A program made the position numbers and the translations under genes. A stretch of DNA of 64,000 nucleotides from Anadara kagoshimensis (Eukaryota > Mollusca > Bivalvia > Arcoida > Arcidae). The stretch covers positions 13,983,234-14,047,233 of the forward strand of contig CM037870.1 of assembly GCA_021292105.1 (NCBI GenBank). The letters are read 5' to 3'. Below the pieces are notes generated by a model. That model did not search any database. It saw only the letters and a list, made by a program, of their open reading frames with translations, and was not told the DNA's origin. Numbering within the stretch: the stretch's first letter is position 1; each line of letters starts with the position of its first letter. Below are positions 1 through 64,000 of this stretch, piece after piece.

Positions 1-600
1 GATTTTTTATGGATATAAACAGTATTTCACTGTCACAAACAGAGTGGTTCCTACAGTACTTCACTTCACTAAAATTATTAGCGAAACAGATTCTGTTGAC
101 CAGTGTCTTTCCTATACTAACAACTGTAACGACAATTTATACTATATAGCTACCTAACATCATGACAGTAGTTTTGTCATGTGCTGATTTTAAATTTTTT
201 ATTAAAATATTGCATTCAAAATCAACATGGGACAGTTATATATCCATACATTTAAGTACTTACTTTCAGTGTGTTGAATGCAAGAATCATAGGACAGAAG
301 TATGACCAAATCTGAAAGGTATTTATATAATTATATTCCCTAAAGAAAAATATTATATCCACAAAATCTATAGCAAAAATATACACACACTGGATGTAAA
401 AGCAAAATATCACCAAATCTTAAAGAGAAATACATGTATATATAATCATTGAATCGAAAGTAGAAAAATCGCAAAAAAAAAAAAAAAAAAACAAAAGATC
501 TAGAGTACAGTTATTAATTAAAGATTATCACAGAAACTAAACACGTTGGGTGAAGCATTACAATACATGCACATACTTATTGCAAATGAAAACGTTATAT
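1..600. other. AT-rich intergenic DNA, no gene seen
   Basis: No open frame with splice-site support is visible on either strand. The only structure is an A-run near 474-490. It precedes a cluster of short foldback elements. Confidence 0.5.
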
Positions 601-602
601 TA

Positions 603-792
603 TTGTCATATACCATTTTTTTTTATTTAATCATAAAAAACATTCAAAAAATGGTATATGACAATATATTGTCATATACCATTTTTTTTATTTAATCATA
701 AAATACATTCAAAAATGGTATATGACAATATATTGTCATATACCATTTTTTGAATGTATTTTATGATTAAATTCAAAAAAATGGTATATGAC
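603..792. repeat. Three adjacent copies of a ~60-bp foldback mini-element
   Basis: Each copy begins TGTCATATACCATTTTTT and ends with its reverse complement, separated only by a short ATTTAATCATAAAATACATTC-like core. Copies lie near 603-663, 668-727 and 733-792. The third has the core reversed. Two-copy versions recur near 16,230 and 24,521. This looks like a tiny non-autonomous inverted-repeat element found as multimers. Confidence 0.75.
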
Positions 793-975
793 ATTATGCT
801 AAATCTAATACTAAATGCAAGTTCTTCTTTTCAAATTTTATAATATTTTTGTTATTATTATTATTGTTGATGTTGTGAAAACTAGAAATGTGATTTTTTT
901 AGACATGAATGGATGGTTGACTAAAACCAAACATTTCTCTAAATTCCAAAAATCAAATATACGATATACAACAAG

Positions 976-977
<2 letters not shown>

Positions 978-1029
<52 letters not shown>
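978..1029. repeat. (GA)n microsatellite
   Basis: An uninterrupted GA dinucleotide run of about 50 bp in non-coding DNA. Confidence 0.95.
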
Positions 1030-1032
<3 letters not shown>

Positions 1033-1340
1033 ACGTATTAGAGTTCACATTACTTGAACATTTTGGATTGCTGGTCAAACAGGCTGCAAAATAGAAAATA
1101 GTGCATGTGTAAGTTAAAAATAGACTAAAATATATTTGGCAACCTTAACTTATGCATTAAAAACTACTTCACTCCATTGTCTTTTTGTAGATTTTATATT
1201 TCAAATAAAACTCATGAACAATTACTTGATTGAAAGTTGCAAGCGCTATGCAAAATAATTTTGACGTTAAACTTGAATAAATGGGACATAATTAATTTTC
1301 CCAAATAAATCTGCCAATAAAGAGCTGTGTCCGATATATC

Positions 1341-1597
1341 CAGTGGCGGATTTAAGGGGGGGTTGCGGGGATTGCACACCCCCCCTTTGAAAAATTTAAA
1401 AAGAGAGAGGTATATTGACTGATTAAAAATTATTTTCTTGGCCCCAACCGGGGCTCTGCCCTAGACCCCTCATCTCTGGAGCTCACGTTTTCGGCGCTCG
1501 CACATAGTATTGATAAAATTCTCACCCTCCCTTTCAAAAAATCCTGGAAAATCCTCAACCCCCCCCCCCCTTTAAAAAAATCCTGGATCCGCCCCTG
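1341..1597. mobile_element. Non-autonomous hAT-like MITE
   Basis: The element starts CAGTGGCGGATTTAAG and ends CTGGATCCGCCCCTG, imperfect inverted termini of the widespread CAGGGGCGGAT type. The interior is G/C-run rich with CCTGGAAAATCC-like motifs and has no transposase frame. Flanks are similar (ATATATC left, ATATCTA right), but I cannot see a clean 8-bp target duplication, so the hAT label is an inference from the termini. Confidence 0.6.
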
Positions 1598-2483
1598 ATA
1601 TCTAATTTACAACCTTGTAGAAAGAACGAATTACTGCCGAATGAGCAGCTCACCACAACCTCTAAATAGCTATATATACCTCGACACTGTTTCGGCAGCT
1701 GCTGTTATCTATAACACTAGCTTTTCGTCACTAGCTATCCATATTTCGACAGTCGACCCCATAGTCCCTTGATTTTTTTTTTCATTTTAATTTTTGTTTA
1801 TAGACATTGTTTTGTGTAGCATGCTAAACAGGAGGTGCTTACATCTCCAGAGCCCCCCCCCCCCCCCCCCAAGCCTCATTTCTCCGGTTTATGTGTTCAT
1901 TCTAATTTGCAAGCTGCGAAGTTTTTACTTTGTTTTGGGACATAAATTGGTGCGTTTGTGTTTGAATTCGTAAACTTTTTACAGGCCTGTACTTATACTA
2001 GCCTTACCTTGATCAAGACTTGCTCGACGTTGAATTGGTCTTTCCTCGAAATCTTCTAAAGTAAGAAAAAGATACTTTAATTAACTGAATTCACAAATGA
2101 AATAAAATATTGGTTTCCTACTACAGGCCCCTGTTTCACAGTCTGTACTCAACTAATATAAAATGCCCTGTGTTTGAATTATCAAATTTGTAGCAGTAAG
2201 TATTATATAGTACCATGCAAAACAAGAATACAAATATCTAGAGCAGGACCCCGATTTCGAAAAGACACGGGCATTCTTAAAATTAACAAAATTATTCTTA
2301 TAAACTTTTATCATTTCTAATTAATTGTAAAATGTAAAGAGTGAGTGAGTTATGGTGTTTAAAGTCCCAGTCAAGAATATTTCACTAATATCGAGACGTA
2401 AAGAGTACATGTACGCATATCAACTGTAATATATGTATATGTATCTGCTTTTCTATATTAAAATCAGAATAAAAAACAAACAC

Positions 2484-2489
2484 TTTATT
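2484..2489 (-). terminator. Polyadenylation signal AATAAA for the 2.5-6.8 kb gene
   Basis: A canonical AATAAA on the minus strand lies about 55 bp past the TAA at 2542, which supports 2542-2660 as the terminal coding exon. Confidence 0.55.
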
Positions 2490-2541
2490 GTTTTAAAGGT
2501 AAGCACTTTTCAAAATGAAGAAAATTCAAAGTAATTTTTGT

Positions 2542-3311
2542 TTAATTGTCAAATTTATATAAAATACCAATATTCCTCTTAACCGTATGGTGTTTCATAT
2601 AAGATGTCCAGTTTCCATTTTTGCAATCGCAATCTGGACTAGGATGGTTATCATAATATTCTAAAAATAAAAATACATTCTAATAAATATACAGTCCAAC
2701 AGTCTTAAAGGCCACCTCTATATAAGGGCCACCTGCTTATAAAGGACAAGTTTACTGGTTCTCTTGGGTGGCCTTTATAGATAGGTTTGACTGTATGTAT
2801 CTTATGTACACGATTCATAAATAATGGAAATTAATCATCTTCCTAGTTATTTTAAATTTTGTATGTAAAACGAGGCTTTTTTATTTTTAAATGTGTGTTT
2901 TTAGGACCATTGGCTGTAAAATAAGTAGGATGGTTGATCACCGAACTATCCAAACGATTGGACATTTACTGGACATGGTTCCTGTCAATCATCTGTGATT
3001 TTATAAGTCGGTGGCACAAATGAAATATTATGTGTTTGTCTTGTCTTTGCATTGTCTTGTTAATGTTGTTTTATCATTTTCTTACATTGAGTCCTTGGTG
3101 GTATTTGCTATTGCCAAATGCATCTGTTTATTCTTCTTTCACACAACCCTGATTGCACACGTAGCGGGTGTAGCTAGCTAAACAGGAGGGGCTTACTCTT
3201 CCGGAGCACCAGACCTCACTTCCATGGTGGAAGTTCACGTGTCTTACCTGGCTTTACTTTGTGGTTCGGACATGGATTAGTATGTTTGTTTTTGATAAAT
3301 GAAACAATTTC

Positions 3312-3342
<31 letters not shown>

Positions 3343-6300
3343 CAAAATAGAACACTGTAATGTTTTAAATAGTATTAATGGATAATCTGAATTGAACACG
3401 GTTTTCTATAGATGCTATGGCTAGGCATCTTTAGTGGGTTCAACAAAGTATTGAAGCTAGAATACTTACCACTGAGTATCTCGATGGCGTTAACACGACA
3501 TTGCCAGTTATCTATTGTCAATTGGTGTAATCTTGCCCATACTATTAAAAGAGCAAGAATACTCACATTATTCAAAAATAAATCTTTTTTGTAACTTTGT
3601 ACCCTTTACAAATATGCCAGATAATATGCAGTGCAATAAAGATGAATTATTAAAATAAATTATTCGCGAAAATGTTACTTTCGCGAATTTACTAGAAAAA
3701 AGGAGACAAAACTACCGAAAATTATTTGAATGAAACTGATTAATTCTAGAATGACAGTGAAAAACAACTGTTGTTTAAATATTGAATCACAAATAACACA
3801 CAGTTTTCTGGCGTTTCAATGAGTTGAGTTGAGTTGATGAGTAATGGTGTTTAACGTCCGAGTCAAGAATATTTCACTTATATCGAGACATCGCCAGCTA
3901 TAGGCGAAGGTGCAGAAATTTTGCATGTGCGTTGCGCTAAAGGCATTATACAGCTGGGTTCTTTAGCCTGTCGAGCCCACCGTGACACGGGACCTCGTTT
4001 ATTTTAAATTAACATGAAAGAACCTTGACTTTTATTTCGTAATGCCGAGTGATTGGTGAAAGTACAGTCACTACCCACTTTCAAGTCTTGGGTCAGACCC
4101 GGTCGGGGATCAAACCAACGACCTCCCATTTACGGAGCGAACACTCTACCAACTGAGCTACCGCAGTGGTTAGAGATTGGTTATTTCTAATTTTGTTATG
4201 GTTACTATGGCAACTGCCTGTATTTTGTTTCCTAGACTGATGCAAACAACATTTATTGTAGTGATTACCTTCATGGTGGGATAAACAGGAATTAGTCTCC
4301 TTCAAACCAAGCAAAACTGAAGATAAAAAATGATAAATAAATCAATTAAAATGATATGATTTCTCTAGTAAAAACGGGTACATATATATTAAAGTCCCTA
4401 GATGTGAATGAGCAGTATCCGAGTTGACAATTCATATCGGCCCTTCGATATGGCCATACATGTCCCAATTTATTGGCTCTAGTAAGGAACAATGTCCTTT
4501 GATACGAGGTAAACTCAAGCGTGACATATGTTTTAATTTCTCGGTATCTATGAACAATAAGTAACTAAATAGATTGAAATAATTGATTAGATTGTCTTCT
4601 TGGTTGACAACTTAATTAGTGTTTTAAATATAAACAATAAATGTTTATCTTAAAGCTATGACTCAATATGCACTTCCTGAAACAATAGTCAAGAAATGAC
4701 TCATTGTAAATATTTTGTAATTAAAATCTAAAAAGGCCACTCAAAGGAACCAATTAAAGTGGTCTTTATAAAGAGATGGTCTTTATATACAGGTTCAAAT
4801 AATATGAATAAAGAACAATTGGTATACAATTCTACTGGCCTTCATAAGCAGGTGGCTTTTATATAGAGGTGGTTTTTAAGGCAAGTTGGACTGTATAAAG
4901 TAAAGAGTAGAGATACTTATTCTTAAGTAGATAACATTCTTGACGTTGTATAGTGTTTTAATGTTATTATTGCCTTTCTTAAAGGTTTAATGACGTGGCG
5001 GTCTTAAACGCGCTCTAACAGACCCCAAATCACCTCACCACGTAAGTTCAAACCTCACTCGATCAGATCCTAATGTGAAAAAGGTTGTCAGTTTGCGAAG
5101 GTTTCTTCCATGAAAAACCTAAACTGGCCACCTTGATATAAGTTAAAGAATTTTAGCTGAAAGAATGAACGTAAAACATAATTACTCCACTCTACTAAAT
5201 TGCCTCGCGCGTACTAGTCGCGACCAACTTAACATCAAACCTAATCTGGCCACCTTGATATAAATTAAAGAATTTTAGCTGAAAGAATGTACGTAAAACA
5301 TAATTACTCCACTCTACTAAATTGCCTCGCGCGTACTAGTCGCGACCAACTTAACATCAAACCTAATCTGGCCACCTTGATATAAGTTAAAGAATTTTAG
5401 CTGAAAGAATGAACGTAAAACATAATAACTTCAGTCTACTAAATTGCCTCTCGCGTACTAGTCGCGGCTCCAACTTATTTTTGTAACAGGATTGCATATT
5501 GTAAACAAAAAGAATCACTACAAGTTTGCAATGAAAACCATTTTATATACATTGTAACTTTGAATTTTGGCTACATTATAAAACTTTCAGAGTAGCTGGA
5601 TTTACTTACATTCATATGCTAAAGATGTCCGACACCCAGGCAATTCAGCAACACCTACATTTGTTAAAAAAAACATCAATCATAAGTTAAATCTTTATGT
5701 AAGAGTAAAAGTTGGATCTAGCTTAGTTATTTTGGCGTATTTTAAAGGTATTTTTACGATAAAAAGCTTTACAAGTCAGACATAGATTTGGTATCGAAGA
5801 AAAATGATCAACTCCTTTGTTGTAGCAGAGAACTGACTGGTGAAATTCTTTATTTTTTCCAGAAGCCTCAGTTTAAGATGTCTTTACAATGCATGTGTAT
5901 TGCATTACACAATACTAGTGTCATGTGCTACTTTTGAATTTTTATGAAATAGTAGCACATGGCACTAGTGTAAAGTACAGACATGTCTACAATAAGCTGA
6001 AGAATTAGTGTGTGGTGTATTGAACTTAATATTAAATAACAAAGTCTTTATGAAAGGTCCGACCAACAAAATCCTTGAAACATAAGAGAAGTTTAATTAT
6101 TTGAAAATAATTGAAAACAAAAAGAAGTACCACATATAAATGTTATATGCTGTCATTATTCGACTTCTAGAATTGCTCTCGTGCAATACATACCACTTGC
6201 TACGGACAAAATGCTGAACCCGATCACCAATGTCGCAAAGCACAATGCTAAAAAAGAAAACAATTTGTAGCTAAAGAAAAATAAAGAATAAAGACACGTA

Positions 6301-6554
6301 ACAACAGTTTCCATTGAAAATTAATAATATAATAGAAAAACAACAACAAAGACAAAACCACCAAAGTTATTATTAGGAAAATAATTATAAAGCTACATAT
6401 TTTGAAAGCACAGTGGATAAACATGCACATGAAGTTACAAAATTGCAATTGTCACGTGATGCGATTAGAGTGCTTTTTTGGGGCCCAAACAGTCTACATT
6501 TGTTCTAGAGTAGGACATATAAAAGAATATAACCCGATAATGAAAGAACAACCT

Positions 6555-6605
<51 letters not shown>

Positions 6606-6825
6606 GTTTATGTGATTAATTACAAAGTGACTCAAAATAGAATATCTTAATATCTTATCATGGTGCCTGTTAAAAGCTCAAGAGCAGTTAATGGTGGAAC
6701 TAATTGAATTCAAGATCAACTCCGCTTATAGAAATGACCTACAAAATTCGTTTATACTTAACAAATATTTTGTAATTGATAGAAACATGTAGATGTAACT
6801 CACTCAATTTGGACGTTATAGCCAT
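2542..6825 (-). CDS. Small secreted four-cysteine protein, five coding exons, family not recognised
   Basis: Joined exons (transcription order): 6825-6804, 6247-6194, 5654-5610, 3541-3470, 2660-2542. Total 312 nt, 103 residues plus stop. Every intron has consensus GT donor and AG acceptor, and every junction is phase 1. The start has a good context (AAAATGG). Residues 1-7 (MAITSKL) plus exon 2 (LCFATLVIGFSILSVAS) form a signal peptide. The mature part has four cysteines, including a CDCKNGNW motif near the C terminus, and an MKHHTVKR basic stretch. An AATAAA follows the stop. I do not recognise the family; a small secreted effector, hormone-like or matrix peptide are all possible. The model is sequence-only, but five phase-consistent exons joining a signal peptide to a polyadenylated end are unlikely by chance. 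Confidence 0.7.
2691..2794. mobile_element. Short MITE copy with ACAGTCCAAC / AGGTTTGACTGT ends
   Basis: The termini are imperfect inverted repeats and the inside carries GGCCACCTCTATATAAGG and GTGGCCTTTATAGA motifs. Related copies are at about 4,731-4,892 and 23,419-23,593. No coding capacity is seen. This copy is in the 3' flank of the minus-strand gene. Confidence 0.6.
3313..3340. repeat. Poly-A tract
   Basis: A long A-run follows a fragment of the dispersed CACGT-GGCGGGTGTAGCTAGC repeat family (about 3,150-3,300), consistent with a retroposed 3' tail. It lies in the last intron of the secreted-protein gene. Confidence 0.7.
3828..4175 (-). mobile_element. tRNA-derived SINE
   Basis: Read on the minus strand it begins with a tRNA-like head, CGGTAGCTCAGTTGGTAGAG (A box) followed by a B-box-like GGTTTGATCCC. 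It continues with a conserved body containing GTAGTGACTGT, CTCGGCATTACGAAAT and TCGCCTATAGCTGG, and ends ACTCAACTCA. The same body recurs near 10,040, 15,465, 23,000, 35,735, 40,340, 45,860 and 63,445, in both orientations. It is a tRNA-related retroposon, not a tRNA gene. Confidence 0.8.
4731..4892. mobile_element. MITE copy, ACAGTCCAAC family
   Basis: Same family as 2,691-2,794: GGCCACTCAAAGG at one end and AGTTGGACTGT at the other, with repeated AGGTGGCTTTTATATAG-like blocks. It lies within an intron of the 2.5-6.8 kb gene. Confidence 0.55.
5108..5475. repeat. 122-bp tandem repeat, three copies
   Basis: The block TGGCCACCTTGATATA recurs at 5,125, 5,247 and 5,369, a period of 122 bp. Units also share GAATTTTAGCTGAAAGAATG and the CpG-bearing CTCGCGCGTACTAGTCGCG. 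Copies 1-2 are nearly identical; copy 3 has a few substitutions. The array sits in the intron between coding exons at 3,470 and 5,654. Confidence 0.85.
5916..5972. repeat. Short perfect-arm hairpin (CTAGTGTCATGTGCTAC)
   Basis: Arms of about 23 bp flank a loop of a few bases. A diverged relative with GTCATGTGCTA...TAGCACATGGCA arms is at 34,020-34,105. Likely a small foldback element. Confidence 0.65.
6555..6601. repeat. (CT)n microsatellite
   Basis: An uninterrupted CT dinucleotide run of about 46 bp in the first intron of the 2.5-6.8 kb gene. Confidence 0.95.
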
Positions 6826-6904
6826 TTTGAGCTCTTCTGTTTAGTAGATCTAATGAACTGTAATAACCCCAAACATTGTTCAAGATAAGATAACAGACTT
6901 AATT

Positions 6905-7120
6905 ATACAGTAAAGAACTGTCGAAAAGTTTAACACTTAGTGAGCGAAAAAAAGTCGAAAATGGGATGTCGAATGGCGGGTATATCGACAGCTACTGACA
7001 CAAAAAAAAGCTACCGAAAGATAGAAAGCAGCTGCCGAAAAGTTGTCCAGAGACAGAAAGCAAGGTTAGAGGTTTACTGCCGATTCGTTAGCTAAGTGTT
7101 AAACTTTCGACGGGTCTGTA
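6905..7120. mobile_element. MITE family A copy (TACAGTA...CTGTCGAAAGTTTAACAC termini)
   Basis: The left end reads ACTGTCGAAAAGTTTAACAC and the right end GTGTTAAACTTTCGACGGG, an imperfect terminal inverted repeat of about 30 bp. It has no coding capacity. It lies immediately upstream of the predicted start region of the minus-strand gene at 6,825, and its TATAATT edge could overlap that promoter (inference only). Confidence 0.7.
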
Positions 7121-7370
7121 CTTTGTCTTGCACTTACAGAGTGACAATGTATGACCCAAAAGTGTACCAAATGCGTTTTAAATAAGTGATAGGTTTTCCT
7201 TTAAATAACTTTGTGGTACTATTTCTGTGGACTAGACTCATGGGTTGAACACATACATGCACCTTGATTAGTGCGATTAAAATATCCGAAAGGCAACTGG
7301 TTCTTCTGATTGGTCGATGAGTAAGTACATTGCATATGTTTACAAGACCATATAAACACTGTTTTTTCAG

Positions 7371-7431
7371 TTTTTTTTACAGCACTAGACCGCCGTTTCG
7401 GAACACAATTCCTCATCGGTAGTGCTTTGAA
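7371..7431 (+). repeat. Dispersed ~60-bp hairpin motif (AGCACTAGACSGCCGTTTCGG)
   Basis: Contains TACAGCACTAGAC, CCGTTTCGGAA, CAATTCCTCATC and AGTAGTGCTT-like blocks. Its ends GCACTA and TAGTGC are inverted repeats. Similar copies are at 31,122-31,176 (+), 55,527-55,580 (-), 57,371-57,425 (+) and 57,915-57,975 (-). I do not know the element it comes from. Confidence 0.65.
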
Positions 7432-7663
7432 CAAAATTATGAAACCAAAATTGTTATCAAGATGTTGAAAAAAAGATTACCAAAAGTCCAAAATATATTT
7501 TACCAAATTTAGCATAATTAAAACTTATCAAATTCACATCATAGTAAAAAAAATACACACTTGTATTGCAAAACTTAATTAAAATCGCGTTTTATTGATG
7601 TTATATTAATTAAGCAAATTATAAAATACATTTTATCGCTAAACTTTTATTCTAAATTTTTAT

Positions 7664-7800
7664 TTCACACGTGGCGGAAGTACATGTAACTAGCAGGAGG
7701 TGCTTGTCCTTCCGTGGCATCAGACCTCACTTCCCTTGTGAAAGTTCACATTTTATACTCTGTTTACCCGTTTTCAAAGTTTGTGCTTTTACTTTTGGAT
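7664..7800 (-). mobile_element. Fragment of repeat family B
   Basis: Carries CACGTGGCGGAAGTACATGT and TGCTTGTCCTTCCGTGGCA, the promoter-distal half of the dispersed family B element (see 8,260-8,720), in opposite orientation. Confidence 0.55.
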
Positions 7801-8259
7801 TTGAACAAAGACCTGTATGTATGTATGTGATTTATTACCATACGTTTGAATTCAACTGCAAAACGTGGTTTATTGCTCGCTCAACAAGTGGGAGGTCGTA
7901 GGATCTGACCTAAGACTTGAGAGTGATTTGTGACTGTTCTTTCGCCAAACACTCGGCATTACAAAATATTTACAATATGACTGTACCTGTTTTCGATGAA
8001 ACATGCAGAAGCAATTGTATTTCAATACCAGGCGAGTAGCTAGGCGAAAATGTTGTGGATTCAAAATAGAATTAACTTTCGCACTAAAGACATGCTTGGT
8101 GGTCGGGGCCGTGAAAAAATTGAAACATTCATGTCAAATGGTGCAATCTAGTGGTATTGGCGGAATTAAAAGGCTAGGTTTTGAAATTATTTTAACATGT
8201 TTACTGAGTGTAAGTTTTTTGGGTGGTTTTTTTCTGGAAAATTTGAACGGTCGCAATAG

Positions 8260-8720
8260 GAAGCAATCAAATAAAAAACAAACATACAATCAATATCCAA
8301 ATCACAATCCCAAAGCAAATAAAAAACTTTGAAAATGGCAAAAAAACGATCAAGTTAAACACGGCGGAACTTCCACAAGGTAAACCTAAGTGTGACTGGG
8401 TGCTCCGGTAGAGTAGGTATCTTCTGTTTAGCTAGCTACACCCGCCAAATGTAAAATCGAAATTGAGAATGAAAAGAACATGGAACTATGGGGCGTCAAA
8501 TATACCGAGAGTAATGTTGAACACAGAGACACCATATGTATTATCAACAATATTGTGATGACGGCCATAAAACTTTCCGGAGGCTTTGATAAGCCTAGAC
8601 TTGCAATATCCCTGCATCAACGATTTATTTGTGAGCAGCTTGCTTCATTGTTTAAAGTGCCAGTAGTAGCAACAAGCTCTACCATAGCGTATTACTTAAC
8701 AAATGCATATTCATAATTAT
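8260..8720 (+). mobile_element. Long copy of repeat family B
   Basis: Blocks in order: AATCCAGAAGCAAAG-like, ACTTTGGAACTGACAAG-like, GAACTTCCACCAGGGAAG-like, GGGTGCTCCGGAAGGG-like, TTTAGCTAGCTACACCCGCC, AAGGAACATGGAACTATGGG-like, GTGATGACGGCCATAAAACT and CTTGCAATATCCCTG. About 20 full or partial copies occur in this window, clustered at 38-40, 43-44, 46.9, 49.4 and 54.5 kb. No protein or tRNA head is visible, so class is uncertain (SINE-like or MITE-like). A 78-residue frame at 8,480-8,716 is repeat sequence, not a gene. Confidence 0.7.
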
Positions 8721-9144
8721 TAGCAGGGGCAGCAAGTAAATTGCTGGATAGAAAAGAAAAGTTGACAGTAGAAAAATTAAAGTCGTTACGTTTTTCGTAC
8801 AGCTCCAAATGTAGTTTATCGCGTGGGCGCCATAATCATAAAGTGAGATATATTATAGTAAGGCAAAACTTATGAAACAGAACTTATCTTTTATTTGAAG
8901 CTCACTAGGATAGATGGCATTCACAAAACAATTTAGAATTATTGAGAGATAGAACGTGAGCTATATATATCTGTATGTAGAGTTGAATGATTTGGCGACC
9001 GTTTTTTTCCAGACTCAACATAAATTCTGCTTCATAAGAATAAAGAAACAATCTGCAAACAATGGTCACAGTTTGTATCCACTGGTATACCGATTATTTG
9101 TTGGAAAATTAATACCAAACGAAACAAAACAAATATGTTGGCTA

Positions 9145-9326
9145 TCAAAAACAACATTTATATTTCGTTGATGTATCCTCAGTACATTTTTTGTTTGCGG
9201 ATTCCGTATGGTGTTTGACAAAATAACCATATCCCTGTTCAGCATTAGATACTTGTATCTTGGGTTTCCGTTTTATAAAAGAGTGGCAACCAAGTGAATA
9301 ATAAACAAATTGCTTAAAACAAAAAG
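9145..9326 (-). CDS. Possible terminal coding exon of a small cysteine-containing secreted protein
   Basis: Low-confidence. An acceptor (GTTTTCAG) at 9,328-9,327 opens a phase-1 frame of 60 codons ending TGA at 9,145. It has a tyrosine- and lysine-rich sequence with CxF, LGC, KKC and a terminal KCCF. It shares the peptide KHHT, and 13 identical bases in the same frame, with the terminal exon of the gene at 2,542. I found no upstream exon and no close AATAAA, so this may be chance. Confidence 0.25.
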
Positions 9327-9917
9327 CTGAAAACGCCCGATTGATTTGAACCTTGCTGTATTTCAACGGTAAATGATACTATGGAACGAATTTTTATTGT
9401 ATTTGTAAGAGAATTAATATCATTACTATGTGTTCTCTGTGAAGGAATGCTTCGAGCAGTAATTAAAACTGAAAAGTAAATTTGAAAATAAAAATTATGT
9501 GGACGCGTGCCGTACTGGCGTATAGGGAGCTACGCGCCTGAATTCTCGTTGAAACAATAGGGGTCATGACCTTTGATGCGTAATACTATAGTCCCGAAAA
9601 GCACATGTCATACCACGTGGATTTGTTCACAAACAGTATATTACTTGGCAGTATTGTTTAACTTTTAATAATTGCAATTTTAATCTTAACATGAAAATAT
9701 AATATTTGTTTAACATTATATGACTATAAATAAAAAATTTGCATGAAATACTTCAGATTATATTTTTCTTTGACAGCTGTCGGAAATCGGAGTCGGAGTC
9801 AAACTGTCAATCAACTTTAGACTACCAGCAACAGTTTTGAACATCAGATCAACAAATATTGCTACAAAATACTTATTTCAACAACAACAAAAATAAATAA
9901 ACAAAAATTGTAAATAT

Positions 9918-10041
9918 AAGAAATGACATTTCTGCTCATGGTGTTTCAAGGGGTAATGGTATTTCGTCCTTTATCGAATTTGGCACGCGTCACACTATCT
10001 TTCATTACCCTTGAAATACCATGAGCAGTATGTCATTTCTT
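9918..10041. mobile_element. Foldback element, ~40-bp arms
   Basis: The left arm AAGAAATGACATTTCTGCTC and right arm ending GAGCAGTATGTCATTTCTT are near-complementary over about 40 bp, around a 43-bp loop containing a CACGCGTCACAC core. No coding capacity. Confidence 0.75.
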
Positions 10042-10253
10042 AAATGAAAGTCACGGTTCTTTCAGATGGGAACTTAAAATAAACGAGATGCCGTGTCGCT
10101 GTAGGCGTAGCACGATAAAGAACCCTGTTGTATAATGCCATCAGTGCAACACACAGTCAAATTTTCTGCACCTTCGCCTATAGCTGACAACGTCTCGATA
10201 TAAATGAAATATTCTTGACTGGGACGTAAACACCCTTACTTAACTAAACTCAA
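10042..10253 (+). mobile_element. SINE body fragment without tRNA head
   Basis: Matches the SINE body (AAATGAAAGTCACGGTTCTT, TTCGCCTATAGCTGACAACG, TCTTGACTGGGACGT) but starts inside it. It directly abuts the foldback element at 9,918-10,041. Confidence 0.75.
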
Positions 10254-10292
10254 CTGCAAAAATGAAATATAACTCGAAACGCTTTTGCTATC

Positions 10293-11965
10293 GGTTCTGG
10301 CCCCGTTTCACGATCGCTTTCTTAACTAAGATTTTTTATCAAATTTGGTAATTTTGGTTCTTTTGGAACTGCAAATAATTTTTTGACAAAACTAAATACA
10401 AATGTTTAAACCTGTTTCATTAATGCAAGTCCTACAGTCAGTTTTTATGAAATTTAATGAAATGTTATGTGATTGTTGTGACCTATGCATTTTTAAAATC
10501 TTTAAGAAGCCCTTACACAATCAGCTGGTGACAAAACTCAACAAGCAAATTCGGTGAATTAAGATCCTCCAAGCAGGTTCTTTTGTGATTTTCACTTATG
10601 TTCAAAGGGTCATAACTCCCACAATGCATGAGCCAACCAATCCGGGTTAACGATAGCTACTTTTCTGGTTTCATGAAATAGTGTTTTATAGTTTTGGAGA
10701 ATTGCAGACAAGAGTTTTGGACGGACGGATTGAAGGACGAAAAGAAGGACGGAAACTCGAATTTAATACCTCCCTTTTTCAAAAGGCTGGGATAACAAAC
10801 AAACAAGAGGTTTATGGTGTTCTTTTAGGCCAAACTTGCACTATCGCTCCATCCGTTCCCGAACGCGAAGAAGCAAAAACACAATGAAAAAATCTTAAAT
10901 TGATCTTTAAGAATGACACCTAAAATCCCTGGATATCTTAAAAATTAACCAATTATTGCGGTATCAAAGTTTCCAAAAAGTTAAGGATAATCTTAGTTAA
11001 GAAAAGATTGTGAAACCGGGACCAGTTAACTACTTTTTTCCTTAACTTAAATCTAGCAATCTAGTTAATTCTTAAGATTTTCGAGAATTAATGTGTCATT
11101 TTGAAAATCATTTAAAACTAAAACAGATGTTTTTAGATTTGTCAAAATTTGTTCTGGCCCCAATTTCAAATCTTTCATTAGCTAAGATTTCCGACTTGAT
11201 TTAAAATTTCACATCTTTATATCATCTTTGTTCATTTTTGAGATATTCAGATCACCGTTAGCTAAGGATGTTTGCATTACTAGTAAATTTTTTAAAAAAA
11301 AGAGGTTCCAAAAGAAGATTACCTAAACTTGTTAAATTTAAGTCAAGGAGAATCTTAGCTAAGCAATGATTGTGAAATCGGGACCTATACCAGTCTCAAA
11401 ATCATGTCTTAAGTAAGGTGTGTCTTATAACTTAAATCTGGCAAACTTGAAAGTTTTTTAATCTTGTTAGTTTTTAAAAAAAATGTTTATGAGTTTAAGG
11501 TGTCATTTACCCAATCATTCTTTGATTATTGTATTACATCTTTATTCTGAATTTATTGTCTTACCATATTATATGACATCTTTATTTTACGTTTAATCGA
11601 ATAATTAATTATTATGAATTATTTTACTATGAAATACCGTAAAAAGTTGCCAAATTTAAGCTAATGAAAATCTTAGTTAAGGAATTGTAATGAAACAAGA
11701 ATCAGGACCAGGCCCCGGTTTCACAATCATTCCTTAGCCAAGATTTTCCTAAACTTAAATTTAGCAAATATTTGTAATCTTTTTTTTTTTTTTTTTGAAA
11801 CTGCTTATACATATTTTTGTCAAAACTAAATACAAATGTAATCTTATCAATGACACCTTAAGTTTCTGAATATCTTTAAAATTAACAAATTCTAACTGTT
11901 TGAAAAATTGGCAGATTTAAGTTAAGGAAAATCTTAGCTAAGGAGTGATTGTGAAACCAGGGCCA
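10293..11965. mobile_element. Cluster of foldback MITEs with GGCCCCGGTTTCACAATC termini
   Basis: Forward ends (GGCCCCGTTTCACGATC type, then CTTAACTAAGATTTT) occur at about 10,300, 11,155 and 11,706. Reverse ends (AATCTTAGCTAAGG then GATTGTGAAACCGGGACC type) occur at about 10,985-11,025, 11,350-11,385, 11,660-11,700 and 11,925-11,965. Several related elements of 230-730 bp are thus side by side or nested. The first carries an unrelated GGACGGACGG-type repeat inside (about 10,560-10,760). No gene is visible here. Confidence 0.7.
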
Positions 11966-12257
11966 AGAGACCTCTATGTCAGAAGGTCTACTGCTGAAAG
12001 CGATCAAAATGATAATTGATCGATTGAATGGGGATTTACGTCGCCATGATTCAAGCATATTTCACTTATACTTAGACGTCACCAGCTAAAGGGTGATGCG
12101 GCAGACCGACATGATACTACTATCATACTTAATATACAAAAAACAATTATAAAACACAAAATAATGCAGAAAAATTTCTTTTATTTTTGCGCAATTCTTA
12201 ACAAAATTTTATCGATAACATTTCTTTTGGTTGTCAAGATTGGTTTCTATTTTGAAT

Positions 12258-12995
12258 TTATTGATTTTTTCGCCCTTCTTGCTTGCCGCGTCCACCGTTT
12301 TTCCACCACTTTTTCCATTTATTTATTTTCCTGAAATGTAAAAACAAACAAAACATAAGAAATACATACGATAAATATCAAAACGACCGTCTTGTGCCTT
12401 TCTTTTTTTCTCATTTCAGCATCTTAAAATATTTGGCAAAATATTTGGATTTTCATAATTTTTGTGTGGTCAATACAGGAAAAGAAAAAAGTGGTTTTCG
12501 TCTGTCTGATAATGAAATTAAATAATAAAAAATCTGGAGCAAAATTATAAGCCTAAACCTAATTAAGATAAAAAAAAGATAAATTTAGCAGTTAGCTAGT
12601 GGCATTGCTAACCTTGCATAGCAATTGTTTTCAAGTATCCATGGGTCAATGGATGTTAGAATAAATTGACCGTCTACATATATTAAGTCCGTCTGTCTTT
12701 TAAGTATTTTTCTTAGTCTCCTTAGGGTGGTCTTTACACACAGGTCATACTCTATATCAACTTACTTTGCGACTGGTTTTGATGAGATTTTTTCTAGTTT
12801 CTCAATAACATCTTTTGTGGCACATCTGCATTCACGGCATCTCCATCTTCCTCCCTGTTCACAAGGCACTTTTTTCCAGCAAACAAGACTCTCACCGTCG
12901 GCCAAACATCGCAATTTCCTCGACTTCTTCCAATGCACACTCTGGCATATTGAAACCAATAAAACCAAAACGAGAAGCGCTAGAAAAGTCCTCAT
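12258..12995 (-). CDS. Secreted six-cysteine cationic peptide, candidate antimicrobial peptide, two coding exons
   Basis: Coding exons 12995-12766 and 12330-12258, 303 nt, 100 residues. Exon 1 could read to a stop at 12,762, but that stop lies inside a perfect donor (GCAAA|GTAAGT), and a good acceptor (TTTACATTTCAG) at 12,331 continues the frame. Residues 1-19 are a classic signal peptide (MRTFLALLVLVLLVSICQS). The mature part has six cysteines spaced C-8-C-5-C-7-C-2-C-1-C, suggesting three disulfides, then a helical segment and a tail rich in Lys, Arg and Trp (KINKWKKWWKNGG). Secretion signal, paired cysteines and strong positive charge are typical of host-defence peptides. The cysteine spacing does not match the big defensin, mytilin or mytimacin spacings I know, so the family is open. 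AATAAA lies near 12,180-12,185 on this strand. Confidence 0.7.
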
Positions 12996-13032
12996 TCTAC
13001 AATAGTAAAATAAAATGAATGAATAATTACAA

Positions 13033-13033
13033 A

Positions 13034-13108
<75 letters not shown>

Positions 13109-13110
13109 AT
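13033..13110. repeat. (AAAT)n microsatellite
   Basis: An essentially pure AAAT/AATA run of about 78 bp just upstream of the first coding exon of the cationic peptide gene, inside its inferred 5' intron. Confidence 0.95.
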
Positions 13111-15430
13111 TATGATTTTAATAAATAAAAGGTTGTGTTAACGACAACGGAATGACTAGTACATAGTATTTGAAACAATCCCCAGTTCCACCGCGGTAAA
13201 ATTGCATTTTTGACTGAAAAAAACGACAGACCTATCCATCTAGATCTGAAACATCTCTGTGATATTTTAAAACAAGAATTGAATTTTAATTGGTAAGAAA
13301 GTGCCGCTTTGTTATAAAATACAAATTATACAAATTATTTTAAGCAAAAGAAATAAATCTGTAACGAAAAAAAATTGTTCAGTGCAAAAACGAATCAAAA
13401 AATGAACAAGAGACAGACGAGGGAAAGAATGAACAAACGATATCAAAATAAAAAAAAATATAATGTAAATGAAATATTTAAAAAAAATACAACTGGTTAG
13501 CAAGTTATATTTTTTTATATTTCATTTAGAAAAATTATAATTTGATATACAATGTAATTTCCTACACACAAAATATTAACCATAGCATACCTGAAAAACT
13601 TTTTTTCCTTTATAGTCCAACTGAAAAATATACCTTTTAATATATAAGCAGTTGTCTCACCAAGAATATAAACCAAAGTGGTAACTGTGCAACCTGTTCC
13701 ACCTATTTAAACAAGTTTCGGGTATCACCCATTTATTTGCATTCTGTTGTTAGTGTGTATCAACTTCAGCTACGTTGCGTTGTGTCATGTGTTACTTTAT
13801 TAATCCCATTTTTCTCGTCACCAATTTTTTTTCCTGGAACATCACATGTTCAAATTAAATAAATGTGTAACATTTATAGAATTACATATTTATTTTACAA
13901 CCACGTACATTATATGCATTTTCGATATAAAAAAAATCCTGAACTACGATGGCCGATGCGTGCCTTCTACATATCGCCATGTCAAATATTAAATTTTTAA
14001 AATTGTGAATGAAGAAATTGATATTGTCGTATCATTTATAAGGAATTAAAATCCACATTTCCAAAAAAGTTTCATAATGGATTTTTGTAATGACATTTTT
14101 TTAAAAAGAAAATGCATGACCGTTTCTTAGAGATTTTAAACAGAAATTTAATATCGCATTTAACAATACTAAAACAACGCTGCGCGGATCCTTTAAATTT
14201 TGGGTAAACTTTTTAGAAAAACCTCATTTCCAATTTAAAAAAAACAGTTTCTAATTTCAAATTTCAAAACTCTTGTTTGAAGATATGAAGTTTTGACAGA
14301 CTCGTATCGGCATTTGTATTGAAGAAATTGCAAAGGTAGAATTTTCTGTCACTTCACCTATAGCTGGTTACGTCTCAATATATGTGAATTATTCTTGACC
14401 GGTTGGTAAAACATCATTCAGTCAATCCGAATACCTGGATCAGCCAATGTGTTTTCCAATTTTAAGAACAATCTAATTTTAAATTCAAGTGTATTTAATT
14501 TTAACCATTGGCCATTCAAAATCGTCCCTGACCAACAGTACTCGGCCAATGTTGTACGAAAGGTCCTTGGTGGTTATGATTAAAAATTGTATCCGACATG
14601 CCCTCTTGTATTCAAAAGTGTTCAGAGTTTATTACATAACTATTATAACTATTCAATAGTTGATGATTTATAGATAATGCTATCACGTATTAGAAACAGC
14701 AGCATACCTGGGAATTTTGGAAAATGTGCGTCGGGGGGGGGGGGGATGTTGGTTGCTGCCGAAGAACATCAAACTAGAGATTCTAGGTTATGCCCCACCC
14801 CCGAGATACAATTTGACATGTAGCGTAAAGTATTGCAATTCCCTGCATTCTAAGGAAGTGGACAGAAATAAAGGGGTCAAACTACCGGAGGTCCCTAACC
14901 CCTCTAGGTCCATTACTAAAACATTTTGCTTCTTTCCTCGGGCACATCCATACACCTGTTTTAGTAAGAATATTCAAAATATTTATTGTAGTATGTATAC
15001 AAATACTTTTTGCCATAGGTGCAATTTCCATACCTGAGATATATACGAATGTTTTAAGCGTGTGTGTGTGTGTGTGTGTTTTTGTGTGTTTGAAAACTTG
15101 GCCAGAGTTCAGTGCTAAGTTATGAATTGTAATTCGACCATATTGCTCAAAGTAGTTTAGGTTAAACGCCATGTTTATGGTGTATTTGATTCACAGTAGG
15201 CCAAATACGCTATGACAGGGTTTGTTCCCAACACAGTTACTGTCAATGATACAACGAAGGAAGATGTAGTTTACAAATAAATTGTTGAATCAGGGAAATT
15301 GCAAGCCTAGGCATATCATACCCTTATAAATTTATGACTGTCATCACAATATTGCTGATAAGTATGATGTCGCTGTATCAAAAATTATTCTGAATATATT
15401 TAGCGCCAAATAGTTCCATGATTTTGTCAT
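13111..15430. other. AT-rich intergenic region with repeat debris
   Basis: Apart from the inferred first exon at 13.6 kb I see no supported gene. It holds a SINE-tail fragment near 14,335-14,430, a G-run near 14,733-14,745, a GT repeat near 15,060-15,080, and a family B fragment near 15,290-15,420. Confidence 0.45.
13591..13710 (-). promoter_or_regulatory. Inferred promoter and non-coding first exon of the cationic peptide gene
   Basis: The ATG at 12,995 follows an acceptor (TTTACTATTGTAG|A), which implies an upstream 5'-UTR exon. A strong donor, TTTTTCAG|GTATGC, ends at 13,591. About 110 bp upstream on the same strand is a TATA-like GTTTAAATAGG (about 13,701-13,712), which would place the start near 13,675. 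This is positional inference. Confidence 0.4.
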
Positions 15431-15439
15431 TCTATTCAC

Positions 15440-15765
15440 AATTTTTGATACGTGGCGGATGTACACCTAGCTAGAGAGGTTGTGTGTTCGACCCCCGGCC
15501 GGGTCTGACCCAAGACTTGAAAGTGGGTAGTGACTGTTCTTTCGCCAAGCACTCGGCATTACGAAATGAAAGTCACGGTTCTTTCGGATGGGAACTTAAA
15601 ATAAACGAGGTCCCGTGTCACGGTGGGCTGTACATGTATAATGCCATCAGCGCAACGCACAGGCAAAATTTCTGCACTTTCGCCTATTGCTGGCGACGTC
15701 TCGATATAAGTGAAATATTCTTGACTGGGACGTTTAACCCTATTACTCACTCACTCACTAGCTAG
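15440..15765 (+). mobile_element. SINE, sense orientation, with altered head
   Basis: B-box-like GTTCGACCCCCGGCCGGG is followed by CTGACCCAAGACTTGAAAGT, the conserved TTCTTTCGGATGGGAACTT body, the TCGCCTATTGCTGGCGACG tail and a (CACT)n-like end. The usual A-box half is replaced by family B sequence (GTGGCGGATGTACACCTAGC), suggesting a chimera or insertion point. Confidence 0.75.
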
Positions 15766-16229
15766 ACAAGATGTGCTTATCCTTCCGGAGCACCCGGTAC
15801 CAGGTAATACTATAATTTAATTTGCGTGGTTTTTCAAAGTGTCTGCTTTGCTTTTGGGACATGGACTGTATAGAGGTCTTAGTTTTCATCAGGGCGTTTG
15901 AATTGGAAATCGCCTACAAGTCATTGACTCCTACGTGATTCATAATAGTTACACATACAGTTAAACGTACAGAGTCATAAAAAATATATTGGGTTTGACT
16001 TCTGTTCAAATACTGTAACGATGATATCAAAGGGTAATCCGAACCAAAGTAATCAAACATATCTATTGATTTGTGATCGAATTTCATTTTAATTAAAATA
16101 TTAATGCAACAAGTTCCGGATTTGAGGTTTACTGTTTCCACAACAGCTTGTGTTCTGTGAAAATCAACTCGGTATACGTGTTTTACGTAACGAAATTAAC
16201 ATATACCTAGTTTTTGGATCGAAATCAGG

Positions 16230-16341
16230 GAATACATTGTCATATACCATTTTTTAATTTAATCATTAAAATACATTACAAAATGATAGATATGCCATTT
16301 TTTAAATGTATTTTATTATTAAATTTAAAAAATGGTAAATG
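16230..16341. repeat. Two inverted copies of the ~60-bp foldback mini-element
   Basis: TTGTCATATACCATTTTTT opens the first copy and AAAAAATGGTAAATGACAA closes the second. The two cores (TTAATCATTAAAATACATT and reverse) face each other, as in the pair at 24,521. Confidence 0.7.
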
Positions 16342-16566
16342 ACAACATGATCAAATGCATTTAGATGATAATAAATAAATAAATGTTTTTAAAACAATTA
16401 TGTTTACCTTCACATTACAAGATAAAAAGGCCATTCAGTGAATTCGAAGCGGAGTGAAGTGGAATATAATAATAATAAACTTTATTCCGAAAGTTTTACA
16501 ACTTATAAGATATATAAATAATAGTAATTATGAAATACATGAGTACATACAGATAGGCAGTGGTAC

Positions 16567-16568
<2 letters not shown>

Positions 16569-16626
<58 letters not shown>
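16569..16626. repeat. (AAT)n microsatellite
   Basis: A pure AAT trinucleotide run of nearly 60 bp. It generates spurious poly-Ile and poly-Leu frames on the two strands. Confidence 0.95.
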
Positions 16627-16628
<2 letters not shown>

Positions 16629-16777
16629 AGTGGAAAAATAGAACAAGACTGTAGAAATATACGGAGAGATGTCCAAGAAATAAATTAAATGAGACATCAT
16701 ATAGCAGCTCTTAATTTGAATGCATGAGACAAATATTTCCCTAAATTTGACAGTTGTTTGACGTTGTTAACACGTTA

Positions 16778-17610
16778 CTTACTTACTTAATCCTCTTCGT
16801 GCCTGGGGCACATAAGGCCTTTACCGAGGACCTCCATCTCTGTCTGTCGGGTGCCATCTGCTGTACTATGCCCCAAGTCCATCCCTGCTCTTTCATCTCT
16901 TTCTCCACTGTTCTCCGCCATGTCTCCTTGGGCCTTCCTCTGTTTCTCTTTCCTGGTGGAGTCCATCTTAAGGCTACCCTTGGTATATCTGATATTTCCA
17001 TTCTAAGGACATGGCCGATCCACCTCCAGCGTTTCTCTTTAATCTGGTCAGATATGGCAACTGTTTTGGTTCTTCCATACAGCTCTTCATTGCTGATCTT
17101 ATTTGGCCAGAATATTTTCAGGATCCTGCGGAGACATCTGGTTTGGAAGGTGTCTACTTTTTGAGTGATGGTGTTGGTCACCTTCCAGGACTCTGAACCA
17201 TACAGGAGAACTCCAATTACGTTGGTTTTAAATATTCTGATCTTGGTTTGGGTCCTGATACTAGATGACCTCCAGATGTTCCGTAGGTTGGCAAAATTGG
17301 CACGAGCTTTTGTTATTCTGCATTGGACATCTACAATAGAGTCACCATTGGCTGTGATCTTACTGCCAAGGTATGTGAAATCGCTGACCTCTTCTATTCT
17401 GTTGTTATTTGCTGTTACTTCGTTATCTTTTTTAGCATTGATCTTCATTAATTTTGTTTTGTTGCCATTTATCTTGAGTCCAATATGTCTGCTGAAATTT
17501 ACTAGGTCATCAGTTTTACTTTGGATATCCATATGTCGCTGTGCAAGTAGAGCGATGTCATCAGCAAAATCAAGATCTTCCAGCGACTGTTGGAATGTCC
17601 AGGATATTCC
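16778..17610 (-). mobile_element. 5'-truncated non-LTR retrotransposon, reverse-transcriptase C-terminus, with perfect 13-bp target duplication
   Basis: A 278-residue minus-strand frame (17,619-16,783) begins just before the catalytic box LDFADDIALL. It continues with the RT thumb-like segment (GLKINGNKTKLM), a YLGS motif and a C-terminal tail with RWRWIGHVLRM and GKRNRGRPKETWRR typical of LINE ORF2 ends. The 5' part of ORF2 is missing. The 3' end is a short (TAAG)n tail. The identical 13-mer TGTTAACACGTTA flanks it at 16,765-16,777 and 17,611-17,623, a textbook target-site duplication. The open frame and intact duplication suggest recent insertion. The clade is not certain. Confidence 0.9.
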
Positions 17611-17624
17611 TGTTAACACGTTAT

Positions 17625-18330
17625 AACTCTATAAATTTAAACATGGAATTTCGAAGGCCTACGCCAGTAGTATGGTTTGATAAACTTATTTCTAAGACAC
17701 GCATATTTTTGACATATTAATACAAAGTGAAATTCATCTTCAACTTCATCAATACAAAAGGACAACACCTGTTATTTCTTGATACATTATTATAACGGCC
17801 TGTTTCAATTGCTAAGCAGTGAGAAGACAACCTGATTTTGCTGATATATTTTTTGAAACGAGTAATAATTGGTTTGGTTAAGTAGTACTGTAGAGTAAAA
17901 TGATCAATTAAATGTTTATATATAATGCATTTGGACGAATTATTTATTTCAGCTAGGAGAGACTGCTTACAGCAGTCTTGTAAACGTTGTCTGATGACAG
18001 ACATATACATATCTGCACTAATATTGTGTTGATTAAACCATAAAAAACTTAAACCTAAAGAGTCCAGCTCATGTTTGATAACATTTGTAAAATTGACTTA
18101 TTGTTTGGGTATTTGTCACACAATTGTAATAAATAAATATAAGCAGATTTCAAAATACAATTATTTATCTGTAACAGTTTAAACCAATATGCAAACATTC
18201 TTATTTTACGAACTAAAACCGGTACCAGTGGGTATCTACCAAGTTCAAAATAAATAACAAAATTTTTTGTAGTTGATTTAATACCCAGTATGGATTTACA
18301 AAAATCTAGATGAACTTTTTCCAAATGAAT
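17625..18330. other. Intergenic, possible decayed coding-like frames
   Basis: Two minus-strand frames (17,717-18,010 and 18,055-18,324) resemble parts of reverse-transcriptase C-terminal regions often carried by LINEs (LHQFCKS-like, LGRYPL, ISKIR). They are separated by stops and have no splice support. I treat them as probable degraded retroelement sequence. Confidence 0.3.
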
Positions 18331-18505
18331 AATTAAGTTTTGCGCCTATAACCGTTATATCGAGATTGTGGATAGTGGAGGAAACCGGAATGCCCGGAGG
18401 AAACAACCACCGACCTTCGGCAAACCTACAACCTTTCTCACTCTAGGATCTCTCCCGAATGGGATTCGAACCCAGTAAGCACGCGATTTTGACCACTCTG
18501 CCGCC
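18330..18505 (-). mobile_element. Second tRNA-derived SINE family, fragment
   Basis: On the minus strand: CGGCGGCAGAGTGGTCAAAA (A-box-like) and GGGTTCGAATCCCATTCGGG (B box), followed by GGTTTGCCGAAGGTCGGTGG and TTTCCTCCACTATCC. Related bodies occur at about 22,290-22,440, 24,410-24,460 and 36,120-36,260. Confidence 0.7.
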
Positions 18506-18802
18506 GAAAATACTAGTAATTATTAATACTTGTATAAAAATCGTCATCGTGAAAATGTGCTGAAATAGAGAAAGTAAATCCGGATGCAGTGTCTATGTAC
18601 AATACTGATCGCAACTAATTTGAAAATATGAACTAAAATGTCCATTTTATCCTAATCTAGTTATAAGGTTAGCAATTTCAACTGGTTAAGGTAATGTAAA
18701 AACAGGAAAAAAGTCTTACAATGGGCGAATAATATATATATAACATGTGTCAGTCTTGCCATTTAGTTAAAAGTTGAATTCTTTATACGAGATTCTTTTT
18801 TA

Positions 18803-19164
18803 AAAATTTAATTTAATTTAATTTAATTTAATTTGATTTAATTAAATTAAATTAAATTAAATTAAATTAAATTAAATTAAATTAAATTAAATTAAATTAA
18901 ATTAAATTAAATTAAATTAAATTAAATTAAATTAAATTTAATTTAATTTAATTTAATTTAATTTAATTTAATTTAATTTAATTTTTTAATTTAATTTAAT
19001 TTAATTAATTATTAATCTAATTTAATTTAATTTAATTAATTTAATTTAATTTAATTTAATTTAATTTAATTTAATTCAATTCAATTCAATTCAATTCAAT
19101 TCAATTCAATTCAATTTAATTTAATTTAATTTAATTTAATTTAATTTAATTTAATTTAATTTAA
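18803..19164. repeat. Strand-switching pentanucleotide array, (AATTT)n-(AAATT)n-(AATTT)n with a TTCAA block
   Basis: About 360 bp of near-pure AATTT repeat that switches to its reverse complement near 18,836 and back near 18,938, making long internal inverted repeats. A block of AATTC units (about 19,074-19,114) is embedded in the last arm. Small interruptions occur at 18,981-19,040. No coding content. Confidence 0.9.
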
Positions 19165-19334
19165 AACAAATGGCTTTTTAACTTTACATGTATATATATT
19201 TTTATAATAATGGCATTATTTTATGTCCCTTGCTTGTTAGAAACTGAAACAAGAGTTTATTGATTTGATGCAGACAAACGAATGCATTCATAGTCATTAT
19301 GTTGTAAAATTTCAAATGCTCAATAATATATAAT

Positions 19335-19600
19335 AATAACTAGAAAAACTGTGAGCCAAAAGCCCACAAAAAATACCCCCTGCTCCACCTACATAAAAAA
19401 ATCCATCGGATCAAATTTTTAAATAGGAGGTGCACATCTACATTATATTACAAAGATTGTGTGAAAGTTTCACGAAAATCCATTGAAGGGTTTAGGAGGA
19501 GTTGCGGATAAGAGATAGCTACCCTAAGGTGTAACGGAAGGACGGAAGGACGGACAGACACACGGACGAACTATATATATCCCCACTTTTTAAGCGGGGG

Positions 19601-19640
<40 letters not shown>
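19335..19640 (+). mobile_element. SINE-like element ending in an (AAT)n tail
   Basis: Contains AAACTGTGAGCCAAAAGCCC, TGAAAGTTTCACGAAAATCC, ATTGAAGGGTTTAGGAGGAG, repeated GGACGGAAGGACGGACAG, then CCCACTTTTTAAGCGGGGGT and an AAT tail (19,603-19,645). The short hairpin and microsatellite end suit a retroposed element. A diverged relative lies near 10,560-10,760. Confidence 0.65.
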
Positions 19641-19646
<6 letters not shown>

Positions 19647-20247
19647 TTTATTCAAGTGTCACATGTTAATAAGCATAAAACTGTAAAATTCTTTAGATCT
19701 AAAACACATTAAAATATTAACACCCAGCCAAACAGACTTATGAGACACTAATAAAAAGAAATAAAGGTCAAGAAACATTACTACAATATATAAATAAAAA
19801 ATTTGAAAACAGATATACGTCGTCTGTACATCTTAAAACTGTTGAGGCTAAAAGTCCTTGAAGTATACTGTCGCTGTATTATAATAAACATCCTAGTTAT
19901 AAAAACACGTAATTTGCTCTGATATAGGACTTCATTTTTAAATCAACATCCCCTTAAATTCAATGAAAATGCAATGAAAAATTATTGTTCACTGAAATGT
20001 CCCAAATTGCTTGATATTGCCATTTAGTTTAAACAATATTTTATTTTGATAAAATACATGATACATAATTACGAATAGATACAATGAGGATTACGGAACA
20101 AGAGTGAAACTCTTATATAAACCAGTCTCCTTCAATATAATATGTTACAATATAAATAAATAAACTAATGGATATATAATTTCTTATTGAATTGATTAAA
20201 TAAATAAGTAAATAAATGTAGATTAGGAGAACATCAAAGACAAGCAA

Positions 20248-20400
20248 AAATATAATATAATATAATATAATATAATATAATATAATATAATATAATATAA
20301 TATAATATAATATAATAATATATATAATATAATATAATATAATATAACATAATATGTTATAACATAATATAATATAAATATATGATATAATGTAATATAA
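20248..20400. repeat. (TATAA)n microsatellite
   Basis: A TATAA pentamer run of about 150 bp, imperfect at its right end. Confidence 0.95.
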
Positions 20401-20986
20401 TATGTGGGTGTTTGTCAGTACAGAATAATTATCTGGTAAATCGTTTCGATTGTAAAATAAATTCTAGAACTGATAGAAATATTTCTTTATTTTGTTGGGG
20501 TGATAACATTGGGTCTCCATATAGTAGTTTATTTGTACTTAAAACATAAGGAATTTTTATTGCCATTTAAAAATAATTTTGTCTCAATTAAAAGATACCA
20601 TTATACGTGAAATCAGATTAGTTTTTTAAATTTGAAATGACTTCCCTTTTATTTTCCACTAAATTTTTTTTTTAATTTTGAGCAAAAAAAGACTCAATTT
20701 GAACATTTTTTTTGAAAAATTATTTTCATAACTTTTACACATAATTTATTCAAAAGAGAGAGTAGGTGATACAAAAGGACGATCTTCTTTCCTTAAAATC
20801 ATTTAAACGTCCAGTTGTTTTAACTGTTTAATCAAAGTATGCTAATATAGTAGACATAGTGTGACCTTTGACCTCTCAATTTTTGTTTACGCCTTAGAGA
20901 ATTTATTTACTGTCCTACATTTAGTCATGTAGGAAATATCTAGCTGTTTGGGACAGGGTGTAGTATACACGTATATAGCCTTAACA

Positions 20987-23900
20987 ATGGACAGGTAAGC
21001 GTGGTTTACATTTTCGTAAAATTCTCCTTATTTCAAATTTTATTCCTAAATATTTTAAATCGTCATTTGTTTATAACTTTTTTGAAAATTTATATTTTAT
21101 GGGGATATTACTCCCCCGATAAGGGACAGCGAATAACGCATACTTCCGTGACCCAGATGTGCATATATATATATATATAGGTATATTGAGCGCGTTGTAC
21201 GATTTGATTTTATCGTTAGTCGGACCGAGGTAAGGAAGAGGTCACTTTTGTGCACTGCCATAACCCTACATGTACATGTGAAATATTTCTACTCGGGGAC
21301 GTTCTTTCAACAAATCGTAATATTTTTTTGTAACTAGTGAAAATATACATATAGCATTTATTCCCCTTGTTTGGCTAATTCACATGAAATGATGTCGTTA
21401 GTTACGTAATCAATCTGATAATGTATCGGCAAAACAACATTGACCTGTCCGCTTGACCTTTAATTTAATATTCATGATGAACCAGCATATCCATGTATAT
21501 AGACACCACAGGTGTTTATTAAGTCTTCATCTTGTGAAACGTGCATTGTTTACATATTAACTGCGAGTCCTAACACCATAACTCATGTGTTAGATGGATC
21601 CTCGAATTATGTCATCAAAAGGTCAAGCGGGCAGGTAAATCCTGCCTGCTTATATCCCCCTGGATAAGAAGTCGCCAGCGATTTCACGAGGTATCGATTT
21701 CTAGTGTTTTTGTTAGTGTTATCAGACAGTGTCGTAGTAAACGAAAAATCAATGGGTAAATTGTGCCCAGGCCCTGATGACTAGGGAGTCAGGGGTCATG
21801 CCCCCCCCCCCCGGAAAATTATATTTTAAGTTAGATCAGGGAGAAAATTTGACCACTTTTACTAGGATGTAATACTTGCATAGCTATTAACAGTGGGAGT
21901 GTTCCGGATTTGATTATGTAATGTTGCCTATTGTTAAGTACATACTACACACTAGTACATGTATGTATTTTCTGATACATATTTCTGTCTTTTATTTTAA
22001 CTCATATTTTATTAACAAAGATTAAAAAAAAATTTTAAGACTAAATTTTAATGTATGTTAAAGCATACGCTACGCAGCTGTCGAGTAAAGTACAGGTCTG
22101 TCAAAAGATAAACACTAAGCTAACGAATATTGGTGCCGAATGCAAATGTCATCTCGACCATATCCAACTATATCCGACCCCTAGCTATCCATGACAACTC
22201 TATAGTCGACCTCCAACTTCTTTCCGTTAGCTAAATGTTAAATTTTCGACTGGCCTGTTCTGTATAGTGAAGTGATGGCGTTTTACACATAAGGATTGGT
22301 TTAAGGGATGGTGGAGGAAACCGGAGTGCCCTGAGTAAACCACTGATCTTCGGCAAGCGAACTGAAAATCTTGATAACACTAGAATGTTCCCCCGAGTCA
22401 GATTCGAAACCCTAGGCGTTGAGAGTCGCTGTAAATTTTGATCAAAGTTATCTTTATATAATGATTTATTGCAAGCCTAGGCCCTCAAAAAGTTTTATGG
22501 CCGTCATCACAGTATTGTTGATAAGTTTGATGTCCGAGTCTGTGTCGAGGATTATCATGAATCTATTTGACGACCAATAGTTCCTTGTTCCTTTCACACA
22601 ATTTTGATTACACACGTGGCGGGTGTAGCTAGCTAAACAGGAGGTGCTTACCCTTCCAGAGCAACCAGCCTCACTTCCCTGGTGGGAGTTCATGTGTCTT
22701 ACCTAACTTGACGGATCCAAAGTTTTTCCTTTACTTCTGGATTTTGATTCGTTTGTATGTTTGTTTTTGGTTTAGTCAAATATTTTGAAAGTTTAAATCT
22801 ACCATAAGATGTGATGGTACCGATACCGATGCTACATAGTATAGCATATGTGTCTTATTATTGTAAGTATATACTGACTGGTACCAATAATACTGATGTA
22901 CTAATGATATAAACACAATTATATAAAGATAAACAACAATGACCTGTCCGTTTGACATCAATGGAAATATTTATTATGGACTAGTGCATTTGTTATATGT
23001 AAAGGGGACAGATGAGTTGAGTAATGGTGTTTTTAACGTCCCATTCAAGAATATTTCACTTATATCGAGACGTCGTCAGTTATAGGCGAAGGTGCATAAA
23101 TTTTGCCAGTGCGTTGCGCTGATGGCATTATACAACAGGGTTCTTTAGCGTGCCAAGCCTACCGTGACACATGACCTCGTTTATTTTAAGTTCCATCCGA
23201 AAGAACCGTGACTTTCATTTCGTAATGCCGAGTGCTTGGCGAAAGAACAGTCACTACCCACTTTCAAGTCTTGGGTCAGACCCGGTCGGGGTTCGAACCC
23301 ACGTTCTTCCACTTACGGAGCGAGCACTCTACCAACTGAGCTACCGCAGTGGTTCGTAAAGGGAACACCGGTGTTGTCTGTATCTCGTCGGAGAAACATG
23401 CATTTTTCAAATATATCTACAGTCCAACCTGCCTTACCTCTATATAAGGACCATCTGCTTATAAAGGCCAGTAAAACTGCATTTTAATTGTTCTATATCC
23501 ATATTATTTGAATCTGTATATAAAGACCACCTACCCATAAAGGCCACTATTACTGGTTCCCTTTGGTGGCCTTTATAGACAGGTTTGACGGTATAATGTA
23601 AATTGTAACTGAGAATCACCAAGGTAAAGTTGTTTCGGTATTCAATATTCAAATGTTGTGTGAATATCCAATATCGAATATCGCTGGTCTGAGAATCCTA
23701 AATTCCTAACATTGCATGCACCAATGTATTGGTCATTGGAGGGTCATTGTTATAATTATGAGTATATGTATGAAATATCAAGCAGACAGGTCAGTGTCAA
23801 TTGTCTATGCATTGTAATGCATACCAAATACATTAAAGTTTCGCTCGCCAATAACATTATCTGTATCTTATTAATGATATAAATTGATTTCATTTTCCAG

Positions 23901-26900
23901 GTTAACACCATGGATAGTACGTCTGTGTATATTTTGCAGTTTATTAGTTCCTCCTGCAATCGCCACTATCACCGGTATGTATGAAGATGCTACATAGTTA
24001 TTGATTTATACAGAAAATGCTAGTTTCCGCAGTGGTCATTTGGGCATTTATAAATACTTTATTTTGCCAAATGACCCCATTATTTAGGCCTTGTTGATCA
24101 TATTTAACATAAGGTGAATGCAAAAACTATTGATAAATGGTGTTTTATAGGGAAATTACAAAAAATAGCACCTTCATTGAACACTGTGTCTGTGATTAGT
24201 GGTGTTGTGTAATGGGATTTTACGCACCAGTCAAGATTCTTTCACTTATATCGAGGTGGTCATATTTAACATAAGGTGAATGCAACAAAGGAAAAGTTAA
24301 AAAAATGGCACATTTATTGAACACTGTGTCTGTGATTAGTGGAGTTGCACAATAGAGTTTTACGCACCAGTCAAGATTCTTTCACTTATATCGAGTTGGT
24401 CAATGAAAGGGTGGCGTGGGAAGCCGGTGTGTCTATAGAAAACCATGAGATTCGGCAAGCGAACTCAGATTTCTATAAAGATATTTTTGATGGAATATGA
24501 TAAAATGCTTGGATGGTAGTGTCATATACCATTTTTTGAATTTAATCATAAAATACATTTTTAAAAATGGTATATTATTGTCATATACCATTTTTTAATG
24601 TATTTTATGATTAAATTAAAAAAATGGTATATGACAGAAGTTTAAGAATTTGATTTTTTTGTAATGATATAATTTGCCGTTAACCAATTTATTCTTTCTG
24701 TTATATGTAAATGTTTTTGCCTTATCACCTACCTGCAGTATAGACCTGTCGAAAGTGTAACACTGAGATAAAGAAAAGGGGGCGGAAATTCGGCTGCCGT
24801 ATGACCGTCATATGGGTAGCTAGTACTCGAAAATCTGTTGAGAGATGGCAGCTGTAGAAAAGATACAGCTAATTAACGTGAGGTCTAGGTGTACTTCTGA
24901 TTTGTCATTAATTAGTAAGCTTAGTGGTAAAACTTCCGACAGGCCTGTACAGTTTTCTCTCGCGAGCGAGGGCGTAATGAAAATCACAGTACAGAGCTAG
25001 ACCTGTCGAAAGTTTCACACCGAGCTAATGAATTGGTGCTAAATCGGCAGCTTACCTCGGCCCCTCGTTATCTATATATCTCGACAGCTACTATCTATCT
25101 CTCGTCAGGTTCTCGGTCACAAGTTAAATTATCTATACCTCGACTATTCGGCAACCAAACTTCGACTCCATGTTCTTTGCTCAATGTGAAACTTTCGACA
25201 GGTCTGTACTGTATATTTAATCGATATTTCCGTATAACTATCAGCCCTCAAAATTTGATCAATGTCGGTAGGGTTTGATACATGTACATGTAGATAAATA
25301 ACTTGACCAAATGAAACGAAACTGGAAGTGAAAAGGTCGCTAGACGGAGTATATAGATATAAGTTTGTGGGTTTTTTATTCGACCTGATCTCTAAATTCA
25401 ATACTTTTGTCAATACCATGTTGTAATTAGCATAATCACGGTACAATTAGTAGCTAAATATAACAATTTCTTTGAAAACCTTCTTCTGTGAAACTTTTGT
25501 GGAAGTCCCTAGGTGGAGTAGATTAAAGTTTGTGATTTTCGGCCCTATCCGAAATCCAAAATTATTTTATTATATGTAACAGATTTTACAGAGAACTTTT
25601 GAGTTGACCTGGTTTTTTCTACAGCCGTCGCTGCCAGTGAGCGTATATGATGAGTCATATATTGATTTATGCAATCGAGCTAAAATTGAAACCGATTGTT
25701 TGAAACTTCCAAAAGTAAAAAATTAAAATGGGAGTTTAGTGGGCTGATTAGTCGGGCTATTTAAGGAGGCTCGAGTGAAATAAATTTTAGGAGTGAGTCG
25801 CTAGACTGGTCCCCGTCACCAAACATGATGACGTAAAACTTTTTTTTTCTACTATTTTAATCAGTAAATAAATCACACATACGTGTTAATATTCTGATAT
25901 ATATTCAAAAGCATATGTAAAGATGTAATTACAACTTTATTTAAAATAACGGTGATAACGTCACATGCGTGTACGACATATGACGTTTTACGGCATTCAT
26001 ACATCAAAGCAGCAGCTAACCTAGACATGAGAAAGAAAAATACAATTAAATACAAAACCAAAATGCCGAAAATCACAAGGAATGGTACTTAAAATCTATT
26101 TAATCATACGTTTTTGCTACATCGGATTTATCTACCGCGATTTTCCTTGTAATGTCGACATCAGTGACATCAAAACGCACCGACCGTCGAAGGTCACAAC
26201 TCCGTCATCTTGCTCGGTACAGGCCGAGTGTTAAACTTACGCTAGTCAGTCAGCTAACACGAACGAGGTATGCAGACAAACAAATTTAGTAAGACATCCG
26301 TTTTATTGGACATTTACTTGTGTCTGTGACGTCTAACATTTTGGGGTCACAGCCAGTGATTTGTGTCTGTTTTGTACTGAAATAGTTACTATGAGATGTG
26401 TCCTGTTTCACCTGCATCGTGTGTGTTTTTAAATGTTATTTTTATTGCAACATCAATGGAAGTTGGCTGACTTATGAGTGGATATGAGGATGGAGATTGG
26501 TTCATTCAAAGTCATTCAATATAAATGGACCAGATTCATTTAAAAAACAATGTATTGGATCTAAACTCCTTTTCTGTATTTATTGATATTTTGTTTTGTT
26601 AGACCTTAACATTAATTAAAAAAATAGGAGAAATGTGGCGAGTGGTTACCTCACTACAAGTAGAGCAATGGTTTATAGAGTATAGGAAGCCTCCAGATCA
26701 AATCCCTCTCTGACTCTCTTAAATGTTTTCACTGTTGACATGCTTGCCAAATATAACCAGAAAATAAGGAACATCTGTGTTCTACTTTTCGTGACCAATG
26801 CATGGAATGAATGGTTCCTCCTACTGCAGAACAGGATAAACTAGCCCCAGATATAAGAGGGAAGTGATTAAAGTACAAGCCTTGAGTAAAATCAAAATTT

Positions 26901-29900
26901 TGAATTTGTCTTCAAGTTAGTGATTTATTTCATATTAGTGAATGTTTTAAAAACTGATTTTTAATAAACTACAAAAGTCTACAAAGATGATGACTACAAA
27001 AAGTGTAATTTCTTGATGAGGGAATTCAGGTTAAGCAAAGCCAAGTAATCAGATGCTGATTTCTGTATGAAAAAGATATAATCTTGACTGTGAAGCCAAG
27101 TTACAGAGTAATACATGTATTGGTAAATTAAAATTAACTATTATAATCTAATTTTCACATGACAGCTCAGTTTTCTCTAAGCAATGTTAATATTATATTC
27201 CCCACTCTATAAGCAATGGGGGTGGGGTCAGGGTGGGTGGGGTCTTGAAATGCTGACTAGGCATGATCAAGAACTGAATGAAGGTAGTGAATTGAACCAA
27301 GCAATCGGAAGATGAACACTGACCCACAGTGACATTATATAGAACCCTCGGTCACTGCAACATGTATATTGCATGGGTTTAAAAATCAACAACTTATTTA
27401 GCTGGCAACACCTCAATATAAGTGACATAACCTAACCCAGATGGCCAATTGGACCAATCTAAGCAATAACTGGTTAAACTCTCTTAATTACTTTGAATAA
27501 ATGGCAACAAATTTACATATTTATTGCAAATCTGATATTTAATCACAACTGCAGTTTTTACATTTTAACAAATGATCTCTCACTATCCACACATGTGTAA
27601 AGTATAATGCTTTGAAACGTATATGTGTATCTCTTATCCACATGCATTGCTTTAATTCTAAAATATACACTTGTCATGCCTCCTCAAATAAACACACATA
27701 AATTGTCTATACATTAATGAAAGTATGACAATTAAAAATTGTCATCAAACTCCTATAAACACGATCAACTATCCCTGTATTGTAATATATTTGCATATCA
27801 AAGTATCATATATATAATATGTGACAAGTCCATTCATATGATGCCAAGTTATTACAGAAACTACAGTTGGTCTGCTGCTTTGTTTATATTCATGAAATGG
27901 CAGATGAAATCCTGTTATACCTAAAAAATAAAAGAAAATACTTTATAAGAATTGTGTCAATTTGTGACAAAATATAAGTAAAAAGATTACACACACCCAA
28001 ATTAAAACATATATTTTACCGCTAAATTGAATTGTAAGTATACAATTATGTGTACTAGTAATTAACATTAGAAATATCAGTATTGTAGTCATTACTAGTG
28101 GGTGAGGTCATCCTGGTCCAGGCCTTGAAAAAGGGCCCATGTTTTCAATTATTTCAAAATATATAAACAAGAAAGAGTTGAAATTGGATTTATTCAAAAC
28201 TTAACTTAGGCTAAAATATGGGTCAGTGTTGGTCAACAGACAGTATTATTATGAGACAAAAATATTATTTTGGGGTCAATCCACAAGAACTGAACACTGA
28301 ATATACTGGTACATATAAAACACATCATAATTGTCACCAAAATAAACTAGTACTGGGAGAAAAAAATGTACTTTATGCTGTCTTGAATGCATTGATGTAC
28401 ACATAGATTGTTTAAAACATATACAATATTACATAAATTCACACATTTAGCAGAGCTCTGTTTACATATTAAGTATTACATATTGAGTATTTACACTTTG
28501 TATGATAGCACTTATCCATGAATCTCAAAAAGTCAAAATCTTGTTCTTGGACCTTACTGATTTCTTAGTTACATACAACAGGAGGGAGGACACACCTGAA
28601 AAACCACTTCCTCACCAAGTGCCTTGACTGAGTATCGAACCCCACCCTCCCTGGTGAAAAGCGGGCACTTTTTCACAAGGCTAAAAGGTTCGAACCGCAA
28701 AGCCTGGCAGTAAATCACTCGATTATATCTACTATATACAACACAACAACATCAAGACTTGCTCAGTCCTGCTACATAATACATGCACATGTAAATTTCC
28801 TAAAATAATATACAATGACTATTGACTAACATGGTTAACTGCTGACCATTATCTTTCTATACCTATTAACAGTTTATTTAGTATTGTGGCAGACCAGACT
28901 CTATATGTGGCCAGGTAGCTCAATGGGTGGAGCGTTCCACTAGTACATGTATTGGGAAGATCCTAGGTTCCAGTCTCGGTTTGGCTGCTACATTTTCCCT
29001 TTTCAGCTTTCCTCTTACATTTGGGGGCTCGTCCGACCCTGGGAAGTGGCAGACAAACAGGTTGGAACCTGGTGCCTGGTTTCGATTCAATGGAGTTGAA
29101 TCCCAAAAGGAAGGTAGGAATGTGGCAGACAGGACTTGATAATTTGCCGGGTAGCTCAGTAGGTAGACGCTACCTCTAGTATTTGGAAGGTACCAGGTTC
29201 GAGTCCTGGTTTGGCTGTTGCATTTTTTCCATTTCCTTTTACAGTATTTTAACCAAACTAACCCCCCCCTCATCCATGGAATATTGGGTGAAAAGTATTC
29301 TATGCACAGCATAATCATTTTAAGTAATTTTAATTTCCTCTGATAGATTTAACAATGGAATTAAATCATCCCGGACACATTTTAACACCCAACTGCCTAG
29401 ACCTGAAATTCATGGCTCCGAACAGTTTTTTATGATATTGATGTTGCCGTTCAACGTTCAACATCAATATCATAAAAAAGCCGTTCAGAGCCATTAATTT
29501 CAGGTCTACCCAACTGCCCGGACATACATTTATTTTGAACAGTGGTAGTCTGGACAGCACTTCACATGTTCCAAGTTGAAATGTCTAAATAATACCGTGT
29601 ATCTATCATGTGATGTTCAAAACAAAACTATATGCTTTTAATAAACATATTGAAAATAATATACCTACTGTATTCGATCTTTTAACATCTTTGTTTCTGT
29701 TGTAAAGTTCTGTGCATAGTTTCCCATGTCTTCAACGCAAAAATGTGACACGGAATAAAGTTAAAGGTTATAAAAAACAAATTGGACACGTAACGGAATC
29801 CCGGAAGTTAACGCCGGATCATTCACGGTTTCATCAAGATTTTATTTTGATAGCATTAGCATTGAATTAAGAAGATCTAAATGCACAATAATATTTTTAA

Positions 29901-32900
29901 ATGTACAAGTTGAAAAGTAATTAACAAAATTTTATTGATATCTTTTCAAACTTGCAACACAAATGTGATAAACCGTTTGAGCATTTGAGTAACTGTTAGC
30001 AACACATACTATATTACAAATATATGTGCCGGTTTTGCTAAAATATTGATAATTTACCGTAGATTTTCATTCATCTTGGGCTAAAATGTTAATTTATAAT
30101 GTAAATAATCGTTTTTATTACCTATTGTACCAAAAGTATCACTTATTTTAAAATTCAACTAAATAAATCCCCCAAAATACTAAATAAAAATAGGGGTAGG
30201 GTTGTTACCATAGCGACTGTACAGTAAACGAATCCGGTGACCCATATTTTTTAATATCTTATTTTATCAAATATATGTCAAGCTATATTCATGGAGATTT
30301 TGAAACTCTTGGTAATTTCCTTATTAAAAATATTCCATTTTTTGTTCCTACTTTTATCTGAAAATAGTGCTAAATATTACTCTGATAAATCTCTAATGCC
30401 CACAGAATTATTATTAGATTGTGTATTTGTTTTAGTTTGTCACTGTTCAAATCTTAAATCAAAATAGTAGATCTATGTCTTTCAACTGTCTTGGAAAATA
30501 GATTAATTTATCACCATTTAAGAGTTTAAACACTGCAACATATTGTTCACTCTTAAACTTATGAGGACCACTAAAAATCCTTTAAAAAGGCATAAAACTG
30601 TGTAATTTCCGCTACTTTTAAAGCCAGATACAGAAAAAGGGAGTCCGGTGACCTATACTAATTTTTTTATTTTTCAAATCTACACATTTTGCTCTACAAA
30701 ATATATAAAATTCACAATGATGGTAATTAAACTTTTTTTCACTCGAGCCTCCTTAAGAAGAGTTGTCACTCGAGGACATCGCCCGAAATGTGATATCCCA
30801 CTGAAGGATGGCAATCGAGGATGTTCACAATAACTATTTATTTTACCTAAACATTGATAAAATAACTTTTGTCCTGCATAACTAATTTCAAGTCTGCCAA
30901 AACTTCTAGTCTCATTGGTATTGTTTACCATACCCATGAGAGTTATCTCCCTTGTATCTAATTGTGGCAGGGTGACAATAATATTATCACAAGGCTGTGC
31001 CAGGATGGAAAATGTTGCCTTATGTTGTCAGTAATCTGATTTGTTACACGTCATGTAATGTGGAAACATCAGAAAAAATGTGTTTTAATATAATTACATA
31101 TTATACCAGTTTTAATTTTACAGCACTAGACGGCCGATTCGGAATACAATTCCTCATCAGTAGTGCTTGGATGAGGTATAATAATTATAATCTGTATTTT
31201 CAATTATCCGACTATTTATTTTCAGTCTCGATGGATAGTTTTAAACTCTGTAACGAAAATCCATATTATTCAATTGACGATGGCGAAGAATTTATCGTGT
31301 TGGCCAAAGGGAACAGAACAAAAACTATTGTCCATGCAATTTTAGAACAATTGGGAACACTAGAGGTATCATTCTGTACAATAAAGGTAGCACCAAAAAG
31401 AACAGCCAGTAAGCAATACATGCAGGCAGTGGTTGAATCACTGGACATAACTGATTGTAAAGTGAAAGTAACAATAAGAGAAGCCACGCCATCGCGGAAT
31501 AATGTGAGAGATTTGGTAAGTTTGAAGTTTATGATGTTGTTGTGTTTTGTGTATTTTCGCCAATGTTAGCGTACAGGCCTGTCGAAATACTTAAGTTTAA
31601 CTCGGAGCTAACGAAAAGGAATCATCATGCGGGCGGAATATTGTGAAAGATTTGGTAGGTTTGAAGTTTATGATGTTATGTTTTGTTTCTTTTGGGCTTG
31701 TTACTGTACAGACATATCGGCTAACGAATATTAGTCATACATGTGGCTTGGAAAGTGGCAATCCAAGAATACACGCCATCGCGGAATATTGTCAAATTTG
31801 GTAAGTTTAAGGTTATGATCAAATTGTGGCTAGTATGTATTTTGGGCTTGTTATAGTACAGACCTGTCAAACGTTTAATACTTGCTAACGAAAAGGATTC
31901 ATATAGCTTGGGAAGTAATAATAAGACAAAAAATAACAATATCGTTGAATATTGTGAGAGATTTGGTAAGTTTAAAGTTATGATCAAATTGTGGCTAATG
32001 TGTATTTTGGGCTTGTTATAGTACAGACCTGTCAAACGTTTAATACTTGCTAACGAAAAGGATTCATAGCTTGGGAAGTAATAATAAGACAAAAATTAAC
32101 AACATCGTTGAATATTGTGAGAGGTTTGGTAAGTTTAAAGTTATGATCAAATTGTGGCTAATGTGTATTTTGGGCTTGTTATAGTACAGACCTGTCAAAC
32201 GTTTAATACTTGCTAACGAAAAGGATTCATAGCTTGGGAAGTAATAATAAGACAAAAAATTAACAACATCGTTGAATATTGTGAGAGGTTTGGTAAGTTT
32301 AAAGTTATGATCAAATTGTGGCTAATGTGTATTTTGGGCTTGTTATAGTACAGACCTGTCAAACGTTTAATACTTGCTAACGAAAAGGATTCATAGCTTG
32401 GGAAGTAATAATAAGACAAAAATTAACAATATCGTTGAATATTGTGAGAGGTTTGGTAAGTTTAAAGTTATGATCAAATTGTGGCTAATGTGTATTTTGG
32501 GCTTGTTATAGTACAGACCTGTCAAACGTTTAATACTTGCTAACGAAAAGGATTCATAGCTTGGGAAGTAATAATAAGACAAAAAATAACAATATCGTTG
32601 AATATTGTGAGAGGTTTGGTAAGTTTAAAGTTATGATCAAATTGTGGCTAATGTGTATTTTGGGCTTGTTATAGTACAGACCTGTCAAACGTTTAATACT
32701 TGCTAACGAAAAGGATTCATAGCTTGGGAAGTAATAATAAGACAAAAAATAACAATATCGTTGAATATTGTGAGAGGTTTGGTAAGTTTAAAGTTATGAT
32801 CAAATTGTGGCTAATGTGTATTTTGGGCTTGTTATAGTACAGACCTGTCAAACGTTTAATACTTGCTAACGAAAAGGATTCATAGCTTGGGAAGTAATAA

Positions 32901-33291
32901 TAAGACAAAAAATTAACAACATCGTTGAATATTGTGAGAGGTTTGGTAAGTTTAAGGTTATGATCAAGTTGTGGTTGTGTATTTTGGGCTTGTCACAGTA
33001 CAGACATACTTTCTCGAAAGTTTAACATTGTGTTAACGGAAAGGATTCATATCTTAGAAAGTAATGATAAGACAAAAATTAACAATATCGTTGAATATTG
33101 TGAGAGGTTTGGTAAGTGTAAGGTTTGTGATGATGTTGTGTTTTGGTATTATTGCCGACCTGTCGGAAGTTTAACACTGAGCTAACGGAAGGGTGTCATA
33201 ACTCGGAAAGTTACAATAAGAGAATCAGGAATCAACTTTGCAGAATGTTGAGAATGATTTGGTTTGATGTTAATGATCATGTTGTGTTTGA

Positions 33292-33331
<40 letters not shown>

Positions 33332-36300
33332 ACTTTATTAGGCGTGTATCGATTTATTTTAATCTTTGCACTGCGGTGCAATATAAGCCAGATTACACCA
33401 GGCTATCCTGATGTCACCATGACTGACAGTGTGTTATATCCCTGTACTAGCCAACACTCCGGCACTGAGGTACTAGCTCACCGAGACAGGAGGTGAAGAG
33501 TTTAAAGTCTCACTGTTTCGTTATCCTGATACCAGGTGAATGAAAGGAATGAACTTGCTAAGGCATCAGTATTCCCCCGTCGGGTTTGAACTCGCAATCC
33601 TTGGATCTGGAGTCCGACCCTTTACCAATTGAGCTACATTGTACATGCTTCAATGCTCTTTTCATACAACTTTAACATGTTCTGTTTTCAGTCCGAGTTG
33701 TCTTGTAAAGATAAAATACCAGATACCTTGTATACAACGAGAGACAAGAATTCTATAAATGTGGTATTAAATAAAGATGTTGATCCAAGTGATGGGTATA
33801 ACTACAGAATTAAAATATCTCTATGGGGTTTGTATCATAGCATTATATAATTTTCACAAAAATTAAGAAACTCCATATTTCAGTTAGATTTCAATTCACA
33901 TGTACTGTATAGGCGATTCATTGGGTGCACACGCTATTTTTATGTAACACCTTTAGCAAATACGCTTCATACATTTGTATGTTTCTCAATGCATATACCT
34001 GACATGTGGTACTTTTTAATTGTCATGTGCTATGTTTGAATGTATTATTTCGACACCCCCCCCCCCAAAAAAAAAATAATAATCAAAATAGCACATGGCA
34101 TACCTATAAAGATATCGAATGAACTATTGATCAATAGGTAACACCAGCGAACCGAACAATTCGCTTGTTGATTAGCAATTAAAAATAAAAGTTCATTTGT
34201 ACAAAATTTTGACATGGAGTTATCTATCGTTGGCCACATTTTGATACCTTGCACTCCGCAACTTTACCTGAGAAACCAATAAAAACTATTCTGCCTTGAG
34301 AGTGTGTACTCTGTTGAGAATACAATGTACGAGGGGAAGTCAGAAAGTTCATAGAACAGCGTATTCACCCAAGCGAAACACATATTTTTTTTTACTTATT
34401 TAGACAACACAACATTCGGCCGTTTTAAACATATCAAGTGTATTTGTCACAACATATTTGTGTAATTCTCAAAAGCATTCAAAGTTGGTGACCATCAAGC
34501 AAAGTATATATAATATAATAATATTTATTAACGTCTCATCTTAAATACATCAATAAAACTTATATTAAAAACATTTATATTATATTATATTATTATATTT
34601 GTGTAATTCTCAAAAGCATTCAAAGTTGGTGACCATCAAGCAAAGATGGAAAATAAAAATGTTGAGTTTAGGACAGTAATAAAGTTCTTCACAGTAGAGG
34701 GATCAAATATCAAAGAAATTCACCGGCGAATGGCCGAGGTGTACGTTGACAGTGGTCCTGCTTATTCCACAGTGACAAAATGGTCAGCTGATCATGAATT
34801 TAAACATGGGCGCACACCTCTGAAGGATGACTCACGGTCAGGTCGGCCAGCTGATGCCATCACAAAGGAAATTGTAACGTGTGTGGCGACCCTCATCATG
34901 AATGATCGTCGTATGTGATTGTTATGGTATCAATTCTTAAAGTTTAGATTTCTTTAGCAATATAGAAGATAATTGCATGTTTGTCGAAAATTCCTCACAG
35001 TAGATCATATGTTTCATGACTGAAATCTCGTACAACCTCTGTTTCGAACATTTCAATCTAAATTCGTATCAATTTTTCGGTTGTGCTATTGAAATAAATT
35101 GTGGCATGGTGTGTCTCTTGGAATCTGTAAAAATGGTTATTTTTGCGTGATGGAAATTTTCCCAATTTCATGAATTGAAAAAAAAATCGCGAAAATAAAG
35201 GCAAGTCATGTTTCATATTATACGTGCTTCGAGAGTGTGCAAAACCTGAAAATAATATAAGCCCCTCAATTAGTTTTAAGAATACAATTTCCATTCGGGA
35301 AAATTTACACATCTAGACAACCATAAATTTTGTTTTATCATTTGTTTGTAGAAGGACCCGATAAAGGTGGACTGTCTTTTGCTGTAAAACTTGTCATCGG
35401 GATAGCTTGTGGAGTGTTTGTAATTATAATAGTGGTTCTTGTTATTAAAACAATACTGTACAAGAGAAGGGTTAAGAAAGAGGAAGAAGACGAAGAAGAT
35501 ATTCCAGAATCATTACCAATGAGACCATCAGCACCTGAACCTGACGCCATACATGGTAGGTTAATAAAAGTGAATAACGTGTACTTATTCATAAATAAAT
35601 GAATGAACGTTGTAAATACGTGTCAAGAACACCAAAGAACATGGACGATTGGTTGATTAATTGAATGAATGAATGAATGAATAATTGAATGAATGAATAA
35701 ACGAATGAATGAATGAACCAACGTACGGACGAATGAATGAGTTGAATAATGGTGTTTAACGTCCCATTCAAGGATATTTCACTTATACCGAGGCGTCTCC
35801 AGCTATAGGCGAAGATGCAGAAATTTTGCCTGTGCGTTGCGCTGATAGCATTATACAACAGGGTTCTTTATCCTGTTAAGCCTATCGTTTATTTTAAGTT
35901 CCCATCCGAAGAACAGCGACTTTCATTTTCGTAATGCCGAGTGCTTGGCGAAAGAACAGTCACTACCCACTTGGGTCAGACTCGGCGGGGGTTCGAACCC
36001 ATGACCTCCAACTTACGTATACGGAGCGAGCATGCTACCAACTTAGCTACCGCAGTGGTTAATGAATGGATGGATGAATAAATGAATGAATGAATTGATT
36101 TAGTTTTATGCCACAGTAAAGGATATTGCATTGATATCGAAGCGGTCAATTCATGGACGGTGAGGGAAACCGGAGTACACGGACAAATCTTCGACCGTCG
36201 GCAAACGAACTGGCATAATTTTTCCGAATTTGTCCGGGAGAGATTCGAAGCTACGCAGCTACAGGCATTGTGATACATTTTTTATGCGTTTATTTGACCA

Positions 36301-36565
36301 GTCAAAGACGTTTTTACTTGTTTGAAATATTGCCAAATGGTCTAAGACTTGAACGTATACATGTACAGATAACTTGCAGTGCATCTTGTCGCCTAAGTTC
36401 GGATCCCACTCGCGTTTGTTTGCTTGTTAAACTATAGCATTTACTTTTCTTGTTCTGTTTTTTTTTTCAGAAAAAGGAATGTATATAGAACAAGATAGGA
36501 ACTCGCCCAGCCCCAATGATTTCAAACCACCACCTCCGTCCTATAACGAAATATATGACAAATAG
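20987..36565 (+). CDS. Single-pass membrane protein with CUB-like ectodomain and cytoplasmic PPxY tail, six coding exons
   Basis: Coding exons: 20987-20994, 23901-23974, 31226-31515, 33692-33827, 35352-35555, 36471-36565. Total 807 nt, 268 residues plus stop. All introns are GT-AG and all phases match (2,1,0,1,1). Residues 1-27 are a signal peptide whose ATG sits in an 8-nt coding exon (ATGGACAG). The ectodomain (about 28-170) has four cysteines at 36, 78, 105 and 129, an N-glycosylation site at 57-59, and a beta-rich pattern (VESLDITDCKVKVTI... KNSINVVLNKD... YRIKISLW) resembling a CUB domain; this fold assignment is moderate. A helix of about 20 hydrophobic residues (183-201) is followed by KRRVKK and a Glu/Asp stretch. 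The tail ends PPPPSYNEIYDK, giving a WW-domain PPxY motif (259-262) overlapping a YxxI sorting motif. A receptor or adhesion role is inferred. Introns hold most of the repeats at 21-36 kb. Confidence 0.75.
22088..22264. mobile_element. MITE family A copy
   Basis: Ends AGGTCTGTCAAAAGATAAAC and TGTTAAATTTTCGACTGGCC are imperfect inverted repeats; ATAAACACTAAGCTAACG follows the left end. It lies in intron 1 of the CUB-like gene. Confidence 0.65.
22440..22760 (-). mobile_element. Repeat family B copy
   Basis: In reverse it carries TTGCAAGCCTAGGCCCTCAA, ATGGCCGTCATCACAGTATT, CACGTGGCGGGTGTAGCTAG and AGGTGCTTACCCTTCCAGAG, the same block order as 8,260-8,720 on the other strand. Confidence 0.7.
22999..23367 (-). 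mobile_element. Full-length tRNA-derived SINE with likely target duplication
   Basis: The tRNA-like head (GCGGTAGCTCAGTTGGTAGA and GGGTTCGAACCCC) is at the right and the body runs leftward to ACTCAACTCATC. Near-identical 12-mers flank it: GTAAAGGGGACA at 22,999 and GTAAAGGGAACA at 23,356, a probable target-site duplication. Best-preserved copy of this family here, in intron 1 of the CUB-like gene. Confidence 0.8.
23419..23593. mobile_element. MITE copy, ACAGTCCAACCT family
   Basis: Starts ACAGTCCAACCTGCCTTAC and ends GGCCTTTATAGACAGGTTTG, imperfect inverted termini. Internal CTTATAAAGGCCA and AAAGACCACCTACCC blocks match the copies at 2.7 and 4.7 kb. Confidence 0.65.
24521..24636. repeat. 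Two inverted copies of the ~60-bp foldback mini-element
   Basis: GTGTCATATACCATTTTTT at the left and AAAAAAATGGTATATGACA at the right, with a central ATGGTATATTATTGTCATAT junction between two facing copies. In intron 2 of the CUB-like gene. Confidence 0.75.
24735..24951. mobile_element. MITE family A copy
   Basis: Left end TAGACCTGTCGAAAGTGTAA and right end TAAAACTTCCGACAGGCCTG, with GTATAGACC / GGCCTGTAC edges. About 215 bp, no coding capacity. Confidence 0.75.
24989..25213. mobile_element. MITE family A copy, adjacent to another
   Basis: Left end AGACCTGTCGAAAGTTTCAC, right end GTGAAACTTTCGACAGGTCT then GTACTGTA. Only about 40 bp separate it from the copy at 24,735-24,951. Confidence 0.75.
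27769..27920 (-). CDS. Possible terminal coding exon, unknown product
   Basis: Low-confidence. An acceptor with a T-rich tract (TTTATTTTTTAG) at 27,922-27,921 opens a phase-1 frame of 49 codons ending TAG at 27,769. The peptide (ITGFHLPFHEY at the start) is not low-complexity, and an AATAAA lies downstream at 27,520-27,525. I recognise no domain and cannot find the preceding exon. It may belong with the start-like exon at 29.7 kb, but that exon ends in phase 2, so at least one exon would be missing. Confidence 0.25.
28910..29215 (+). mobile_element. Pair of tRNA-like repeat heads
   Basis: GCCAGGTAGCTCAATGGGTG at about 28,910 and GCCGGGTAGCTCAGTAGGTA at about 29,150 each lead to a B-box/T-arm-like segment (AGGTTCGAGTCCTGG in the second) and TTTGGCTG. 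The second has a perfect T-stem and a weak G:T-rich acceptor stem, but no normal seven-base anticodon loop. I read them as tRNA-derived repeats, not functional tRNA genes. Confidence 0.6.
29387..29518. mobile_element. Foldback element with ~50-bp arms and target duplication
   Basis: Left arm TAGACCTGAAATTCATGGCT and right arm AGCCATTAATTTCAGGTCTA pair over about 50 bp around a few-base turn (TTCAACGTTCAA). The same 11-mer ACCCAACTGCC flanks both ends. Arms also carry TATGATATTGATGTTG and its complement. Confidence 0.8.
29669..29727 (-). CDS. Possible first coding exon of an unidentified gene
   Basis: Low-confidence. ATG at 29,727 opens 19 codons (MGNYAQNFTTETKMLKDRI) up to a donor (ATACA|GTAGGT, phase 2) at 29,668. 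Upstream (about 29,790-29,815) is a CpG-bearing patch with CCGGAAGT, an ETS-like site common in housekeeping promoters. The peptide is hydrophilic and not repetitive, but I found no phase-compatible next exon. Confidence 0.25.
31122..31176 (+). repeat. Dispersed ~60-bp hairpin motif
   Basis: CAGCACTAGACGGCCGATTC then AATTCCTCATCAGTAGTGCT; cleanest copy of the motif also at 7,371, 55,527, 57,371 and 57,915. It lies about 50 bp before exon 3 of the CUB-like gene. Confidence 0.7.
31577..33260 (+). repeat. 163-bp tandem array carrying copies of the exon 3 end and its splice donor
   Basis: Each unit contains ATTGTGAGAGGTTTGGTAAG, matching the last bases of exon 3 plus its donor (AATGTGAGAGATTTG|GTAAG at 31,501-31,520), and an internal segment with CAGACCTGTCAAACGTTTAA resembling a MITE family A end. 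The period is 163 bp in the homogeneous core (about 31,900-33,000); copies at 31,640, 31,790, 33,093 and 33,240 are more diverged. The copy at 31,770-31,803 still has ACGCCATCGCGGAATA from the exon, which shows the direction of copying. About 11 donor-like copies follow the real one. The repeated 63-residue minus-strand frames here are by-products. Confidence 0.85.
33297..33328. repeat. (CT)n microsatellite
   Basis: CT run at the distal edge of the tandem array, within intron 3. Confidence 0.95.
34328..34918 (+). pseudogene. Mariner-type transposon fragment: 5' terminus and transposase HTH domain only
   Basis: TACGAGGGGAAGTCAGAAAG at 34,328 resembles a mariner inverted terminus next to a TA. 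The frame 34,646-34,918 (90 residues) matches the N-terminal helix-turn-helix of Mos1/SETMAR-type transposases, with FRTVIKFFTVEGSNIKEIHR and SRSGRP motifs. It stops after DRRM, so the second HTH half and the whole DDE/D catalytic domain are missing and no 3' terminus is visible. A 51-bp direct repeat (34,454-34,504 and 34,595-34,645) brackets 90 bp of AT-rich DNA just before the ATG. Inactive remnant in intron 4 of the CUB-like gene. Confidence 0.8.
35640..36100 (-). mobile_element. tRNA-derived SINE inserted in a (GAAT)n microsatellite
   Basis: SINE sequence at about 35,735-36,062 runs from GAGTTGAATAATGGTGTTTA to the head complement CTACCGCAGTGG, and is flanked on both sides by GAATGAATGAATG repeats (35,665-35,735 and 36,060-36,100). 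Two small deletions shorten the body relative to the copy at 23 kb. In the last intron of the CUB-like gene. Confidence 0.8.
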
Positions 36566-36684
36566 TAGAATCACTGCAAATAGGCCAGACCAACAACATG
36601 TGCGTAATCATCATGGACGATGTAGCGATTATAAATCCGGACAAAAGACACCTTTTAATAGCTGTGATGACATGATAGATGAAA

Positions 36685-37209
36685 TACAGTATAGACCTGT
36701 CGAAAGTTTTACACTGTGCTAACGAAAAGGAGGTCGAAGCTCTGCTGCCGAGCTTGCGAGATATAGATAGCTAATGTATCAATGATAGTTAGCAGTTTCC
36801 AAAAAGTCGACGATATAATTAACGATGGACCGAGATGAGCTGTGTATTCGGTACCTGTTTGACTGAGCTAACCAATGGGAGTCGAAGCTCGGCAGTCGAG
36901 TTGTCGAGATGTGGATAGCCTGTGCACAAAACAGCTGGGTAGTGTCTTCCGAAAACGCTGCCGATAAATTTAATGAAGCACGACGGAGATTAGTTGTCGA
37001 TTCGGTACCTGTTAAACACCGAGTCAACGGAAGGAGTCGAGCACGGTTGTCGAGTTGTCGAGATGTAGATAGCCTGTGCAAAAAAGCTACCGAATGATGG
37101 ATAGCGTCTTCCAAAACGCTACCAATACAAGTAACAAGGGGCTGAGATGGGCTGTCAATTCGACACTATTTCGTGAGCGTAGTGTTAGACTTTTGACAGG
37201 TCTGTTCTG
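36685..37209. mobile_element. Enlarged MITE family A copy with internal duplication, downstream of the CUB-like stop
   Basis: Termini TACAGTATAGACCTGTCGAA and GACTTTTGACAGGTCTGTTC match family A. At about 525 bp it is more than twice the usual size because a segment with TTCGGTACCTGTT, GTCGAGTTGTCGAGATGT and GATAGCCTGTGCA is repeated. It starts 120 bp after the stop codon, so it is probably part of the 3' UTR. Confidence 0.7.
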
Positions 37210-37876
37210 CATGTGCTTGTTTTACATATCAACATTTTAACTGTAGTGTTTTATCTATCATGACATTTATCAAAGTTTTGTTATTCTCATGGAACTAGTC
37301 ACAGTGCTTCGAAAGGTCTTGTTCTTCCAACTGGAGTATTTTATGTTACGTACAATGATGTGAAATCTAGCTTACTCATGTATATATAGAATCAATTACA
37401 TTCCAAGTAGTAGCCGGCTATACTGTAAATCGGAAAATTTAGGCGTCACTAAATTGTCGGGAAAATTCGAGTTTAAGGTTTTCGTGCTCTTAATTTTGCC
37501 AAGTGGGTTATTTTCAGATAAAATGCAATAAATTATTGTCAAAAAGAGTTATGTAGTAAAGTTTTATTTGCTCTCAAATTTACCCGAAAATAAAGCGAAC
37601 GCAAACATTACCCGATTTACAAATATAACGTTAACGGCATAACGTTTAGGTTTTAGAGTAAACATATCATAGCTGTGTAGATGTAGAGAAATTGTTATGA
37701 CTGTTTGTTATTCCTTGTAACTTGATTTCTTAATGATGTTAATTGACACCATGTTTTGTATTAGGATTGTAATTTATACTGATTAGGTTGTCTTTCGACA
37801 TATGTGTATTATTGTTTTATGGTGCTGATATCTCTTGCAATATCCAACCTAGTGAATGCAATCCTTACTTGATACC

Positions 37877-38082
37877 TACAGTAGAGGCCTGCTGAAAGTT
37901 TAACATGGAGCTAACAAAGCTCGGCTGCCGAATTACAGAGACATTATTAAATAATGAGCAAAAATTACCAATATATAGAATGGTTGTTGAGATACGTTAA
38001 GCTAACGAGGAACCAAGATTAACTGCCAATTTGGCACTGATTTGTTAGCTTACTGTTAAACTTTCGACAGGTCTGTACTGTA
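37877..38082. mobile_element. MITE family A copy
   Basis: TACAGTAGAGGCCTGCTGAA at the left and TTTCGACAGGTCTGTACTGTA at the right give a clear ~35-bp inverted repeat with a TA edge. An AATAAA at 38,128-38,133 just beyond is one candidate poly(A) site for the CUB-like gene; another is near 37,528. Confidence 0.75.
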
Positions 38083-38379
38083 GATGCATTATGTTATGGC
38101 TATGTCGTTAACTGTAGTATGTTATTAAATAAACTGTTATAGGGTTGCATCATGTGATGATCTTTACCAATATAAAATGACATGATTAAACTTTTTTATC
38201 TTTGTAGACATGTGAATCGTAGTGTGGTTATTCAAACACACCCTAAGATTTATGTAGTCGTTAGTAAAATCAAAGATGCTATTGTTTCACTGTTGATTGA
38301 CCTTATCATAAAAATTCAAACTTAAAGCCTTTATTTGATTCAAATAACTTTTGTGCTCATATTGCCAGAACTTTGTAAT

Positions 38380-38629
38380 CAAAAACAAACATACTTATCC
38401 ATTTCCGAATCACAATCCAGAAGCAAAGTAAAAACTTTGGAACTGACAAGTTAGGTTAGACACGTGAACTTCCACCAGGGAAGTGAGGCCGGGTGCTCCG
38501 GAAGGGTAAGCACCTCCTGTTAGCTAAAACATACCTTCGAAATACATGTACATCTTTTATAGATCTATAGCGAGTCATTTACAGTTCTTCTTTGGTAGGA
38601 CACAGGCTAAAATAACCAAAAACAAACAC

Positions 38630-38678
<49 letters not shown>

Positions 38679-40290
38679 AATTTTATTCATCAAATCAATT
38701 TACAGAATCAATCTTCTTTCTAGGTATAACGTTTTTTAGCATTAGTAATTTTTTACTTTAAAAGCAACCATCATACAACAAAATCAGAATTGATGATAGG
38801 TTGATAAAGAAAACAATATTTTATAGCATATATGAAGTCAACTACTAAATCAAAGAAACAAACAATAATTGCTACATAAAAGACAAGTGATATTAAATAG
38901 TTCGATTGAGTCCTAACATACTCATCAATGTTCAAAAGACGATACCAAAGCAAAGTTAACCCTTTGAAACTGACAAATGAGGTTATGTGTGTGAACTTCC
39001 ATCAGGGAAGCGAGGCTGGTTCCTCCAGAAGGGTAAGGAACTTCTATTAAGCTAGCTTCACCGACCATATGTGAAATCACCACTGAGAACGAAAACAACA
39101 TGGGACTATGGGACGCCAAATATACCCAGACTTGTCCTGTAAATAGACTTCATAATAATCAAAAACTAATCCGTGTCCAATTCACAATTTCAAAGCAAAG
39201 TAAAAAACTTTGAAACTGACAAGTTTGGTTAAACACCTGAATTTCCACCAGGGGAGTGAGACCGGGTGCTCCGAAAGGGTAGACATTTCCAGTTTAGCTA
39301 CCTTAATTTGCCACGTGTGTAATACAGATTGATAGTGAAAGGAACAGAGAACTATGGAACGTCAAATATATCAAGAGTTGTCTTACCATAAGCAGAAAGA
39401 CATCATACTTATCAATAATGTTGTGATGGTGATAATAAAAGTTGTTGAGGGTGCTGATAAGCCTAGACTTGCAATATCCCTATAAAACAATTTATTTGTA
39501 AGCAGATAAGATAATTAATATTGCTGCGTAGAAAGGGGAAGTTTACGATATAAAAAATGAAACAATTACCTCAAATGTAGCTTTTCGTTAGTGCCATAAT
39601 TAAGAAACTGTTTACATGTTAACGTGTTTATTTAATCAAAAATTAACATACTAATCCATGTCAGAATCACAATCCAGAAGCAAAGTAAAAACTTTGAAGC
39701 TAGCAAATTAGGTTAAACACATGGACTACCACCAGGGAAGTAGTGAGGCCGGGAGTTTCGGAAGGGTAAGTGCATCCAGTTTAGCTAGCTACTTCTGTCA
39801 CTTGTTAAATCAGAATTAGGAATGAAAGGGACATAGAGTCATGGAACGCCAAAATTATCCAGGTTAATTTTGGATACAGAGATATATAAATATTAACTGA
39901 AACTGACTATTACTATAACGAGGATGAATTGTGTAAAACTTTGTAAATTGTCAATTTAAATCAAACACTTGTACTTCCATTAGTGAAGTGGGTCTTCATC
40001 TTACATCCACCATGTGTAATATAAAAAAAAAACAAAAAAAAAAAAAACAAGTAACATGGAACTATACTTCCAGTTAACATGGTGTTCTTCAAGCAATGTT
40101 CAAAAATAGCCGTAGGAATGTTTGTGTCAAATCAAAAACAAACATACTAATTCCTGTCACAAATCACAATCCAGAAGCAAAGTAAAAACTTTGGAACTGA
40201 CAACTTAAGTTAGACACGTGCACTTCCACCAGGGAAGTGAGGCCGGGTGCTCCGGAAGGGTAAGCACCTCCTGTTTAGCCAGTTCATCAA
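38380..40290. mobile_element. Cluster of family B copies and a (GA)n microsatellite
   Basis: At least four partial or full family B copies in the same orientation: about 38,380-38,530, 38,930-39,125, 39,150-39,490, 39,640-39,850, and another at 40,135-40,290. Each carries GAACTTCCACCAGGGAAGTG- and GGTAAGCACCTCCTG-type blocks. A GA run (38,636-38,674) separates the first two. No gene is supported here. Confidence 0.65.
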
Positions 40291-40339
40291 TTTTTGTCGA
40301 CTATGCTATTATCTATGTTAACATATCCTCTTATATAGA

Positions 40340-40575
40340 ACTTGATTGAGTATTGGTGTTTAACATCCCAGTTAATAATTTTTCTTAATATATCGTGACA
40401 TCGCCAGCTTAAGTCGAAGGTGCAGAGATTTCGCCTGTGTGTTGCGCTGATGGAATTTTACAGCAGCGTTCTTAATCGTGCCATGTCTACAGTGACATAG
40501 GACTTCGTTTATTTTAAGTTCACATCCGTATACTATTAAACCTTGGCTTTCATTTCGTAATGCCTCTTGTATAGA
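40340..40575 (-). mobile_element. Degraded SINE body
   Basis: GAGTATTGGTGTTTAACATC, ACATCGCCAGCTTAAGTCGA and CTTTCATTTCGTAATGCC match the SINE family in order, but the tRNA-like head is missing. Confidence 0.7.
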
Positions 40576-40939
40576 AGATTTTAAATGAGTGTTTTTATGT
40601 AATATCGGGTTTATTCATTTTATCTATATTTGGAGACTTGTGGGAGATGAATAAAAAATTATTCAGCTCAATGTTACATATAAAAACACGCATACCAATT
40701 CATGTCCAAGCTGCAGTCCCAAAATCAAACGACGACTTTGTAAACCCTTTTGTGATTTTTGATCATGTGATGTATGTTTGTTTCTGTGGTTTGGTGTTCA
40801 TAACAAATATTTTATTTTTTATATTATTTACACTTTGTTATTTTAAAAAGACGCCTATAATGTATATGAAAATGGGTGTTACAATTTTAACAAACTTTTT
40901 TTATATTGTGTAAAATCGTCTATAATGCATCATACTCAC

Positions 40940-41229
40940 ATCGCCCATAAATCAACAGAACCACACATATTTGTGGTAATGGACCGAAGAAACCAGCTAA
41001 AAAATCCGGTTTAAGCAATCCATCATATTTTTTATCCTTTACTTTTGTTTTAGTTTAATAATTTCATAATATATGCTTCTTTCCAGAAATTTCTTGTCTG
41101 CGGTTTTTGGTACAACATTCCATGCGTTTAAAAATGTTGACGCAATGTGTGAATACCAATGAATAATTATCATGTGTTCACATGATTAAATATAATGTTT
41201 CCATAAAAACCAAACATACCATTGTTCAT
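40940..41229 (-). CDS. Possible first two coding exons (signal peptide) of an unidentified secreted protein
   Basis: Exon 1, 41229-41220 (ATGAACAATG|GTATGT), joins in phase 1 to exon 2, 40996-40940, which has a T-rich acceptor (GGATTTTTTAG) and strong donor (GAT|GTGAGTATG) and is phase 1-1. The joined start reads MNNAGFFGPLPQICVVLLIY, which resembles a secretion signal and mirrors the layout of the gene at 2.5-6.8 kb. No phase-compatible third exon was found, since the flank is filled with repeats. It may be truncated or chance. Confidence 0.3.
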
Positions 41230-42538
41230 CTTTAATGTTTAGAGACAGTCGTTTTATAAATAATTTTTATACTTTTTAAATTTTCGAAACCTAACAATCA
41301 TATTTTGTTTTGGAAACAAAAACCGCATCTAAAATTATATTTTTTTGTATATTTACTTTTTCCGTTATTTTTCTACAAAGAGAAAAATTTACATTTTCAC
41401 TACAATTCAGATGTAGTATGTTCCCTAGGTTACCTCATATGCATACATGTATATTAAAAGGTTTAACTAAGGTCAACAATTACAATGTAAATCACTTATA
41501 TATTACAATTATTATTGACATCAGTTTTTGACAAAATCATGGAGAAGAAATATTTCAGATTACGTGAAGTATGTAGTTTTGAAGTGTTTTTATTTGTGAA
41601 AAAGCATTAGGATCACATTATTTGAAAGTGGACAAACTGATTAAGTCTATGACACAGGCGTGATTCAGGCGTGAATATCAATGGGTTTAGAACACGGGGT
41701 CCATAACGAGTGTTTTAGTTATTAGTCTAATCGCTATATTTGTAAATTTGCTGATTTTTTCTCTATATACAGAAATAAATGTAATGATTTCAATTTTTGT
41801 GTATTTTTCCTTGTTAGTATTTTTGTTTTTAAACACATATATTGTGATTATTTTATGAGACACCAAATGATAATATAGCAATTTTAATTAAGGACTGTCT
41901 CTAAGTATAAAAGACGCACAATAATTAAAATCTTAAAGGAAATTAAAAAAGAAAATCAAACAAACAAATTATGTCAAACACGTTGACTTCCACAGGTGAA
42001 GAGAGACCGGGTGCTCCGGAAGAGTAAGTTCCTCCTGTTTAGTGAATCAATCAAATTTACCTAAAGCTAGTTTATCAAAACCTTACATCAAAGTAACTTT
42101 GTTTACTTTAAAAATATGGATCAATATTTTGAAGAATAGCAGACTCCCTTATATTTTCTTAACACTTTGACCAAAATCACTTTGTTTCTACTATCAAGGT
42201 TTTTGATCGAAAAGAGATGATCACTTTGATTAGTGTAGTTTAAGCAATATTAATTTATCAGTAAATACAAATAATATAATAAAAAACAAACTGTATACTG
42301 AATTCAGGAACAAGCGCAAGATAACTTAAACCCCTCTCCAGTAAGCAAAGTTTGTTTCAATCATAAAACATATTTGATTACACGTTTCGAAGAAATTTGA
42401 TCCAACAGAGAACTCTATTACATGTTTCTTAAAACTTTGATCTAAATAAAGTATTGGACATATATGAAAATGATTCACGTTATTTTTCCTTTTATAATTT
42501 ATTTTTTATGTATTACATGTATCCATCACTGATATTAT

Positions 42539-42633
42539 AGGGTTATTGGACTGATATTGTGAAACATTGCAAGCTCGTGCATATTATCGAGTCAACGAGG
42601 GACAATATTTCACAATATCAGTTCAATAACCCT
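42539..42633. mobile_element. Foldback MITE with AGGGTTATTGGACTGATATTG termini
   Basis: Arms of about 31 bp (AGGGTTATTGGACTGATATT and its near-complement AATATCAGTTCAATAACCCT) enclose a 30-bp core with a CTCGTG / CAACGAGG mini-stem. Confidence 0.8.
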
Positions 42634-42985
42634 TTTATTATATAGCAAAACAAATTCCGTTTACCTCCGTCAATTATTTTATTTAAAATACCATTTTGTT
42701 GTACAATACATACATATTATACCCATTCTTGTAAATGGATACAAGAATACGAGCAATATGACAACAACACAGCAATGACGTCGACAACAATCGTGTGACG
42801 TCATAAAAGACAACGTTATGTGACAAAGTATGCAGTATGAAAAAAATGATTCGGGTAACCTCAGACTGGAACAACGTTAGCGTGCAAATATCGGTATTTA
42901 TTGTACGCTAACGTCTTGGGATTTATCGTTTAATTTCTATGCGAGGCATATATTGCTATATAATAAAATATGTACATTCTTGTAG

Positions 42986-43089
42986 TTGAGTATTACGATC
43001 CACCCCTAGATGGGTTTGTCATAATTATGTTTGCAGACCTCCATTATGTGGCCAATGCGAACAACTGAACAACAAGGGAAAGTGTAAAA
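42986..43089 (+). pseudogene. Inverted, frameshifted copy of a cysteine-module exon
   Basis: Homologous to the minus-strand exon 62106-61990 but on the opposite strand 19 kb away. The acceptor (TTCTTGTAG) and donor (AAAA|GTAAGC) are kept, and the 3' part still reads HNYVCRPPLCGQCEQLNNKG against HNYVCRPPSCGPCEERNRKG in the intact exon. Near the 5' end about 13 nt are lost (104 against 117 nt), which breaks the frame, and the first cysteine has become tyrosine. No neighbouring exon is recognisable. It is either a decayed duplicate or a relic of an inverted duplication of the gene. Confidence 0.75.
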
Positions 43090-43512
43090 GTAAGCACAAA
43101 CCAAAACAAACATACCAATCCATTTTCAAATTACAGTGTCAAAGCAAAGTAAACACAATGATGTTACACGCTAATAAATCAGCTACAGTTCGTCAATAAC
43201 ATAAACTATAGTAAAATTTACGTAATATACTATTTAAAAATTGATACTGCTAACGTTATTTGTCCGTTATAATTCCACTACTACGGTAGCTCAGTTGGTA
43301 GCCTGGTTTGTGGAAGATCTAGGTGGAAGGTTCATAACCGGACCAATTTTACCAAAATTGAGTGAAGGTATTGGCTGTCTTTTTGTTAAGTTTTCGACAT
43401 TTAGTGAAATGAAAATTACGGGGTTCTTGAAAAGAGATCTTAAAACAAAAACTAGTGATGTCCCATTTATGACGTTGGGCCAAAAACATGGTTCAATCAT
43501 TCAATCAATTAA

Positions 43513-43516
<4 letters not shown>

Positions 43517-43554
<38 letters not shown>
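43517..43554. repeat. (GT)n microsatellite
   Basis: GT run of about 38 bp following a tRNA-like repeat head (TACGGTAGCTCAGTTGGTAG at about 43,262). Confidence 0.95.
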
Positions 43555-43555
<1 letters not shown>

Positions 43556-43734
43556 CAATAAGTTGCATCAAGTGCATATTTATACGTTTTTAAGGTATAC
43601 ATTATTTATATGTATAAATACTTAACATTGCAGTTACGAATTGGTACCTTAAATTAAGTTTCATTATCAATTGAAATACATCTTATGTACGGACGCCATT
43701 TTTAGCTATATAAGATGAGGCCGAGTATCATACA

Positions 43735-44220
43735 CTTGAGAATTACCAGGGAAGTGAGGCTGGGTGCTCCGGAAGGGTAAGCACCTCTTGTTTAGCTAGC
43801 TACACCCGCCACGTGCGTAATCAAAATTGTGTGAAAGGAACATGGAACTATGAGACGTCAAATATATCCAGGACAATCCTGGACACAGAGACATCAAACT
43901 TATCAACAATACTGTGATGACGGCCATAAAACTTTTTGTGGGCCTTGATAAGCCTATGCTTGCAATATCCCTGAGTCAACAATTTATTTGCAAGCAGCCT
44001 ACGTCGTTGTACAAAGTCCCCGTAGTGGGAACAAGCTCCACCATAGCGTACTGATACAGAAACACCATACCAATCAATAGTATTAATTAATCAAAACAAA
44101 CGTACTAATCCATGTTCGAATCAAAATTCAGAAGGAAAGTTAACACATTGAAAGTGACAAGGTAGGTACGACACGTGAACGCGTGTACTTCCACCAGGAA
44201 AGTGAGGTCGCGTGCTAAAT
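43735..44220 (+). mobile_element. Two family B copies
   Basis: A long copy (43,735-44,050: GGGTGCTCCGGAAGGGTAAG through CTTGCAATATCCCTGAGTCA) is followed by the start of another (about 44,095-44,215). The first half of the long copy is nearly identical to those at 49.4 and 54.6 kb. Confidence 0.7.
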
Positions 44221-44224
44221 GATG

Positions 44225-45240
44225 TCATTAATTGTTATTACGTCATTGAAATGAAGTGTTTTAAGTAAGAGGGTGTTGTCACAGAGCATGCCTGAAGAGA
44301 TAAATACCATCTACCTATTGTTGTACAATCATTTACTGCCTGAAAGATTTCTTGATCTTTTGAAGTGGATAAATTGTACAAATCAAGCATTTATATTGTA
44401 TCTTGTAATTCATATTCTTGCTTTCTTAAATATTTTAGATCGCATCCGTGCCCGAGTGATAGAATGCCTGCTTAGAGAGCGGAGGGTCGTACGCTAGAAT
44501 TTAGTCAAAGTAATATACATGTATAAGATAGAGTTGGGGTTGGTCCTTTCTCGGCTAACGCTGGGTATAGAGAAGGCATGATATAGACTGTTTCATCCAG
44601 TGTAACGTGACTAGTGGAGTGGTATTATTGTCTGCAACATACTTAATTAGAGAGCTGGGATCTAGTCACCTCAAGTGTGCTACTACTCGACAGAGCAAAA
44701 CGACGCTCCCAAAATCTCGCACACAAACAAACTTTATCTAAAATTGAATGAATTGTTATAGATGGTGCAATGTTTAATGTTATTGAATCGACAGCAGCAA
44801 AATCTCCTTAGAAAAGTCAAAATTTCTGCACCTTTCCTTTAAATTGGCGATGTCTCGATATAAGTGAAATATTTTTGTCTTGGATGTGTAACACCATTAT
44901 TCAACTATACGCAACTCCAGATGACATGAAACAGTCAAAATATTTTCAACAATCGCAATCTGAAGGACGCGGAGTAGTGTTTTACGTTCCAGTCCATGTA
45001 AATATCAAGGTGGCCAGATCTTGTATTGTGGATGAAATCAACGACTCCCGAAAAATACTACCTACCTTCGGGTAGCGAATTGACAAGACGTATTATAAGG
45101 TCGGTTCGATCCTAGGATTAATTAGTAAGACGACACTTAGACAATCATCCACCGAGTCACCCACTATTTGAAGTGCGACGTTATTTAATATGCACTTATT
45201 CCATGACGATTTAATTTATTGCGGTGATACATATATATAT
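44225..45240. other. Intergenic, SINE fragment, no gene supported
   Basis: A SINE-tail fragment lies at about 44,815-44,900 and a tRNA-like segment near 44,440-44,500. Frames at 44,273-44,497 and 44,875-45,075 overlap these repeats and have no splice or start support. Confidence 0.4.
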
Positions 45241-45247
45241 AACTTTT

Positions 45248-45414
45248 TTTATTAAAACAACAAGTCAGTTTTATTCATAAAATAAAAATTAACAAACAAA
45301 AAAGACCAATTATTTTAATTTAATTTTAAATTCTGAATAAATACTTTGTACAATAAACTTAAATAAACACAACATTATATACGGCTTCAATTCTTCATCT
45401 TCAAAACTAAAAAC
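45248..45414 (-). terminator. 3'-UTR exon and polyadenylation signals of the microexon gene
   Basis: An acceptor (TTTTTTACTTTCAG) at 45,415 starts a non-coding AT-rich exon with AATAAA at 45,270-45,275 and again at 45,248-45,253. It pairs with the donor (AGCAAG|GTAAAAACC) just after the stop codon at 46,280. Assignment is by position and splice fit. Confidence 0.55.
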
Positions 45415-45756
45415 CTGAAAGTAAAAAATGATAAGCCATTTAAAGTATTGCACTAAATTAACTGATTACTTTATCACAAATTCCATACAATAGCATTCTC
45501 GAATATATTTCTTAATAATCTGAAGTCTAACGTCTGAAAGCAGTTTTCTTGGATTTTTTTGTTCAAGATAATAAGCAGTTTTTAAATTTGCTTCTGGATT
45601 TCATAGACTGGAATAGATGTTTTGATTTTTGATAATTTCCCATGTTATGTTTCACCTTTTATTTCCATGCATAATCAGTTTAGTAGCTCACCTTATTCGT
45701 TTTTTCTAAAACTTTGGTGTTATAAAGCACAAGAAGCCATACCAAAGACGATAATT

Positions 45757-46222
45757 GTGCAATATAGACCTTTCGAAGTTTTATATTAAGCTAAAAATGT
45801 TGCTAAGTCAGAAACGCACGTTGACCCATCCTTAGCTACATATATATCTCTTAGTTTCAACTTGAAAGTGGGTAGTGATTGTTTTTTCGCCAACCACTCG
45901 GCATTACGAAATAATAGTCACATGGTTCTTTCGGACGGGAATTTTTAAAAAAAATAAACAAGGTACCCTGTCACGGTAGGCATGGCACGAAATATAACTC
46001 CATTATAATGTCATCAACATAAAATACAGACATTTACATGGCGATGTCTCGATAAAAGTGGCATATTCCTGACTTTGACGTTATTCACAATTTCTCAACT
46101 TAATTCAACTCTACGTTTCAGCACCTGCTGTCTATCCCGATGTAGTTTTCGCTATACATGGCCAACTCGATTGGCGAGCTTTCCCTTAGCTTAATGTTAA
46201 ACGTTCGACAAGTCTATATAGT
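45757..46222. mobile_element. SINE inside a family A MITE
   Basis: Family A ends (AATATAGACCTTTCGAAGTT and TAATGTTAAACGTTCGACAA) enclose a sense-oriented SINE fragment (about 45,865-46,115: AACTTGAAAGTGGGTAGTGA through CGATGTCTCGATAAAAGTGG), so the SINE landed in an older MITE. All of this lies in the last intron of the microexon gene. Confidence 0.65.
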
Positions 46223-46279
46223 CAAGTGCACAAAAGCTAAAAGGATTCAAATTATTCTAAATGGTTTTTACCTTGCTAA

Positions 46280-49200
46280 TTATATTTTCAATTCAGGAAT
46301 TGCCCAGATGCCGTCTGGTGAAAATTGATTGCTCCCTGTAAACAAAATTGAAATACATACATTTTAATAACCTCAACACGATACCATCAGACACCCTAGT
46401 TTTCTCCACTACTCCAGAACTGACCATCTTGATATAAAGTGAAGAATCTTGACTAAGACATAGAATACTATTAATCCAGAGATAACGCATCTAATTATTT
46501 ATTTTAACTCTATGCAGTTTTGAGTGTGAGTAAATATACAAGTGTGCATACCGAAGGTTGTCTTTGTAAATTAGGACTCTCAACAGTCAAAGTCTCGACA
46601 TTTGTGAGAATGTTGGCTGGGTAAAACACCATTTTTCATCTCCAACCCTTATTATGATCCAGTAGTAGAGATGTTTAGAGCATCATCTATCTGGTTTCAG
46701 TGTTTTCTCACTGCCTAAGAACGTATCAGACATACATAGGGATAAGCAGTACAAGGTCTGTTATCTTTTTTTCCAGGGTTTCTTCCACCAACTCTAAATT
46801 ACAATTGACTGCCTCGATAATATGCAAAAAAATCTTGACTGGAGCGTAAAACTCTATGACTTCATTTTCAACACCTACAGTTTCTCCATTTCGTTTGTCT
46901 TTTTGGAACTTTGGAACTGATAAGTCAAGTTAGACACGTGAACTTCCACCAGGTAAGCACCTCCTGTTAACTATCTACATCCGCCACGCGTGTATTTAAA
47001 ATTTTGTGAAAGGAACATTTAACTTTAAGACGTCAAGTATATCCAGTCAATCCTGGACACAGAGACATCAAACTTATAAACAATTATGTGATGACGGCCA
47101 TAAAATTTTTTTAGGGCCTTCATAAGCAATATCCCTGGATTAACAATTTATTTGCAAGCAGCCGGCTTCGTTGTACAATGTCACCGTAGTGGGAACAAAC
47201 TCCTCCATACCGTATTAATTGGGAAACAGATACACCATAAGCAGGACAAGCAGGCATATTGTTGCATATAAAAGGAGTGTTTCGTGGGCATCATAATTCA
47301 CGTTTAAGTCTAAATATGAAGCAGAAGTTGAGGAATGAGTCGTATCTTTTATTTCAAGCTCACTAGCATAGATGACATTGACATAGTGCCCAAATTTAGG
47401 ATTGTTAAGTGAAAGAAAGTCATCTGAGATATTCTATATGATAGTTAAATTCATTAGATTTCAAAATAATTGAATTTAGCATGGAATTATAAAATGAATG
47501 AACTGGAAGCTTATCGATATCATTTGAAGCTCGCATATATATATTTTAAGCAACATATGTTTCCTTGCTTGTTTAAGTATCTACGATGGCCATCAAAAGA
47601 CTTCTTCTAATTTTTAATTAACGTCTTATATTTCGGTCATATGTACATGGATGGATTAAAGTATATTTCATAACAGTTTTACAATACAGGGTTAACTTAC
47701 CAACAAACCCTCTTTTACCTACATATAGAAAAATTGAAGTTCATAAAACGTTTGGTAGCCAATAAATTAATAAAATATCTCAAGCATTGTGGGTGTATTG
47801 GACACTTTCATGTTGTTCATTTTCTTTTAATTAGATTAAAAATCTTATTATCGTCATCACAATATCGCTTATAAATACTAAGCCTCAGTGCTCAAATTTA
47901 CTATGCATATATATGACGCTAAACAAGTTCATGTTCTTTTCATTCTTTTGATTTAAACGTAGCGGGTGTAGATAGCTAGACAGGACGTTATCAGTAATCT
48001 TCTATAGCACCATTTTTTCTTTTTTCTTTGATGGTAGAAAATTAGTCGACAAGGTTTTTGCTTTCCATTTGGATTTGAAAATGAACCGGTATATGTATAA
48101 ACAAGATCTGGATGTGCCTAGCACATTTTACAATTCGTCATTGAAAACGGTTTAAAATACAAGGAGATTATACGTCGAAACACCTTGCTTACAAATTGTT
48201 GATGGTGTCTAGGTCTATGAAGGCATGAAAAAAGTTTTAAAGCTACAATCTTAATGTCTCTGCTTCCAAAATTATCCCTGACATATTAATTGTTTCACAG
48301 TTCAAAATTCCTTTCATTTTGATATCAAACGCGAAGGGTATAGCTAGCTAGACAATAAATGATAACCCGTACAGAGCACCCGGTCCGATCTCTAGTGAAA
48401 GTTCAAACATTTTACTAAATTGCCATTTTTTGCAGTATTTTGTTTTGACATTGTGAAATGAGTCTGAATAAGTATATATGTCGTTGTTTTGATAACATTT
48501 TACGATTTCCATATACTTACTTGGTTTTCCTCCTGATGTTTGCTTCCATACTGAAATAATAAAAAAATCAAACTTTTATGCAAATTTCTATTATTATATA
48601 CTGCTAGCACGGGCACTAGCACTCGGGATTCATATTTTACAAAAGGTGCGAATACTATTGAAATTGTCCCCACATTGGTAAGTAATTGCTTTCTTAATAG
48701 TTGCGTACGTTTCTTGAGTACCCAGTCTAACTTCACTGGTGGTAGGTCACGTGTTTAGCTTAATTTGCTCATTTCAAAGTATTCATTTTGCTTTGTGATT
48801 GTGATTTGGACATGAATTGTTTTTTTTATAGACTATATCAATCACATCAATAACGCGAGAATTTCGAAAAAAGTGCACATAAGAAACAACGTACATGAAG
48901 TTGGGTATAAATTTTGTAAACGAAACGGAAAAACTGAAGTTACTTGAATTTGTTTGAAAACTTGTGGTTTTTTTTTTTAAAAAAAACTGATGAGATAAAT
49001 ATTGCCTATAAGAAATATACAAATAATTAAACACTATTAACACTGAAGATGAATAGGGATCATGGTTGAATAGTGGTTTAGATGAAAGTCTTCGAACCAA
49101 ACAGACATCTTCTAAGTTTTCTAATATATAGTTTGTATACTGCAAGAAAGTGTCCTGGTATTATTAAAATATTTGTAAGTGTACCCAAGTACCAACCAGA

Positions 49201-52200
49201 TAATAAACATTTCTACAAATCTAAAGCGCCATATAAAAGTTTGTTTAGATTTACCTTTGTGATTAATGGAAAGAACCATATCGGACATAGCTAAAAATAA
49301 CCTGTATGTCGTAAATTGACATTAAACCAAAATCAATCATCTAATAAAGATAATCAAAAACAAACATACTGATCCATGTCTGAATCACAATCTAGAAGCA
49401 AAGTAAAAACTTTGGAATTTTGGAACTTCCAATAGAGAAGTGAGGGTAAGCTAGCTACACCCGCCACGTGTGTAATCAAAATTGTGTGAAAGGAACATGG
49501 AACTATGGGACGTCAAATATATCCAGGGCAATCCTGGACAAAGAGACATCAAACTTATCAACAATACTGTGATGACGGTAAAACCTTTTGTCTGAGGGCC
49601 TTGATATAGCCTAGGCTTGCAATATCCTTGAGTCAACAATTTATTTGCAGTAGATAACTAATACATACCCATTTTGATGTTTTTCTTCCAGTTTATTTTG
49701 TTATTGTCTCTTGGTCGCTGTTTTCGTTCTGGTCTTTTGGGTCTAGTTTGTTTTGTTGGTTTGCGGGGTCTTTTGTTACTTGGTCTCGTTTTTCTGGGTC
49801 TTGTAGGTTTTGATCTCTCTAAAATTAAAAGTGGATTTTTTTGTTTTTTATTAATAAATTAATTTAGAATGCAGCTTGATATATAGATATAAACAATATC
49901 CCAGCACTCTTGGTTGGTCGATCGAAAGCGCGCATTAGAGATACAGCACCTCTCACTGTTGAAATCCCACCAAGGCCACAGGGTAAAAAACTTTTTCAGT
50001 TCGCTTGCAGAGGGTCGCATATTTCCTTTTTTATTACCAGAAAATCAGGTTCGACGCAAGAAAAAAATGATTAGACAAAGTTTGAGTTCCATTCCGATAA
50101 AATTAATGTGTATGTTAGAATTTGATTTATTTGATATGACAAATTGGCGACTTAAGATTTTTAGATATTTCAATAAAAATATTAATGAAACGCAAAAATC
50201 CTAATCAAAGTTACATACATGCAATTTCTGTCCGTCAACTGATGTTGTACTCGATTACATAACAAAGAAGAAGATATACATACCTCTTACACACTTTCCA
50301 TTATCGTATCTAGTATACCCTGGTCTACAAATACATTGTTTTGTTTCTACGTCATCGCATACTTCATAACCATGATAATCACATTGATCTACAATAAAAA
50401 TGGTGTTAAATGGTTAGGTTTAGTACGTACTTAAGATCAGTGAAGATTTAATTCCTTTGCAGATGACTTCGTTGATACTAACTTATTTTCCCCAACAGAT
50501 GACTTTGCACACGCGTTGTACTTATGGTAATAGTTGACCTTTTTGTAAAATTTTATGTCTGATCTGGAGCCCAATTGCTAGTGTATTTTTTCATAGTCTA
50601 CAACTTTATCTCTACGACAAGCGGGGTCCTCGCTGGCCGAGTGGTATAAAGCACGTGTACTGACCACATACACTGCCACTCACGGCTTAGGTCTAAATTC
50701 CACTCAAGACATAAACTGGTGTTAAAGATTTTGTTAGAACACTTGTCCTGACGAAGAATATTGGTATAGTCCATCTAACATCCATGACAGCCCGACCCAA
50801 GTGAAAGTTTCATGGCTGTAAAATACAATTGAATAACTCCAATCAAATCGACTAGTACTGCGATCATGCTTCAGGAAAAAAGTTGAATTCGCAAGAAAAG
50901 AAGTAACATGTTACTACATTTGTTTTAATCCCTACCAAGCTCATAACTTACAGACACACTGTCCGGATTGATCTAATGCCTCGCATACTGGACATTGTTT
51001 TATTGGTTTTGGTTTCTGTTTCTTTGGTGGAGTTGCTTTGGGTTTTGATTTGGTTTCATAACATCTATAATCTTTTCTATTACAGTAAAAGTTGTCACCA
51101 CAATGCTCGTCTTCACCACATTCACATCTGTATTGGATACACCTTTTACCAGGGAAACAATGATCGTCACTGGTGCATTCTGGTATACACTGAGATTCTA
51201 TACATTTGTATCCTTTTGTACAGTGATAGTCATAATTACACTCTGTAAATACCACAGATCAATAAATAAATAAATACATAACATGAAATGGAATGATTGC
51301 GATCAAATTTCATTCAATCGTTTTGATTGAAATTTTTTTTGTGGTCAGACCTCTTGTGTTATTTTTGTATGATAAAATTGTTCTTGACAATTTGTTGTTA
51401 TGTATGACACATACAAACATTTACAATCCTATTAGTGATTTTGATAAGTGCTCGTTGGATTGTTTTTACTTTGGTAATCTCATATGATGACAATGTGCTA
51501 CTGTTTGTAATAAAATCAAACGCCATTATATTTTGCAAATGTTACATTTCATTTTTTGTACGTTTTAGCTGTCCGTACGTTACAACCAGTAAATATACGC
51601 CAATCATATTAAATTTAAAATTCCCAGGACACATTTTTTAATTTTCGCATCATTTTACTATGGTGCTTCTTTGAGGAATTACATTTATGTAAAATAACAA
51701 TATAACTGACTTACCTGCTTGGGCTGTTTGATATGGATCTAAAAGAAAGTAAATATATAGTTAAAAGCTGCAAATTCTGTCCGGATTTACTTAGAAAAAA
51801 AAATCAGTTTTTTTCATTCATTTTACCTTTCCAGTTGTTGCCCCTTCGTATATAAATTACTAAGGTAGCTGGGCGGTCTTATACGCAAACATCATTTTAC
51901 GGCTTAGAATAGCGTGTAGAATGAATGGCCAATTCGCGTGTTGAAAGTAAATATTTTACTATGCGTTATCCGGTTTTCTTCACCATCAAGTAACAGGCCG
52001 CTTGGATATTATTAAAAAACGAACATACAATCACAATCACAAAAGAAATCACAATGTCTAAAGTTACAAACGCAAACGTCAATTAGGAAAATCAAACAGT
52101 CTTGAGACAAAATTAAATTTATCATTGATGTACATTGGACAATTGATTCTTTCGTACAAATTGTGCACATGTCATAAATGACACTATGCTTCGAAATATA

Positions 52201-52545
52201 CATGCTATTCTTGCGTCGTGATTTTACTGTTTATCTTCACGAATCCAAATGTAGCTTTTATTAAACCAATGGCATCAACATAGCCGTCAAAAAGTTTTTT
52301 AAATGGATTGACGAATATTACAAATATTTGGTTGACTGAAAACAAGCTAATATATCCGTTCAATAGCTCTTTTTATTTATTGTAGTCACTCACTTTGTGG
52401 TAATTAATTATTTAATATATATTCAAAAATATGTTCATCTATTATTCTCTCTCTTACCTTGTGGAAGTAGGTTCTGGGTCTGAAAATAAAGACGACGTTT
52501 TAATATTTTTGTGTAGAATATAATACTGATATATAATATAGTGTA

Positions 52546-52593
<48 letters not shown>

Positions 52594-55500
52594 CATATAA
52601 AATATTCAAAAATATTGTTTTGGCTCTGTCATCAAGCAAAACTTAATAGGAAAGATTATTTGACAAAAATGTATATTTTTTTACTTTGCTCATAACATTG
52701 TAATGATGAAAGTAATAGCTGACATATTGAATGTTAGAAAGGTAACACAAATTTTGCTTTTATATACGTCATAGGTTTTTAAACACTTACATTGTACTGT
52801 TGGTTCTGGATCTGAAAAAAATAAAATATAAGTTTAATTATCTCCCTTAATATACAGATACCGGTTGCTGTCCAACTGATATAAAAAATTCTCTGGTCTT
52901 AAATAATGTATAAGCAGTGTATAGTGTGAAATGATAAATTCTATGCTGTATAAATTTTCGTTAGTTCCGAGGATAGTCTGATTTACATGTAAAGGAAATA
53001 ATAATTTTTAAACTTATCTTTAATGCAACACATTAAGTTATCTAAAAGACCTCAAAAAGAGTACAAGACAAAACATATATTTTACTTTGCACATAAAGTT
53101 TTGGTGGTACAAGTAATAGATTGACTACATGAACATTTTCAAATTTATTGTTTTGGATGTCATCAAGCAAAACTTAAAAAAGAGTATTACACAAAAATGT
53201 GAATATTTTTACCAATATTGTGATGATGAAAGCAAAGAGCTGATATCTTTTGTGTTGCAAATGTTACATAAATTTTGTTTTTATTTTTAAAACACTTACA
53301 TTGTACAGTTGGTTCTGGATCTGAAAAAAATAATAAGTTTATTTATCTCCCTTTATATATCATATCGGATTGCTGATAACCTGATACAATAATAATATCT
53401 TGTCTTTTGAAATTTATGCACAGTATAAAGTTTGGATAATTAGTTGCCATGCTGTCTAAAGTTTTGTTATTTTCTTGGATTTCCCGACACACGATTTACA
53501 TGTAAACGATATATCTTTTTTAAAATAATTATTAGACAAAATTTAATATTTTACTTTGCCCGTAAAATTATGATAATGAAAGTTATAGCTGGCATGTAGA
53601 TTGCCTACATGAACATGAAAATTCAATTTTAAGATAAAATATAAAATATTGAAAATTATTGTTTTGGCTTCGTCATCAAGAAAAACTTCATATACATTAT
53701 ATACGCTTTTAAATACTCACATTGCACAGTTGGTTCTGGATCTGAAAACATAAGAAGAATACGTTTATTTAAAAATAACGTATTGCTGACCAACTGATTT
53801 AAAACAATCCGTATGTATGCACAGTATATATGTACCCGAGTTGAATACATACGTATATGTAAGATAAACCAAAGATATAAATTCTTTATACCTTTTGGAT
53901 AACGTGGACAATCATACACGGCGAACAATAATGATACAGATGTAACAATACATGACTGATTTACATATCCTGGGTTTTAATTTATGATTGCAAATAGTAT
54001 TGCTATATTTGGCAAGGCTGCTTGTATAAATTAATCCCAATTTATGAATTTTAACGGCACGAAATCGAATTAAAGTTTTCTAAGGGGAGACAATGTTCAA
54101 ACTTTTGTAAATTTTTAAAAAAAAATAAATAAGACTGTTATTAAATACTTTGCGGGTATACCTAATAATGTAAACCAATGAAAGCCTTGCCATCTCCGAT
54201 GTTAATTTATTCAACCACTTTAGAATCATCAAAATAACCAACTGCATTTTAATGTACGAAACTGATGTAACATTGTTTGGGAACATTTATATCTATATTA
54301 TATTTTTATGTTATGGTACTTACATTGAGGTGGTTCCGTAGGAGGATCTGAAGCAAAAAGAAAAAAATATTAATTCCATACAACAATAATGCCGCATTAT
54401 AAAAATTCAATGACTGCATATTTTTTACTAGCAATCTATACATATAAATACAAAAAGGATAAAATGAATAGTAATCAATCAAAAACAAATATACTAATCC
54501 ATATCAGAATCACAATCCAGAGGCAAAGTAAAAACTTTGGAACTGACAAGTTAGGTGATACACGTGAACTTCCACCAGGGAAGTGAGGCCGGGTGCTCCT
54601 CCTGTTTAGCTAGCTACACCCGTCATGTGTGTAATCAAAATTGTGTGAAAGGAACATGGAACTAAGAGACGTCAAAAATATCCAGGGCAATCCTGGACAC
54701 AGAGACGTCAAACTTGTCAACAATATGGTGGCCATAAAACTTTTTGAGGGCCTTGATAAGCCAAGATAGAGTCAACAATCTATTTGCAAGCAGTCTACTT
54801 CGTTGTACAAAGTTCCCTTAGTGGGAACAAGCTCTACCATAGCAATTTTAAAAGATGCTCTGTGGCCTGTTTTGTCACCACATTTGATGTCAATCAAGTA
54901 CATTTTTCTTCCATGGAAATTTTACAATTTTTATATCTCATAGATTATTTGAAACCACTATTGAAGTATCATTTATTCTTAATGAGCAATGGTTTTATAA
55001 ACCAGGAGCTTCACAGTTCTATGGAAAGTAGGAAGATACATTATTTATTTCTAACTTAAATACTTACATCGGACGGTGTTTTCATGAGACTGTGGAGGAT
55101 CTGTAATGAAAGAGAATAAATAAAAAAAAAGAAACAATCTACCAATTGTGATACAAATAGACTGTCATATACTTATATTCTGCGTTTTAATTTCCACGCG
55201 TTTAAATTTGAATGTCTTCTTTTATATCAATTAAAAATAAACTCATGACAATACCGTACAGAAGTTGAAGCGCTTAACAATTTTATTATCGAGATATCCA
55301 TGTAGTTTGCATAATCAAATGTTTACCATATTCGGTATCTCTGCTGGTGGAAGGTTTTCCGAGGATATCACACATTCAGTAAGTAATAATTGTGTATTAT
55401 TGTCAGAAATACACTATAATATAAATTTGATGCTAGTTAAAAATTGAAATCCCTCATGCAAAGTATTCCCTAAGCTTAATTGGGTAAATATATTTCGGTC

Positions 55501-58500
55501 TTCTTGGGTATCTTTTCAACATTTGGTCTAAGTACTACTGATGAGAAATTGCATTTCGAAACGACCGTATAATGCTGTAAATTAAACTGGTATAAATGTA
55601 ATTAATGATCCATTATAAGTTCAAATACTTACAATCTATGGTAGGAGGCTCATGTGGATCTGAAGAAAAAATAACAATAATTTGTTGTTATAATGAGATA
55701 ATATATAAGTACAAAAATTAGTATTAAGAATATTGTATAAGTCCAACTAACATAAAATATATATTTCTTGGAGTGAAGTATGTTTGCTCCGTCGGTGACT
55801 CAATACATCATATGCAAAAGAATCTTCCTAAAGCATGACAAATAGCCATACAAAATAGACCTGTCGACAGTTTAACAATAAGCTAACGGGTAAGTGGCGA
55901 ATCGACAACCAATGTCACTCCTCTCGTTATTTATATGTCAAACGCTTATCAATATTTTTTTTAAAAGTACTTCAAAAAAAACCCAAAATTCCAAAAAACT
56001 AACTTAAAATCTTGAAAACTATATATTAAGTATACCTGAACTTCCGTCAGTGAAGTGAGGTCGGATGTTCCAGAAGGGTTATCACTTTTTGTCTAGCAAT
56101 CAGAGAGGTCTTGAAAGACAAAAGTTATTAAAACAGAAAGTGGCAAATTATATTTTTTTTTTCAAAAAGTAAAAAAGACTTACATTGAACAGCATTTGGT
56201 TCTGGATCTGAAATTAAAAAGTTTAAGTTTATGTATCGTTGCAATGATTATGTACAGGGTTGACATGAAACTGATTAAAATTTCTTTAGCTTTAATTATT
56301 TATAAAAAAGCAAGAAATTTTAAATTTGAGTTAACAGCAAAGCTTTACACTTTGACCAACTTGTTCACAGGATCCAAGTAATGTGGATAAAGCTAAAGCT
56401 TAGATTCAAGCCTACATGAATATAAATAATGGAAGCTATTTAGACATTAATTCGGCTTATTTAAAAAAATGTTGAATACTGCCCAATGTTCATGATTAGT
56501 AGAAAAAATGTTTAGAACACTAAAATTCAAATTGTTGTGAAATTCTAAAGTTTGTTTTAGTTGAACTATTCTAAAATATACGTTCTGTTGTGATGTATCC
56601 CATGATTTGATTGCCAAATGTATGAAGCTAGAGTCATTGAATATTTAATATTCAAAATTAAATAATCAAAATCATTTGTTTTTGGTGACTCCTTTTTAAG
56701 TATGTCACTTTGCTTGTCGAAGGTTGGATTTTATCGGTTGTCACGGTTATCAGAACCAACTCTGAACTGAAAGCCTCGATATAATTGGATTACACATGAC
56801 TGGGACTTGAAAGTACATCTTTAAAGCTCTACAAACAGGCGTTATGAATTCAACTTTTTTCGGTTACCATATTTTTCGGAAGGCTCATTGCAAATGCGGT
56901 ACTTACATTGTTGTTTCGTATGTTTTGGAGGTTCAGGATCTGAAATGATAAAAAACACGGCTTAATTTACCGTTTTTACAACAGATGCAGAAACATATAT
57001 AATAAATATAGATACTGCGAGTGTTATGTTTTGTTTTTCATTTTGTTTTCGGTGGCCGACTGTGGTAATGCTTCGGCTTATGAACCGCATTGGAACATCA
57101 TAGTTGAGAAAGTCTGTCGGTTCGCTTCCTAAAGTCAGTAGTTGTGTTGCTAAACTTAACTATTGCAAAGAACATGCCACGTGGATGCAAATATCTGTAC
57201 ACATAATGTTATGAATATTAAATGCCCATTAACATATAATAAAGTATAACTGTTTTAGCTGAAGAAAAATTGTTGTAATTTTTCACATTAGTAACAACCT
57301 CGATCTTTGAATTTACATCAATTTGAATATGTAAATACATGTAAATTATTGCATGACCTGTTGTAATTTTTCAGCACTGAACGAAGGTTTTTGGAATAAA
57401 ATTCCTCACCACTGTTGCTTGAACCAAAAATATGGAATTCCAAATAATTTTAAAAATGAGAAAATAAAGGACCAAAATTTGTTTACCAAATCCACATAAG
57501 GCACGTGGATAAGGCACATGATCAATTAAAAATATAGAATAAACTTTATGACGGAGATAATTTTGATTTACAATCTTGGTTAACGATACCCTGAATAAAA
57601 TATCATAAACGAAAATCAAATGAAAGTGTTCAATAAAGACATCTAGTATTTGATGTGTTGTACACCTGATGTCATTAAGTCAGTGGTACCATAGGTTTGT
57701 ATTGTTTGAATTACGAAACTGAAACGTATTACATGTATAATGACTTACATTCATGGGGATGTTTATGAGATACTGGAGGATCTGAAATAAAAATTAATTA
57801 TGAATAAAACATGTACAATTTGCACCTAATTTCCGAGTTTTCCGAAAAAAAACCTTAAAATAATAGGTAGTCTTCAATGAAAAATGAAATATGACAAGTT
57901 TTAATTTCATAATTTGATCCAAGCATTACTGATGAGGATATGTATTCCGAAACGGCCGTCTAGTGCGGTAAACTTAAGACGGTGAGAATATGTAATTTGA
58001 TTCACAGAATGATTTAAATATTATACATGCCCCGTTTCTCCATTCGTTAGACTGTTAGAAACATAGCTTTGTAATTGTTTCAATATCAAGATTGTCAATC
58101 AACGCAATAAAAACGAAATTACTAAAATATGTAGAAGAACAATAACTAGAGACACATTCCCACAAGAATAATCTTTTATATAGTTTGGTCTAGTTCAGCT
58201 AATTTCTAGTGCTTGATCTCTTGGGCTATAGGATGGGATCTATCGATAGGTGAAGAAAATGGAGATATAATCGGATATTAAAAGAAGTATTTTCTATCCT
58301 ATTTTAAAAATCAAGGTAAGAAAATTTATAAAAGATAATTTGATCGTACTTACATTCAGGTATCTTGTACTTTGGAGCTGAAAATGAAACATAAAATAAT
58401 GAGATGCTTGCATGTTTGTATCATAGAATTATCTATTTTGTTTTTGTGGATTGGATTTTTAAAAAAAATAGAATAGGCGCATGATAGTTTCATAGCATTA

Positions 58501-61500
58501 CAAATTAATGCATGACAATGTATATGTCGGTAAAACAAATAAATAAATAAATACAAAAATGAAAATAAATAAATAACACAGTTTTCACACAGTTAACATG
58601 TTACAGTTCCTTATTTGCAGTCAAACGTCATACATCTCTCTCTCTCTCACGTTATACTACTGCCAGTTTTTAATTTTATCTAAGATTTACACTCACCAAC
58701 TGGAATTTTATCTGAAAATAATAGCAGTTTTTAATTAAAATGGTGTGAGTGTATATATATAACAAATTGCATTATTAGTTTCCAATTAGATTTTTTCCCA
58801 ATAAAAAGGAAAGCATGTCTATATAGAATTTGTCCCATTGTTTTGAAAACAGTAATAATTTAAAAAAGAAAAGTAGAAATATATGATGTAAACTATTTCA
58901 AAGAGCTTTTAGATGAATTAATTACGCCCTAAATGCGAGGTAACAATGCTGCGTCAGTACAATTTATTGGTTGAATGGGGTTTTACGTCCAAGTAAAGTT
59001 AATTTATAACGGGGCATCGCCAGCTTTATTTTTTCGACTTGGAACTATTTATGGCGTGGTTTCTTTAGTGGTTCAGAACATCGGGTTTGAGATCTCCTAT
59101 TTTCTTTGCATATCGTTATAGTTAACATTATTCGAGTTCCGTCTAGCTTAGCTTTTGCATTTTATCGTATACAGAATTTTACGATAGCTATAAGGGAAAC
59201 AACTATTAATCATACCTGGTTTATATTCCTCCGGATCTGAAATAGAAAATTGAATATTAACAAATGAATACTTAAAGTCAAACATTAATTCATTGATAAA
59301 TATCCAATCTAGATACTTCATTTCTCTTTCCCGGGAAAGCACATCTTCAATTTATAGACATCAAAAGTATCTTTAAATACTTTAAATATCTTGCTTTTCA
59401 ATATTGTGGTCGGTGTATTAATTTCTCTATTGCAGCTATATTTTGTGCGGTTGCACATTTCTATATTTAATATCACTATTTATTGTTTGAAGGCTATATT
59501 CCCAAAAGTAGATGAGAATTTATTAAAATGTTGTTTAGTTGCATTTTAACAGAATAATATAAGTCATGTCAATATTGGGAAAACCACACAACAAGCATTA
59601 CAATGCACAACCAAGTGCATGATACAAGTAGTGATTTTAGCAATGTTTGAATGACAATATTTACAATATTTCTGGGTTTTTTTGCATTATATCCAATTTT
59701 ATTCAACTAGGATGGTGATGTTTGGTGTTTATTTATGCTACTTACTTTTTGGAGAACAAAGACCAGAACTGTTCCTTATCAGACCATATTCACATACACA
59801 TCCTACTTCAGGATTACAATATTCACCACCTTTTGTACAGGCAACTATAATAATAATAATAATAATAATAATATTAATAATAATAATTATAATAATAAAA
59901 TAATAAATAAGATAAATTACACAAGCATTTCAATATCAGTATATCAGAATTTAGAAGAATAGTAGTTTTATATTATTTAAGGACATGCTATACATAAACA
60001 TTTTGACGTGTTTTTCGTAAACTAGACATCAATTTTGTCTAGCATATAAAGTTATCAGATCTGGAATCTGGATATGTTTGTAAAATGTAACTAGTATTAT
60101 GCAAATGTAATCATGAAAGTGACATTAACGCTTTCATTATGCCAGTTAGGATTTATCGGTGGAAATAAAAATGAAATGTTTGTAAATACATGCAGCATTA
60201 TTTATGTTATCGACAGTTAATATATGATAAGGTTTTTTCTTAACTATGTTTTCCGATTAAATTGGTTTCGCTTTTAGTTTTAATGCTTGCACGGATAAGA
60301 ATTTAGGTACTTACGTTCGCAATATTTGCCATTGTAAATAGAGCATTTGTCACAAATGTTGTTATCCTTCCTAACGCACTTGTAGTACACACAGACATAT
60401 CCAGGTCCACAGTCAATGTTTTCTTTACAGTCGTAACTATTCTGTTTTACTGCGACACATTGATTTTTAACACACTGTTGTCCACTGGTACATATGCCTT
60501 GAAAATTAAAAATCAAATTTATATAATACATGTATATTTAACCACTGATCTGGCTAGCACAGCTAACATTATTCAATTTGCTTTGCAAGGCAAAAGAGTT
60601 TCTAGCACGGCAATCGACATTTCTAGTTATATCGTGTTTTTTAAATCCTGAAGAAGATTGAAACATTGCTGCTTCCAATAGGCATGTTCAGTCACAGCCA
60701 AAATGACGTAGTATAGGCACAAATAAGATGTAAGTAACGTCACTTATTGAATGTGATTATGGTCGTAAAACTATATTTGATTTTAGAACAAAAATATTAC
60801 GAATGTAATTTGATAATAACATTAAATAATTCAATACGCATATTTATTGTCAAAAAATACCCGCATCTTCAATGACAGAAAACGTATTAAAATGCATTAT
60901 TTCTTGAAGAATTTGATTCAGAAAAATAAATTACAGATCATTAAGTAGATTTTTCTTATTAAGGATAAGGTTGATAAATGTATCTAGATTTATGCGGAAA
61001 AGTATCTCGTACCTCAGGTTTTGTATTTTTTGCTCTCAATTGATGAACAATGTTTTGTAATGGTACGTGTTTTTTACGATTCAATTTTTTCGTTAAGATT
61101 ATACTTTTCACATAAATGTAAATTTGTTTTCGCATTTAAAACTGTATATAAAGAACAGTTAACTTTTGTACAATACCAAAAGATGTATGTAGATTGAACA
61201 CACTTTACGTTGTAAGAGTATAAAAACAGACGTATACCGTAAATTGGAAAACTAATATAAATTCACGAGTAACACGATTTGAAAGTAAAAAAGTCGTGAT
61301 CTCTTTTAGAATAATAACAAGCAAAATGATTAATTTCATATTACATAATTTGATACGTCGGAATGTCACGCAACGCAATTCGATAACCTTTCAATACGTA
61401 AACAAATGATTTAATTAATTTTGAGTTCGGTTGTATTGTAAACTAGAGAAACTGTGTCAATTGTGGGAGGGGCTTCTGAAGAGATTTGTCAATTCCGCTT

Positions 61501-62896
61501 CTGCGTACAACCAGACATGAAGATAAGAAACGACGCAGTTTGAAGACGCCTTTTTTAATGTGATTGAATAAGTGGTAATTTGAAGAATTGTAAATAAAAG
61601 GAATGCAATAACGAAATTTGTTCTCTAGGCTGGTATGAAGACAGGCAATAAACAATGTATACATGTATTACGTTTTGTAAAATGTGCAATTATTATGCAT
61701 ACAACATTACCGGTAACACATCTCATTTAAAAACACTTGTTTCATTACGATTAAATGCTTATAATACATGTATTACAGTAAAAAATCTTGATATGATAAC
61801 TCTGTGTAATTTTGCCATGTTTCTTTTCACAAAAATATTTTGAAGTACCAAAATCCATTTGTTCTGTGTATATTTATAATAACGTAGTGATTAATCCCCA
61901 GCCCAATTTCAAAATCTAAATTAACAAATATGCCGGCGATGAATCGAGGTTTTATTGTATATCTACATATATCATTCTCAAATACTTACTTTTGCACTTT
62001 CCCTTTCTGTTCCTTTCTTCGCATGGTCCGCATGATGGTGGTCTGCAAACATAATTATGGCAGGTCCATCCTGGGGTGGAGCAATCGGTTTGATCATAAC
62101 ATTCAACTATGAGAAAATAAATAAACTTTAAATGTTAAATAAAATGACAAAATATTTATTATGAAGAACATGGCCGTGAACCGATGTGATATTTAATCAA
62201 ATTTTGATAGTATAAATAAAGTGATTTTGAACAAAGCATAGGAGAAATACAAAGAATTTATCTATTTTATCAAAGTTTTAAACTACTTTGATTCAAGCTT
62301 TTGATAGTAAAAACAATGTGACTTTAATCAATGTATCAGAAAATTGTTGACTGAATAGTCTATTCGATCAAACAATTGAAGGATTTTGGTCCAAGTTTTT
62401 AAGTATCAACTTTAATGAAATTTTACAGAGAAAAATTAATGGAGTTCACTTTGATAAACAATGTTGATAATTTCAACAGTGACTTTTGTCAAATTATAAG
62501 AAAAATATTGGTATAATTGAAAATAATGGACTAAAACTTGTATCTTAATTTACTTTTGCGTTTTTACTATATAAAACTAACTTTGATAAAAGTTTTTGAT
62601 ATTGTTTACCTATCTTAGGACATGATTATCTATTTTTATGCATAAATTAGTATTCACACATGGAATCAACAAATTCCAACAAATGCAAATTTGTACAAAA
62701 ATATAAAACCGCAGACAAGAAATTTATGACGAGGCAACATATGTAGAATTTATAATAAGGAATCAACACAAAGAAACATATATAAAGTACAAAATTCAAC
62801 AGCAAAAAATGAATTTTTTATATAAACCTCGAATTATGAAAAGAAAAAAAAATTACGTAAATAGCATTCAGAAATCAGAATAAGTAAGCAGAGCAC

Positions 62897-62969
<73 letters not shown>

Positions 62970-63420
62970 GCAAATGTCAACGACAGAAAAAATAAAATGA
63001 TGAAATGTATTTAAAACTTAAGTAATAAATGTAATGAAAGGTTAGGTAAACAGAATTCAGAATTAGCAAGCATAGCATGAGAGCAAATAGAAAATATAAA
63101 CTGAGTCGTCGGCAGAAAAAAAACATAAAAAAAAGATGATATATCGCTTAAACCGGACTTTTTCAGGTTATACCGTGTTACTTATTACATCTAAGATATC
63201 TTTTTGCTGTAAATTTTGAGTAAAATGACATTAATGGATAAGGATTTATATTAAAAAGGATACTTTGTATCGGTTCATTACCACAGATATGTGTTGTTCT
63301 TTTTGATTTATTGTCGATGTGAGTGAGATACATCATGGGCGATTTTACGCTTTATAGAATTTAAATATATATATAAATTGCTAAAACTGTCACACCTACC
63401 TTCGAATACATTATTGGCGT
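46280..63420 (-). CDS. Cysteine-module secreted-type protein with microexon-encoded Tyr-Pro spacer, 5' end outside window
   Basis: Exons, transcription order: 63420-63400, 62106-61990, 60497-60315, 59844-59746, 59236-59216, 58711-58697, 58377-58354, 57781-57749, 56939-56907, 56207-56184, 55659-55633, 55100-55068, 54347-54324, 53741-53721, 53320-53300, 52811-52791, 51738-51715, 51242-50952, 50388-50284, 49818-49669, 48550-48521, 47718-47701, 46335-46272 (stop 46,280). All have GT-AG sites; each internal exon is a multiple of 3 and phase 1-1. About 463 residues are encoded here. Layout: Cys modules of C-5-C-5/6-C-4-C type (EB/Dickkopf-N-like) and EGF-like modules, a 107-residue Tyr-Pro/Glu-Pro spacer, three more Cys modules plus an EGF-like module, a basic tail, and a short C-terminus ending IPELKI. 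The signal peptide must lie beyond 64,000. An extracellular matrix, adhesive or binding role is inferred; the family is not identified. Confidence 0.7.
46905..47225 (+). mobile_element. Family B copy
   Basis: GAACTTCCACCAGGTAAGCA through ATCCCTGGATTAACAATTTA; a deletion between CCACCAGG and GTAAGCACC shortens the first half. In an intron of the microexon gene. Confidence 0.65.
47701..48550 (-). CDS. Two small linker exons between basic tail and C-terminus
   Basis: Exon 48550-48521 (30 nt) and exon 47718-47701 (18 nt) are both phase 1-1 with consensus sites (TTATTTCAG|TATGG...CCAA|GTAAGTAT and CTATATGTAG|GTAAAAG...GTTG|GTAAGTT). They add WKQTSGGKP and KRGFV, keeping the Lys/Gly character of the tail. 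Either could be alternative, because the frame is intact without them. The 18-nt exon is the less certain. Confidence 0.5.
49360..49650 (+). mobile_element. Family B copy
   Basis: AATCACAATCTAGAAGCAAA through TTGCAATATCCTTGAGTCAA, with a deletion of the GGGTGCTCC block. It ends about 10 bp before the donor side of the basic-tail exon. Confidence 0.65.
49669..49818 (-). CDS. Exon encoding a Lys/Arg/Pro-rich tail
   Basis: A 150-nt phase 1-1 exon. About half its 50 codons are Lys or Arg, and the rest are mainly Pro, Thr, Asn and Gln, in motifs such as RSKPTRPRKTRPSNKRPRK. It has no cysteine. If the donor at 49,668 (ATGG|GTATGT) is not used, translation ends at TAG 49,658 after GMY. Such tails bind acidic polymers, minerals or nucleic acids in known proteins; here this is only an inference. 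Confidence 0.65.
50284..50388 (-). CDS. EGF-like module exon
   Basis: A 105-nt phase 1-1 exon with five cysteines (QCDYHGYEVC, QCICRPGY, GKC). The C-x-C followed by RPGY and a terminal cysteine is the classic second half of an EGF-like repeat. The sixth cysteine may come from the neighbouring exon. A second possible donor (TGT|GTAAGAG) lies just inside but would break the phase. Confidence 0.65.
50952..51242 (-). CDS. Large cysteine-module exon (three C-x5-C modules, Lys-Pro linker, CxxC)
   Basis: A 291-nt phase 1-1 exon. Three tandem modules: ECNYDYHCTKGYKCIESQC, ECTSDDHCFPGKRCIQYRC, ECGEDEHCGDNFYC plus a last Cys. Spacing is C-5-C-5-C-4/6-C, resembling EB or Dickkopf-N type repeats. A Lys/Pro linker (KPKATPPKKQKPKP) follows, then CPVCEALDQSGQC. 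The same CxxC...G-x-C signature ends exons 62106-61990 and 60497-60315. Without splicing the frame runs to a stop at 50,941, inside the intron. Confidence 0.75.
51715..54347 (-). CDS. C-terminal half of the microexon spacer (YPPTEPPQ, YPEPTVQ x3, YPYQTAQA)
   Basis: Microexons 54347-54324 (24 nt), 53741-53721, 53320-53300, 52811-52791 (21 nt each) and 51738-51715 (24 nt), all phase 1-1 with CAG or TAG acceptors and GTAAG or GTGAG donors. The three 21-nt exons encode the same heptapeptide YPEPTVQ, where Tyr is split T|AT across each intron. Flanking intron DNA of the three is also similar (ATCTGAAAAAAATAA, TTATCTCCCTT), showing tandem duplication of about 0.4-0.5 kb units. A further 22-nt microexon-like block at 52479-52458 is excluded because it shifts the frame. 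Confidence 0.7.
52548..52590. repeat. (TA)n microsatellite
   Basis: TA run of about 43 bp in the intron next to the frame-breaking microexon. Confidence 0.95.
54483..54845 (+). mobile_element. Long family B copy
   Basis: Contains nearly every block of the family in order, from AGAATCACAATCCAGAGGCA through GGGAACAAGCTCTACCATAG. In an intron of the microexon gene, antisense to it. Confidence 0.75.
55068..59236 (-). CDS. N-terminal half of the microexon spacer (eight microexons)
   Basis: 59236-59216 (21 nt), 58711-58697 (15), 58377-58354 (24), 57781-57749 (33), 56939-56907 (33), 56207-56184 (24), 55659-55633 (27), 55100-55068 (33). Joined peptides: NPEEYKP, DKIPV, APKYKIPE, YPPVSHKHPHE, YPEPPKHTKQQ, YPEPNAVQ, YPHEPPTID, YPPQSHENTVR. 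From the fourth on, each begins with Tyr encoded across the junction (T|AT) followed by Pro. Acceptors have the form TTTCAG|ATCC, with one TTACAG. Introns are 0.3-0.9 kb. The chain is Pro, Tyr, His and Glu rich, probably extended and unstructured. Confidence 0.7.
55527..55580 (-). repeat. Dispersed ~60-bp hairpin motif
   Basis: GTACTACTGATGAGAAATTG then CATTTCGAAACGACCGTATA, a reverse-oriented, diverged copy of the motif at 31,122. In an intron of the microexon gene. Confidence 0.5.
57371..57425 (+). repeat. Dispersed ~60-bp hairpin motif
   Basis: TTCAGCACTGAACGAAGG then ATAAAATTCCTCACCACTGT; diverged copy of the motif at 31,122. Confidence 0.5.
57915..57975 (-). repeat. Dispersed ~60-bp hairpin motif
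   Basis: CAAGCATTACTGATGAGGAT then CCGAAACGGCCGTCTAGTGC; reverse-oriented copy close to the 31,122 version, about 500 bp from another copy. Confidence 0.65.
59746..59844 (-). CDS. EGF-like cysteine exon
   Basis: A 99-nt phase 1-1 exon with five cysteines: ACTKGGEYC, GCVCEYGL, GLC. The CxC plus GxC ending is EGF-like. It joins exon 60497-60315 through a split Leu codon and leads into the spacer. Its acceptor directly abuts an (AAT)n run at 59,848-59,896. Confidence 0.65.
59848..59896. repeat. (AAT)n microsatellite at a splice acceptor
   Basis: An imperfect AAT run starting 4 bp upstream of the exon at 59,844. On the coding strand it reads as (ATT)n and forms the pyrimidine-poor tract before ATTATAG. 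Confidence 0.9.
60315..60497 (-). CDS. Cysteine-module exon
   Basis: A 183-nt phase 1-1 exon. It starts in mid-module (ICTSGQQCVKNQC), then has a full DCKENIDCGPGYVCVYYKC module (C-5-C-5-C-4-C), then ICDKCSIYNGKYC with the CxxC...C signature. The half-module at its start needs a cysteine from an upstream exon, either 62106-61990 or one I have missed in the 1.5-kb intron. Confidence 0.7.
60500..61980. other. Large intron, no exon recognised
   Basis: AT-rich, without repeats of the families listed. I searched the minus strand for phase 1-1 cysteine exons and found none with both sites. Confidence 0.4.
61990..62106 (-). CDS. Cysteine-module exon (ECYDQTDC... CGPCEERNRKGKC)
   Basis: A 117-nt phase 1-1 exon: one module spaced C-5-C-6-C-4-C followed by CGPCEERNRKGKC. 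The acceptor is TTCTCATAG and the donor AAAA|GTAAGTATT. A broken inverted homologue is at 42,986-43,089. Confidence 0.75.
62900..62965. repeat. (TA)n microsatellite
   Basis: TA run of about 65 bp in the intron between the 21-nt exon at 63,400 and the cysteine exon at 62,106. Confidence 0.95.
63400..63420 (-). CDS. 21-nt microexon, first exon of the gene inside the window
   Basis: TTTATTTCAG|AC...GAAG|GTAGGTGTG, phase 1-1, encoding ANNVFE plus split codons. It fits the gene's microexon style but lacks the Tyr-Pro motif. It shows the gene continues upstream of 63.4 kb, where the signal peptide should be. Confidence 0.5.
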
Positions 63421-63444
63421 CTGAAATAAAAACGAAGACAGTAA

Positions 63445-63783
63445 GTGAGTGAGTAATAGTGTTTAACGTCCCAGTCAAGAATATTTCACTTATATCGAGA
63501 CGTCGCCAGCTATAGGTGAAGGTGCAGAAATTTTGCTTGTGCGTTGCGCTGATGGCATTATACAGAAGAGTTCTTTAGCGTGCCAAGCCCACCGTGACAC
63601 GGGACCTTGTTTATTTTAAGTTCCCATCTGAAAGAACCGTGACTTTCATTTTCGAAATGCCAAGTGCTTGGCGAAAGAACAGTCACTACCCACTTTCAAG
63701 TCTTGGGTCAGATCCGGCCGGGGATCGAACCCACGGCCTCCCACTTACGAAGCGAGCACTCTACCAACTGAGCTACCGCAGTA
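63445..63783 (-). mobile_element. tRNA-derived SINE, near full length
   Basis: Head complement ACTCTACCAACTGAGCTACC at the right and body running left to GTGAGTGAGTAATAGTG. It lies in the intron upstream of the 63,400 microexon. Confidence 0.8.
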
Positions 63784-64000
63784 AAATAAGAGAGATAGTA
63801 ATGTAAAAACAACAATAATACAATGGATATAATGTAAAACGTAAAATAAAACAAACTATCAATGCATTACCACAGAAACATACAATGATGTATAATCAAA
63901 AATCAAAAACACTCAATAATTAACTGCAATAAAACTATTACTTTATTTTGTAGACTGTTTCACAATCCATGTAAAAAAATCATGTAATAAAAGTTATAAT

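Follow-up and report, generated by a model that had tools for sequence, protein, structure and literature searches.

The window analysed here, a stretch of 64,000 nt of the bivalve Anadara kagoshimensis (contig CM037870.1), carries on its minus strand a series of exons in which thirteen in-frame microexons lie between exons encoding two cysteine-rich blocks. Judged from the exons predicted from the DNA, the locus represents a genuine protein-coding gene from an arcid bivalve. We have good confidence in the explanation that the product is probably a secreted protein whose Pro/Tyr-rich tether arose from duplicated microexon cassettes, most of which would be included routinely. The coding exons recognised in the window number 23, and all 22 before the last are divisible by three in length and have phase 1-1. 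They are given below together with a 14th unit-like exon, m12x.

u1, 63400..63420, minus strand: 21-nt microexon, ANNVFE, phase 1-1; first recognised exon; splice scores 8.6/10.4
u2, 61990..62106, minus strand: cysteine exon of 117 nt, phase 1-1
u3, 60315..60497, minus strand: cysteine exon of 183 nt, phase 1-1; weak resemblance to DUF7107 and Dickkopf_N, both below the Pfam cut-off
u4, 59746..59844, minus strand: cysteine exon of 99 nt, phase 1-1; closes the N-terminal cysteine block
m1, 59216..59236, minus strand: 21-nt microexon, (N)PEEYKP; donor GTATGA
m2, 58697..58711, minus strand: 15-nt microexon, (D)KIPV; donor GTGAGT
m3, 58354..58377, minus strand: 24-nt microexon, (A)PKYKIPE; donor GTAAGT
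m4, 57749..57781, minus strand: 33-nt microexon, (Y)PPVSHKHPHE; donor GTAAGT
m5, 56907..56939, minus strand: 33-nt microexon, (Y)PEPPKHTKQQ; donor GTAAGT
m6, 56184..56207, minus strand: 24-nt microexon, (Y)PEPNAVQ; donor GTAAGT; flank and exon similar to m10-m12
m7, 55633..55659, minus strand: 27-nt microexon, (Y)PHEPPTID; donor GTAAGT
m8, 55068..55100, minus strand: 33-nt microexon, (Y)PPQSHENTVR; donor GTAAGT
m9, 54324..54347, minus strand: 24-nt microexon, (Y)PPTEPPQ; donor GTAAGT
m10, 53721..53741, minus strand: 21-nt microexon, (Y)PEPTVQ; donor GTGAGT
m11, 53300..53320, minus strand: 21-nt microexon, (Y)PEPTVQ; donor GTAAGT; intron flanks duplicated with m12
m12, 52791..52811, minus strand: 21-nt microexon, (Y)PEPTVQ; donor GTAAGT
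m12x, 52458..52479, minus strand: unit-like exon of 22 nt between m12 and m13, PEPTST, frame-breaking; acceptor score 8.9, donor score 10.4
m13, 51715..51738, minus strand: 24-nt microexon, (Y)PYQTAQA, ending in G; donor GTAAGT; adapter joining the array to d1
d1, 50952..51242, minus strand: cysteine exon of 291 nt; opens the C-terminal cysteine block
d2, 50284..50388, minus strand: cysteine exon of 105 nt
d3, 49669..49818, minus strand: Arg/Lys/Pro-rich tail exon of 150 nt
d4, 48521..48550, minus strand: 30-nt microexon, (V)WKQTSGGKP
d5, 47701..47718, minus strand: 18-nt microexon, (S)KRGFV
d6, 46280..46335, minus strand: last coding part, closing the reading frame with TAA

The product would have two cysteine-rich blocks, an extended and flexible tether rich in Pro and Tyr that connects them, and then a basic tail, and it would probably be secreted. 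The recognised coding sequence is 1391 nt long, with microexons contributing 390 nt (about 28%). Three microexons, u1, d4 and d5, lie beyond the array, and the gene bounds given in the first-pass annotation were too narrow on both sides because further exons occur upstream and downstream. The least certain exon is u1 because no homologue covers it. Neither a start codon nor a signal-peptide exon was seen within the 64-kb window. A laxer scan of the minus strand from 45000 to 64000 rendered 24 extra candidate rows, only three of them open and divisible by three, in repeat-like sequence, and further missed microexon units were rejected on these grounds. By reading of the sequence, the extra candidates resemble tRNA or transposon sequence.

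All thirteen blocks of 15-33 nt reported in the first pass are present with phase 1-1 and lengths divisible by three, adding up to 321 nt or 107 codons. Each is preceded by an AG after a T-rich tract (13/13), and the donors are GTAAGT in ten units, GTGAGT in two (m2 and m10) and GTATGA in m1. The reading of these blocks as a modular in-frame array for a Pro/Tyr-rich spacer between cysteine modules is supported; the spacer contains 27% Pro and 12% Tyr but neither Cys nor Gly. Two qualifications apply. The units form an open chain of thirteen, but they are consecutive only if the frame-breaking m12x is skipped, and the description as a Tyr-Pro spacer fits m4-m13 (10/13) but not m1, m2 and m3, which start with Asn-Pro, Asp-Lys and Ala-Pro, respectively. 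Leaving m12x aside, the distance between neighbouring units ranges from 319 to 1052 nt. With these distances, and with no array listed at the units by Tandem Repeats Finder, a simple tandem-repeat exon was rejected.

AT-rich DNA is rich in T-rich AG and GT sites, and isolated candidates are found throughout the window, so splice-like sites in AT-rich introns might be mistaken for exons. The array was compared with chance in the minus strand of region 51242-59746, and the splice-score thresholds were matched to the weakest members of the array. The chain of open microexons divisible by three was 13 units long, compared with a mean of 0.33 and a maximum of 3 in 300 dinucleotide shuffles, and an identical search of the opposite strand gave a chain of 1. 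When 14 successive stretches of 8.5 kb (seven per strand) were searched, chains of 8 and 8 came from the two stretches overlapping the array on its own strand, whereas the other 12 gave 0-2. The array is thus not a random feature of this DNA. Tyr-Pro units also precede the homologous cysteine block in another species, as described below, and an origin by chance is strongly disfavoured and extremely improbable.

Relatives of the protein are few. Among about 5.8 billion proteins there were two, both from Tegillarca granosa (Arcidae), with E values of 3.5e-55 and 1.0e-46. A protein search with the alignment as query returned the same two and no others, a search with the C-terminal block alone gave one candidate that was not significant, and no DNA relatives were confirmed in viral_contigs. 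The two proteins, P0001 and P0002, whose genes are KUTeg_002638 and KUTeg_002639 in the public annotation, carry the same C-terminal cysteine block, and over 97 residues d1 is 72% identical to P0001 and 73% identical to P0002. The start of u4 matches both of them (11/14 residues). The N-termini of the Tegillarca granosa proteins had no clear counterpart in the window by tblastn.

In P0001 the conserved cysteine block is immediately preceded by eight Pro-rich units, seven with 11 residues and one with 10, and the spacer of this protein is built of Tyr-Pro-Pro units. When P0002 is shifted by two bases it fits the P0001 units at 74/77 residues (shuffled mean 18.6, maximum 30), whereas the other offset gives 13/77 (shuffled maximum 20). 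Read this way, the spacer of the public P0002 model is annotated in the wrong frame. The out-of-frame part of P0001 in turn yields d2 at 30/34 residues (shuffled maximum 12) and d4 at 9/10 residues (shuffled maximum 7). Both public models are thus out of frame over conserved exons, which bears out the expectation that genes of this kind are mis-annotated. The Tegillarca granosa units, known there from proteins alone, may correspond to microexons. The spacer variation visible so far in these sequences is evolutionary, between genes, and the units appear to turn over between genes and species.

Dickkopf_N scored 19 bits for the joined protein and 21 for u3 alone, below the Pfam gathering cut-off of 25 that would mark a member of the Dickkopf family. 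Sequence comparison with PDB gave 0 matches up to E 1. AlphaFold2 modelling of d1 with the two Tegillarca granosa proteins reached a mean pLDDT of 62.7 and a pTM of 0.31, which is not a confident fold. The similarity between the N-terminal and C-terminal cysteine blocks is weak, being reached by 4/1000 full shuffles and by 31/1000 shuffles with cysteines fixed.

The array would have grown by tandem duplication of intron-exon units. The flanks of m10-m12 are duplicated: those of m11 and m12 show 72% in an alignment of 425 columns (E 3e-57), and shorter flank matches connect m10, m11, m12 and m6. The exons of m10-m12 have two base differences, both synonymous. As units, m1-m5, m7-m9 and m13 showed no flank match at E 1e-3. 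A test of exon against flank divergence in m10-m12 gave weak values (P 0.007-0.07) and carries no weight here, since the same aligner gave random pairs a mean identity of 72%.

The position of the introns suggests how such duplications could be tolerated. Ten of the 13 donors (m3-m12) have a T at position -1, which is the first base of a Tyr codon, and from m3 to m13 every intron would split one Tyr codon as T/AT. Cassettes could therefore be gained or lost while the frame stays intact and the following unit keeps its Tyr-Pro start. The joins among the 13 units and from u4 are open. Exon d1 starts with AG at 51242, and any of these T-ending units joined to it creates the stop codon TAG, which makes m13 an obligatory adapter. 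This fixed, G-ending last cassette would adapt the array to the next exon. The earlier statement that any of the units may be left out or inserted in frame is thus correct with regard to length, but as long as any of m3-m12 is retained, m13 has to stay in as well.

Such an array invites the interpretation, put forward in the first pass, that the units are true alternative cassettes, with exon skipping generating many isoforms that differ in spacer length. All units are symmetric and divisible by three, and they can be joined to one another and to u4 without a stop. Skipping of such exons is reported for flatworm micro-exon genes, and m12x could act as a switch: its inclusion breaks the frame and leads to a stop, and the protein would be truncated. 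However, m13 is not skippable alone, and the symmetry is equally expected from tandem duplication of one cassette without regulation. The splice sites are also strong. Mean scores in the 13 units are 7.9 for acceptors and 8.0 for donors, compared with 5.2 and 7.2 in u2-u4 and d1-d3, six exons of larger size, and this difference tends to favour routine inclusion. Regulation of this kind is rather unlikely as the main explanation, and splice-site strength suggests that the majority of units are probably included as a matter of routine. Under routine inclusion, alternative splicing of the spacer units is possible, and exon skipping might form a second layer.

The strong sites of the frame-breaking m12x could also be taken as a sign of decay in a formerly active array that is now unexpressed or mis-spliced, and the start exon was not found in the window. 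Against this, the 22 exons before the last are open and divisible by three, the last has a proper stop, the splice sites are intact, and d1, d2 and d4 are conserved in comparison with Tegillarca granosa. A pseudogenic locus is quite improbable, and we infer that the gene with its routinely included tether cassettes is expressed.

The layout resembles that of micro-exon genes (MEGs). According to PMC7653826, the operational rule comprises microexons shorter than 70 nt and divisible by three, at least seven exons, at least half of them micro, and a run of at least four. The present gene has 23 coding exons in the window, 16 of which (u1, m1-m13, d4 and d5) are micro when window exons only are considered and neither m12x nor d6 is counted, and the run is 13, or 12 if m12x is used. 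In its layout the gene falls under this rule, and its relatives in the protein searches were the two of Tegillarca granosa. The MEGs of Schistosoma and tapeworms similarly contain series of very small symmetric exons set among longer introns and are hard to annotate, but they are flatworm genes and this one is of bivalve type. In schistosome-type MEGs, microexons constitute most of the coding region, compared with about 28% here, the protein has an N-terminal signal peptide, which was not seen in this window, and isoforms arise by exon skipping, which in the clam gene would be a possible mechanism.

Among individual genes, SmVAL6 of Schistosoma mansoni is likewise composite, with conserved motifs encoded by a small number of ordinary exons and an array of small exons besides, but it is venom-allergen-like, its small exons follow the large ones instead of lying between two cysteine blocks, and its isoforms have been demonstrated (PMC4015677). 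The Schistosoma 10-3 antigen (MEG-4) is described as having tandem exons each coding for a protein repeat, but with units of 81 bases and in a flatworm gene. Titin PEVK, with 113 exons annotated in human, is likewise a Pro-rich tether with many short repetitive exons, turnover by exon duplication and poor annotation (PMC6469411). Titin is, however, a giant muscle protein, and the likeness is one of design. The mini-exons of troponin T and the muscle-specific exons of NCAM are also short cassette exons that add small peptide stretches. They come in tandem arrays, in vertebrate genes with fewer units than the clam array. Their regulation, in contrast, has been demonstrated. Microexons in troponin T and Ncam are recorded in PMC8042270.

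No micro-exon gene from a mollusc, bivalve or clam was found in the accessible part of the open-access literature. A more far-reaching but doubtful proposal is that a free-living mollusc evolved a micro-exon-gene design independently. The locus would then encode a combinatorial tether with 12 cassettes that could be dropped or added, and in ten of these the final base would be the first of the split T/AT codon. The G-ending adapter and the T/AG stop would act as a built-in check that rejects unclosed arrays, and the frame-breaking 14th unit would be able to turn the second cysteine block on or off.

The two public Tegillarca granosa models of this family are a practical warning for annotation. 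Together, the split Tyr codon and the join that creates a stop predict which isoforms can exist. If the predicted transcription holds, the gene would clearly exemplify a tether that lengthens as complete microexon cassettes are duplicated at a single split codon, and the MEG layout, described in PMC4350168 as apparently restricted to platyhelminths, would also occur in a bivalve.

The thirteen minus-strand microexons described in the first-pass annotation (59,236-51,715; m1-m13 from 5' to 3') were all found in the sequence (13/13). They measure 21, 15, 24, 33, 33, 24, 27, 33, 24, 21, 21, 21 and 24 nt, every length being a multiple of three and every unit open in phase 1-1, and sum to 321 nt or 107 codons. 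With the split first residue counted in, the units encode 7, 5, 8, 11, 11, 8, 9, 11, 8, 7, 7, 7 and 8 residues. Acceptors score 5.5-10.9 and donors 5.3-13.0 on a generic metazoan splice matrix with textbook-type values. When the weakest array members set the splice thresholds, 13 open microexons divisible by three can be chained in the array region; chains in 300 dinucleotide shuffles averaged 0.33 and never exceeded 3. The same thresholds, derived from the array exons themselves, were applied to these shuffles and to 14 successive stretches of 8.5 kb (seven per strand of the window): the two that cover part of the array on its strand contain a chain of 8 each, and the remaining 12 contain chains of 0-2.

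The extent first proposed for the exon set was too small, as the gene runs further in both directions in the same phase.

Exons flanking the array, obtained by same-phase outward reading
u1, upstream, 21 nt, read from splice sites and phase only
u2, upstream, 117 nt
u3, upstream, 183 nt
u4, upstream, 99 nt
d1, downstream, 291 nt
d2, downstream, 105 nt
d3, downstream, 150 nt
d4, downstream, 30 nt
d5, downstream, 18 nt
last coding part (d6), downstream of d5, ending in TAA

All 22 exons preceding the last are multiples of three in phase 1-1, and microexons make up 16 of the 23 coding exons and 390 of the 1391 nt of recognised coding sequence. The predicted gene has a well-formed structure and is likely to be expressed. 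Neither a start codon nor an exon for a signal peptide could be recognised for it within the window, and its 5' end probably lies beyond. A transposon-like element is present in the m8-m9 intron (within 54,841-54,477) and recurs at 75-77% identity in the d3-d4 (49352-49649) and d5-d6 (46907-47209) introns.

The joins that the exons permit are constrained. Among all forward joins 21 create a stop, namely those from m3-m12 to d1 (ten), from m3-m12 to d3 (ten) and from d1 to d3, because a terminal T in m3-m12 and d1 meets an initial AG in d1 and d3. The G-ending m13 is therefore required whenever any of m3-m12 is used, and the proposal that every unit can be skipped holds for 12 units but not for m13. 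The 13 units can be joined to one another, and u4 to each of them or to d1, without a stop, and any join between two of m3-m13 yields Tyr. In a small sample, the mean scores of the microexons exceed those of six larger exons for both acceptors (7.9 versus 5.2) and donors (8.0 versus 7.2); these higher scores favour routine inclusion. Alternative splicing of the spacer, as first proposed, is possible. A fourteenth unit-like exon between m12 and m13, absent from the first list (m12x, 52,479-52,458, minus strand), is a frame-breaking PEPTVQ-like copy of 22 nt with strong sites (acceptor 8.9, donor 10.4). Its inclusion leads to a stop 10 codons later if m13 follows and 2 codons later without m13. 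Possible explanations for m12x are decay of a former unit, an error in the assembly, or a role as a switch.

The flanking sequences of m12 align with those of m11 over 425 columns at 72% (E 3e-57), and flank matches of lesser length link m10, m11, m12 and m6. Judging from these alignments, part of the array arose by copying of intron and exon together. No flank match at E 1e-3 was found for the other units, so their common origin rests on exon similarity. The product YPEPTVQ is identical in m10, m11 and m12, with two base differences, both synonymous; a formal test for lower exon divergence among these three had a weak outcome and is given no weight. The donor position -1 is usually G. It is T in 10 of the 13 units (m3-m12). 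Since this T opens the split Tyr codon, the demands of coding seem to outweigh the splice consensus at that position.

The spacer consists of 27% Pro and 12% Tyr, with neither Cys nor Gly, a composition that suggests an extended flexible tether. At the ends of the cysteine-rich blocks before it (N block) and after it (C block), the cysteines are similarly spaced (2,7,3,6,5,1,11 and 2,8,3,7,7,1,11). The sequence similarity of the two blocks is weak, being reached by 4/1000 full and 31/1000 cysteine-fixed shuffles, and that of u4 and d2 alone by 15/1000 and 35/1000, respectively. Pfam gave only sub-threshold matches, to Dickkopf_N and DUF7107. The d3 tail exon has a high content of Arg, Lys and Pro. 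These features would fit a secreted protein with a matrix, adhesive or defence role.

Of 862 candidates in a search with the joined protein, two had an E value of 10 or below, both from Tegillarca granosa: KUTeg_002639 (E 3.5e-55) and KUTeg_002638 (E 1.0e-46). The two hits suggest that the window comes from an arcid bivalve. An alignment used as query found these two again and no others (1157 candidates), and a protein search with the C block alone found no relative. Over 97 residues, exon d1 is 72% identical to KUTeg_002639 and 73% identical to KUTeg_002638. KUTeg_002639 has eight units ahead of its cysteine block (NPPEQPQHTDR, YPPETPQHTDR, YPPEIPPHADR, YPPELPKRTDR, YPPERPQHTDR, YPPEPTPPANQ, YPPEPTPPADR and YPPPAKPTKP), sharing the Tyr-Pro unit start with the window gene but differing in number and sequence of units.

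Where KUTeg_002639 has YPPE, the repeats of KUTeg_002638 read ILLN-type, and the Tegillarca spacer repeat can be read without a stop in two frames. A codon-choice test, which picks codons favouring agreement and gives shuffles equal freedom, showed that a single DNA can encode KUTeg_002638 and, two bases on, the KUTeg_002639 units at 74 of 77 residues (500 shuffles of KUTeg_002638: mean 18.6, maximum 30); the other offset gave 13/77 (shuffled maximum 20). By the same test, d2 was recovered from out-of-frame parts of KUTeg_002639 at 30/34 residues (maximum 12 in 300 shuffles) and d4 at 9/10 (shuffled maximum 7); therefore the window's phase-1 reading is the conserved one and the microexon d4 is conserved. 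By this codon evidence both public models read conserved exons in the wrong frame: KUTeg_002638 in the spacer, and KUTeg_002639 in the d2 and d4 parts, which have near-identical letters in KUTeg_002638. The d1 acceptor (51235-51250, minus strand) is a tandem site, CAGAG, and the KUTeg_002638 model would fit an acceptor two bases further downstream. The Tegillarca units are likely to lie each in its own microexon, since KUTeg_002639 seems to switch frame at a unit boundary.

Other features of the window
5115-5466, tandem repeat, period about 122 bases
12765-13109, minus strand, small ORF that begins like a signal peptide and continues with a short basic cysteine-rich stretch
16786-17628, minus strand, reverse-transcriptase fragment (DUF6451, E 4.3e-13; RVT_1 sub-threshold)
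31797-33125, tandem repeat, period about 163 bases
34607-34915, plus strand, Mariner/Mos1-type transposase fragment (HTH_48, sub-threshold)
35327-35599, plus strand, ORF encoding a hydrophobic segment that resembles a membrane span, plus an acidic tail (Pfam matches sub-threshold only); possible exon of a receptor-like gene

The window gene qualifies as a micro-exon gene under the operational rule of PMC7653826. According to PMC4350168, micro-exon genes appear restricted to platyhelminths and have coding regions made up mostly of microexons, unlike the window gene (390/1391 nt). SmVAL6 (PMC4015677) is the nearest design, with larger exons for conserved motifs and an array of small exons, and the titin PEVK region (PMC6469411) is the closest functional parallel. 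No report of micro-exon genes in bivalves was found in the open-access literature searched. The architectural principle is a known one, and the lineage is unexpected.
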